Below, piece after piece: positions 1-43,841 of a DNA stretch of 43,841 nt. Below the pieces are notes generated by a model. That model was not told the DNA's origin, searched no databases, and was given only the letters and a program-made list of their open reading frames with translations. The translations under genes were made by a program, and so were the position numbers. This stretch comes from Hyphococcus sp. (lineage in GTDB: Bacteria; Pseudomonadota; Alphaproteobacteria; Caulobacterales; Parvularculaceae): the NCBI GenBank assembly GCA_028285645.1, contig JANQOV010000134.1, positions 1 through 43,841 on the forward strand, read 5' to 3'. Numbering within the stretch: the first letter of the stretch is position 1; each line of letters starts with the position of its first letter.

Positions 1-162
1 CAACGGCGCCAGCAGATCGACAAAATGCGCCGCTGTCGAACCGGTGCCGAGTCCCAGCGTCATGCCGCGGGAAACGTGCTTGACGGCTTTTTCGGCGGCA
101 TGACGCTGGGACTCGGCACCGGTTCGACAGCGGCGCATTTTGTCGATCTGCTGGCGCCGTTG
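1..162. repeat. Perfect 68-bp inverted repeat with 26-nt spacer at contig end (fold-back)
   Basis: Bases 1-68 are the exact reverse complement of bases 95-162, and the spacer is 69-94. The right arm encodes the conserved RpiA start region ([11 protein letters not shown]), so it is the genuine copy; the left arm is the same sequence turned around. The left arm replaces the expected first residues of rpiA with an arm that cannot be a natural RpiA N-terminus. A perfect, unmutated repeat that begins at base 1 is most easily explained as a fold-back chimera at a contig end. A real cruciform-forming inversion is the alternative. Confidence 0.95.
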
Positions 163-732
163 GTCGCTGACGGATACGGACTAAAAGGCGTACCCACATC
201 GGAGGCGACGCGGGCGCGGGCGATAGCAATCGGCGTTGAGATCATCGATCCCGACGAGACGACGGTCATCGATCTTGCGGTCGACGGCGCCGATGAAGCA
301 GACCCCGCTCTTAACCTCACCAAGGGCGGCGGCGGCGCACTTTTAAGGGAAAAGATCGTCGCCAACGCCGCCAAGAAATTCATCGTCATCGCCGACAAAT
401 CAAAACGGGTGTCGACGCTTGGCGCTTTTCCGCTTCCGGTTGAAATCGACCCCTTTGCCTTTGGCCTGACAGTGGCGCGCATTCGCTCAGTGTTGCGGGA
501 TTTGGGCTTTGCTGACGCCGACCTCAAGCTGCGCACAGATGAGGGCGCGCCGGCGAAAAGCGACGGCGGTAATCTCCTCCTTGATTGCGCGCTCCGCCGC
601 ATCGAAGACCCGGCGGGCCTTGACGCTGCGCTTTCAAAAATTCCGGGCGTCTTTGAAACCGGCCTCTTCTGCGGCATGACAGATATGATCATCTATGGCG
701 ATGAAGACGGGGTGAGCATCGTCGAACCCTGA
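70..732 (+). CDS. rpiA: Ribose-5-phosphate isomerase A, 5' end lost
   Basis: RpiA interconverts ribose-5-phosphate and ribulose-5-phosphate in the non-oxidative pentose phosphate pathway in the cytosol. Family marks are the phosphate/sugar loop GLGTGSTA just after the start region, [16 protein letters not shown] and a C-terminal [13 protein letters not shown]. The frame is open further left, but bases 1-68 are a reversed copy of 95-162, so only sequence from about base 70 can be trusted. The segment [16 protein letters not shown] still aligns with the usual helix before the glycine loop, so roughly 10 to 15 N-terminal residues are missing. An unknown gene follows in the same direction, then gor, which suggests a shared transcript. 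The antisense open frame here is a GC-rich shadow. Confidence 0.93.
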
Positions 733-814
733 CCCTCTCACGGGCGCGTGCTTTGCGCTTTTTGCGCGCCCGCGATAGCTTCACATGCAACGCCAACTGA
801 AGGAGCGCCGCCGG

Positions 815-1330
815 ATGAGCGAAACCCGGTTTCAAAAACTGCAGGAAGCGATCAAGACCTATGGCGCAGCGGCGTTTGAAAACCTGATGCGCTGCAAGGG
901 GTTCGGCGAGGCGTTGATCGACGAACTGCCGGGCTATCTCGAATGCGGCAAGAACTGTGTTACGGCCGTGCCGCCGCAAGGACCCTTCGACCCGCGTAAG
1001 GATTACGGCGATGAAGCGTTCAGCTACAGCCGGCGCGAAGTGATCGTGCTTGAGCCGGTCTATTTCGGCATCGCCCTCACGGTGAAAAACTTTGAAGACC
1101 AGGGATCGCTCTGGCTGCGCACCGCCGTCGCCGTTGAGGTGACCGGCGACAGTTTTGACGTTTTCGTCGCGCAGCAGCCGGTCATCCGCGTCGGCCTTGA
1201 TTACAAAGACAAGCTGGAGCCCGTGCTTGAAGCCATCTACCGCGAATTTTTGAACACCTTCCAGCTTGAAGTGATGGAGTTCAATGACCAAAGATTTGCG
1301 ACCGGCATCGGATTTATTCCTGACGAATGA
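815..1330 (+). CDS. Conserved-looking hypothetical protein, 171 aa
   Basis: I do not recognise the family. The ATG at 815 is chosen over an in-frame ATG at 785 because AGGAG at 801-805 sits nine bases before it. The product is soluble-looking, with no signal peptide or membrane segment. It has an amphipathic N-terminal helix (FQKLQEAIKTYGAAAFENL), a cluster of three Cys in the first third (MRCKGF, ECGKNC), a beta-rich middle (EVIVLEPVYFGIALTVKNF) and a helical C-terminus. It lies between rpiA and gor, and its stop is nine bases before the gor start, so co-transcription with gor is likely. A link to redox metabolism is only a contextual guess. Confidence 0.8.
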   Translation: MSETRFQKLQEAIKTYGAAAFENLMRCKGFGEALIDELPGYLECGKNCVTAVPPQGPFDPRKDYGDEAFSYSRREVIVLEPVYFGIALTVKNFEDQGSLWLRTAVAVEVTGDSFDVFVAQQPVIRVGLDYKDKLEPVLEAIYREFLNTFQLEVMEFNDQRFATGIGFIPDE

Positions 1331-1339
1331 GAACACGTA

Positions 1340-2713
1340 ATGACAAAATTTGACTATGATCTTTTCACCATTGGCGCAGGCTCCGGCGGCGTGCGCGCAT
1401 CGCGGCTAGCGTCAACCTATGGCGCGCGGGTCGGCGTTGCGGAAGAATATCGCGTCGGCGGCACTTGCGTTATCCGCGGCTGTGTTCCCAAAAAGTTTCT
1501 CGTTTACGCTAGCGAATATGGCCACGACTTTAACAACGCTCGCGGCTATGGCTGGTCTGCAGAGAACATATCGTTCAACTGGCAAACGCTCATCGAAAAC
1601 AAGGATAATGAAATCGATCGGCTGAACGGCATTTACATCCGCAATCTCAAAAACGCCGGCGCCGACATTTTCCAGTCCCGCGCAACGGTCAAAGACGAGC
1701 ACACGGTTCATCTTGAAGCAGAAAACCGGACCGTCACCGCGGAAAAGATTTTGGTTGCGACCGGCGGCGCGCCCTGGGTCGATGACAGCATCCCCGGCCA
1801 TGAGCTTGGCGTCACGTCTAACGAAGCGTTTCACCTAGAGAACCTGCCAAAACATGTGGTGGTCGCCGGCGGCGGTTATATCGCCCTTGAATTTGCCTGC
1901 ATCTTTAAAGGGCTTGGCTGCGAGGTTTGCGTCGTCTATCGCGGCGAAGACATTCTGCGCTATTTCGACACTGATGTTTCCGTGCAGGTGCATTCAGAAC
2001 TAAAACGCCAGGGCATTCGCGTCATCACGCAGACGGTGTTCAAGGAGATCGAAGATTTAGGCGGCGGGGAGAAACGCGTTCATCTTTCCAATGACACCCA
2101 TATCGACACTGACATGGTGTTCTGGGCGGTTGGGCGATGGCCTTCGACAAAAGGCCTTGGCCTTGAGAATGCAGGCGTCGAGCTGGCAAAGAACGGCGCC
2201 GTCATTGTTGACGACTATTCGAAGTCGTCATGCGATTCGATCTACGCCGTCGGCGACGTGACCAACCGCGTCAACCTCACGCCCGTCGCCATTCGCGAGG
2301 GCGCGGCCTTTGCCGAAACCTGTTTTAACAATAAGCCGACCAAGATGGATTATCGCTTTATTCCAAAAGCCGTGTTCACGCAGCCGCCGGTCGGCGTTGT
2401 CGGCTACGCCGAGCATGAAGCACGCAAAGAATTCAAAAACGTCGATATTTACAAGACGAACTTCCGCGCCATGAAGAACATGCTCACCGGCTCTGAAGAA
2501 CGGGTCATGATGAAACTCGTGGTCGATGCGGATACGGACAAAGTGATCGGCTGCCACATTGTCGGCGAAGAGGCGGCGGAAATGATCCAGTGTATTGCGA
2601 TCGCGGTGAAGGCCGGCGTCACCAAGGCGCAATTTGACGAGACCTGCGCCTTGCATCCGACGATTGCGGAAGAACTCGTGACCCTGCACGAGAAGTTTGT
2701 CCCGCCCATGTAG
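1340..2713 (+). CDS. gor: Glutathione-disulfide reductase
   Basis: This is an FAD-dependent NADPH:glutathione-disulfide oxidoreductase of the cytosol, 457 aa, the usual size. From N to C it shows the FAD-binding GAGSGGVRASRLAS (12-25), the redox-active GGTCVIRGCVPKK with Cys43/Cys48, the second dinucleotide fold GGGYIALEFA (about 176-185) followed by an Arg-containing stretch (VVYRGEDILR) that fits NADPH, an ATGG and GD FAD motif set (YAVGDVT), and the dimer-interface HPTIAEE with His439/Glu444. The CVIRGCVPKK form with VRASRLA is that of glutathione reductases rather than lipoamide dehydrogenases or mercuric reductases. The start codon follows the upstream gene by nine bases with only a weak Shine-Dalgarno, consistent with coupling. 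No hairpin terminator was seen after the stop. Confidence 0.96.
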   Translation: MTKFDYDLFTIGAGSGGVRASRLASTYGARVGVAEEYRVGGTCVIRGCVPKKFLVYASEYGHDFNNARGYGWSAENISFNWQTLIENKDNEIDRLNGIYIRNLKNAGADIFQSRATVKDEHTVHLEAENRTVTAEKILVATGGAPWVDDSIPGHELGVTSNEAFHLENLPKHVVVAGGGYIALEFACIFKGLGCEVCVVYRGEDILRYFDTDVSVQVHSELKRQGIRVITQTVFKEIEDLGGGEKRVHLSNDTHIDTDMVFWAVGRWPSTKGLGLENAGVELAKNGAVIVDDYSKSSCDSIYAVGDVTNRVNLTPVAIREGAAFAETCFNNKPTKMDYRFIPKAVFTQPPVGVVGYAEHEARKEFKNVDIYKTNFRAMKNMLTGSEERVMMKLVVDADTDKVIGCHIVGEEAAEMIQCIAIAVKAGVTKAQFDETCALHPTIAEELVTLHEKFVPPM

Positions 2714-2995
2714 GCCGCGGCGACGGGCAACATTCCGCAACATCTTGTTACATTAAAACTTATCCCCGCCCCTGGGGACAGGGTTTACTATTCTCGCGCT
2801 GGTTTTGAATTCAGCGCGGCGAACGCCGCAGCATTTTGTTGCGCAAACTTAGAAATAAAAACTAGCGTTTAAACGAGCGCGGCGCCGACATGGAATGTGG
2901 TCCGACAATTTTGGCATAAACCCTAAGGCGAGCGCCAAACGGGTCCGACATCAAGTGGTCCAACATTTGAGATTTCGCCAGGCAACCGTGCGGCG

Positions 2996-3502
2996 TTATC
3001 CGCACTCCGCGGCAACACGATCGAGCGCCGCCGAAACCCCTTGCAAGGAGATCAGATAATTTGTCTGCGTCCCGCGAACAGAAAGCGCGCTTACCCGCAT
3101 ATTGGCGCCGCGGCGCATGGCGCGGATCAGGCGTTCCTCTTCCGCAGAGGCCTCGATGAAACTTTCGTTTTCGGAGACATACATTTGCCATTTGTCTGAA
3201 CCGACGCGGATTTCCGGCGCCGGTGCGTCGCTCAGATTGTATCCCGTCATCAGGCTGGGCTGGTTCTTTGCAGCGCCGGATTTCCAGGTCGCCACCAGGA
3301 AGAAAATGTCGCCATGATTGACCGATTTCGGAGACTTGTCCTTGGCTTCCGTGGCGGCGAAGCAAACCGTATCGCCGTCAATATCACGCACGAAGACGCT
3401 CCAGTCTTTGTGCGTCGCCTTGGCCTGCGGCTGCGCCAAAGCGCCGCTCGCTGCGACAATTGTAGAAAAAGCGAGAGTGGCGAAAAACTTAAAACCCGGC
3501 AT
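2996..3502 (-). CDS. Invasion-associated locus B (IalB) family protein
   Basis: This is an exported protein of 168 aa with a signal peptide of about 23 residues (hydrophobic FFATLAFSTIVAASG, then ALA before QPQAK). The mature part matches the IalB pattern of alphaproteobacteria: KDWSVFVRD, a buried VCFAATEAK strand, GDIFFLVATWK, SDKWQMYVSENESFIE, and a late RAMRRGANMRVSALSVRGTQT followed by YLISLQGVSAALD and a final Cys. IalB-like proteins are periplasmic or surface proteins, named from Bartonella entry into red cells, and they are widespread in free-living relatives where their role is unclear. The ATG at 3502 has AAGGAG ten bases upstream. It is divergent from acnA and convergent with gor. 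Confidence 0.85.
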   Translation of the reverse strand: MPGFKFFATLAFSTIVAASGALAQPQAKATHKDWSVFVRDIDGDTVCFAATEAKDKSPKSVNHGDIFFLVATWKSGAAKNQPSLMTGYNLSDAPAPEIRVGSDKWQMYVSENESFIEASAEEERLIRAMRRGANMRVSALSVRGTQTNYLISLQGVSAALDRVAAECG

Positions 3503-3666
3503 GTCAGTTCAACTCCTTGGACGCGTCTCATGAATACTCATGTTTGCGGCGGTAGCATAGCCCCAAATGTTCCGCCCAAGAGGCGCCAGCGGGAATTGCG
3601 CAAGACCCGCTCATCCGCCATAAGAGCCTCGCATCGTTGGGATTTTTTAAGGAGCCGGAGGACCGC

Positions 3667-6348
3667 ATGAAACCGGGACAAGATACGCTGAAGACCAAAA
3701 AAACGCTGACCGCAGGCGGCAATTCATACGCCTATTTCAGTCTGAAGGAAGCGGAAAGCCAAATCGGCGATGTCTCGCGCCTGCCCTTTTCCCTGAAAGT
3801 GTTGCTAGAAAACCTCTTGCGATTTGAAGACGGCCGGTCGGTCACGGTCGACGATATCAAGGCCTTCGGCGACTGGCTCAAAGAGGGCAAGACAGCGCGG
3901 GAAATCGCCTATCGCCCGGCCCGCGTCCTGATGCAGGATTTTACCGGCGTGCCGGCGGTGGTCGATCTGGCGGCTATGCGCGACGCCATGAAAGCGCTCG
4001 GCGAGGACCCTGAGAAGATCAACCCGCTGGCGCCGGTCGATCTCGTCATCGACCACTCGGTGATGGTCGATTATTTCGGCGGCCCGCAGGCCTTTCAGAA
4101 GAATGTCGCACGCGAATATGAGCGCAATGGCGAGCGCTACAAATTCCTGAAATGGGGCCAGGGCGCCTTTGACAATTTCCGCGTCGTGCCCCCCGGCACC
4201 GGCATTTGTCACCAGGTCAATCTTGAATATCTCGCGCAAACGGTTTGGACGGCTGACGCCGGCGGTGAAACCTTCGCTTATCCGGATACGCTGGTTGGCA
4301 CAGACAGCCACACAACCATGGTCAACGGCTTGTCGGTTCTTGGGTGGGGCGTTGGCGGCATCGAGGCGGAAGCGGCGATGCTCGGCCAACCAATTTCTAT
4401 GCTCATCCCAGAAGTGATTGGCTTCAAACTAACCGGCAAATTACCAGAAGGCGCAACAGCAACTGACCTTGTGCTGATTGTCACGCAGATGATCCGGAAG
4501 AAGGGCGCCGTCGGCAAATTTGTGGAGTTTTACGGTCCCGGCCTTGACAATCTAACGCTCGAAGACCAGGCGACCATCGCCAATATGGCGCCAGAATATG
4601 GTGCAACGTGCGGCTTCTTCCCGATAGACGACGAAACCTTGCGTTATATGAAAGCAACGGGCCGTACCGATGACCGTATCGCGCTGGTTGAAGCCTACGC
4701 CAAAGAGCAAGGCATGTGGCGCGACGCTTCGACGCCGGACCCTGTCTTCACAGATACGCTGGAGCTTGATCTTGCGACAGTAGGTCCGTCGCTTGCCGGA
4801 CCAAAACGTCCGCAGGACCGCGTTGCGCTTTCCGGCATGCCGGAAAATTTCGCGACAGCGCTCGACAAGGAATATGGCCTTGCGGGAGACGCCGGCAAGC
4901 GCGTCGCCGTTGACGGCGAGGCGTTCGATATAGGCCATGGCGACGTTGCCATCGCGGCGATCACATCGTGCACAAACACGTCAAATCCGTCCGTTCTTGT
5001 GGCGGCGGGTCTTGTGGCGCGCAACGCCCGCGCACGCGGCCTCAAAGTAAAGCCATGGGTGAAGACCTCGCTCGCGCCGGGTTCGCAAGTGGTGACAGAC
5101 TATCTGGTAAAAGCCGGGCTGCAGGACGATCTAGACCATCTGGGCTTTAATCTCGTGGGCTATGGCTGCACGACCTGCATCGGCAATTCCGGCCCGCTTC
5201 CGCCGGCGATTTCCAAAGCCGTCAACGAAGCAGACCTCGCCGTTGCAAGCGTTCTATCCGGCAATCGTAATTTCGAGGGTCGGGTCAGTCCGGACACACG
5301 CGCGAACTACCTTGCCTCGCCGCCGCTGGTGGTCGCATACGCTATCGCCGGTTCGGTTAACATCAACCTGACCTCTGACCCTATCGGTCAGGATACGGAT
5401 GGAAACGATGTCTTCCTGAAAGACATCTGGCCGACAAATCACGACATTGCGGAAATCGTCCGTGCGAATGTGACGCCGGAAATGTTCGCATCTCGCTATG
5501 CTGATGTCTTCAAGGGTGATGAAGAGTGGCGATCGATCGCAGTGAGCGACGAAGAAACCTATCAGTGGCCGCCATCGACCTATGTCGCCAACCCACCCTA
5601 TTTTGAAGGCATGGCCAAAACGCCCGAAGCGGTAAAACCGATTGAAGGCGCGCGCGTGTTAGCGCTGTTCGGCGACTCCATCACCACCGACCACATCTCC
5701 CCCGCTGGCGCCATCAAGGAAGACGGTCCTGCGGGCGAATATCTGAAGTCGCATCAAGTGCCCGTCAACGAATTCAACTCATTTGGCTCGCGCCGCGGCA
5801 ATCATGAAGTGATGATGCGCGGCACCTTCGCTAATATTCGCATCAAAAATAAAATGGTGCCCGGCACCGAAGGCGGCGTCACCAAGCATATCCCAAGCGG
5901 CGACGAGATGCCGATTTACGACGCCGCAATGAAATACAAAGCGGACGGGGCGCCGCTTGTGGTCTTTGCCGGCGAGCAATATGGCACCGGCTCCTCCCGG
6001 GACTGGGCGGCGAAAGGTACGATCCTGCTTGGCGTGCGCGCGGTTATCGCCGGTTCATTTGAGCGCATACACCGCTCGAACCTCATCGGCATGGGTGTCT
6101 TGCCCCTGCAATTCAAAGACGGCGATAGTTGGGAAGCACTCGGCCTTACCGGCAACGAGCAAGTGACCGTCCATGATGTCGACGCTATAGAGCCGCGGCA
6201 GGACGCGAAGGTCTCCATTTTGTTCGCCAATGGCGACAAGAAAGACATTACCGTCCGTGTGCGGATTGATACGGCTGATGAGCTCGACTATTTCCGTCAC
6301 GGCGGCATTCTTCATTACGTCATTCGCAAACTTGCGGGCTTGTCCTGA
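3667..6348 (+). CDS. acnA: Aconitate hydratase A
   Basis: It isomerises citrate and isocitrate in the TCA cycle using a [4Fe-4S] cluster. Length is 893 aa, typical of the AcnA/IRP1 class. The cluster cysteines are Cys435 in TSCTNTSNP and Cys501/Cys504 in [10 protein letters not shown], the same numbers as in E. coli AcnA. Other signatures are [22 protein letters not shown], the swivel-domain [13 protein letters not shown], and a C-terminal [10 protein letters not shown] catalytic loop. The ATG at 3667 is preferred to an in-frame TTG at 3637; GGAGGA lies immediately before it and AAGGAG a little further up. It reads away from the ialB-like gene across a 164-base gap that must hold both promoters. 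No clear terminator follows. Confidence 0.97.
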
Positions 6349-6374
6349 CAATACATCCAATCCATTCTCGCGAA

Positions 6375-6400
6375 GGTTGCCACTATGCTCGGTTGCCACT
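6375..6400. repeat. Pair of 10-bp direct repeats upstream of the barrel-GT2 genes
   Basis: GGTTGCCACT occurs at 6375-6384 and again at 6391-6400, a 16-base spacing, in the gap between acnA and the next gene. The position, about 85 to 110 bases before the start region, would suit a regulator-binding site, but a chance repeat cannot be excluded. Confidence 0.4.
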
Positions 6401-6485
6401 CTAGGTTCGTAGATCGCGCTATGTAATTCTGCCACACTGACGTCCGTGTCTTCGGGGGAGGGAGATACGAGTTGGGGATTAATCC

Positions 6486-7310
6486 TTGGCGGGACGATTT
6501 TGCGCTCGGGGGAGCAGCAGAAAAGTACTGGCGGCGATTGCCGCCATTCCCCTTTATGCTGTCCCGATTGGCGCTGACGCCTCTCCATGGCCGCGCACGA
6601 ATGGCGAACTCTTTGTCATCACCCGCGCCGATTATTTCACTGCAAACCTCTCTTCCGGCGACGAGACCGCAAACATTCAGGACAAGTTCGAACGCCTCGA
6701 CACCAACACGTATATTGAATACGGCTTAACTGACAGTATTACGATCGGCGGCAAGGTCGTTTACGGAACAAGTTGGATTTCCCGTCCAACTGGAATGCAA
6801 TCGGCCGCCGGATTTTCCGAAGCGCAAATCTTTGGCCAGGTTGGTGTATTCCAGACGCCCAGCCATGTTGGCTCACTTCGCGCATCCGTAGTACGGCCAT
6901 CGCGGTTCAGCGCTGGCGCCCGCGCCGAACTGGCAAGCAGCGCTTACGATCTTGAGCTCGCAGCGCTTTATGGGCGAAACATCATCACCGGGTCGACAAA
7001 AGTCTTCAGCGCAGCCGATGTCGGTTTTCGCAAACGATTGGGAGATGCGGCCGACCAGATCCGCGCAAATATAACAATCGGCGTCGAACCCTCTGCGCGC
7101 TGGCTCTTCCTTGCGGAAGTCCATTCCGAGTTTTCATTGAAGAACGAAAGCGCCGACGGCGCCGACTTCGATGTGACAAGACTCCAGCCTTCAATCGTTT
7201 GGCGCTTTCATGAGCATTGGAGCTTGCAAGCAGGTTTGTCCGAGGAAATAGTAGGGCGGAACATCGACCTCGGTCGCACTTTCTTTCTGGGTATTTGGTC
7301 GCGCTTTTAG
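6486..7310 (+). CDS. Putative outer-membrane beta-barrel protein, start uncertain
   Basis: Family not recognised. The protein has a signal-peptide-like N-terminus (VLAAIAAIPLYAVPIGADA, then SPWP) and then about ten alternating amphipathic beta-strands such as YIEYGLTDSITIGGKVVYG, GSLRASVVRPSRF and IWRFHEHW-like aromatic ends. The last residue is Phe (GIWSRF), as in many outer-membrane barrels. About 240 mature residues would suit 10 to 12 strands. The only in-frame start is TTG at 6486, right after an in-frame stop. The strong GGGGGAGGGAGA at about 6454-6465 instead points to a TTG at 6472 in another frame, so a frameshift or indel near 6500-6525 is possible. The stop codon directly abuts the next gene, a membrane glycosyltransferase, so the two probably act together, perhaps in glycan export. 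Confidence 0.7.
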   Translation: MAGRFCARGSSRKVLAAIAAIPLYAVPIGADASPWPRTNGELFVITRADYFTANLSSGDETANIQDKFERLDTNTYIEYGLTDSITIGGKVVYGTSWISRPTGMQSAAGFSEAQIFGQVGVFQTPSHVGSLRASVVRPSRFSAGARAELASSAYDLELAALYGRNIITGSTKVFSAADVGFRKRLGDAADQIRANITIGVEPSARWLFLAEVHSEFSLKNESADGADFDVTRLQPSIVWRFHEHWSLQAGLSEEIVGRNIDLGRTFFLGIWSRF

Positions 7311-9044
7311 ATGTTTGATAATCTTCAACACGAAACGGAACCGACGCAAGAGGCATCCCCCCTCCCGCAGCCCGACCCTGACTTGCAATACTTCGAACGG
7401 CTTCGCGACTATGTGCGAATGGGCCGCGTTCCATGGCGACGCGTTTCGTCATGGAAGAAGGAAGATCTTTGCAATCGCGCTTTAGTTCAGCCACGGGATG
7501 TCGGTTTCCAGGGCCGCACGCCGTTTCCGCTTCGCGCTCATAGATTCGTTTCAAATCTCGACTTTCAATCCATGCTTCGCAAGAGATTTGCAACTGAAAT
7601 AACAGAAGCGGCAATCGGCGATTTACAAAAGATCAGCCCTCATCTTTCAGCGGCAAAAGTGCTTTCAACCACGCAGCGAATTGCGCTTACAGGCCTTATT
7701 CTGGCGTTCGCTTATGCATTTGCGACTGCGCCGCTTGCGACAATCATCAGCCTTAACGCCGTCATAACGGCCTACTTCCTGTTGACGATCTCCTATCGCG
7801 CCATCTTGATAATCTTGGGCGCCAAAATAAGAAAAGCGCAGTCACTGACGCCAGCCCTCAAAGAGGAAGACTATCCCGTCATCACGATTTTGCTGCCGCT
7901 TTATGATGACGCAAACGCGCTGGCGCCCCTCACCCGTTCGATCGATGCGTTGCAATATCCCGCAGGCAAAAAAGACGTCAAACTATTACTCGAAGCCGAT
8001 GATGACGAAACCCTTGCCGAAGCGCGCCGCCTTGGACTTCACGAGAAGTTTGATGTTATCCCCGTGCCGCCGGGCGCGCCGCGGACGAAGCCGAAAGCCT
8101 GTAACTTTGGCGTGCAGATGGCTCGCGGCGATCTTGTGGTGATTTACGACGCTGAGGACCATCCCGAGCCTGATCAACTCATTAAGGCAGCCCGTATGTT
8201 CGCCGGCGCCGATCCAGCCCTCGCCTGTGTTCAGGCAAAACTCAATTACTATAACCGTGATGAGAATTGGCTCGCTCGACTATTCACCTTGGAATACTCG
8301 CTTTGGTTCGACTGGCTCTTGCCGGCCTTACAGAAACTGCGCGCGCCCATTCCTCTTGGCGGCACCTCAAACTTCTTCAAAACCGAAACGCTGATGAAAA
8401 TAGGCGGATGGGACCCGTTCAATGTAACGGAGGACGCTGATCTCGGCTTGCGGCTATCGCAACTTGGCTATCGCGTTGAAATGCTCGATTCGACCACTTT
8501 TGAAGAAGCAAACTGCGAGATTGGCAACTGGATAAGGCAGCGCTCTCGCTGGATGAAAGGCTATTTGCAGACTTGGTTGATCCATATGCGCCGCCCTCAG
8601 AACATTACGCGATCGACGGGATGGCTTGGCCTCTTGACTATTCAACTTTTTATTGCAGGCAATGTGCTCAGCGCGCTCATCAACCCCATACTGTGGACGA
8701 TCTTTGTGGTGTGGCTAGTCACGCAAGCCCAGATCATTTCGCTCGCCTTTCCAGAGCCATTGTTGACGTTAAACATGTTCGCGCTTGTTTACGGCAACTT
8801 ATTTTTCATCACCCTTGCGGTGCTGGCGCCATTCAAAAGGGGATGGTTCGGCCTTTCCCTATTCGGCCTGACGGCGCCCTTCTACTGGCTGCTCACATCA
8901 GTCGCCGCCTATAAAGCGCTATGGCAATTGATCTTCCGTCCGCATTATTGGGAAAAGACCGATCATGTGATCAGCGAAGTGGCGCAACAACGACGCCGAG
9001 AGGCGTTGGCGTATTTTCAAAACGCGCCAACACACAGCAAATAG
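7311..9044 (+). CDS. Membrane GT2 family glycosyltransferase, processive type
   Basis: This is an inner-membrane protein of 577 aa. A basic, soluble N-terminal region of about 120 residues is followed by two membrane segments (about 125-170) and a cytosolic GT-A domain. The catalytic signature is complete: acidic DDD near 229, DAED at about 280 (metal binding), TEDADLGLRL near 373, and QRSRW near 410. Four or five membrane segments follow to about residue 540. This D, DxD, TED, QxxRW set is that of processive beta-glycan synthases (cellulose, chitin, hyaluronan, cyclic-glucan types), but the sugar cannot be read from sequence. The ATG follows the upstream TAG with no gap and no Shine-Dalgarno, indicating translational coupling with the barrel-like protein. 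Confidence 0.88.
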   Translation: MFDNLQHETEPTQEASPLPQPDPDLQYFERLRDYVRMGRVPWRRVSSWKKEDLCNRALVQPRDVGFQGRTPFPLRAHRFVSNLDFQSMLRKRFATEITEAAIGDLQKISPHLSAAKVLSTTQRIALTGLILAFAYAFATAPLATIISLNAVITAYFLLTISYRAILIILGAKIRKAQSLTPALKEEDYPVITILLPLYDDANALAPLTRSIDALQYPAGKKDVKLLLEADDDETLAEARRLGLHEKFDVIPVPPGAPRTKPKACNFGVQMARGDLVVIYDAEDHPEPDQLIKAARMFAGADPALACVQAKLNYYNRDENWLARLFTLEYSLWFDWLLPALQKLRAPIPLGGTSNFFKTETLMKIGGWDPFNVTEDADLGLRLSQLGYRVEMLDSTTFEEANCEIGNWIRQRSRWMKGYLQTWLIHMRRPQNITRSTGWLGLLTIQLFIAGNVLSALINPILWTIFVVWLVTQAQIISLAFPEPLLTLNMFALVYGNLFFITLAVLAPFKRGWFGLSLFGLTAPFYWLLTSVAAYKALWQLIFRPHYWEKTDHVISEVAQQRRREALAYFQNAPTHSK

Positions 9045-9124
9045 CAATCGATCTGATGTTTTCCTTGAAAACCGCTCGATAAGAGCAATATTGGTTGGCA
9101 AGCACTGTAAGACGAAGTTGACCT

Positions 9125-10009
9125 ATGTCGAATTTTGCGGGGCATCCCTATTTGAAGATGAACGGGCTTGGCAATTCGTTCGTCATTTTGGATTTGCGAG
9201 GATCGGACGTTGTTGTCACAGAAGCGCAGGCCCGGCTGATAGCGGATCCCAATACAGGGCCAGGTTGCGACCAGGTCATCTCGATCGAAAACCGGCAGGG
9301 CTATGACGCGCCATTTATGGGCGTCTGGAATGCGGACGGTTCCGAAGTTGAAGCCTGCGGGAACGCCGCTAGATGCGTTGGCTGGCTTCTGATGAAGGAA
9401 TTGGAAAAGGACATAATTCAGTTTTGGACGGGCGCTGGCAAACTCAACGCCAAGAAAGTAGGCGACCTTCGCGTTCTCATCGATATGGGCGAGCCGAAAC
9501 TCCATTGGCGCGACATTCCGCTATCGGAACAAATGGACGATACGCGCTTTATAGATATTAAACTTGGACCGATCGATAATCCCGTTCTCTGGGGACCGTC
9601 AGCGGTAAACATGGGCAACCCGCATTGTATTTTCTTTGTTGAAGATGCCGAAGTACAGGCCCTTGACCGTTTTGGTCCGATGATTGAACACCATCCTCTT
9701 TTTAAGGAGGGCGCGAATGTTTCTGTTGCTGAAGTCAAAAGCGAATACGCTATTCGACTGCGCGTTTGGGAGCGTGGCGTCGGCATCACAAAGGCTTGTG
9801 GCACCGCTGCATGCGCGGCGCTTGTCGCCGCAAACCGTCGGCGTTTAACGGCGCGAAAAGCAACCATTGAACTCGACGGCGGCGCCCTTGCCATTGATTG
9901 GACCGACGATAATCATGTGTTGATGACCGGTCCGATCGAATATGAGCATGAAGGCGAACTGCCGGCGTTTTCGGACGAAACGCCTACTGGGTCGTCCCAA
10001 CAAAACTAA
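9125..10009 (+). CDS. dapF: Diaminopimelate epimerase
   Basis: It converts LL- to meso-diaminopimelate, the last step before lysine and a peptidoglycan precursor. The protein has 294 aa. The two active-site cysteines are Cys78 in ACGNAARC and Cys225 in KACGTAACAA, with MNGLGNSF at the N-terminus and MGNPHCIFF in the middle. Small departures from the common consensus (CGNAARC for CGNGTRC, and GITKACGTAAC where GAGETLACGTGAC is usual) keep both Cys. The start has a poor Shine-Dalgarno; a candidate promoter (TTGAAA at 9065 and an AT-rich ATATTG about 17 bases later) lies in the 80-base gap upstream. Its stop lies seven bases from the stop of the convergent surface-protein gene, with no hairpin between. 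Confidence 0.95.
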   Translation: MSNFAGHPYLKMNGLGNSFVILDLRGSDVVVTEAQARLIADPNTGPGCDQVISIENRQGYDAPFMGVWNADGSEVEACGNAARCVGWLLMKELEKDIIQFWTGAGKLNAKKVGDLRVLIDMGEPKLHWRDIPLSEQMDDTRFIDIKLGPIDNPVLWGPSAVNMGNPHCIFFVEDAEVQALDRFGPMIEHHPLFKEGANVSVAEVKSEYAIRLRVWERGVGITKACGTAACAALVAANRRRLTARKATIELDGGALAIDWTDDNHVLMTGPIEYEHEGELPAFSDETPTGSSQQN

Positions 10010-10016
10010 GCGCCTT

Positions 10017-12107
10017 CTATTTTATTCTCGCTCGGAACGAGACGGAAAATGTGGGGTCCGGCGCGCCCGCAAGCATATCGCCCTTGGGATTAAAGCAGAT
10101 GAACGTTACAGCGGGATCATAACCAACGATCGGCGAGTAATTACAGGCGGAAAAATTGGCTGGCGCGGCGGCATTGTTCGAATAGCCAACATCCGTTGCT
10201 TCGCTAAAGGTCAAACCGGCGCTGCTTTGACTAAAGGCGATTGCGCCGGTTTCGGGTCCGCCGCCGTCAATGTCGCCATTGTAAAACTCAATTTCCGCCG
10301 GCATGTCATCGACCATGAAGATTGAATCCGTATCAACGGGGCCGCTCCCAACATTGGTGACCGTTATTGTGTAGATGACATCTGAGCCGGGCACGGCGAA
10401 GGGTGCGCCCGTCGGGTCTTGCAGGGCGACTGTTTTGTCGCTTGTGAGCATCGCGGCGCCCTCACAGATTTGCGAATACTGAACGCCGTCAATATGCGTG
10501 CTGCCGCTTGTTCGTTGGAAGCGAATATACCGGATGCCGCCGCTGCTTGCCGTCAGACTGATGCGCTGCAGGATGTCGAGAGCGCCGGCGTTAAAATTTG
10601 TAATCGTCGTCCAGTTCACATTGTCGGCTGAAAACTCAATGTCAGCAGCGCCGGCGGCGTTATTCTTGGCAAGCGATATTTCAATGATCGCGTTTTCCGC
10701 AACCGTATCCGTTAAATCGAGAACAAGCGTTCGGTTGCCGTTATTGATGCGCGCTGAGTTTGCATTGGATGTCGGCGTCCCCGCGGCCACTGGCGCTCCC
10801 AGGGCGGCTGACGAATTCACCGCGGAAACAACTACGGTGTCTGCATAGCCAACGCTTGAGACAAGGTTTTGCCCCGCTGGGCAGGTCGGCGGCGCCGTTG
10901 CGCTGATGATCGCCTGATAGTCTTCAACTTCCCCGTCGGGAGCGACCGTTGTCGAGGCAAGCCCTGCTTGGGTGGACCACCGGAAACGCGCAAAGGTTTG
11001 GCCGATGGATGCAGTAGCCGGCGTGACAATATTGAGCTCAATCGTTCCGTTTGCCGCACCATCGCTATCCCCCACGCCGCCATCTTGTACATCCGTTGCG
11101 ATCTGATCGCCGGGCGTTGTGAAACTGCCATCGTCGTCCCAGTCGACCCATGCTTGCAGCCGACCACCTGCGCCTGCAACGGAGACATTGATTGTCGCCG
11201 ACGCGCTTTGCACAAATAACGGCAGGGCGACGCCGTCATCGCCAGCGTCGCCGCTCGCCGTCGGGCTGTCATAAGGCGCCGTTTCGATCGTGTTCGTCGC
11301 ACCCATTTGCACGCCGGCAACGATATCATGTCGTGGATCGCCGAAGCTCGATACCGGCGCATCGCCGAAGTCTTGATCGACTTGTGGATTTGGCGTTGGA
11401 AAGTTGAGGTTAGGACAATTGAAATCGAGTGAGTTCAGGCGGGTCATATTGCCCGTTCCAAGCGTGCCGACACGATATTGGAACGTACTCACATTCTTGT
11501 AGAACACCGAGACAATGTTGCCCGTTGCAGTAGGATCGATCCCCGGGGCCACTGCCGGCGTTCGCGCTTCAAAACGGATACGGCTCGAAGAGGACGGCCC
11601 CGACGCATCAACGTCAAGCTGCGTTGGGTTGTCGAGAACATACTCTGTAAGCGGCAGGGAGAATTCAGCGTATTCCCGCAAAGCAACGTTGTTGCCGTCG
11701 ATGTCGATGCCGGACGCGGTGAAATCCAAGGAGACCGGCGTTGATCCACCTGCTACGACAAACGAGATCGTAAAATCCGCACTGGCTGCGTTGTTGTTGT
11801 TCAGCTCCGGCTGGAAGTTGGCGATGAGCCCTGTGTCCCTGTCGAAGGCGTTCAGCGATCCGTTGTTAAACGCGTCGATGCTGACAAGCGCATCAACGCC
11901 GATTGCAACATTCGAGAAGCGGTAGACCGCCCCTACCGCCAATGGCGTTCCGGACACTAGAACTGGATTGCGAAAGTTAAGGACAGTGATTTGTCTTCCC
12001 TGGCATGTTGTCGTCTGCGCCGCCGCCGGGCCAACGACAAACAATGCCGCCAAGAGGCATGCGACTACCATCGTCCAATTGGCCAGACATGAGTTCATCC
12101 TCTTCAT
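10017..12107 (-). CDS. Secreted GEVED/DUF11-type surface protein, 696 aa
   Basis: This is an exported, beta-rich, acidic protein with no lipobox and no LPXTG, PEP-CTERM or other recognisable sorting tail. A signal peptide (VVACLLAALFVVGPAAAQ) leads to an N-terminal beta domain. About residues 300-400 form a GEVED-type module (WVDWDDDGSF, FARFRW, DGEVEDYQ). About 410-545 resemble a discoidin-like jellyroll (RYIRFQRTSGSTHIDGVQYS). The C-terminal 140 residues are a DUF11 domain (VIYTITVTNVGSGPVDTDS) that ends exactly at the chain end in FSVSFRARIK. Its ATG overlaps the stop of the 1692-aa gene (ATGA, 12104-12107), so it is translationally coupled to the giant barrel. Probably a surface or matrix protein exported with that barrel; function unknown. 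Confidence 0.88.
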   Translation of the reverse strand: MKRMNSCLANWTMVVACLLAALFVVGPAAAQTTTCQGRQITVLNFRNPVLVSGTPLAVGAVYRFSNVAIGVDALVSIDAFNNGSLNAFDRDTGLIANFQPELNNNNAASADFTISFVVAGGSTPVSLDFTASGIDIDGNNVALREYAEFSLPLTEYVLDNPTQLDVDASGPSSSSRIRFEARTPAVAPGIDPTATGNIVSVFYKNVSTFQYRVGTLGTGNMTRLNSLDFNCPNLNFPTPNPQVDQDFGDAPVSSFGDPRHDIVAGVQMGATNTIETAPYDSPTASGDAGDDGVALPLFVQSASATINVSVAGAGGRLQAWVDWDDDGSFTTPGDQIATDVQDGGVGDSDGAANGTIELNIVTPATASIGQTFARFRWSTQAGLASTTVAPDGEVEDYQAIISATAPPTCPAGQNLVSSVGYADTVVVSAVNSSAALGAPVAAGTPTSNANSARINNGNRTLVLDLTDTVAENAIIEISLAKNNAAGAADIEFSADNVNWTTITNFNAGALDILQRISLTASSGGIRYIRFQRTSGSTHIDGVQYSQICEGAAMLTSDKTVALQDPTGAPFAVPGSDVIYTITVTNVGSGPVDTDSIFMVDDMPAEIEFYNGDIDGGGPETGAIAFSQSSAGLTFSEATDVGYSNNAAAPANFSACNYSPIVGYDPAVTFICFNPKGDMLAGAPDPTFSVSFRARIK

Positions 12108-15100
12108 GGCGCGACATGCTCTGTTCTGTCCGGGGAAATTGCATTGAGAAGGCCTCTTGCGGTGTGTTGGTCAAACTTCACCCGCAATTGCAGAAAGGGG
12201 CCTTCGCGCGTGTATTCGGCGCCGACGAAATCTTCATCGACAAAGCCCGCAAAATTCCAGCCAAAGCTCAGCCAGATATTGTCGGCGGGCGTTACGCCGA
12301 CTGATGGCCCAAAGGAGTAGTTAATCGTTCCAGCGTTATGCGAATAAAGTGCAGATCCCCGAAGGCCGATATCGATCGCTTCGGTGATATCAAAGCGCGT
12401 TTCCGCGCCGAAGAGTTGCGTGATGCCGGAATAGGAGACGCCCGCATCGTCGATCACTGCGTATTTAAATCCGTGGTTCAAAGAAATCTGCCAGCGCTCG
12501 TCAAGCATCGCATTAAGCGCCAGATTATTGACGGCTTTCCAGCTGTTTAGCTCTCCTTGAATCTCATCCCGCTTGATGTCGAACCGGTTAAACGCGATCA
12601 GCCCTTCGCCGCGCGGCCGCCAGGCAATGCCCAATCGCGCATCGACAGACTGCCGATTGGGTTCGCGGTCATTGTCGTCAAATTGCACGCGTGCGGCGCC
12701 GGCGAGAGAAAACGCTTCACTGACTTCCCGAGCAGCGCCGAGAACGCCGGCATATCTGCGCCCTTCCTCCGATTTGCGCATTTCAAAACGGGCAGATCCG
12801 GTTGTCACTTCGCTGCGATAACCGGCGCCAATGAACACAGATGTGAAGGCGCCATTGTCCTCAAGCGGCGACACCGCTGCATCGGGCACAATGTCTTCGA
12901 CCTCACTGATGACGCCATCGCTATCAAGTTCTTCGCGTCGGCTAACGCCAAACGACCCCTGCCATTCCTTGGAAAGCTGAACCTGTTGATCAACACCAAA
13001 GGTCGCGCCGGTGCGCTGTCCTGAGTCTTGTGTGATGCGATCCGCCGAAACGGTGATATTCCCACCTGCCCAGGGCTCAGCCCTAACGCCGACAAGGGTG
13101 TTGGCGCTCGCAACATTGTCGCCGTCCTGAATTTCGTGACTGACGCTGAGCGTGACTTTTTGGTCAAAGAGCTGTTGGTCGAAACCCACTGTCGTGCGCT
13201 TTGGATACAAAACGGACTCATCGCTGACGAACACTGGCTGGTCGCGAGACGCGCGCAGCGTCAATCCAAGCTTTTCAAATGTCTGCCTAATGGCCGTCGT
13301 CGCAAGCAGCGATTTACGCTTAATAGCGTCGGCTGTGTTTTCGATGACGTAACGCAGACCAACCTCACCGGAGGTCGATGCGCTTTCCTGGCGCAAAGCA
13401 ACTTCGCTAACGGTTCGGTTGGCACCAGTCTCTAGGTTTTCCTCATGATAAGCGCGTGCGTCGATGAAACGCTCGCTGATCCTGCCAGTTTTTTTGCTTT
13501 CGGTGCGGGAAAACCGATAGTTCGCCTCAAGTCCAAACCGGCGGACGCCTGATACCGCCGAATTTTGTTGATTAAGGCCATATCCCGGTTCCGTATCGTG
13601 ATAAAAGGCTGTCGCCGTCAGGCCGTCACTGACGTGATTGATCTCCGCAAGAATGGCGTCACCCTTTTCACGCCCAAGATCGCTATCACGGCGCGAGACG
13701 CCATATTCAAGGCGCGCTTCGGTTGCTTTTGTGATGTCGAATGTGAAATCGACCGCTGCTAAATCGCTTTTGCCGTCAACGGCTTCAGGCCGGCCTTCTT
13801 CATGAATGATCGTAACACCGGTTTCTGCGCGACCGCCAAGAAACCGAAAAGCCGCACGCCCGCCGGTGGACAAGTTTCGCTGCACCGGCGCTGACGTTTC
13901 ATATTCCGCAACAATCACGTTGAAACTCGTGTCGTCATCGGCGGCGGGAATCGGCAACCGCAGAAGGATTTCACCAGTCTGAAAATCGATGTCGTAATCG
14001 AGATAGCGTGTTAGCGGCGTCGTGGATTCAATGATGTCGGGTCGGAAACGGTTACGGCTCTCGATGGTCAGTGTTTCAGAATTCCGAACCAGCGGCGCCG
14101 TTGATAGTTGATATGGACCTGAGGTTCCGTCTGCTGCGATTTCATCTCGGGCGAAATCCTGGTTTGTTTCCGCTGCAAAGCCAGTAAAGGAAAATCGCTC
14201 GCCTGCATAGATTGTCTGAAAACCAGAAAGACGGCGGGTGTACCGGCCAAGGCGCGACTCGCTCAAGCCAGTATCATAATCGCCAAACAACGCCTGAAAG
14301 ACGCCCTTCTCTGCCTTTAGATATACAGGGTACCGGCTTTGCGCTTCGAATTCCTGATTGGAGCGATCACCATAGATCGAGTAGCGTGCGTCGGGATCGA
14401 TAGCGTCAAATAGCTCATCATCCTCCTCGCCGCGCCCCTTTGCCGTGTCGCCGGCAATCGTGATCAACCAATCGCCCTTAACGGCGCCCTTGGCGAAGCC
14501 GGCGACGCGTCCATCGCGCAAAAATTCACGGGCCGGATTGGACCCTGACGCGCTGTCTTCCTGCCGTTCCAGCGAAGCCGCCCCCTCAGCAAGACCGACA
14601 ACAATCCAGTCTCTTAGCTCTGGCTTCAGATAGGTGATGATTTCTTCTCGCTGCTCTTCATCAAGCAACAGCTCAAGACGAAGCTTCCCGGTTTGCAGGG
14701 TCGGCTCAAGTTCAATCTTGGCAAGCCCGTCAGGACCGACGGCTATCGTCGATTTCGCCGACAAGGGCGCGGATATGGGCAACGTATCTTCAAGACGGTC
14801 TGTGCCTTTAGTCCGGTAGGGCGGATCGACGATAACGGAAAGTAATCGTCCTGCATGGACTGGCCGACCGGCGCCATCCGTCACGCGCACAGCGATGATC
14901 GGCGGTGTTCGCCCATCCGCGCCAAGCCTTGATTGATCCGCAAGAAACTCGGCGCGCGCCGCTTCAGAAACAAAGGTAATCACATGATCGACAAGCTCGA
15001 CTTCAGCGCCGTCTTTGTCGAGCATCACAGCAGTGAGCGTGTTCTCGCCTTCCCGCAAGTCGACGCCCCGCCATCTTGTCAGCGCCACCGTCCGTGTCAG

Positions 15101-17182
15101 GCTGACTTCACGACCGCCAAAATTTTCAATCGGTACCGGTGCACCATTCAGCAGCAGCTTTACGCGCAAATTTGCTTCGTGTTTTAGTCCGAGATGCACC
15201 GATCGCGTTGACGGCGTACGCCCAGCAGAAGGATAAGCCCAAGCGGTGTCCGGACCCTGCCGGTTTAGCCAGGCTTTGTCGTAATCCTTATATTCTGTTG
15301 CATCATCAAAAACTGCTTCACCTTGCGCCTCTTGATCACTGCTTTCATCGACCGATTGGTCTTTATTGCGGAGATAAAAATTGGCGCGCCAAACTGACCC
15401 ACCTTGCGCATCGACAAATTGCGATATGGCGCTACCCGCAAAGCGCGTGTTCTGTTCACACTGAACAGCTTCATACCTGTCGGGAATAGTGGCCGTATCA
15501 ATCTGAACAACATGTGTCCGCGCTTCAATGTCTTCAAAGTGAAATAATCCGTCTTCATCGGTGACAACGTTCGCGCCGGTCTCCATATAAAGGCGCACAC
15601 CTTCAATGCCCGTTCCGTCATTGATTTCGCGGGGCCATTCATCGTCCGGATTGCAGGCGTTTTCAGTGACCCGCCCGACAATGGTCAGTCGACTCCGGAG
15701 CAGGTCATCTTCAATGAGAACAGCGGCTTCAGCAGTGTTTGATATAGCGGCGCCGGCGCCGTTGATAACAAAAGCGCGATTGACGGCTTCTCCCAATTCA
15801 GCACCCGCTGTGATCTCAGCGACATAGGTGATTTGCGCTGCGTCTCCCGCAAGTAAGGCGCCGCCTGCGAAAGTCAGCGTTTCGCCACTGGACGCAATTG
15901 CAGGGTCGGCAATCGATGCGCCGTCACGGCGTGCGGAGCCTGCCTGATAGCGAAAACCAGACGGCATCTCATCACGTACTGACAACGTAGCGGCGCTGTC
16001 GCCGATATTCTCGACATCGATCTCATAACGGATGAAGTCACCAATCGCGCCGGTCTGCGCGGATGCTTCTTTTGTGATCACAAGCGACGACACCGGATCA
16101 AGAGGAATGTCGAAACTAACATCACCGGTTCCGTCGAGCGTGAACGTCCCAAGAAAAGACGCGTCGATGATCGTGAATGGCCCGTTCGGTAAGGCGGCGA
16201 TAGCAGCGGCGCTTGCAGTCGACGGCGCAATGTAACTTCCCGGCGTCTCGATCACGACGCGGTAATCGCCGGGGAACATGATCGGGAACCTGAATTCGCC
16301 AGGCTCCAGATCGTACAAGAGACCACTTGCATCTGTCACGCTTGATCCGGTGACGACCGTTGACGGATAAGCTGAAAAACCATCAATGCCGAAAACTTGC
16401 GCAGGCGCGCCAGAATCCGCCTCGACAATTGTCACCGTTACGCCGTCAAGCAATTCCCCAGTGGCGCTATCAAACACGCGCCCAAAGGGATCGACTCCGG
16501 CAACATCCGTCGAGATTTCTGTAAGATCAAACGGGTCTTGATATGTTGCCGTAAGATCGGAGCCGCCACCGATAGTAACAGTGTTGTCATTGGGCGTGAC
16601 AGCACCCGCATCGCTTAGAAAATACCCAAAAAAGGCGCCGGTATCAGTCCCGGTTTCATAAAGTTGGAGCGTGATTGTATCGCCAGCAGCGGAAACAACA
16701 GTTGCGGTGACGGTTTCAATCGCTGCGCTATCGCCATTTTGACCAAGATCCGCGACACGGACCAAAATCAGTTCGCCCGGGTAGTAGTTTTCGGCAAGTG
16801 TTAGATTGACCGGCCCCGAAAAATCCAAAACCTGCCCGCCCGCTGTAACGGGTGGACCAACGGGTTGAAATATAGGATTGCCGGCGGCATCAAAGCTCGC
16901 GGCGAAGTCACTACCATTGATCTGCACCGCAATTGCATCAGGCGCGTTTGGCGAATATCGGAAGAAATCAACCGTCGACGGCGTTCTTGCAGCCTCTACA
17001 ATGAAGTCCGCGGGAGGTGTTTGAAGAACCGATCGGGCGCTGGGAGGACCATAGGTGACAGTCGCAATATTCGTAACAGTCGATCCGAGCGTTGCGGCGC
17101 GTGCAGGCAAAAATGTGGCGGCGATCATAAAGATCGCAGCAAGCGCGAAGGCTGTTCCCCACATTTTTACGCTAATTTTCAC
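12104..17182 (-). CDS. Giant DUF11/Cna-B protein with C-terminal outer-membrane barrel, 1692 aa
   Basis: It starts with a signal peptide (FALAAIFMIAATFLPARA). An N-terminal beta-rich region follows, then a DUF11 domain at about 365-490 (VITKEASAQTGAIGDFIRYE), a SdrD_B/Cna-B-like fold at about 520-570 (GVRLYMETGANVVTDEDGLF), and a linker with Ig-like strands. About 830 residues from 857 to the end have barrel-type alternation. The barrel carries blocks such as FGDYDTGLSESRLGRYTRRL, AAETNQDFARDEIAADGTSG and LDYDIDFQTGEILLRLPIP, which recur in large uncharacterised proteobacterial outer-membrane proteins as I remember them. The start is GTG at 17182, with an alternative ATG six codons in. It is the middle of a three-gene minus-strand run. 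Inference: an outer-membrane platform that displays or exports the partner DUF11 proteins. Confidence 0.88.
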   Translation of the reverse strand: MKISVKMWGTAFALAAIFMIAATFLPARAATLGSTVTNIATVTYGPPSARSVLQTPPADFIVEAARTPSTVDFFRYSPNAPDAIAVQINGSDFAASFDAAGNPIFQPVGPPVTAGGQVLDFSGPVNLTLAENYYPGELILVRVADLGQNGDSAAIETVTATVVSAAGDTITLQLYETGTDTGAFFGYFLSDAGAVTPNDNTVTIGGGSDLTATYQDPFDLTEISTDVAGVDPFGRVFDSATGELLDGVTVTIVEADSGAPAQVFGIDGFSAYPSTVVTGSSVTDASGLLYDLEPGEFRFPIMFPGDYRVVIETPGSYIAPSTASAAAIAALPNGPFTIIDASFLGTFTLDGTGDVSFDIPLDPVSSLVITKEASAQTGAIGDFIRYEIDVENIGDSAATLSVRDEMPSGFRYQAGSARRDGASIADPAIASSGETLTFAGGALLAGDAAQITYVAEITAGAELGEAVNRAFVINGAGAAISNTAEAAVLIEDDLLRSRLTIVGRVTENACNPDDEWPREINDGTGIEGVRLYMETGANVVTDEDGLFHFEDIEARTHVVQIDTATIPDRYEAVQCEQNTRFAGSAISQFVDAQGGSVWRANFYLRNKDQSVDESSDQEAQGEAVFDDATEYKDYDKAWLNRQGPDTAWAYPSAGRTPSTRSVHLGLKHEANLRVKLLLNGAPVPIENFGGREVSLTRTVALTRWRGVDLREGENTLTAVMLDKDGAEVELVDHVITFVSEAARAEFLADQSRLGADGRTPPIIAVRVTDGAGRPVHAGRLLSVIVDPPYRTKGTDRLEDTLPISAPLSAKSTIAVGPDGLAKIELEPTLQTGKLRLELLLDEEQREEIITYLKPELRDWIVVGLAEGAASLERQEDSASGSNPAREFLRDGRVAGFAKGAVKGDWLITIAGDTAKGRGEEDDELFDAIDPDARYSIYGDRSNQEFEAQSRYPVYLKAEKGVFQALFGDYDTGLSESRLGRYTRRLSGFQTIYAGERFSFTGFAAETNQDFARDEIAADGTSGPYQLSTAPLVRNSETLTIESRNRFRPDIIESTTPLTRYLDYDIDFQTGEILLRLPIPAADDDTSFNVIVAEYETSAPVQRNLSTGGRAAFRFLGGRAETGVTIIHEEGRPEAVDGKSDLAAVDFTFDITKATEARLEYGVSRRDSDLGREKGDAILAEINHVSDGLTATAFYHDTEPGYGLNQQNSAVSGVRRFGLEANYRFSRTESKKTGRISERFIDARAYHEENLETGANRTVSEVALRQESASTSGEVGLRYVIENTADAIKRKSLLATTAIRQTFEKLGLTLRASRDQPVFVSDESVLYPKRTTVGFDQQLFDQKVTLSVSHEIQDGDNVASANTLVGVRAEPWAGGNITVSADRITQDSGQRTGATFGVDQQVQLSKEWQGSFGVSRREELDSDGVISEVEDIVPDAAVSPLEDNGAFTSVFIGAGYRSEVTTGSARFEMRKSEEGRRYAGVLGAAREVSEAFSLAGAARVQFDDNDREPNRQSVDARLGIAWRPRGEGLIAFNRFDIKRDEIQGELNSWKAVNNLALNAMLDERWQISLNHGFKYAVIDDAGVSYSGITQLFGAETRFDITEAIDIGLRGSALYSHNAGTINYSFGPSVGVTPADNIWLSFGWNFAGFVDEDFVGAEYTREGPFLQLRVKFDQHTARGLLNAISPDRTEHVAP

Positions 17183-17233
17183 TACTCAACTAAGCCCTTA
17201 CTGAACTCCCCAAATCGTCGCTTTTTGTGGAAG

Positions 17234-17266
17234 CGCCGCCGTATCGGCTAAACCAATACGGCGGCG
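17234..17266 (-). repeat. 11-bp perfect stem-loop between two cluster genes
   Basis: CGCCGCCGTAT at 17234-17244 pairs perfectly with ATACGGCGGCG at 17256-17266 around an 11-base loop. It sits in the 114-base gap between the 373-aa gene (stop 17297) and the 1692-aa gene (start 17182), both on the minus strand. No U-tract follows on that strand, so it is not a classical terminator. An mRNA-stability or attenuating hairpin that leaves more of the upstream small-protein mRNA than of the giant gene would fit. Confidence 0.75.
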
Positions 17267-17296
17267 ACCAAGCGATCGGGAAACACGGGGGACGCT

Positions 17297-18418
17297 TTAA
17301 CGAACGGTCGCCCTAATCGTTATCGTCCCTGTACTGCCTGCATTGAGGCTCGCTCCTGTCAAACTGACAGTGCAAGACGTGGTGCAGCCGCCGGGCGGTG
17401 TTGTGAGCGTACCCGCTGTATCAAAACCAGCTTGGGTCGCCGCAACAAAATCAACATCGTCCGGCAAGACGTCGGAGATATCGATGGCGTCTGCTGATGT
17501 AGACGCCGTAACGTCATTCGCTGCGGAGATAAGATATTCGATACATGCACCGGGCACTGCGTATTGGTTGCCCGCCTGAACCGGATCGCTCGCACATGTG
17601 ATCCCCGAAGCATCTGTTGCAATGACTGTCACGGCTTTGTTCGCCGTAAGCGCCGCCGCCGTAACATTGAAGTTTGCGGTGTCCGAATGGGCGCCGTCAT
17701 TTGCAGCGTCCGCGGTGGCCGTGCCTACGCCGTCAGCCAATACGTTCTGCGCTTCGCCGTTGAGGTTGTTGGCGCCCGTTTCCGCAACGGTTTGCGCTCC
17801 CGGCGTTGCAGAATATGCAGGATCAAGAGACGCCGTCGGATTAAGGGAATCCGCCAACAGTATGACGCCATCGCTTTGACCATTTGTCGCTGAAGCCGGA
17901 ATGTCGCCAGAGACCCTCACCCACAAGGTCGCGTCAGGCGCAATGTCTGCAGAAGCAGCGGCAGAGCCTAGCGTATAAGCGGTCCCGGCGCCGTCATCCG
18001 CGCCCGGCTCAAATACGCCATCCCCGTCGTCAACGAAAATAAGCGCCGCCAGAGACGTTGCATCGAAGTCATCGCCCGCCAAATCTTCGACGGCCAACGA
18101 ATAAGCTTGGTTGTCGTTACCATCGTTGCGAACGCGATAAACGAGTTGCTGCCCGGTTGCCCCTGGAACGACGTTCACGTCGCCCTGGCTGGCGACGGTT
18201 AGATCGACAAGACGGTCGACCGTGAATGTCGTTGGCGAACCGGAATTTGTGATTTGCGTCTGAGCGATGCCCGAAACATCGTAGTCCAGCGTAAACGTGT
18301 TGGATACAGACGTGCCGGCCGCCGTACCAGCCGCATTGGCCGCGCCAAATGCGAATACGCCAAAAAGCGCAAACGCGACAATCACCGCCTGGCGCAGGCG
18401 GTTACTTACTGTAGTCAT
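17297..18418 (-). CDS. Secreted DUF11-like repeat protein, 373 aa
   Basis: This is an exported, very acidic, Ala/Asp/Thr-rich protein with few Lys. A signal peptide (AVIVAFALFGVFAFGAANA) is followed by two beta-sandwich modules. The first is at about 65-240 (LVYRVRNDGNDNQAYSLAVE). The second is a DUF11-like C-terminal module (CIEYLISAANDV, then DISDVLPDDVDFVAATQ) ending exactly at the chain end in GTITIRATVR. Four Cys lie in the last module, probably forming disulfides. GAGGGA seven bases before the ATG supports the start. It is first in the minus-strand run of three cluster genes and divergent from a fourth small DUF11 gene. The composition looks like a surface-exposed structural protein. 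No anchor or sorting tail is visible, so export through the neighbouring barrel is my inference. Confidence 0.85.
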   Translation of the reverse strand: MTTVSNRLRQAVIVAFALFGVFAFGAANAAGTAAGTSVSNTFTLDYDVSGIAQTQITNSGSPTTFTVDRLVDLTVASQGDVNVVPGATGQQLVYRVRNDGNDNQAYSLAVEDLAGDDFDATSLAALIFVDDGDGVFEPGADDGAGTAYTLGSAAASADIAPDATLWVRVSGDIPASATNGQSDGVILLADSLNPTASLDPAYSATPGAQTVAETGANNLNGEAQNVLADGVGTATADAANDGAHSDTANFNVTAAALTANKAVTVIATDASGITCASDPVQAGNQYAVPGACIEYLISAANDVTASTSADAIDISDVLPDDVDFVAATQAGFDTAGTLTTPPGGCTTSCTVSLTGASLNAGSTGTITIRATVR

Positions 18419-18710
18419 TGTGCTTCCCTCACACCTATTAACGATGCGAGTTTGGCAATTCGTTCTAAATAAATCGCAAAGTATTGTTAGAATTGTTCAT
18501 TCCGTAAGCGCTCCATTTTGGCGCAGCTCCGGTTTAGTATGTTTAATATACCCGCTAAAGCACCGTGGCTATGACTGGTGGAAAGTTAGCCGACGCCTCC
18601 TTTGTCAACTTGCCCTCAAAGGTAAACGCGAGATTGATGTTGTTTTAACAAGTTCTTTACCGGATGCGTCGTAATCGAACCCAGCCATCAATGAGTTGAG
18701 GGTTTTTACA
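18419..18710. other. Divergent intergenic region of the DUF11 cluster
   Basis: About 290 bases of AT-richer sequence separate the minus-strand 373-aa gene from the plus-strand 156-aa gene and must hold both promoters. I see no convincing -35/-10 pair. It holds an imperfect dyad GTAT-N7-ATAC at 18537-18551, and a near-match to a CtrA box from about 18645 (TTAA, seven bases, then TTTACC; one base off the second half). Confidence 0.5.
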
Positions 18711-19181
18711 ATGCTTCGCGTTCTTTTTATGTCTCTCGCATTTACTATTGCTGCTTTTGCAGCGAACGCAGCTGTCGTCGCAGAACAAGTCGTTGAAAAA
18801 GAAATCGTGGTGCGCGACGCGGACGGAACCGATTCGATCCAGCGCGTAAAAGCCGAAAAAGTAACCCCAGGCGAACAGGTAATTTATTCCTTGCGCTACG
18901 CCAATGCAGGGAGTGATTCCGCAGACGGGGTTGTCCTTGTCATGCCCGTACCTGCAGAAGTGACCTACGTTGAAGGCTCGGTTTCCGGTTCAGAAACGCG
19001 CGTGACATTCTCAGCCGATGGCGGGTCCACCTATGTGGCGCGCGGCCGCCTTACAATCTTTGAGGATGGCGTTGAACGCGCCGCCCGGAATACTGAAATC
19101 ACCCATATTAAATGGACGCTCGAAGAGACTCTGCCGCCGGGCACCAAAGGCGAAATCTCCTATCGAGGCGTTTTGCAATAA
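18711..19181 (+). CDS. Small secreted DUF11-type single-domain protein, 156 aa
   Basis: The ATG at 18711 is chosen because GAGGG lies eight bases upstream; an in-frame TTG at 18696 overlaps that site. A signal peptide (VLFMSLAFTIAAFAANA) is followed by essentially one DUF11-like domain: a lead helix/strand VEKEIVVRDADGTD, a conserved turn VTPGEQVIYSLRYANAGSDS, VVLVMPVPAEVTYVEGS, and an end strand GEISYRGVLQ at the chain end. It is divergent from the other three cluster genes but shares their architecture, so it is likely an accessory or minor subunit of the same surface system. A strong terminator follows 23 bases after the stop. Confidence 0.85.
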   Translation: MLRVLFMSLAFTIAAFAANAAVVAEQVVEKEIVVRDADGTDSIQRVKAEKVTPGEQVIYSLRYANAGSDSADGVVLVMPVPAEVTYVEGSVSGSETRVTFSADGGSTYVARGRLTIFEDGVERAARNTEITHIKWTLEETLPPGTKGEISYRGVLQ

Positions 19182-19204
19182 GTTAGGCAAGGTCAAATGA
19201 GAAG

Positions 19205-19230
19205 GGGTGCGGCAAGCCGCACCCTTTTTT
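19205..19230 (+). terminator. Rho-independent terminator of the 156-aa DUF11 gene
   Basis: A 9-bp perfect stem GGGTGCGGC / GCCGCACCC with a two-base loop (AA) is followed by six T residues at 19225-19230. It closes the single-gene plus-strand transcript of the DUF11 cluster. Confidence 0.93.
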
Positions 19231-19810
19231 CTATTTGGTCAAGAACGCGCCCGCCGGTCGCGGCTCTCCAGCAGCGCGTTCAGCAAATGGGTCCAGTCAA
19301 AATCCCTGTAGGGATAAATGCGAAACCGATCCCTCTTGCAACGCTACTATTGGTTGTATTTGTTGACCCAAAAGAAGTTGCTGACCAGTGTTCAATATGA
19401 CCATTTCAATATGAGGCTAATGAGGTCGGGTTCGCGCGCAAAACCAGCCATAGAGAAAATCCGAATACTAAGCGACTCGGTCGTAAGCGCCGAAATTCCC
19501 AACTCACGGAACAGAAGAAGCGTTCAGGCTCGCGCACCCCGTGCGCGCCGAATGTGGTTCGCGGGTGCGATTATAATCCAATAATCGATGACCGGCTCGC
19601 AAAGCAGAGAATCATATCCAAAATGAGGTTCAGCAAAAGTTTTGAAGGCGCCAGTAGCTGGACGCGGGCAGGTCGTGACGAGACCCCGATGACGCAGCCA
19701 CGGATTATGTAACCATGAGATTGCTTTCGATGGAAGGCTGATCTGGCGGAAGCTTCCAAATCGCGGGAGCCAGATCAGCCGGTAGAAACGTTTCTTGAGC
19801 TGGCGGTCTG
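19231..19810. other. 580-base region without a supported gene
   Basis: No reading frame here has a credible start, family signature or protein-like composition. It holds only small symmetric elements: a 14-bp palindrome ATCCCTGTAGGGAT at 19302-19315, a 7-bp-arm hairpin CGCGCAC/GTGCGCG at 19531-19547, and the larger inverted repeat at 19736-19780 described separately. It may be decayed sequence between the surface cluster and the tRNA gene. Confidence 0.6.
19736..19780 (-). repeat. 12-bp inverted repeat just downstream of tRNA-Ser
   Basis: GGCTGATCTGGC at 19736-19747 pairs with GCCAGATCAGCC at 19769-19780. The 21-base loop itself contains the palindrome GGAAGCTTCC at 19748-19757, so a cloverleaf or branched hairpin can form. 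It begins 30 bases past the tRNA 3' end in the direction of tRNA transcription. No U-run follows, so it may be an atypical terminator or a remnant of a repetitive or mobile element. Confidence 0.7.
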
Positions 19811-19900
19811 TGGCGGAGAGAGAGGGATTCGAACCCTCGGTACGGTTGCCCGCACAACGGTTTTCGAGACCGCCCCGTTCGACCACTCCGGCACCTCTCC
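19811..19900 (-). tRNA. tRNA-Ser, anticodon CGA
   Basis: A 90-base class II tRNA with a long variable arm, read on the minus strand. The acceptor stem GGAGAGG pairs with TCTCTCC (last pair G-U), followed by the discriminator G and an encoded CCA. The anticodon loop CTCGAAA gives anticodon CGA (plus-strand bases 19864-19866), decoding UCG. The T-arm GAGGG-TTCGAAT-CCCTC is perfect. Confidence 0.97.
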
Positions 19901-20011
19901 TGAAGGCGGAATCTGTAGCACTGCAGGTGTCGGAAAACAAAGCCCCGTAAGGTCGATTAAAGCGAAAATGCGCGCCGATTGCGCTGGCGAGGACGTTGCC
20001 GCCCTCCCCGC

Positions 20012-20040
20012 TTGACCCGCCGCCGCGCCCGCGCTATTTC
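20012..20040 (+). promoter_or_regulatory. Candidate sigma-70-type promoter of rplU-rpmA
   Basis: TTGACC at 20012-20017 and TATTTC at 20035-20040 are separated by exactly 17 bases, in a gap that must hold the promoter of the L21/L27 transcript. It would give a leader of about 75 bases before rplU. Confidence 0.55.
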
Positions 20041-20122
20041 CCCCGCTCTTTAACAACCGGGCGCAAGAAACCGGGGCGAAAAAGGACATGCACGCGCTAG
20101 GAAGCGTGGATCGAGGTCGGAT

Positions 20123-20758
20123 ATGTACGCAGTCGTTAAGACTGGCGGTAAGCAATACCGCGTCGCCAAAGACGATATTTTGAAGGTCGAGAAGCTCGAC
20201 GGCGAGGCCGGCGATGTCATCACCCTTGGCGATGTGCTGATGGTGGGTGAGGGCGCCGATATAACACTCGGCGAGCCCTTAGTGAGCGGCGCCTCGGTGG
20301 CGGCGGAAATCATCGAGCAATCCCGCGCCCGCAAGATCATCGTTTTCAAAAAGCGTCGCCGCAAGAATTACCGGCGCAAGGCGGGCCATCGGCAGTATCA
20401 AACCATCCTTAAGGTCACGGATATTTTGACCGACGGCGCCAAGCCAAAACAAACCGCGAAAAAACCGGCCAAGAAGAAAGCCGCACCTAAGAAGGAAGCG
20501 TCTCAAGAAGACGCCAAGAAGCCAGAGCAAAGTAAGGCTGAAGCTGCCGGACAGGACGATCTGAAGAAATTGTCAGGCGTCGGTCCCGTCTTGGAAGAAA
20601 AACTCGTCGCGGCCGACGTTACGTCTTTTGCGCAGATCGCCGCGTGGACCGAAAAAGACATCGAAGAGTTTGACGAAAAGCTTTCCTTTAAAGGACGCAT
20701 CGAACGCGAGGGTTGGGTCGAGCAGGCCAAGAAATTCGCCAAAGGCGAAGAGGAGTAA
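20123..20758 (+). CDS. rplU: Large ribosomal subunit protein bL21 with C-terminal helix-hairpin-helix extension
   Basis: A 23S rRNA-binding protein of the large subunit, 211 aa where the usual length is about 103. Residues 1-102 are a complete L21 ([14 protein letters not shown] at the start, [16 protein letters not shown] near 77-91). Residues 105-145 are a Lys/Ala/Glu linker. Residues 147-205 form a helix-hairpin-helix module ([15 protein letters not shown], then [20 protein letters not shown]) of the kind often fused to L21 in alphaproteobacteria. The extension is likely solvent exposed and may bind RNA or DNA; its role is not established. The stop is three bases from the rpmA start. Confidence 0.96.
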
Positions 20759-20761
20759 GAG

Positions 20762-21019
20762 ATGGCGCACAAAAAAGCAGGCGGGTCTTCCCGCAACGGA
20801 CGCGACAGCGCCGGTCGGCGCCTTGGCGTTAAGAAATTCGGCGGCGAGATTGTCCTTGCCGGCAATATTCTGGTGCGTCAGCGCGGCACGAAATTCCATC
20901 CTGGAGCGAATGTCGGAATCGGCAAGGACCACACGCTCTTTGCGCTGACGCCAGGCCGAGTCAAATTCGCCGCCAAACGCGGCGGCAAAAACTATGTATC
21001 GGTGCTGCCCGACGCATAA
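20762..21019 (+). CDS. rpmA: Large ribosomal subunit protein bL27
   Basis: Ribosomal protein of the large-subunit peptidyl-transferase region, 85 aa, full length. It has the conserved [16 protein letters not shown] start, whose flexible tail reaches the P-site tRNA, followed by [23 protein letters not shown] and [17 protein letters not shown]. The N-terminus begins directly with MAHKK, so it needs no processing of the Firmicutes type. The Shine-Dalgarno (AGGAG) overlaps the end of rplU, so the two genes are coupled; a strong terminator follows the stop. Confidence 0.97.
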
Positions 21020-21045
21020 GTAAATTGCGGCGATTTCCGTTTCGA

Positions 21046-21072
21046 AAGGGAAGGCGCCGCCTTCCCTTTTTT
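21046..21072 (+). terminator. Rho-independent terminator of rplU-rpmA
   Basis: A 10-bp stem AAGGGAAGGC / GCCTTCCCTT with loop GCC is followed by a run of T residues ending at 21072. The next gene starts 16 bases later, so it needs its own promoter or readthrough. Confidence 0.93.
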
Positions 21073-21088
21073 GTTTTGGAGCGCGCCC

Positions 21089-21604
21089 ATGAACTGCATC
21101 ACGACCAAGCGCTTTCGTCTGCGCCCCATTGAACGCGGTGACGCAGCGGAATTGGCCGTTCTGTGTAATGACGCGGATATAGCGCGCAACACGGCCCGCA
21201 TTCCGCACCCTTATACGCAAGAACACGCTGCTGCGTTTGTGGACTATGCGGTTCGGAGCTTGGCGAACAAGTCTGAATATGTATTCGCTATATGCAAGAC
21301 TGACGAAATTATCGGCTGTGTCGGCGTTTTCACTGAGAGCGCTGGCGTTTATGAACTCGGCTACTGGGTCGGCCAGCGCCATCGCGGGCAAGGCGTCGCT
21401 ACGGAGACTGCCATTGCCCTCGTTGAGTTCGCCTTCACGCAACTTGGCGCCGGTACCATCACGGCGGGCCACTTTGTCGATAACCCGGCGTCGCGCCGTG
21501 TCCTCAAAAAGGCGGGTTTTCATCCGACTGGCGAGGTCGTAATGATGTTTTCGACCGGACGCGGGGAGGAAGTCGAGACTATAAGATTTGTACGGAGCAA
21601 ATAA
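21089..21604 (+). CDS. GNAT-family N-acetyltransferase (RimJ/RimL-like)
   Basis: A cytosolic acetyl-CoA-dependent N-acetyltransferase of 171 aa. It opens with TKRFRLRPIERGDAAEL, typical of the RimJ/RimL branch, and has ELGYWVGQRHRGQGVATETA around residues 90-108, where RGQGVA is the acetyl-CoA pyrophosphate loop. NPASRRVLKKAGF near 130-142 is the conserved C-terminal motif. The substrate (ribosomal protein, other protein or small molecule) cannot be told. The ATG at 21089 follows GGAG by eight bases; an in-frame TTG at 21071 lies in the terminator T-run and is rejected. It is convergent with a sirtuin deacylase gene 42 bases away. Confidence 0.9.
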   Translation: MNCITTKRFRLRPIERGDAAELAVLCNDADIARNTARIPHPYTQEHAAAFVDYAVRSLANKSEYVFAICKTDEIIGCVGVFTESAGVYELGYWVGQRHRGQGVATETAIALVEFAFTQLGAGTITAGHFVDNPASRRVLKKAGFHPTGEVVMMFSTGRGEEVETIRFVRSK

Positions 21605-21646
21605 CGCAACAATCGTTCCCGCAGGCCTTCAGCACTTTGCCTTCCC

Positions 21647-22369
21647 TTAATCGAGAGGCTCTAACAATTCCTGTACGAAGGCCGGAACGACTTCTGTCGC
21701 CGGCCCGTAGCGGCTCTCACTAAAGAATGAAGCGTTTTCAGACGGTTCCAAATTGAGTTCCGTTGCAGGAACGCCAAGACGGCGCGCCTCGCCGACAAAC
21801 CCCGCCGCAGGGTAGACCGATCCGGACGTGCCAATGGACACAAACAAATCCGCGCTGGCGATCGCCGAGGCGATTTCGTCCATAAAGCGCGGTATTTCCC
21901 CGAACCAAACAACGTCCGGCCGCATGGCGCCTTTTGCATTGCAAGCAGGGCAAACCGATTCCAACGAAAGATCATCGGCGTACGGCGTGCTGGCGTTGCA
22001 GACGCCGCAAAGCGCAAGAGACAATTCGCCGTGCATGTGCAATATGTTTTTCGAACCAGCACGCTCATGCAAATCATCGACATTTTGCGTGACCAGCGTC
22101 GAGCGGCCGCCGACTGCTTCAAGACGTTGTTCGAGTTCGGCGAGCGCGTGATGCGCCGCATTTGGCTCAACGGAGGGAAGACCGCGCCGCCTTTCATTGT
22201 AAAAGGAATGCACCAGCGCCGGATTGGCGGCGAACCCTTCCGGCGTCGCCACTTCTCGATAGTCATATTTCGCCCAGACGCCGTCCGCGTCGCGGAAGGT
22301 TGCAACGCCTGACTCAGCGGAAATCCCCGAGCCGGTGAGAACAACCAATTTGTCGAACCGTGCTGTCAA
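21647..22369 (-). CDS. cobB: NAD-dependent protein deacylase, sirtuin class III (CobB)
   Basis: It removes acyl groups from protein lysines using NAD, releasing nicotinamide and O-acyl-ADP-ribose. The protein has 240 aa. It shows the NAD loop GSGISAESGVATFRD (residues 13-27, GSG in place of the usual GAG), TQNVDDLHERAGS, the catalytic His in HMHGEL, and two Cys pairs for zinc (CGVC, CPAC). Tyr57 and Arg60 in SFYNERR correspond to the acyl-carboxylate pocket of CobB/SIRT5, which favours desuccinylase/demalonylase activity in addition to deacetylation. The start is TTG at 22369, three bases after the stop of the upstream DUF1993 gene, so the two genes form an operon. Confidence 0.93.
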   Translation of the reverse strand: MTARFDKLVVLTGSGISAESGVATFRDADGVWAKYDYREVATPEGFAANPALVHSFYNERRRGLPSVEPNAAHHALAELEQRLEAVGGRSTLVTQNVDDLHERAGSKNILHMHGELSLALCGVCNASTPYADDLSLESVCPACNAKGAMRPDVVWFGEIPRFMDEIASAIASADLFVSIGTSGSVYPAAGFVGEARRLGVPATELNLEPSENASFFSESRYGPATEVVPAFVQELLEPLD

Positions 22370-22372
22370 TGC

Positions 22373-22897
22373 TTACGCTCCGAGCTTGCGGGCCAGTGAG
22401 ACAAGATAGTCACGCTTGCCGATATCAACGCCGAGCCGCCGCAAGATGAGATAGGCGGTGGTGACGTGGAAATAAAGATTGGGAAGCATCCACTCCCGGG
22501 CAAACGCCGCGCGGGGGAAACGCACCTGGTTTTGTCCCATGGGCACGGTGATTTCGGCTTCTGGTTCAGCATCAAGAGCCGCCATGTCGAGTCCTGCTAT
22601 AATCGATCGCACGCGTTCGATGCGCCCCTGCAGCTCTGCAATGGTCGCTTCATCATCGTCGAAGCCCGGAACCTCCCCACCAGCAAGGCGCGACAACGCG
22701 CGCGCCGGAATTTCGGTTGCAAACCTGATCTGCGTTGCGAACGGAAACATGTCAGGCGCAATCCGCCATTCAAGATAGACGCTCTCTTCAACGTTAGTCG
22801 CAGCGCAACGGTCAGCTGCTTTGACAAGCAAATGGTCAAGCGTGTCAAGCATTTGTTGAGCAGCCGGGACAACGCTCTTGGAAAGATCGGCACTCAT
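22373..22897 (-). CDS. DUF1993 family protein
   Basis: A soluble, mostly helical protein of 174 aa in the DUF1993 family, which has the DinB-like four-helix-bundle look. It shows the N-terminal VVPAAQQMLDTLDHLLVKA helix, a central RIAPDMFPFATQIRFA block typical of the family, and the C-terminal LPNLYFHVTTAYLILRRLGVDIGKRDYL, whose His would be a metal ligand in DinB relatives. No enzymatic role is known to me. AAGGAAGA before the ATG supports the start. It is first in a two-gene minus-strand unit with cobB and divergent from a phosphatase gene. Confidence 0.88.
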   Translation of the reverse strand: MSADLSKSVVPAAQQMLDTLDHLLVKAADRCAATNVEESVYLEWRIAPDMFPFATQIRFATEIPARALSRLAGGEVPGFDDDEATIAELQGRIERVRSIIAGLDMAALDAEPEAEITVPMGQNQVRFPRAAFAREWMLPNLYFHVTTAYLILRRLGVDIGKRDYLVSLARKLGA

Positions 22898-22991
22898 AGA
22901 AGTCTTCCTTCCTAGTCTAACACACGCCTATTGCGTGAAACTCATCTTTAAGCGATCACAGAGGCAGTCATAACCGCAAACAAAGGCGCCC

Positions 22992-23456
22992 ATGAAACGC
23001 ATTTTATTTGTCTGCCTTGGCAATATCTGCCGCTCGCCGGCGGCGGAAGGCGTCATGCGCGCCAAAGCCAGAGAACGCGGCGTCGACCTTTACATCGAAT
23101 CCGCGGGCACCGGCGCCTGGCATGTGGGCGACCCGCCTGACGAACGCATGATGAAAAGCGCGGCGCGGCGCGGCTATGACTTATCGCACCAACGGGCCCG
23201 CAAAGTCGCGCCGGCGGACTTTTACGAGTTCGACTTTATGCTCGCCATGGACCTCGCCAATCACACTGATTTGCTGGAACTGGCGCCGCCAAATCGCGAG
23301 TGCGACATCCGCCTGTTTCTCGATTTCGCCGCCGGCGACATCCGCGAAACGCCTGACCCTTATTACGGCGGCGTGCAAGGGTTTGAAGACGTCCTTGATT
23401 TGATCGAGGAGGGCGCAGAGGGGTTTCTTGATTATCTGGAAGACGAAAGTGCGTAG
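22992..23456 (+). CDS. Low-molecular-weight protein tyrosine phosphatase
   Basis: A cytosolic phosphatase of 154 aa in the LMW-PTP (Wzb/YwlE/PtpA) family. The P-loop is at the very N-terminus, CLGNICRS with Cys8 as nucleophile and Arg14, and the general acid is Asp122 in ETPDPYYGG. It could act on phosphotyrosine or phosphoarginine proteins. No tyrosine kinase gene is nearby in the window, so a role in polysaccharide control is not supported by context. Its last 25 bases overlap the end of the convergent thpR gene. Confidence 0.94.
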   Translation: MKRILFVCLGNICRSPAAEGVMRAKARERGVDLYIESAGTGAWHVGDPPDERMMKSAARRGYDLSHQRARKVAPADFYEFDFMLAMDLANHTDLLELAPPNRECDIRLFLDFAAGDIRETPDPYYGGVQGFEDVLDLIEEGAEGFLDYLEDESA

Positions 23457-23974
23457 CTCGCTTCAATCTCGTAGTGACTTGCTTCACCGCCGAGTTGTGA
23501 CGAATAAAGGTGAAACTCTGAAACGGGGAATGGCCCGCAGGAAAACAGCCCATGCGAGGAGCAATAGCGCGCGACCGCATCCTGCCGCGCGTGTTTCAGG
23601 TAAGCGAGCGTCACATGCGGCGTAAATTTTCGTCTTTCAAGCTCAAACCCGGCACGCCGCATAGCCTGCTCGACTTTCGACTGCAGATGATTAAGCGCCG
23701 GCGACACTGCTGCGCCCACCCAAAGAGCACGAGGGTTTTTATCGCCAAAAAAGCCAAGTCCCGACAGGGTCAATTCAAAGGCCGGCGCTTCAATCTGCGA
23801 GAGCGCTTCGACGGCGCTGGCGAATCCGTGCCGGTCGGCCTCGCCAATGAAGGCGAGCGTCAAATGAAAGTTCTCCGCCGGTCGCCAGCGCGCGCCCTCA
23901 ACACCGGACTGCAATGTTGATAATGCATCCGCAACAACTTCCGGAATTTCGAGCGCAACAAAAAGACGAGGCAT
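23432..23974 (-). CDS. thpR: RNA 2',3'-cyclic phosphodiesterase (2H family)
   Basis: A cytosolic member of the 2H phosphoesterase (LigT/ThpR) family, 180 aa. Both catalytic motifs are present: His37 in HLTL and His120 in HVTL. It hydrolyses 2',3'-cyclic phosphates on RNA ends and can ligate 2'-5' in the reverse sense. MPRLFVALEIP at the N-terminus and SEFHLYSSQLG near the end are typical. It lies 62 bases downstream of the peroxiredoxin-like gene on the same strand and overlaps the phosphatase gene tail-to-tail by 25 bases, so the two mRNAs would be antisense at their ends. Confidence 0.94.
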   Translation of the reverse strand: MPRLFVALEIPEVVADALSTLQSGVEGARWRPAENFHLTLAFIGEADRHGFASAVEALSQIEAPAFELTLSGLGFFGDKNPRALWVGAAVSPALNHLQSKVEQAMRRAGFELERRKFTPHVTLAYLKHARQDAVARYCSSHGLFSCGPFPVSEFHLYSSQLGGEASHYEIEASYALSSSR

Positions 23975-24036
23975 GGGGCCGCTTCAAGCAGGATGCGCCT
24001 AATCCGTCAATCGACCGGCTACGCGCACGGCAGGTT

Positions 24037-24558
24037 TCAGGGGCGTTCGCCTCGGGCTGGGTAATCATGCTCAAGCGCATAATCGATGGCGCCAATAAGT
24101 TGGTTGAGCGGCGGCCTGGTAAAAGGCATCGATTGAATCGAGGCGAAGTAAATCGTTCCGTCGGGACGCACCAGAAAAAGACCGGGTTCGGAGAAAATAT
24201 CAGGCTCGTTCTCCTTGATGCCGGCGGATATATAAAGCCCCCAGGCTCGCGCCGTTTCTTCGTCGAGGCTATGTCCAAGGGTTACGTCGCTTATTTTCCA
24301 TGTTTCCCGAACCTTTTTCCATCGTTCCTTGTCGTCCATGGAAACCGCAATCGCGTCAACGCCCCGTTCTGTGAGCTTCGGCAAATGTTTGTTGATATCT
24401 TCAAGCTGGCCGCGGCAGATCGGGCAATGAAGGCCGCGATAAAAAACGACGAGTGTAAAATTGTCAGGCCTTTGCACCGACAACGTCCACTCCCCATGTT
24501 GCGTTTCCACCGAAAGCGTCGGCGCAGGCGCGGCGGGAAGCGGCTTCGATTGCGTCAT
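24037..24558 (-). CDS. Peroxiredoxin-like (AhpC/TSA superfamily) protein
   Basis: A thioredoxin-fold protein of 173 aa in the peroxiredoxin-like family with a CxxC active site, Cys45 and Cys48 in YRGLHCPICRGQL, followed by VDAIAVSMDDKERW and LGHSLDEETARAWGL. These families reduce peroxides or act as thiol oxidoreductases; the CPIC form differs from classical AhpC (PxxxTxxC), so the exact substrate is uncertain. The ATG at 24558 is preferred over an upstream in-frame start at 24573 because GAGGAGA sits about seven bases before it. It is divergent from the SDR gene across 90 bases and upstream of thpR. Confidence 0.9.
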   Translation of the reverse strand: MTQSKPLPAAPAPTLSVETQHGEWTLSVQRPDNFTLVVFYRGLHCPICRGQLEDINKHLPKLTERGVDAIAVSMDDKERWKKVRETWKISDVTLGHSLDEETARAWGLYISAGIKENEPDIFSEPGLFLVRPDGTIYFASIQSMPFTRPPLNQLIGAIDYALEHDYPARGERP

Positions 24559-24648
24559 GTGTTTTCTCCTCAATGGCGGTGTTGCTCACTGCCAGCCAAT
24601 ATGGATACTGCCGCAAATACCGCAACCCAAACCAAAGAGACGCCGCCC

Positions 24649-25536
24649 ATGACCGCCGACAAGACGATTTTCTGTTTCGGCTACGGCTACACGGCTGCGC
24701 GCCTTGCAGCGCGCTTACGCAACGATGACTGGCGCATCGCCGGCACGACGACCCATGAAGACAAAGCCAACGCTATGCAGGCGGAAAGCATTGAAACGCA
24801 CATTTGGAAAGGCGAACGGCTTAACCCGGCGGCGCTTGAAGGCAAAAGCGCCGTCCTAGTCTCGACCCCGCCAGGCGAAGATGGCTGCCCGGTGCTTCAA
24901 GGGGCCAGCGACGCCCTTGCGGTGCAAAGCAAGGGCGTCGACTGGATTGGCTACTTATCTTCAAACAGCGTTTATGGGGATCATGGCGGTGCGTGGGTGA
25001 CGGAAGAAACACGCCCCGCGCCGGCGACGGTGCGCGCCAAACGGCGCAACACAGCGGAAACGCAATGGCGGCGCTTTGCAGACACGTCGAACTTGCCATT
25101 GATCATCTTCCGACTGCCGGGGATATATGGGCCCGGCCGGTCCGCCCTTGATGCTGTCCGCAAAGGAAACGCCAAGCGTATAGATAAGCCAGGTCACATC
25201 ATTAACCGCGCTCATGTAGACGATATTGTTGGTGTACTGACAGTCAGCATGGAGCAGCCGAAAACGCACGACATTTACAACGTCGCCGATGACGAACCGG
25301 CGCCCACTCATGAGGTCATTGCTTACGCTTCTGGGCTTTTGGGCGTCGAACCGCCACCGCTAACGCCACTCGAACAAGCGGGACTGTCAGACATCGCCAA
25401 AAGCTTTTATTCCGAGTGCAAACGGATTTCCAATGCCAGAGTAAAGGAAGCCCTCAGCATTCGCCTCAAATACCCGACTTATCGGGAAGGGTTAGAAGCG
25501 ATATTGGCGGCGGAAACGCCGTCGCCAAAGGCATAA
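24649..25536 (+). CDS. NAD-dependent epimerase/dehydratase-like SDR protein (YeeZ-like)
   Basis: An extended short-chain dehydrogenase-like protein of 295 aa. The nucleotide loop FGYGYTAARLAARL at residues 8-21 has the GxGxxA pattern of the YeeZ/ComGF-like atypical epimerases. SSNSVYGDHGG near 105 carries the SDR Ser and the Tyr of the YxxxK site in altered form, and FRLPGIYGPGRSALD near 155-169 is the conserved sugar-nucleotide segment. The substrate is unknown. The frame is open far upstream (to 23914), but that part is antisense to thpR and the peroxiredoxin-like gene. The ATG at 24649 lines up with the family start. It is convergent with the DUF6491 gene, six bases away. Confidence 0.88.
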   Translation: MTADKTIFCFGYGYTAARLAARLRNDDWRIAGTTTHEDKANAMQAESIETHIWKGERLNPAALEGKSAVLVSTPPGEDGCPVLQGASDALAVQSKGVDWIGYLSSNSVYGDHGGAWVTEETRPAPATVRAKRRNTAETQWRRFADTSNLPLIIFRLPGIYGPGRSALDAVRKGNAKRIDKPGHIINRAHVDDIVGVLTVSMEQPKTHDIYNVADDEPAPTHEVIAYASGLLGVEPPPLTPLEQAGLSDIAKSFYSECKRISNARVKEALSIRLKYPTYREGLEAILAAETPSPKA

Positions 25537-25542
25537 TCCAGC

Positions 25543-25983
25543 TCAATACGCGTCGCCTTCGTCTGTTTCCGCATCGTCTGCTTCCGGTCCATCGCCGGGC
25601 GCTGGCGCATCGTCATCCCATTCGTAGATCTCGCTGATAAAACAACGGTTAACGAAGCCGCCGCCGCCTTCCACCAGCAAAATATCGCCGCGCCTGACGC
25701 AACCGCCGCGCGGCCGTGAATCGATGCCGATGGTCTGGGCGAACCTGAAATCACGCGCTCGGCATGCGCCTGACACTTCCACGAGATACCAGTCATTGAC
25801 GCCGCGTTCGAGCAACACCGCGCTGTCAAAGCCTTTGGCTTCTTTCCAGCCATCGATATTGCGCTGAAAACAAATCCGGTCGACCTCCTCGCCAATCCGC
25901 TGGTCGACGACATCTTCCCTCGCACTGAGGGTACCGCTCAGCATCGTTGCAGCGGCAAGGGCCGTGATGGTCGTTCTTCGCAT
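25543..25983 (-). CDS. DUF6491 family exported protein
   Basis: A small exported protein of 146 aa. The ATG at 25983 has GGGAGA eight bases before it and yields a clean signal peptide (TTITALAAATMLSGTLSA); longer in-frame starts would bury it. The mature part shows four Cys in the DUF6491 pattern: RICFQRNIDGW, VSGACRARDF, GGCVRRGDILLVE and NRCFISEIYEW. The long acidic tail (DDDAPAPGDGPEADDAETDE) is not part of the fold. Function unknown. It is divergent from ahcY and convergent with the SDR gene. Confidence 0.82.
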   Translation of the reverse strand: MRRTTITALAAATMLSGTLSAREDVVDQRIGEEVDRICFQRNIDGWKEAKGFDSAVLLERGVNDWYLVEVSGACRARDFRFAQTIGIDSRPRGGCVRRGDILLVEGGGGFVNRCFISEIYEWDDDAPAPGDGPEADDAETDEGDAY

Positions 25984-26085
25984 GCTTGTTCTCCCGTCCT
26001 GGCGCCCCCAAGCGAGGTTTATAAATATTGCACGAAACCGACGAAATTGGGGCCGCTCGCTGAAAGGTGAAGAGGCCAAAGGCTA

Positions 26086-26129
26086 AAGAGCATCGCGAAT
26101 ATCACATAAAGAAATCTTTATATGCTCTT
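26086..26129 (+). promoter_or_regulatory. Nested inverted repeat in the ahcY leader
   Basis: AAGAGCAT (26086-26093) pairs with ATGCTCTT (26122-26129). Inside it ATAAAG (26106-26111) pairs with CTTTAT (26116-26121) around AAAT, giving a 14-bp stem with one 12-base bulge. It lies about 90 bases before the ahcY start. It does not match the SAH or SAM riboswitch consensus that I know. It could be a DNA operator or an RNA hairpin. Confidence 0.6.
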
Positions 26130-26217
26130 GGCAGGCTCGTCGCCCCCTGTTATACGCGCCGCAACATGGCGGCCGGGTTTTTCGCCCATGATCGTCCAAT
26201 TCGAAGGAATGCAATTC

Positions 26218-27621
26218 ATGTCAGCCAACGGAAATGACTACATCGTCAAGGATATCGAACTTGCGGAATGGGGCCGCACGGAAATCGAGATCGCCGAAAC
26301 CGAAATGCCCGGCTTGATGGCGACCCGCGAGGAATATGGATCTTCGCAGCCCTTAAAAGGCGCGCGCATCGCAGGCTCTCTGCACATGACCATCCAGACT
26401 GCGGTGTTGATCCAAACCCTTGAAGCGCTGGGCGCCGAAGTGCGCTGGGCGTCGTGCAACATCTATTCAACCCAGGATCACGCAGCCGCCGCGATCGCCG
26501 ACGCCGGCACGCCGGTCTTCGCCGTCAAGGGCGAAACGCTGGAAGAATATTGGGACTACGCCGACAAGATTTTCGAATGGCCAAATGGCGAGACCGCCAA
26601 CATGATCCTGGACGACGGCGGCGACGCGACTTTGCTGGTTCTACTCGGCGCTGACGCGGAAAAAGATCCGTCATTGCTGGATAATCCGTCTAATGAGGAA
26701 GAAGAAGCGCTGTTTGCGACCATCAAACGGCGGCTTGAAAAAGATCCCGGCTGGTATTCCAGAGTCAAAGCCAACATCAAAGGCGTCACGGAAGAAACCA
26801 CAACCGGCGTGTTGCGGCTTTATCAGCGGCAAAAGAACGGGACGCTCCCTTTCCCCGCCATCAATGTCAACGACTCGGTCACAAAGTCGAAATTCGACAA
26901 CAAATATGGCTGCAAGGAATCGCTTGTGGACGGCATTCGCCGCGGCACCGATGTGATGATGGCCGGCAAAGTCGCGCTGGTCGCTGGTTATGGCGATGTG
27001 GGCAAAGGATCAGCGCAATCGCTAAAAGGCGCCGGCGCGCGGGTCATGGTCACAGAGATTGACCCGATCTGCGCCCTGCAGGCGGCCATGGACGGTTTCG
27101 AAGTCGTCACCATGGACGAAGGCGCGCCACGCGCTGACATTGTTATTACGGCGACCGGCAACAAAGATGTGTTGACCGTTGATAACATGCGTTCGCTCAA
27201 AGACATGGCGATCGTTGGCAATATTGGCCATTTCGACAATGAGATTCAGGTTGAAGGCCTGCGCAACTTCAAATGGACGAATGTGAAAGACCAAGTCGAT
27301 ATGATCGAGTTCCCGGACGGCAAGCGCATGCTGCTCTTGAGCCAGGGGCGCCTCTTGAACCTTGGCAACGCAACCGGTCACCCTAGCTTCGTGATGTCTG
27401 CCTCGTTCACAAATCAGACGCTGGCGCAAATCGAATTGTGGACCAAAGGCGGTCAGTACAAGAATGAAGTTTATGTGCTGCCGAAGCACCTCGACGAAAA
27501 AGTCGCGAAGCTGCACCTCGATAAAGTCGGAGCAAGTCTCAGCAAGCTGAGCGAAGAACAGGCTGACTATATTGGCGTGCCCATCGAGGGCCCTTACAAG
27601 ACGGATCATTATCGATATTGA
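26218..27621 (+). CDS. ahcY: Adenosylhomocysteinase
   Basis: It hydrolyses S-adenosyl-L-homocysteine to adenosine and homocysteine with bound NAD, relieving product inhibition of methyltransferases in the methyl cycle. The protein has 467 aa, normal for proteobacteria. Signatures are [20 protein letters not shown] near 60-80, [11 protein letters not shown] and the NAD fold [15 protein letters not shown], with the usual insertion before it and a C-terminal KTDHYRY. The ATG at 26218 has AAGGA nine bases upstream; the longer frame to 26122 lacks support. The next functional gene downstream is divL, a neighbour often seen in alphaproteobacteria. Confidence 0.97.
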
Positions 27622-27641
27622 TCGCGCCTAAAATCTGAAGA

Positions 27642-27684
27642 CAAGCCCATCGCAAAATCGATTTCGGGCTTGCGCTTTATTCTT
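27642..27684 (+). terminator. Probable terminator of ahcY
   Basis: CAAGCCC (27642-27648) pairs with GGGCTTG (27666-27672); the loop has a further ATCG/CGAT pair. The T-rich CTTTATTCTT follows. It lies 21 bases after the ahcY stop. The imperfect U-run lowers confidence. Confidence 0.6.
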
Positions 27685-27712
27685 ATAACAGCGCACTACA
27701 ATTGCAGCATAA

Positions 27713-28264
27713 ATGTCAAGCCGCGACAACGCGATGGATGGCGCATTCATCACTACACGGATTATTGCGCTTGCCGGGAGGCAAATCAAGGCCTTTGTTC
27801 GTTTGTCTACGGGACTGCCCTTCGCAGCATCTATCACCGCCGGACTGTTTTTGCTCATGGCCAGTCTTGTGACACCGGATAACCGCACGCCGTCAGCACC
27901 AGCAAAACATGCAGACCTCCAGATTATCGCCGATGTGGAAGAAACCGACCCACGCGATCTGCCGGATCAGGCGACAAAGTTCATTTCCGATGCACCGATC
28001 GATCCGCCCGCGATTCGACATTCGCCGCCCATCCGGAAAACTGCCGGGTTAGAGGCACTCAAGGAACCATCATCATGCAGTTTGACGTGACGCCTTAGGG
28101 CGAATTCACCAATATCCAGATCATAGAAAGCCCCCAAAGCTGCTTTGAGCGCCCAGTTCGGCGGGGTTCGTTTCAAAGTGGAAGTATCGCCAGCAATTCA
28201 GAATGAGCGGTCGGTCATGCGTTACGGCGTTGTGGAGGTCTTTAGCTTCCGGTTCACCGACTGA
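27713..28264 (+). pseudogene. TonB-family energy transducer, broken by two frameshifts and a stop
   Basis: TonB links the proton-motive force of the inner membrane to outer-membrane receptors. The N-terminal part (27713 on) encodes an inner-membrane anchor, LPFAASITAGLFLLMASLVTP, and a proline/acidic linker. The TonB C-terminal domain then appears in a different frame from about 28040: GTQGTIIMQFDVTP, an in-frame TAG at 28093-28095 in place of the usual Glu or Gln codon, then GEFTNIQIIESPQSCFERPVRR. From about 28166 the first frame resumes with VRFKVEVSPAIQNERSVMRYG and VVEVFSFRFTD before a TGA at 28262. Total coding length is short for the family, so an internal deletion in the linker is also likely. 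Two shifts and one stop in 550 bases make true decay more likely than a single sequencing error. Confidence 0.82.
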
Positions 28265-28450
28265 CTGGTTGGCTGTTCATGTTGAAAACTTCATCTCCGG
28301 TGCGATGAAAAAAGCTAAATCTGCTCTAGCGACTCGGCGCAAACACCGTACATATTGTGAGGCTTGATGAGCAGGCCTCTAAATGTTGAGTGAGCTGGTT
28401 TCTTTGGCGCGTCTCAAAGCCAGCCCTCGGGCGCAAATTGGGTAGCAAAA

Positions 28451-31174
28451 ATGCGGCGGGCGAAGACCACCCTGAAGTTGTTTGCGGCGACGGCCAGCCT
28501 ATTGGGCTGGAGCGGTGCTAACGCACAGGAAATGGGCGCATCCGGCTTCGCCAATCTGGACCCCCTGGTCGCTGGCGCCGCCGGCGCGGTGGCCCTTGCC
28601 ATTGCTGCTGTTCTGTGGGCAATCCGCGTTTCGGCTGTGGCGCGGAACCAGACGCTCAACTGGTCCCGGCGGCTTTCCGAGATGGAGACAAAGCTCGAGA
28701 AGTCCGACGCTGTCCTTTCAGCGCATCCTGGTCTCGTGCTTGTCTGGGACGACGCTCAGGATGATCTTAAACGCGGCTGGGGCGATCCCAAGATTCTCGG
28801 CGGACCTGCCGCGCTGGCGTCACTTCTATCATTCGCCGTGGATGACAAAGGCGATGACAAGTCACCGGCGGACAGGCTCCTTGAAACGCTCTCAGACCTT
28901 CCGGTCGACGATGACAATGCCCCCGATGACAACAGCGTCTTTGGACAGAAAGTGCTCGATCTTCGAACTCATGGCATTGCTTTTTCAGGAAGCGTTTACA
29001 CCGCAGACGGACGCGCCATCGAAGCAGACGGCCGCGTCGCCGGCGGACAAGTTGCGCTCTGGCTAACCGATCCCGCCGTCCGCATGGCAGAAGACGGTTC
29101 GATCATCGGCGCCGTTCGCGAAAGAACCACCGATCTTCACGGATCGCACACGCTGCTTGACCGAGCGCCGCTCCCGGCCTGGCGCCGCGGCGCTGATCTC
29201 AACCTGGTTTGGGTAAACAAGGCATTTGCCCAGGCCGTTGAAGCGAAAAGCCAGCAAGATGCCTTGAAAAGCCAGGTAGAACTCGACGGCGCCGCCAAAA
29301 AAATCGCCGAAACAGCGGCGAGTTCTCAAAACATTTCCGATGGTCGCGTCGTTGTAAACGTGCATGGGGAACGCCGCGTGCTGCGGGTTATTGAAATGCC
29401 CATGCACGGCGCTGGAGAAGCTGCGCTCGGCGGTTTCGCCATCGATATCACGGAATTCGACAAGGCAAAGGCGGATCTTAAACAACACATCGCCGCCAAT
29501 CGCAGCACGCTGGATCAGATCCCTTCCGCAGTCGCGCTTTTCGGCGCAAATCAAGACCTCGTTTACTATAACAACGCCTTCAAACGATTATGGGATCTTG
29601 AAGACGCAGAATTGAGCGGCAAGACCTTTCATGGCGAAATCCTAGACAAGCTGCGGCACACCGGGAAAATTCCTGAACAGGCGGAATATGACGCCTGGAA
29701 GACGGGTCAGCTTGCGCTTTACACAGAGGAACTCGCGGCGCCCGGATCTGAGCGATATGGCGGCGCGCCCGACGACATTTGGAACTTGCCTGATGGGCGA
29801 ACTTTGCGCGTAGCCCGGCAACGCCATCCGCTCGGCGGCGTCGTCACTGTGTTCGACGACATTACAGAAAAAATGGCGTTGGAAGCGCAATTCAACACAC
29901 AACTAAAGGTTCAGGAGGCGACCCTCAATAATCTTTCGGAAGCAGTTGCTGTATTTGCCGGCGACGGTTCCCTCAAATTATTCAATGAAGCCTTTGAAAA
30001 ACTCTGGCGATTAAGCAAAAAGGCGCTTGGCGGCAATCCGCATATCGACAAAGTTATCCAGGCGCTTTCCCAAAAGACCGTTAAGGCCAACGATCAGTTC
30101 AGCGCGTTGAAGAGATGTGTTACATCAATGTCTTACGACGATCGGAAGCCGATTTCTAACGGTCTCATGTCGCTTCGTGACGGTCGCACTTTTGCTTACG
30201 GCTCAGAACCGCTTCCCGACGGCGCTACGCTCATTCGCTTTCTTGATGTTACGGATTCAATGGAACGCGAGAAAGAACTCAAAGAACGCAATGCCATTCT
30301 GGAAAATGCGGACCGATTGAAATCCAAGTTCATCGACCACGTCTCATATCAATTACGAACGCCGCTTTCGACGATTATCGGCTTTTCGGAAATGCTTGAC
30401 GGCCAAATGTTCGGCGTGCTGAACGACCGGCAAAAAGACTACAATGCGAGCGTGTTGTCGGCGTCCTACCATTTGCGGGACTTGATCAACGACATCATCG
30501 ACCTGGCGGCAATCGATGCCGGCAAGATGGAACTGAACAGAACCGATACGGATGTTCGCGCCCTGCTAGACAGCGCGGCAACTTATGCAGCGTTAAAGGC
30601 TGAAGATACCCAGGTTACTCTGGACGTCGATTGTGAAAAACAGATTGGTTCAGCAAACCTCGACGAAAGGCGGATCAAACAGGTTCTGTTTAATCTTCTG
30701 TCAAATGCTTTCGCCTATTCGAGCGATGGCGGAGTTGTGACCTTAGGCGCCGACCGCAGCAACGGCACGGTTCGGATTTGGGTGAGCGATACGGGCCGCG
30801 GCATTTCGCCAGAAGACCAGGCCAAAGCTTTCGACGCCTTTGAAAGCCGCGGTCCCAGCGCCGGCGCCGGTCTTGGCCTGTCGCTCGTAGAACGATTCAT
30901 CAAATTGCACGGTGGCTGGGTCAAGCTCGATTCGCAGGAAGGGAAAGGCGCCCGCGTTACGTGCTATATTCCGGAAAAATTAGCGGCGCCCGAAATCGAT
31001 GAGGATAGCCAGACGCCGGCTAAAACCGCTGGCGCAAAGGCCCCCGCCCTGAGCGACGAAAAGGCGTCCGCAACGAAGCCCGCCGCAAAGGATCGCGCAA
31101 CAGCGACCACCGCTGGCGTTCGCCCACGCTCAGCACCCAAAAAACGGCGTCTTCGAGTCAAGGCGGCAGAATAA
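28451..31174 (+). CDS. divL: DivL-type cell-cycle pseudo-histidine kinase with Tyr at the phosphoacceptor site
   Basis: A membrane-anchored sensor-kinase homologue of 907 aa. N-terminal hydrophobic stretches (residues 8-25 and about 38-62) are followed by PAS-like modules near 236, 352 and 490, a dimerisation helix pair from about 615, and a HATPase domain (LFNLLSNAFAYSS, DTGRGISPED, GAGLGLSLVERF). Where kinases have S-H-E-L-R-T-P this has SYQLRTPL with Tyr633 and Gln634, as in Caulobacter DivL, which controls CckA and thus CtrA activity. The ATP site looks intact. A Lys/Ala/Arg-rich tail (about 860-907) is extra. Position downstream of ahcY fits divL. A CtrA box lies about 770 bases downstream. 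The Shine-Dalgarno is weak. Confidence 0.9.
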   Translation: MRRAKTTLKLFAATASLLGWSGANAQEMGASGFANLDPLVAGAAGAVALAIAAVLWAIRVSAVARNQTLNWSRRLSEMETKLEKSDAVLSAHPGLVLVWDDAQDDLKRGWGDPKILGGPAALASLLSFAVDDKGDDKSPADRLLETLSDLPVDDDNAPDDNSVFGQKVLDLRTHGIAFSGSVYTADGRAIEADGRVAGGQVALWLTDPAVRMAEDGSIIGAVRERTTDLHGSHTLLDRAPLPAWRRGADLNLVWVNKAFAQAVEAKSQQDALKSQVELDGAAKKIAETAASSQNISDGRVVVNVHGERRVLRVIEMPMHGAGEAALGGFAIDITEFDKAKADLKQHIAANRSTLDQIPSAVALFGANQDLVYYNNAFKRLWDLEDAELSGKTFHGEILDKLRHTGKIPEQAEYDAWKTGQLALYTEELAAPGSERYGGAPDDIWNLPDGRTLRVARQRHPLGGVVTVFDDITEKMALEAQFNTQLKVQEATLNNLSEAVAVFAGDGSLKLFNEAFEKLWRLSKKALGGNPHIDKVIQALSQKTVKANDQFSALKRCVTSMSYDDRKPISNGLMSLRDGRTFAYGSEPLPDGATLIRFLDVTDSMEREKELKERNAILENADRLKSKFIDHVSYQLRTPLSTIIGFSEMLDGQMFGVLNDRQKDYNASVLSASYHLRDLINDIIDLAAIDAGKMELNRTDTDVRALLDSAATYAALKAEDTQVTLDVDCEKQIGSANLDERRIKQVLFNLLSNAFAYSSDGGVVTLGADRSNGTVRIWVSDTGRGISPEDQAKAFDAFESRGPSAGAGLGLSLVERFIKLHGGWVKLDSQEGKGARVTCYIPEKLAAPEIDEDSQTPAKTAGAKAPALSDEKASATKPAAKDRATATTAGVRPRSAPKKRRLRVKAAE

Positions 31175-31246
31175 ACCGGGCTTCAATCTACATTACGATG
31201 GATTGCGAGTCGCCTTTCAGCCTTAATCTCATGTAAAGTCGCGGCC

Positions 31247-31897
31247 ATGTTTGCGATTGCAACTCTCGCCTTGTCCGCTGCAGCAGCGGCGGAGCCAAGC
31301 CTAGATCCTCGATATCAAGCGTGCATTGAAGGGGTGAAGACGGATTTGGAGGCCGGTCGAAGCGCTGCGCAACAATGGGCGGCGGAAGGGGGCGGCGCGA
31401 TGGCGCAACATTGCCTTGCGGTTGCTGACCTTGCTGCGGGATTTCCAAAACTAGCAGCAGCGCGGCTGCAATCGATTACGGAGCGCAACGACGCAGGCGA
31501 CAATACAGTGCGCGCCAAGATTCTCGCGCAGTCTGCAGAGGCGTGGCTAGAAGCTGAATTGCCTGAAAACGCGGAAACGGTGGTCGAACAAGCCTTCGAC
31601 CTTACGCCTGACGCTGGCGAACTACATCTCGTCGCAGCGAAAATCTATGAATTACAGGACCGGCCGCTTGATGTGATCAAATCGGTTGATGCCGCAGAAG
31701 CTTTAAATTTGGGCTCCGCCGCTGGTTTCGTCGCGCGGGGACGCGCCCAATTCAAGACCGGAAATTACGAAGCTGCCGCTCATGACGTAGTGCGGGCACT
31801 TTCCCTTGACCCTCGCAATATCGATGCGCTGGTCCTGCGTGGCGAGTTGCGCCAAACTGGCATAGCAATCGATGTCGACTATGCGGGAAGCCGGTAA
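31247..31897 (+). CDS. Exported tetratricopeptide-repeat protein
   Basis: A probably periplasmic protein of 216 aa. A short signal peptide (MFAIATLALSAAAAA, cut before EP) is followed by helical repeats that fit TPR spacing: NAETVVEQAFDLTPDAGELH, then PLDVIKSVDAAEALNLGSAA, then GNYEAAAHDVVRALSLDPRN, with the canonical small-large alternation and the PxN/D turns. Two Cys near the N-terminus (RYQACIEG, AQHCLAV) may form a disulfide. It follows divL by 72 bases in the same direction and may share its transcript; a scaffold role is possible but not shown. The next gene has its own CtrA-type control region. Confidence 0.82.
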   Translation: MFAIATLALSAAAAAEPSLDPRYQACIEGVKTDLEAGRSAAQQWAAEGGGAMAQHCLAVADLAAGFPKLAAARLQSITERNDAGDNTVRAKILAQSAEAWLEAELPENAETVVEQAFDLTPDAGELHLVAAKIYELQDRPLDVIKSVDAAEALNLGSAAGFVARGRAQFKTGNYEAAAHDVVRALSLDPRNIDALVLRGELRQTGIAIDVDYAGSR

Positions 31898-31940
31898 ATT
31901 GACCGGTAGGTAGTTTCAGCGACGCTGGCCAGTCAAAGCG

Positions 31941-31956
31941 TTAATCAACTGTTAAC
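31941..31956. promoter_or_regulatory. CtrA-box consensus site
   Basis: TTAA at 31941-31944 and TTAAC at 31952-31956 are separated by exactly seven bases, a perfect match to the TTAA-N7-TTAAC site bound by the response regulator CtrA in alphaproteobacteria. It lies about 47 bases before the 249-aa membrane-protein gene, a normal place for CtrA control of a promoter. Flanking bases also form CGTTAA/TTAACG symmetry. Confidence 0.65.
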
Positions 31957-32002
31957 GATTACTACCGTTGAATGAAGACGTTCGACGAAGAGACCCTTTC
32001 CT

Positions 32003-32752
32003 ATGCCTGCCAACGACCTCAACAGCAGGTCCGTGCGCGAGCTTCAGCGCATCGCGACACAAGCAGATTTGCCGCGCCGTCCGGCGAAAAAAAGAACAAT
32101 GTCGCGGGCGGCGCGCTTGCAGCTCATCGACAAACTGTCCCGCTGGGGCGCAACCGGGCTGGCTGCGATCGGCGGCGCGTCGATCTATATTGCAATCGTC
32201 GCCGGGCAAACACACCCGGCGCGCGCCGCCGCCTGGACGCTACTTATCTTGGCGTCGATCTGGGCGTGCCGAACGCTCCGCGCGCGGTTTCGGGCGGGAG
32301 AAGAAATTGCCTCGCGGCCGTTTCGTTGGCGGGCGCACTACACCTCTTGCCTTAGCGTCTTAGGCGTCGCCTTTGGCGGCGGTGCCGTATTGCTGATCCC
32401 TGCTGACGCGACAGCCACAACCTTGCATATCATCGCACTGTTGTTCCTTGCGGCGTCTGTTGCCGGCGTTGCTCACGCTGCTCACCGGCCGAGCGCTGTC
32501 GCCATTGCCGGGCCCACCGTGCTGTTTGCCTTTGTTGCACTTGCGAGAAGCGGCGCTGAACCATTGGCGATGGCTGGAGCAACGGCGCTTGCGGTTCTCG
32601 GCGTCGGTTTCATCGCTTTGACTACGGCGGCGCTCTATGGCGACGCCCGACGGCGCCATCCCAGGACAAGTTTTTTGCGGAGCGATGTCGAGGCACCCAG
32701 CTCGTCCGCGGGAGACCCTGAGACGACAGAAATCTCCGCGACCACTGGATGA
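32003..32752 (+). CDS. Polytopic membrane protein of unknown family, 249 aa
   Basis: An inner-membrane protein with about six hydrophobic segments, for example TGLAAIGGASIYIAIVAG, AAWTLLILASIWA, LSVLGVAFGGGAVLLIP, IIALLFLAASVAGVA and MAGATALAVLGVGFIAL. Basic residues in the N-terminal 40 residues and between the second and third segments suggest those parts face the cytosol. It resembles the membrane sensor modules found in front of PAS, GGDEF or kinase domains, but here the chain ends after a 40-residue acidic tail with no output domain. A perfect CtrA box precedes it, so cell-cycle control is plausible. It ends 117 bases before gdh. I recognise no function. Confidence 0.78.
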   Translation: MPANDLNSRSVRELQRIATQADLPRRPAKKRTMSRAARLQLIDKLSRWGATGLAAIGGASIYIAIVAGQTHPARAAAWTLLILASIWACRTLRARFRAGEEIASRPFRWRAHYTSCLSVLGVAFGGGAVLLIPADATATTLHIIALLFLAASVAGVAHAAHRPSAVAIAGPTVLFAFVALARSGAEPLAMAGATALAVLGVGFIALTTAALYGDARRRHPRTSFLRSDVEAPSSSAGDPETTEISATTG

Positions 32753-32869
32753 CGCCAAAACAATCCTGGCACAGGATAATTCCCGGACATTCTCTCGCAA
32801 ATCGTTAGACATCGCTGAACTCTTCACGCTAATAGGGCCTAAAACGCCTTTATGCGTCGAGGAAGGGTG

Positions 32870-35800
32870 ATGCCAGATAGCTACCATGTTGACGACGACG
32901 ATGCGATTTTCCGCGACGTTATTTCCTACGCAAAGAAAGAAAAGATTGGAGAGTTTTTAAAAAGCGGGGAACTGGCGCCGGCGTTCGAAAGCTATCTCCA
33001 CCAGCTTGTTCTCTACGCGACCGGCGAGGATCAGATCTGGGCTGAACCGTCGGCGCTTCTGGATCGCGCGCTTTCATCCTGGAAAGTCGGCGAAACCAGA
33101 AGCGACAAAGACCATATCACTGCATTGAGGGTCATAGAAGGCGATGACTGGCGAGAACGCCGCCTTGTCCTTGACATCATCACAGACGACCGGCCTTTCC
33201 TAGTCGACTCACTGACGGCTGCATTATCAGACGCCGGAAAACCTGTCTCGTTCTTTGCAAACGCCATTGTCGATGTGCCGAGGGATAAAAAGGGCAAACG
33301 CCAATATGAAGGCGATGCAAACGCACAGCGTGAATCGATCATTCACGCTGAAATGGACCCGCCGGAGGACGAAGCTGAAGCCGAAGCGTTACGGGCGGAA
33401 ATTGAACTCGTTCTGCAAGACGTTTCACTCGCCGTCGAAGACTGGGAGCCGATGCGCGCACGATTAGGATCATGCATCGCACAACTTGAAAGGGCGCGCC
33501 CGATTGGCAGCGATGTTGATGATCACCGCGAAGCAGTCGAATTTCTGAAATGGCTGTGGGATAATCGCTTCGCCTTTCTCGGCGTCCGACGCTACGCGTT
33601 TTCCAAAAACAACGACCAAACTAGTTTCCAACATGACAAGACTCATGACCTGGGCATCTTACGTGATGACGATAGGCGAATTCTCAAAGCTACATTTGAC
33701 GAACAAGGCGCCTTGTCACCCGCCGTTGAATCGTTCCTGGAATCTGGCGAACCAATCATTGTCGCCAAGGCTAACACGAAATCTCGCGTCCACCGCCGCG
33801 CCTATATGGACTATGTAGGTGTCAAATCATATTCCATCGACGGCAAGGTAAGCGGCGAAGATAGGTTTGTGGGCTTGTTTACCGCCGAAGCCTATAATCA
33901 ACCGGCCTCAAACATCCCGCTTTTGCGTTCGAAAATAAAGAAAGCCGTTTATAAAACATCCTTCTCACCCGGCGGTTACAATGAAAAAGCGCTGGTCAAC
34001 ATCCTTGAAACATTTCCCCGCGATGAATTGTTTCAAATTAACAGCGAGCAATTGCGTGAGACCAGCCTTGGCATTTTGCGGCTTCTAAAGCGTCCGAGAG
34101 TTAAGCTCTTTTTGCGGCGGGACCGGTTTGATCGGTTCATTTCCGCCCTCGTGTTCATTCCGCGCGATCGCTTTAATTCAGAAGTACGCGAGCAGATTGG
34201 CGAGTATATAGCGTCGACCTTTGAGGGCCGTGTGACTTCGTTTTCGCCGTTCTTCGGCGACGCCTCGCTGGTGCGCGTGCATTACATCATCGCCATTGAT
34301 ATGGGCGCGCCGGAAGGGCCCGGCCTTTCCGAACTGACCAGAACGGTTCGCAACATCTGCCGGGATTGGAGTGACGACCTCCTTGAAGCGTTGCGCAGAG
34401 CTTATGAAGGCGCAACGCCAACCGGTTTGTTTGCCAAATATGAAAGCGCATTTGGCGCCGGCTATCGCGAGCGCATGACTGTCCATGAGGCGATCACGGA
34501 TATTGGCGCGCTCGAAGCGTTGTCTAGACCGTCGTCGCCCGCTTTTGGTTTAAGGGCTTACCGGCACGCGAAGGACGACAAAACAACGGTTCGTTTGAAA
34601 ATATACCGGCGCGGCGAACCGCTTAGTATATCGAAAATCATTCCCATTCTTGAAAACCTTGGCCTCGATGTGCACCAGGAAGCTTCGCACCATGTTCGGC
34701 CGGCAGGCGTTGATCAGGGCGACACCCTGTGGATTCAAGATTTTCTGATGCAAGAAGCGCATCAGCGCGTCGTAAAACTAGACGACGTCAAGTCTGATTT
34801 TGAGGCGGCGACAACCGCCATTCTTGACGGCAATACCGAGGATGACGGATTTAATGCGCTTGTTTTAACCGCGGGATTGAACTGGCGGGAAGTTTCGGTG
34901 ATGCGCGCGGTTGCGAAATATAGTCTGCAGGCGGGCTTTCAATATTCGCAGCAATATATCGAGGAAACGCTTTCGAAACACTCTGATATCGTCAGGCCGC
35001 TAGTCGCTGTTTTCCATGCGCGCTTTAATCCGAAAAGCGCCAAGAAAACCGACGCCCGCCTCAAGGACGTTCACGCCGCCGAAGCAATTGTCACGGACAG
35101 CCTGGCGAATGTGAGCAGCCTGGATGAGGACCGAATTTTACGTCGTTATCTCAACTTTTTTGCGGCGGTTACCCGGACCAATTATTTTCAAACGAACGAA
35201 GACGGCGGCCCAAAACCCTACATCTCCTTCAAAATCGACAGCAGCAAAATCGACAATCTCCCGCACCCAAGGCCTTATCGCGAGATATTCGTTTCAGGCC
35301 CGCGCGTTGACGGCGTTCACTTGCGTTTCGGACCGGTTGCTCGCGGCGGATTGCGCTGGTCTGACCGAAGGGAAGATTTCCGAACTGAAGTATTGGGGCT
35401 CGTCAAAGCGCAGCGCGTCAAGAACGCCGTCATCATTCCGACGGGCTCCAAGGGCGGGTTTTATCCCAAGCAACTGCCGCAGACCGATGATCGCGCGGCC
35501 ATCTATGAGGCTGGACGAGACGCCTACAAGGAATTCATTAGAGGGTTGCTCGACCTCACCGACAACATTGTTGAGCGCAAAACCGTCGCTCCGCCAGACA
35601 TGGTGCTGTGGGACGATCCGGACCCCTATCTCGTCGTCGCGGCGGACAAAGGCACTGCGCAATTCTCAGACACGGCAAATGCAATTTCCGCTGAATACAA
35701 TTTCTGGCTTGGAGACGCCTTCGCATCTGGCGGATCGGCGGGATACGACCATAAAGCCATGGGCATTACAGCCCGCGGCGCCTGGGAAGCCGTCAAACGG

Positions 35801-37783
35801 CATTTCCGGGAACTTGGAAAAGACATTCAGTCGGAACCCTTCACTGCCGCTGGGGTCGGCGATATGTCCGGCGACGTATTTGGCAACGGCATGTTGCTTT
35901 CCAACAAGACAAAGCTTGTCGCTGCATTCGACCATCGCGACATTTTCATCGATCCGGCGCCCGACCCTGAGGCCTCCCACACAGAAAGGCAGCGTTTGTT
36001 CGACCTGCCGCGGAGCTCCTGGCAGGACTATGATAAGAAAAAGATTTCAAAAGGCGGCGGTGTTTTTCCGCGGTCCGCAAAATCCATCAAGCTCACGCCG
36101 GAAATCAAAAAGCTTTTGCAGATTACGGACGATAATCTCCCGCCAAACGAACTTATACGAGCAATTCTAAAAGCCCCGGTGGAGCTGTTCTGGCTCGGCG
36201 GCATCGGCACCTATTTCAAAGCGGCGGGAGAAGAAAATTCCCGCGTCGGCGACCGCGCCAACGACGCAGTTCGCATCAACGCTGACGAAATGCGGTTCAG
36301 CGTTGTTGGTGAAGGCGCCAATCTCGGCCTTACACAATTGGCGCGCATTGTTTTCGCCCGCAATGGCGGGCGTATTAACACTGACGCTATCGATAATTCC
36401 GCAGGGGTCGACTCATCTGACCACGAGGTAAACATAAAAATCCTGCTTTCAAACGCCATCGAACGCGCAGAGCTCAAAAGCGAAGAACGAGAAGCGCTGC
36501 TCGCCTCCATGACCGAGGACGTAGCGGAGCATGTTCTGCGTCATAACTACGAACAGACCCGCGCGATAACGCAGCTTCAGGCGACGGCGCCGGATGATCT
36601 TGACGCGCATTCGCGTTTTATGCGGACTCTCGAGGCTAATGGCCGGCTTGATCGCGCAATTGAGTATCTTCCAACACCAGATGATATACTTTCTCTCAAG
36701 CAATCGGGAAATGGTCTCACACGGCCTGAGCTCTCGGTTCTGCTTGCCTATTCGAAATTATGGCTGTTCGATGAACTTGTAGCGTCATCGGCGCCTGATG
36801 ATCCGATTTTCGAGCGGGAACTATTTTTGTACTTCCCCGAAGCGCTACTGGACTTCAAACACTCCATGACAACGCACCGGCTGCGTCGTGAGATTATCGC
36901 AACCCGCCTTTCAAACGATATTGTCGATACTTGCGGCATCAGTTTTGCACAACGCGCGGTGGAAATTAGCGGCGCCAGCTTTGCCGAAGTGGCGCTTGCC
37001 TATGAAGCCGCGCGACGCATTTTTGAACTGGGCGAATTCGCAAATGCAATCGACAGCCTAGATAATCAGAGCCCGGCCGACTTACAGACTGACCTTTATA
37101 TCGCAGCCTCGACACTTTTGCGTGAGCAGGTCTTCCGATTGTTGGCGTCACAGGAGAACCGTCTCACGCTCGGCGAAAAAGGCGTTAAAAACATCGTCTC
37201 GCGCTATCAAGCACCCGTGAAAGAGTTCCAGTCAGCGTTGCATGACATACTCCCCTCAGACAGCGCCATGGCTCTTGATCAGCGCGTTGAAGACTGGAGC
37301 AAAAAGGGCACCCCGAAAGACATCGCCGAAATCGCAGCCAGCTTGCCGGTTCTGGAACGCGCTCTCGATATCGTAGACCTTGCCTCGATGACCGGCTGGT
37401 CAAATCCCGGCGTCGGAAGCGTGTTCTTTGCGGTCGGCAGAATATTCCGCATCAATGGGCTGCGCGAAAAAGTGCGTAACGAACCGCCGAACGAACATTA
37501 CGACAAAATCGCGATCCGCCAGCTCAACGAAGATTTTGCCGTTCGCCAGCGCCAGCTGACGCAGCGCGTGGTTGAATATGCCGGCGACGAACCGAAGGGG
37601 GAGCCCAAGAAATGGGTTGAGAAAATCGTCGCCGCCTGGAGCGAAGCGAATGGAGAAGTGGTCTCTCAATTTGATGCATTTACTCACGAACTGGATATTG
37701 CGGGACAAGTGAGCGTCGGCAAACTGTTGCTACTCAACAAAAAACTTGCGGAGATGGCGAAGGACGCAGCACGCGTCCAATAG
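32870..37783 (+). CDS. gdhZ: NAD-specific glutamate dehydrogenase, large (about 180 kDa) class
   Basis: It oxidatively deaminates glutamate to 2-oxoglutarate with NAD, feeding amino-acid carbon into the TCA cycle. The protein has 1637 aa, the size of the Bac_GDH class (GdhB in Pseudomonas, GdhZ in Caulobacter). Long N-terminal regulatory modules precede the catalytic core. The glutamate-binding block GGLRWSDRREDFRTEVLGL is near 826, with PTGSKGGF soon after. GVGDMSGDVFGNGMLLS and a nucleotide fold with SVVGEGANLGLTQ follow. The start ATG at 32870 is chosen because GAGGA precedes it by six bases; an in-frame ATG at 32852 overlaps that site. Its gene reads alone and faces purH, with a palindrome between. 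In Caulobacter GdhZ also links metabolism to division, which suits the divL setting. Confidence 0.95.
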   Translation: MPDSYHVDDDDAIFRDVISYAKKEKIGEFLKSGELAPAFESYLHQLVLYATGEDQIWAEPSALLDRALSSWKVGETRSDKDHITALRVIEGDDWRERRLVLDIITDDRPFLVDSLTAALSDAGKPVSFFANAIVDVPRDKKGKRQYEGDANAQRESIIHAEMDPPEDEAEAEALRAEIELVLQDVSLAVEDWEPMRARLGSCIAQLERARPIGSDVDDHREAVEFLKWLWDNRFAFLGVRRYAFSKNNDQTSFQHDKTHDLGILRDDDRRILKATFDEQGALSPAVESFLESGEPIIVAKANTKSRVHRRAYMDYVGVKSYSIDGKVSGEDRFVGLFTAEAYNQPASNIPLLRSKIKKAVYKTSFSPGGYNEKALVNILETFPRDELFQINSEQLRETSLGILRLLKRPRVKLFLRRDRFDRFISALVFIPRDRFNSEVREQIGEYIASTFEGRVTSFSPFFGDASLVRVHYIIAIDMGAPEGPGLSELTRTVRNICRDWSDDLLEALRRAYEGATPTGLFAKYESAFGAGYRERMTVHEAITDIGALEALSRPSSPAFGLRAYRHAKDDKTTVRLKIYRRGEPLSISKIIPILENLGLDVHQEASHHVRPAGVDQGDTLWIQDFLMQEAHQRVVKLDDVKSDFEAATTAILDGNTEDDGFNALVLTAGLNWREVSVMRAVAKYSLQAGFQYSQQYIEETLSKHSDIVRPLVAVFHARFNPKSAKKTDARLKDVHAAEAIVTDSLANVSSLDEDRILRRYLNFFAAVTRTNYFQTNEDGGPKPYISFKIDSSKIDNLPHPRPYREIFVSGPRVDGVHLRFGPVARGGLRWSDRREDFRTEVLGLVKAQRVKNAVIIPTGSKGGFYPKQLPQTDDRAAIYEAGRDAYKEFIRGLLDLTDNIVERKTVAPPDMVLWDDPDPYLVVAADKGTAQFSDTANAISAEYNFWLGDAFASGGSAGYDHKAMGITARGAWEAVKRHFRELGKDIQSEPFTAAGVGDMSGDVFGNGMLLSNKTKLVAAFDHRDIFIDPAPDPEASHTERQRLFDLPRSSWQDYDKKKISKGGGVFPRSAKSIKLTPEIKKLLQITDDNLPPNELIRAILKAPVELFWLGGIGTYFKAAGEENSRVGDRANDAVRINADEMRFSVVGEGANLGLTQLARIVFARNGGRINTDAIDNSAGVDSSDHEVNIKILLSNAIERAELKSEEREALLASMTEDVAEHVLRHNYEQTRAITQLQATAPDDLDAHSRFMRTLEANGRLDRAIEYLPTPDDILSLKQSGNGLTRPELSVLLAYSKLWLFDELVASSAPDDPIFERELFLYFPEALLDFKHSMTTHRLRREIIATRLSNDIVDTCGISFAQRAVEISGASFAEVALAYEAARRIFELGEFANAIDSLDNQSPADLQTDLYIAASTLLREQVFRLLASQENRLTLGEKGVKNIVSRYQAPVKEFQSALHDILPSDSAMALDQRVEDWSKKGTPKDIAEIAASLPVLERALDIVDLASMTGWSNPGVGSVFFAVGRIFRINGLREKVRNEPPNEHYDKIAIRQLNEDFAVRQRQLTQRVVEYAGDEPKGEPKKWVEKIVAAWSEANGEVVSQFDAFTHELDIAGQVSVGKLLLLNKKLAEMAKDAARVQ

Positions 37784-37860
37784 GGCAGAGAGCTAGCGAG
37801 CGTCCGCACACAACCACATGGATCGGACAAAGGCAGTCTCACGCGCTCAAAACAAAGAAG

Positions 37861-37903
37861 CTAGAGCCGTTTCGTGACTCTCATCAGATGCAAACGACTC
37901 TAG
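37861..37903. repeat. Palindromic element between convergent gdh and purH
   Basis: CTAGAGCCGTTT (37861-37872) pairs with AAACGACTCTAG (37892-37903) over 12 bp with one G-U, around a 19-base loop. Its right arm contains the purH stop codon (37900-37902). Similar CTAGAG...GTTT...AAAC...CTCTAG palindromes are dispersed in alphaproteobacterial genomes as I remember them. It may serve as a terminator for both genes, although it lacks a U-run. Confidence 0.8.
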
Positions 37904-39480
37904 TGGCGGAAGTGGCGCACGCCGGTGAACACCATGGCAAGGCCTGCTTCATCCGCCGCTGCGATGACCTCTTCGTCACGAATCGATCCGCCGGGCTGAA
38001 TAACTGCAGTTGCGCCTGCTTCCGCCGCAGTAATCAATCCATCGGCAAAGGGGAAAAACGCGTCCGACGCAACAACCGACCCTTCTGTCAATGGCTGCGT
38101 TTCTCCTGCGCTCTCCGCCGCGTCTTCAGATTTGCGGGCGGCGATGCGGCTTGAATCAAGCCGGCTCATTTGCCCAGCGCCAATGCCAACCGTTGCGCCG
38201 TCTTTGGCATAAACGATCGCGTTGGATTTCACATGCTTTGCAACCGAAAATGCAAACAATAGGTCATCAAGCTCGCGTTCGTTGGGTTTTCGTTTTGTTA
38301 CGATTTTTAGGTCAGCTCTGGAGATTTGCATGTTGTCGCGAGACTGGAGCATATATCCTCCGGCAATTTGCCGGATAATCGTTCCTTTGGCCGCGGCGTC
38401 GGGCAACCCGCCCGCTTCAAGCAAACGCAGATTCTTTTTTCGAGCAAGCATTTCCCGAGCGTCCTCCGATACCCGCGGCGCGATGATCACTTCAGTAAAG
38501 ATCTCCGTAATTTTCTCTGCGGTCGCTTCATCCAAAGCCTGATTGAGGGCGATGACGCCGCCAAACGCCGACACGGGATCGCAGCGCAAGCTCTTTTCAT
38601 AAGCCTGTAACAGCGTATCACCGGTCGCGACCCCGCAAGGATTGGCGTGTTTAACAATCACCACCGCCGGCCTTACGGGATCAAATTCCGCGACCAGCTC
38701 ATAGGCCGCATCAGTATCGTTGAGATTATTGTAGGAAAGCGGTTTGCCCTGGAGTTGCTGTGCGGTCGCAACACCCGGACGTTTTTCACCGATCAAATAC
38801 AAAGCAGCTTGTTGATGCGGGTTCTCGCCATACCTTAATTTCGTCGCCAAAGCAGCCGACGCCGTCATTCGGTCTGGAAACTTGTTTCCGTTGGATAGAT
38901 TGAACCAGTTTGAAATCGCCGCATCATAGGCGGCTGTCCGTGCATAAGCCTTTGCAGCAAGGCGGCGACAAAGTTCTCGGGAAAGGCCGCCGCCTTCGAT
39001 CGTGCTTGCAACGGCGTCGTAATCGGCCGGGTCAGTAACAACACCCACAAAGCGATGATTCTTTGCAGCGGCGCGGATCATTGCAGGCCCGCCAATATCG
39101 ATATTCTCAATGCATTCGGCGAAATCTGCGCCCCGATCCACCGTTTCCTCGAAAGGGTAAAGATTGACCACAAGCAAATCGATCGGCCGAATGCCGTTTT
39201 GCTCGAGAGCGGCGTTATGCGCAGCGTCATCGCGCAACGCCAATAATCCGCCATGGACGTTGGGATGTAGTGTTTTGACACGGCCATCCATCATTTCCGG
39301 AAATCCGGTAACGTCTGATACGTCGACGATTTCAAGCCCTAAGTCTCGTAACACTGACGCCGTGCCGCCAGTCGAAACAAGTTCGACGCCCGCGGACTGA
39401 AGGCGCTGCGCAAATTGTTCAATATTGGTCTTGTCGGAAACTGAAATCAGCGCCCGACGCACCATTACGGGCTCGGTCAT
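37900..39480 (-). CDS. purH: Bifunctional AICAR formyltransferase / IMP cyclohydrolase
   Basis: It carries out the last two steps of de novo purine synthesis, from AICAR through FAICAR to IMP. The protein has 526 aa, full length. The N-terminal IMP cyclohydrolase shows [51 protein letters not shown] and [18 protein letters not shown]. The C-terminal transformylase shows [30 protein letters not shown] and [11 protein letters not shown] with the Lys-His pair. GGGAG lies six bases before the ATG. It is the last gene of the rpe - heparinase-like - FlaA1-like - purH run on the minus strand and ends in the palindrome facing gdh. Confidence 0.97.
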
Positions 39481-39531
39481 GTCTTGCTCCCAATACGCCG
39501 GAACACATTAGCGATGCGCTCCGATCGCCAT

Positions 39532-40755
39532 CTATTGGATTGATTTATTGGACTGGTCTATAGCCTCGCCGGGCGTCGGGCTAAACTCGGGTACAAGATG
39601 ATGCACGGCTTCATCAAGCGCGTCCTGATCCCCGAGTTTCGCGTTCTCAATCACTTCCTGAAGCCGCGGATTCAGAAGCGGAAGATCAATCATTGCCGGA
39701 GAGGCCAGCAAGACGCCATCGGCGCCCGTTTTCACAAGCTTGTCGGTATCCAGGAATATCTCTTCAAAAAGTTTCTCGCCCGGACGGAGCCCCGCAAATT
39801 TGATTTCTATGTCCTTGCCCGGAACCAAACCGTACGCCTCGATCATGCGTTTCGCCAAATCGAGAATCTTTACTGGCTCGCCCATATCAAGCACGAAGAC
39901 GCGACCATCATGGGTGACGATAGTGTTTTCAGCGCTATCAAGGCTCGCAGCCTGCAAAACAAGCTGAACGGCTTCCCGCGTGGTCATAAAATAACGTGAA
40001 ATCTCCGGATGCGTTACAGTAACCGGGCCGCCGCGTTCGATTTGCCTGATAAATAGGGGCGCAACAGAACCCGTCGACCCGAGGACATTGCCGAACCGCA
40101 CCGTCACAAACCGAGTGTCGTTCTGCGCAACATCGAGCGCTTGCGCGTAAAGTTCGGCGATGCGCTTCGTTGCGCCCATAAAGCTTGTGGGATTAACCGC
40201 TTTGTCGGTGGAAATGAAAACCACTGTCTCGGCTTTTTGCCGGATAGCAGCGTCAAAGACGTGTTTTGCCCCAAGGAAATTGGTCAGCGCGCCGGCGCAA
40301 CGATTATGCTCGACAATCGGCACATGTTTGAACGCCGCGGCATGAAGCACAATTTCGGGTTGGCAAATCTCAAAAACGCGATCGAGATGTTCTTCGCGGC
40401 AAACATCCGTCAGCGAAGAGAACAGAACATCGCCATGCCCCGCTTCATGCATCGCGAGGTCGATCTGGTAGAGCGCATATTCTGAATTATCGACGAGCGC
40501 CAGCTTGGCCGGCTCGAACTCGGCAACTTGACGAACCAGTTCAGATCCGATGGTTCCGCCGGCGCCGGTGATCAATACGCGCTTGCCGGCAATCAATTGG
40601 CGCGCCGCTTTTTGGTCAATCTTGCGCGGCGGGCGCGCTAGAAGCGCCGAAAGGTCAAAGTCAGTCGACCGCATGCCGAGCCGGTTGAATGGCCGAGCGC
40701 TTTTGCCAGCCAAACGATCGAAGAAACCCCGTAATTTCAACAAGTCCGGTACCAC
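39532..40755 (-). CDS. FlaA1/CapD/WbpM-type nucleotide-sugar 4,6-dehydratase, short form
   Basis: A nucleotide-sugar dehydratase/epimerase of the SDR superfamily for surface polysaccharide synthesis, 407 aa. NAD binds at GAGGTIGSEL (residues 64-73). The active-site stretch is STDKAVNPTSFMGATKR, with Met193 at the usual Tyr position and Lys197, as in the WbpM/CapD branch; FMTTREAVQLVLQAA and GLRPGEKLFEEI complete it. Full WbpM-like proteins have an N-terminal membrane domain of about 250 residues that is absent. Upstream of the GTG start an in-frame hydrophobic stretch (FFWIVIGVV) runs to a stop at 40780-40782, with no good Shine-Dalgarno, so it may be a truncated copy. It sits between heparinase-like and purH genes. 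Confidence 0.88.
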   Translation of the reverse strand: MVPDLLKLRGFFDRLAGKSARPFNRLGMRSTDFDLSALLARPPRKIDQKAARQLIAGKRVLITGAGGTIGSELVRQVAEFEPAKLALVDNSEYALYQIDLAMHEAGHGDVLFSSLTDVCREEHLDRVFEICQPEIVLHAAAFKHVPIVEHNRCAGALTNFLGAKHVFDAAIRQKAETVVFISTDKAVNPTSFMGATKRIAELYAQALDVAQNDTRFVTVRFGNVLGSTGSVAPLFIRQIERGGPVTVTHPEISRYFMTTREAVQLVLQAASLDSAENTIVTHDGRVFVLDMGEPVKILDLAKRMIEAYGLVPGKDIEIKFAGLRPGEKLFEEIFLDTDKLVKTGADGVLLASPAMIDLPLLNPRLQEVIENAKLGDQDALDEAVHHLVPEFSPTPGEAIDQSNKSIQ

Positions 40756-40816
40756 CCCGATGACAATCCAGAAAAAAGGTTAACCGCAAAATCCGCCGCC
40801 CGCCAGCTTGCTTCCA

Positions 40817-42469
40817 TTAAACGCCTGCAAGCCGTTTGAACGCCCATTTTAAGCGAAACACCGGCGCGGCGGGCGCATGATCATCTGCGGAAAGGACAAT
40901 TTGTTCAGTGGTTTGCGGCGCTGCCCCGCCGCCGCAATAGACGCTTTTTTTCAACGCAAGTCGTGCGCTGTTGGCGCGAAACCGCCAGCCTTCGCGCCCC
41001 GGCAAGGCCAGCAACACCGATTTGCGGTCCCGCGCCAGTGAAGCGCGGACGCTCGGATGTAAGTGAAACCGCCAGCGCGCATGCTGCAAGACCGCTGGGT
41101 CAGCCCCGCGAAGCTGCTCTTCCCCGCGTAAGTCGCCACCCCCGGCAGCAAGGTATAAACGCCTGACATAGCGCGCGTTTTCTTGGTCTACCGAGACGAT
41201 GTCGCACTCAAATTCAACCAGTTGACCACGGATATCTTCGGCGCGCGCGTGAGAGGTTTCTCCCAATATGAGCCGGTAGCCGCCGCCCTCAAACGACAGC
41301 GTAGAATGCGCTGCATTCCTCGTCATGGCGCTGCGCCAGTCAGCGCCGAGATGGCCGCCATTGCCGCAATTGCCGACAATACGGTTGCGGCCAGAGGAAA
41401 AATGGAAAGAACCGGCGCTCTCGAATTTGTTACCGGAAGACTTCGTTTTCGCCGATACATCGACGATCACTAAAGACCGCCCGCATCCAAGTCGCTGATA
41501 GCCGGCATGGCGCGCGAACCCGGCAGGGATTGCATCTTCATCAAGGAAACTGCGCGCCGCCAAGACCGCTCGACCATCATCCTCCTGCCCACCGTTGAAC
41601 ACCGCCAATTGCCCGTCGCCGCAACGAAAAAACTGGGCAATCGCGCTTGCGCGTCCGGCGACATGACGGAGGTAGCCAGGCGCCGCAATTTTTCGGGCGG
41701 CAAGGGTTTTCAAAATCGTCTGCAGGCCAAGTGCAACGACAAGCTGGCGCGACGGATTTCGGCTCACATGACCGCCGTCAGGCAAGAGCTGTAATCTGGT
41801 TTCCCGGCGCACCAGCTCAAGACCGCGCTCGCCGGCGTTTTCGCAGCCTGGCAGGCAATAGCCGACAACCGCAAGGCTACTCGCCGCTGCGAGGCGATCA
41901 AATCCTGTTGTCGCGCGATGCGCCGAGCGCGCAAGATGGCGGGTCTGCCGCGCCATCGATGACAAGACGCGGCTGCGCCACAAGGCGTCGGTATTCGTCA
42001 ACACGAGCGGCGCATAGCTGGACAAAAACAAGAGACGTTGCGAGGTTATCGATGGCTCCCAAACATCAGGCGCCCATTTTTCATATCGGGCGAGCCACTC
42101 GCCCAGAATTACTCGCGCCGGCGCAATCCCCGCCTCGCCCAACGCATTAAGGTGACGCATCCAAGAGAACTCATGCAGAAACCGGTATAGCGGCCCGCCG
42201 GTTTCAACGCGGTCCCAAAGCGTTGCTAATTCGCCTTCGCAATCGATGGTTTCGTCACCAAGCGTCATCGAGCCTTTGGCGAAACTTTGCGCAAAGGCTT
42301 TGTCCGGGGCGTAAGGATCGGGCGGCTCAAAACAAAGACGATCGGGCGCCGGACCTTTCAGCCGGGACTGATAAAACGGGCTTTCCCCCCATGCTTTCTG
42401 CACGCGGCTGACAACCTGGCGCGGATCGAATATCGCTGCATTTTTGTTATGCTGAGAAATCCGCGCCAT
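40817..42469 (-). CDS. Heparinase II/III-like protein
   Basis: A protein of 550 aa of the heparinase II/III-like class that stands next to rpe and purH in many alphaproteobacteria. An N-terminal alpha-helical part (FLHEFSWMRHLNALGE, PDVWEPSITSQRLLFLSSYAPL) leads into a C-terminal beta-sandwich with HSTLSFEGGGYRLILGETSHA. Family members are polysaccharide lyases or have unknown activity, and no lyase activity is shown here. No signal peptide is evident. The ATG at 42469 is one base after the rpe stop; a longer frame that starts inside rpe is rejected. It is coupled to rpe and upstream of the FlaA1-like gene. Confidence 0.9.
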   Translation of the reverse strand: MARISQHNKNAAIFDPRQVVSRVQKAWGESPFYQSRLKGPAPDRLCFEPPDPYAPDKAFAQSFAKGSMTLGDETIDCEGELATLWDRVETGGPLYRFLHEFSWMRHLNALGEAGIAPARVILGEWLARYEKWAPDVWEPSITSQRLLFLSSYAPLVLTNTDALWRSRVLSSMARQTRHLARSAHRATTGFDRLAAASSLAVVGYCLPGCENAGERGLELVRRETRLQLLPDGGHVSRNPSRQLVVALGLQTILKTLAARKIAAPGYLRHVAGRASAIAQFFRCGDGQLAVFNGGQEDDGRAVLAARSFLDEDAIPAGFARHAGYQRLGCGRSLVIVDVSAKTKSSGNKFESAGSFHFSSGRNRIVGNCGNGGHLGADWRSAMTRNAAHSTLSFEGGGYRLILGETSHARAEDIRGQLVEFECDIVSVDQENARYVRRLYLAAGGGDLRGEEQLRGADPAVLQHARWRFHLHPSVRASLARDRKSVLLALPGREGWRFRANSARLALKKSVYCGGGAAPQTTEQIVLSADDHAPAAPVFRLKWAFKRLAGV

Positions 42470-42470
42470 C

Positions 42471-43133
42471 TTATTGTCCGCCGCGCAGAGCGTCGATATT
42501 GGCGCGATAGTCGGCGGCGGCGCCCTTAAAGACTGCGGAACCCGCGACCAAAACCGTCGCGCCGGCGCTAATGACTTTCGGCGCAGTCGCCGGATCAATG
42601 CCGCCATCGACTTCAAGCAAAATATCCTTGCCAGTCTGGTCGATCAGGCGCCGTAATTCTTCAATCTTACGCAATTGCGAGTCGATGAACTTCTGCCCGC
42701 CAAAGCCGGGATTAACGCTCATCACCAAGGCCAAATCGAGATCGTCGATAATCGGCGCTAAAGCGCTGACGGGCGTTGCCGGATTAAGTGCAGCGCCGGC
42801 TTTTGCGCCGCCTGCATGGATGCGCTGCATGGTCCGATGAAGATGCGGGCCGGCTTCGGGATGCACCGTTAGAATGTTCGCGCCCGCATTGATGAATTCG
42901 TCAATATAAGGATCAACCGGCGAAATCATCAAATGCACGTCAAATGGCAAATCTGTCGCGCTGCGGATGGCTTTAACGACGCCAGGGCCAATCGTCAGGT
43001 TGGGAACAAAATGGCCGTCCATCACGTCAACATGAATGTAGTCAGCGCCGGCGTCGGCGACGGCGCGCACTTCCTCGCCAAGACGCGCGAAGTCTGCGGC
43101 TAAAATGGACGGGGCGATCTTGACGGAACTCAT
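42471..43133 (-). CDS. rpe: Ribulose-phosphate 3-epimerase
   Basis: A cytosolic TIM-barrel enzyme that interconverts ribulose-5-phosphate and xylulose-5-phosphate in the pentose phosphate pathway. The protein has 220 aa, full length. It has [16 protein letters not shown] at the start, [19 protein letters not shown] with metal ligands His and Asp, [27 protein letters not shown] and [13 protein letters not shown]. The ATG has a T-run rather than a good Shine-Dalgarno before it. It is first in the minus-strand rpe - heparinase-like - FlaA1-like - purH unit, with a terminator upstream separating it from the edge membrane protein. The pathway partner rpiA lies at the opposite end of the window. 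Confidence 0.97.
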
Positions 43134-43447
43134 GAAAAAATAGCTATCGTGATGCGGCTCTTGGTTGCAACAAAGGACACAGCTGTTGCGCCATGAATTA
43201 TTGCGAAAGAAGCCAATTGCCCGGTCCGCGAGGAGAGAAAAACCCCGCTCTTTTCAGAGCGGGGTTCTTCATTCCTGTGCAAGGGGGGTGGTCAGGGTCG
43301 GGAAATCTTGTCTGGACCTTTGGCAAATCTGGCGCCGTGGCCGTCATTCTCTCCTGTTGGTCGGCGCCGCTGATGACGATCAATATGCCCGAGCATTGCG
43401 GCGAAAATAAGACGAAAGCCGCCCGATTTCGTTACAAGCTATTGAGA
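43134..43447. other. 314-base gap upstream of rpe, terminator only
   Basis: This gap holds the end of the edge transcript, the terminator at 43241-43266 and presumably the rpe promoter between 43134 and 43240, where I see no strong -35/-10 pair. A plus-strand open frame crossing it (43193-43669) translates the hairpin and the antisense of the next gene, and is not accepted. Confidence 0.6.
43241..43266 (-). terminator. Rho-independent terminator of the edge membrane-protein transcript
   Basis: AACCCCGCTCT (43241-43251) pairs perfectly with AGAGCGGGGTT (43256-43266) around a four-base loop. On the minus strand it runs into a T-rich TTTCTC after the final TT of the stem. It lies about 180 bases past the stop at 43448 and before rpe. 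Confidence 0.85.
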
Positions 43448-43841
43448 TTATTGGTTAATTTCGTGTTTACCATGTTCGCGCTCCCGGCGAATCCTAGCTG
43501 GGCGCACGCGCATTGCGCGCATTTTGGTAATCCCGAAGGCGCCAAAGCCAGCCAGCGCCAGGCCGACCGCCATGCCGCCAATCCATTCAATATCGTAAAG
43601 ACCGACGCCGGTCAGCGCGAAGAAGGAAAGGCCCGCGAAAAGCCCCAAATAGTGCAAGGGCGAAGATAGGGCCGAACCCACCGCTTTCGCCGCGCTTCCA
43701 GCCGCCTGACCGGCGGCCTTCGCGACTTTCGGCGCCGTTTCCGCAACCGCGCGAACGACTTTTTTGCCGCCGATCAGCTTCACAATCCCGGCCAAAGCGC
43801 CCGCTGCGATGGCGATAAGCGCCCATTTCTTGGCGGTCGAG
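43448..43841 (-). CDS. Membrane protein of unknown family, N-terminus beyond window edge
   Basis: The frame stays open to base 43841 with no start codon of good quality: a TTG at 43795 exists, but the sequence upstream still reads KKWALIAIAAGALAGIVKLI, a membrane helix that belongs to the protein, so the gene is truncated by the window. Visible features are that helix, an Ala/Lys-rich amphipathic stretch (VAKAAGQAAGSAAKAVGSAL), two further hydrophobic segments (YLGLFAGLSFFALTGVGL and IGGMAVGLALAGFGAFGI) and a strongly basic tail with RARIRREREHGK-like Arg runs. About 131 residues are in the window. No function is recognised. Confidence 0.75.
   Translation of the reverse strand, partial: STAKKWALIAIAAGALAGIVKLIGGKKVVRAVAETAPKVAKAAGQAAGSAAKAVGSALSSPLHYLGLFAGLSFFALTGVGLYDIEWIGGMAVGLALAGFGAFGITKMRAMRVRPARIRREREHGKHEINQ

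Follow-up and report, generated by a model that had tools for sequence, protein, structure and literature searches.

Sequence comparison and structure modelling of a four-gene cassette from Hyphococcus sp. suggest that its products probably form a donor-strand fibre, one that would be assembled without a known chaperone on a giant barrel-like protein and would possibly be strengthened by spontaneous isopeptide bonds between subunits. A broader proposal, to which we give somewhat less than even credence, is that Gram-negative bacteria of several classes make sortase-free covalent adhesive fibres with no known chaperone, in which each joint would be a CLIPPER domain split between two proteins, the base would be an undescribed barrel with over 30 strands and would itself supply the first donor strand, and the tips, including ice-binding ones, would be interchangeable. 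No description of this gene set was found in the open-licence literature searched. If the reactive triad is indeed divided between neighbouring subunits, the cassette would represent a novel route to a covalent fibre and a source of natural protein-coupling pairs, directly testable with two purified proteins.

Organization and conservation of the cassette

ORF calling in the window (the whole analysed stretch of 43,841 nucleotides) confirms the four genes as real, three on the minus strand and one on the plus strand. The minus-strand genes encode a 696-aa protein (10017..12107; exported, proposed tip adhesin), a giant protein of 1692 aa (12104..17182; GTG start), with the start of the 696-aa gene overlapping the stop of the giant gene by 4 bases, and a 373-aa protein (17297..18418; exported, proposed repeating subunit of the fibre). 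The plus-strand gene encodes an exported 156-aa protein with a single DUF11-like domain (18711..19181, from the ATG at 18711); the same ORF can alternatively be read from a TTG start as a 161-aa product (18696-19181, plus strand). The small proteins look exported, the signal peptides of the cassette proteins having been judged by eye. Thus, given the strands of the ORFs, this is not one four-gene operon but three minus-strand genes and one divergent plus-strand gene; the single-operon arrangement is ruled out by the divergent orientation of the 156-aa gene both here and in five relatives. In the intergenic region delimited by the divergent 156-aa and 373-aa genes (18419..18710), no consensus promoter was detected, and the promoter scan found 5 candidates against 4.8 expected. 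A terminator-like hairpin with a 14-pair stem and a T run lies 3' of the 156-aa gene (19199..19230, plus strand).

So is the juxtaposition of these genes more than chance? It is, since relatives keep the genes together as a cassette. A 373-type gene is present at 76 of the 80 named loci with a giant, in 73 of them at most 600 bp from it, and three of the four loci without such a gene have the giant at a contig edge. The 156-type gene accompanies the giant at 66 of the 80 loci, whereas the 696-type gene does so at only 13. The earlier note, which took the four genes as one set and the giant as having three DUF11/GEVED partners, holds for the reality of the genes, the cassette and the pairing of the 373- and 156-types with the giant, but needs correction for the 156-aa gene, which is divergent here, and for the GEVED protein, for which a constant role is excluded by its presence in 13 of 80 loci. 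Nor did the refuting outcome named in that note occur, in which the cargo genes would accompany other known secretion genes and never the giant: in a sample of 289 genomes of the class, the four with a 373-type match are the four with the strongest giant matches, and in six further genomes the giant matches are weaker and local and a 373-type match is absent. Clustering of the neighbour genes in relatives revealed no further constant gene beside the cassette. The groove-donor pattern partly recurs in loci of other families and on an Acinetobacter plasmid; among six giants in these extra loci, L145 and L150 have Ser at the position of the donor Asn and L146 lacks such a motif.

The row counts given below are not independent events because the sequences are related; L148 is identical to L065 and L155 to L024. 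The 72 rows of the 373-type are 76 tblastn finds minus L035, L051, L069, L081 and L088, which were cut, frame-shifted or represented by a second paralogue, plus the protein of the window. The 82 giant rows come from 78 named loci, three other genomes and the window, the incomplete L047, L059 and P0008 having been dropped. From the 68 finds of the 156-type, L027 (a contig-edge fragment) and L061 (a mis-hit) were removed; the 696-type rows exclude the 373-type paralogues L069, L075, L080, L089 and L092, and the 13 tips of the donor-pattern count exclude L056, which is cut.

Domain architecture of the giant protein

The giant (12104..17182, minus strand) consists, in order, of a signal peptide, an N-terminal donor-like segment, an Ig-like and a CnaB-like part, a complete DUF11/CLIPPER domain, a second CnaB-like and a second Ig-like part, and a large barrel-like half. 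The combination of DUF11, CnaB-like and barrel-like parts recognized earlier from the sequence is borne out by a Pfam DUF11 match (1.3e-9), two carboxypeptidase-regulatory (CnaB-like) matches, both under their cut-offs, and the strands predicted by AlphaFold2. The donor-like segment (residues 31-62; 16997..17092, minus strand) contains Asn38 and Ala40, each invariant in 82 of 82 giants, and is homologous to the N-terminus of the 373-aa family (hhalign 97.5%, E 5e-12). The internal DUF11 domain (residues 367-491; 15710..16084, minus strand) reaches at least position 140 of the 147-position model in 74 of 82 giants, and its Lys371, Asp404 and Asn468, present in all 82, align with the Lys, Asp and Asn of the solved isopeptide domain 9IFR; this domain, then, possesses the CLIPPER isopeptide triad at the 9IFR positions.

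For residues 496-1692, AlphaFold2 yields a model with mean pLDDT 82 and pTM 0.77 in which 32 consecutive long strands run from about residue 1087 to 1670 and 7 more precede them, so that the C-terminal half of the giant, with the barrel-like region at residues 887-1670 (12173..14524, minus strand), is predicted to be barrel-like with 32 or more long strands. The structure prediction that the earlier note had proposed as a test of its barrel has thus returned a barrel-like fold. A Foldseek search with this region gave 149 matches at E <=0.001; among the 50 listed of 1197, most are outer-membrane barrels, all with TM <=0.29, non-membrane proteins (ApoB100, glycoside hydrolases) also appear, and there is no close solved fold. 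Shorter relatives of the barrel family bear the annotations TonB-dependent receptor, DUF11 protein or hypothetical protein. Should the present interpretation be correct, a large unnamed outer-membrane family would gain a function, because in a sample of 398 Pseudomonadota genomes 56 have a match to the barrel profile at E 1e-20, which in 35 of them covers most of the profile; some of the matches carry stop codons in the matched frame.

Early-ending DUF11 domains and candidate donor segments

The whole 373-aa protein has no Pfam match; its C-terminal 121 aa alone match DUF11 at 8.5e-5 and 23.3 bits (cut-off 24.6), and this match stops at position 84 of the 114-position profile, one residue before the C-terminus. 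The C-terminal domain (residues 257-373; 17300..17650, minus strand) resembles a DUF11 domain without its last two strands. Its Lys261 and Asp316 are each invariant in 72 of 72 family members, and the Asn is missing from the C-terminal DUF11 domains of the accessory proteins because the domain stops before the last strands; this domain, then, does not hold a complete triad. Another Asn occurs somewhere in the last 25 residues of 33 of the 72 proteins, with none conserved at 75%. The DUF11 match reaches the C-terminus in 26 of 72 373-type proteins, where it ends at model position 96-97 of 147, and in 7 of 67 156-type proteins, all of the ends in the two types together lying at 95-97 of 147. At the other end of the 373-aa protein, a donor-like segment (residues 31-67; 18218..18328, minus strand) includes Asn40, conserved in 72 of 72; a further alignment, with 55 of the same rows, also shows it as invariant.

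In the 696-aa protein, a GEVED domain (residues 317-398; 10914..11159, minus strand; PF20009, 3.8e-13) is accompanied by a second, sub-threshold Pfam match to DUF11. Its C-terminal acceptor-type DUF11 domain (residues 552-696; 10020..10454, minus strand) contains Lys558 and Asp600, both kept in 14 of 14 tip-type rows, and the tip-type proteins carry variable, interchangeable adhesive domains. The DUF11-like domain of the 156-aa protein (Pfam DUF11, 1.8e-6) stops early as well, and has neither the conserved isopeptide Lys and Asp nor the donor motif. In sequence terms, the DUF11 domains of the partners stop early and appear to complement the segments with which the 373-aa protein and the giant begin, which resemble the missing last strands.

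Could these segments complete the early-ending domains? The donor pattern is found in 70 of the 72 373-type proteins and 54 of the 82 giants, in 0 of 13 tips and in 2 of 67 156-type proteins, with control frequencies of 7 among 855 other ORFs and 3 among 99 secreted-like ORFs. When the N-terminus of the giant was joined to the C-terminus of the 373-aa protein, the Pfam DUF11 score rose from 23.3 to 30.3 bits (+7.0), and joining the protein's own N-terminus raised it in 5 of 5 373-type pairs. Scored with an independent DUF11 model, the joined sequences gained at least 5 bits for 18 of 72 proteins with their own N-terminus and for 20 of 72 with that of the giant, compared with 12 and 16 of 1440 shuffles, respectively, 2 of 62 joinings with 156-type N-termini and 0 of 72 with mid-domain segments. 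Among the joinings in which the donor Asn is aligned, it coincides exactly with the model's Asn column in 51 of 59 cases with the protein's own N-terminus and in 65 of 69 with that of the giant; Asn468 of the internal domain occupies this column in 80 of 82 giants.

Nevertheless, the support for a donor-strand fibre, which comes from sequence, is uneven across the tests, and some distant giants lack the donor Asn. With a giant-derived DUF11 model, in which Asn40 of the window falls one column off, gains above 5 bits were seen for 13 of 72 own but only 2 of 72 giant N-termini (10 of 1440 shuffles); both in-house models yield a negative median gain, and joining gave no help to the C-terminus of the 696-aa protein (20.9 to 19.6 bits). 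In profile comparisons with the giant DUF11 domain, the 373-type N-terminus scores E 0.018, against 0.011, 0.12 and 0.35 for three control segments, and the giant N-terminus does better (E 7e-4), both pairing with the last DUF11 strand, not with the strand of Asn468. When the 72 373-types were searched with an HMM of the last two strands, 67 gave a hit, and in 34 of these the best one lies at the N-terminus, with low scores; the N-terminus of the window's 373-aa protein scores -1.2 bits. Scores above 5 bits were obtained for 16 of 72 373-types and 16 of 1440 shuffles.

Proposed assembly and alternative explanations

The most probable explanation of these observations is a surface fibre in which the 373-aa protein would polymerise head to tail, the N-terminal segment of each subunit filling the C-terminal groove of its neighbour, the 696-aa protein, with a groove and no donor, would be the adhesive tip, and the giant, with a donor and no terminal groove, would be the base, with its barrel as the outer-membrane anchor. 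The fibre would leave the cell through or beside this barrel. Since the groove keeps Lys and Asp and the donor brings Asn, the joints may become welded spontaneously, with no need of a sortase. As for the 156-aa protein, whose groove is devoid of the reactive residues, it might act as a reversible cap or else as a chaperone for donors awaiting assembly; this role is the weakest part of the scenario.

The alternative that survives best, although we consider it unlikely, is that the 373-aa proteins are circularly permuted monomers, in which the N-terminal segment completes the C-terminal DUF11 domain of the same chain, so that the secreted protein is compact and internally crosslinked, forms no polymer and binds the giant in another way. 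Lys261, Asp316 and Asn40 all belong to one chain, and AlphaFold2 models the monomer confidently, with residues 31-72 at pLDDT >90; the segment may therefore pack on its own chain. The matches of this model in Foldseek were to integrin and further Ig-like structures; SafDAA-dsc and CfaB, which are donor-strand pilins, came only at ranks 48 and 49. Left unexplained by such monomers are the occurrence of the same segment in the giant, which has no shortened domain, its internal DUF11 being complete, and the tip-types, which have an early-ending domain without the segment in 13 of 13 cases.

Still less probable, in our judgement, is a barrel-anchored adhesin with an Ig-like stalk that is covered by the small DUF11 proteins as a non-covalent coat or S-layer-like shell, with no strand exchange. 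According to the available part of PMC12617251, fibrillar adhesins and proposed S-layer components commonly contain DUF11 domains, and the SlpA S-layer complex is a weak Foldseek relative of the barrel, one among others listed; yet a coat gives no reason for the common truncation point and the complementary N-terminal segments. That the giant is a secretion pore and the small proteins are free cargo without a structural role is very improbable, the large barrel-like fold and the close genomic pairing notwithstanding, because the homology of the giant and partner N-termini (E 5e-12) argues for a structural joint rather than for passage alone. The platform with filament subunits or cargo envisaged in the earlier note is thus the right frame, because the giant is predicted to be barrel-like and is regularly accompanied in genomes by the 373- and 156-aa proteins, with the amendment that the partners are not mere DUF11 cargo.

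Comparison with known systems

The proposed donor-strand fibre would share with chaperone-usher (type 1) pili, as described in the available part of PMC9715654, the logic of a tip adhesin with a groove only, a repeating subunit with both donor and groove, an outer-membrane barrel protein and incomplete Ig-like folds. It differs in the DUF11 fold, in which apparently two strands are missing, and in the donor-like segment carried by the giant itself. A chaperone-usher system proper is rejected for the cassette proteins, which have no PF00577 or PapD-type chaperone: the Pfam listing for the giant, which extends to E 1, does not include the usher domain, FimD chains reach TM <=0.24 among the fold matches listed, and a Pfam scan of 17 proteins of the window, which represent part of its frames, gave no PapD-type chaperone. 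An usher-like frame elsewhere in the source genome (25.4 bits, 29.2 with neighbours) counts against the proposed fibre system. Sortase-assembled pili are rejected as well, PF04203 being found in 0 of 4 genomes searched (the window's genome is 87% complete) and in 3 of 14 control genomes. The classical type Va autotransporter, with its 12-strand PF03797 barrel, is likewise rejected, no PF03797 match being listed and 32 or more strands being predicted. T11SS is rejected in the absence of a listed DUF560 barrel match in the Pfam search of the giant. For SprA of the T9SS, the Pfam listing up to E 1 has no match, nor do the 50 fold matches listed of 1197 include one, with remote kinship possible.

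Strand exchange outside the chaperone-usher class also occurs in type V fimbriae and, as the title of PMC9674648 indicates, in TasA-type fibres; the folds and platforms of these are not known to be related to those of the cassette. For neither kind of fibre is a covalent joint mentioned in the available part of PMC7835359, which in 2021 stated that Gram-negative fimbriae are assembled non-covalently. In the archaeal threads of Sulfolobus (Saci_0406), an N-terminal donor strand enters the head domain of the neighbour, an intersubunit isopeptide bond has been proposed between the N-terminal amino group of Asp24 and Asn57 two subunits away, and no sortase is known in the thread-forming archaea, according to the portion consulted of PMC9715654. 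The threads are archaeal, with no outer membrane, whereas the candidate residues of the cassette are the DUF11/CLIPPER Lys, Asp and Asn; among the columns of the 373-aa family conserved at 75% or more, there is no thread-type N-terminal Asp before Asn40.

CLIPPER (DUF11) domains of fibrillar adhesins form a Lys-Asn isopeptide bond, assisted by Asp, that is intramolecular, within the stalk of one chain, in the available part of PMC12617251; compared with the stalks described there, the triad of the cassette would be divided between the C-terminus of one subunit and the N-terminus of another. The domain family is the same, and so are the Lys, Asp and Asn positions, as aligned to 9IFR. A comparable division exists in SpyTag/SpyCatcher, engineered from a CnaB domain, where one partner provides the groove and some of the reactive residues and the other contributes a strand carrying the remaining residue; what we propose for the cassette is, by contrast, a natural split, and of a CnaA-like domain.

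Organization and conservation of the cassette

Re-derivation of the ORFs from the window sequence bore out the four reading frames of the earlier note. Three of these are read from the minus strand, first the 373-aa gene (17297-18418), next the giant gene (12104-17182) and last the 696-aa gene (10017-12107, with a 4-base overlap with the giant gene), and the divergent 156-aa gene (18711-19181) is on the plus strand, with a strong terminator-like hairpin beyond it (19199-19230). The flanking genes are ordinary: dapF (9125-10009), tRNA-Ser (19811-19900) and a frame at 20123 that, by its sequence, we take to be ribosomal L21-like. All three DUF11 matches (E 0.001) in this 87% complete genome fall within the cassette. 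Elsewhere in the window, a membrane glycosyltransferase family 2 gene (7311-9044) adjoins dapF, and its counterpart was not found beside dapF in two of the five non-carrier congeners compared; two long frames, 23914-25536 (540 aa) and 20573-21523 (316 aa), have no Pfam match at E 1e-5.

The cassette is conserved. Among the best 80 named loci, which were kept from 530 candidates for the giant alignment and to which all neighbour counts refer, counterparts of the 373-aa gene (373-type) are present in 76, at most 600 bp from the giant in 73. Among the four remaining loci, the giant lies at a contig edge in three (L047, L059, L097), and in the Desulfosarcina locus L068 two other genes occupy the place. 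The 156-type gene is found in 66/80 (on the opposite strand in five, downstream of the giant in two) and the 696-type gene in 13/80; a second copy of the 373-type gene is present in many sphingomonads, and comparison of the neighbours of the giant loci revealed no additional constant one. The record titles of these loci name Parvularculaceae, Marinicaulis, Hyphomonadaceae, Robiginitomaculum, Hellea, other Caulobacterales and many Sphingomonadales, as well as Desulfosarcina, a single Zetaproteobacterium and a single Burkholderiales MAG. Of 289 genomes sampled at class level, 10 match the giant query, six of them over local segments only, and four match the 373-type profile, these being the four with the best giant matches. 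In a phylum sample of 398 genomes, the barrel profile has matches at E 1e-20 in 56; by a count from the listing, the match spans at least 868 of its 1189 positions in 35 of these. Searches of an open-licence library turned up no account of these genes as a set.

Among the 23 other genomes of the genus, the cassette occurs in three, and in each of these one of the window's flanks adjoins it (rplU in one genome and dapF in two), the second flank not being seen within the stretch examined. In a non-carrier whose genome is a single contig, the cassette is absent and about 4 kb separate dapF from rplU. These observations suggest gain and loss of the cassette at one site.

The giant as a barrel-like platform

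An AlphaFold2 model of giant residues 496-1692 (46 sequences; mean pLDDT 82, pTM 0.77) predicts an unbroken run of 32 long strands between about residues 1087 and 1670, preceded by seven others at about 887-1016. The 50 Foldseek matches listed from the PDB are mostly outer-membrane barrels (MtrB, TonB-dependent receptors, SlpA, FimD, LptD); large beta proteins of unrelated kinds occur as well, and no TM exceeds 0.29. Together, the predicted strands and the mostly barrel matches support a barrel-like C-terminal half, any closed barrel, its strand number and its pore being putative. The stretch at about 858-1101 recurs in shorter proteins annotated as TonB-dependent receptors. On a Devosia plasmid (L104), a 1118-aa 'TonB-dependent receptor' has the conserved 858-1099 stretch, and a separate SdrD B-like gene (~2680 aa) lies close to it, an arrangement that looks like a stalk and a barrel encoded apart from each other. 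In five loci (L034, L042, L044, L052, L056), the giants extend about 200 or more residues beyond the barrel and end in a common domain with a motif like FMKxCGNYxYxC, which would be expected in the periplasm.

A divided isopeptide triad

In a 2025 survey, DUF11 was renamed CLIPPER after a domain structure was solved that has a Lys-Asn isopeptide bond, for which an Asp is presumed catalytic (PMC12617251). The giant-family profile matches this structure, 9IFR, at E 4e-5, the Lys, Asp and Asn being in register, so that, judged by sequence, the window's giant carries the triad as Lys371, Asp404 and Asn468, each present in 82/82 aligned giants.

In the partner proteins, to go by the alignments, the triad is divided and the domain ends early. 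The 373-aa family retains Lys261 and Asp316 (each 72/72), with 57 residues from Asp316 to the C-terminus in the window's protein (family median 69), which ends about where the Asn strand is expected to begin. With an independent model, for which 22 DUF11 domains were taken from other genomes, the match reaches the C-terminus in 26/72 373-types, in every case ending at position 96 or 97 of 147; the same holds for 7/67 156-types (95-97) and for none of 13 tip-types (the 696-type proteins), and the match to the giant's internal copy extends to at least 140 in 74/82. Pfam DUF11 agrees: for five 373-type C-termini, the match stops at model position 83-84 of 114, at most two residues from the end of the protein. 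Directly after the signal peptide, the 373-aa family begins with a G-T-x-V-x-N-T-like segment (Asn40, 72/72), and the giant starts with a similar one (Asn38 and Ala40, both 82/82); the two N-termini are homologous (hhalign 97.5%, E 5e-12). A donor pattern occurs in 70/72 373-types, 54/82 giants, 2/67 156-types and 0/13 tips, and in 7/855 other ORFs (3/99 among the secreted-like ones). These segments are candidates for the missing piece of DUF11.

When each of the five 373-type C-termini was joined to its own N-terminus, the Pfam DUF11 score shifted by +2.1, +4.6, +4.1, +0.3 and +4.2 bits; for the window's 373-aa C-terminus, the giant N-terminus gave +7.0, that of the 156-aa protein +1.7, and five tails scrambled by hand gave -0.4, +0.7, -0.4, -5.0 and -1.4. 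The 696-aa C-terminus did not gain (20.9 to 19.6 bits), the match stopping short of the end. With the independent model and 20 shuffles per segment, gains of at least 5 bits were obtained for 18/72 own segments vs 12/1440 shuffles and for 20/72 giant segments vs 16/1440, the controls giving 2/62 (156-type N-termini) and 0/72 (mid-domain segments); 21/72 own and 27/72 giant segments outscored all their 20 shuffles, with about 3.4 expected. The medians of the gain lie slightly below zero (-0.7 own, -0.3 giant), probably because local alignments often break off within the domain's variable middle part. Where aligned, the donor Asn falls on the model's Asn column in 51/59 own and 65/69 giant joins, as the internal Asn468 does in 80/82 giants. 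Against the split, a giant-derived DUF11 model places the window's Asn40 one column off, and in profile comparison both N-termini pair with the last strand of the giant's DUF11, the 373-type N-terminus (E 0.018) no better than one of three controls (0.011, 0.12, 0.35) and the giant N-terminus better (E 7e-4). The monomer model of the window's 373-aa protein is confident throughout (mean pLDDT 91), the N-terminal segment included, as would be expected if this segment packs on its own chain or forms a hairpin beforehand.

Other lineages

The phylum search added seven loci (L145-L151, of which L148 is L065 again), and six giants, all except that of L149, were examined. These six loci have small 373-type proteins upstream of the giant, at least one in each ending early at model position 96-97, and four have a 156-type. 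The donor motif with Asn is present in the giants of L147, L148 and L151, Ser replaces Asn in those of L145 and L150, and among the six only the L146 giant had no motif that we could see; a 310-aa partner in L147, its start possibly miscalled, also has Ser. Given Ser or no motif in some of these loci, the covalent reading must fail for at least some joints in some lineages. The same roles are recognisable in the alphaproteobacterial relative L134 and on an Acinetobacter plasmid, both with the donor Asn in the giant, the plasmid locus having an OmpA-family gene in addition.

Proposed tip proteins

The 696-type C-terminus is a DUF11 domain of the early-ending type, with Lys and Asp in 14/14. Among ten tip-types scanned against Pfam, GEVED was found in four, CshA_NR2 in two, DUF6923 in one, an ice-binding domain in two and a proprotein-convertase P-domain in two (a third being below the cut-off); two have DUF11- or CARDB-like domains only. 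The ice-binding (DUF3494; PF11999, E <1e-56) tip genes directly follow the giant at 15106-16317 in L065 and 14674-15828 in L073, the hosts being a Zetaproteobacterium and a Burkholderiales MAG, which suggests that these proteins bind to ice or some other solid.

A putative fibre and its precedents

We consider it fairly probable that these proteins assemble by head-to-tail strand exchange; that the joints are also covalently welded is a tentative proposition. The 373-aa proteins would form the repeats of the fibre, the giant its base and the 696-type its tip, and the 156-type might be a cap or a donor-holding chaperone, the weakest part of the proposal. With a C-terminal groove, no donor and a variable adhesive head, the 696-type resembles a tip adhesin, FimH being an example of such anatomy. 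A weak usher-like match in the window's genome (contig C87, 37948-38910; 25.4 bits, 29.2 with neighbours; an 856-aa frame) possibly belongs to a separate chaperone-usher system. The closest precedents of the proposed fibre are chaperone-usher pili and archaeal threads. The threads are described as having strand complementation together with an intersubunit isopeptide bond (PMC9715654), which differs from the one proposed here.
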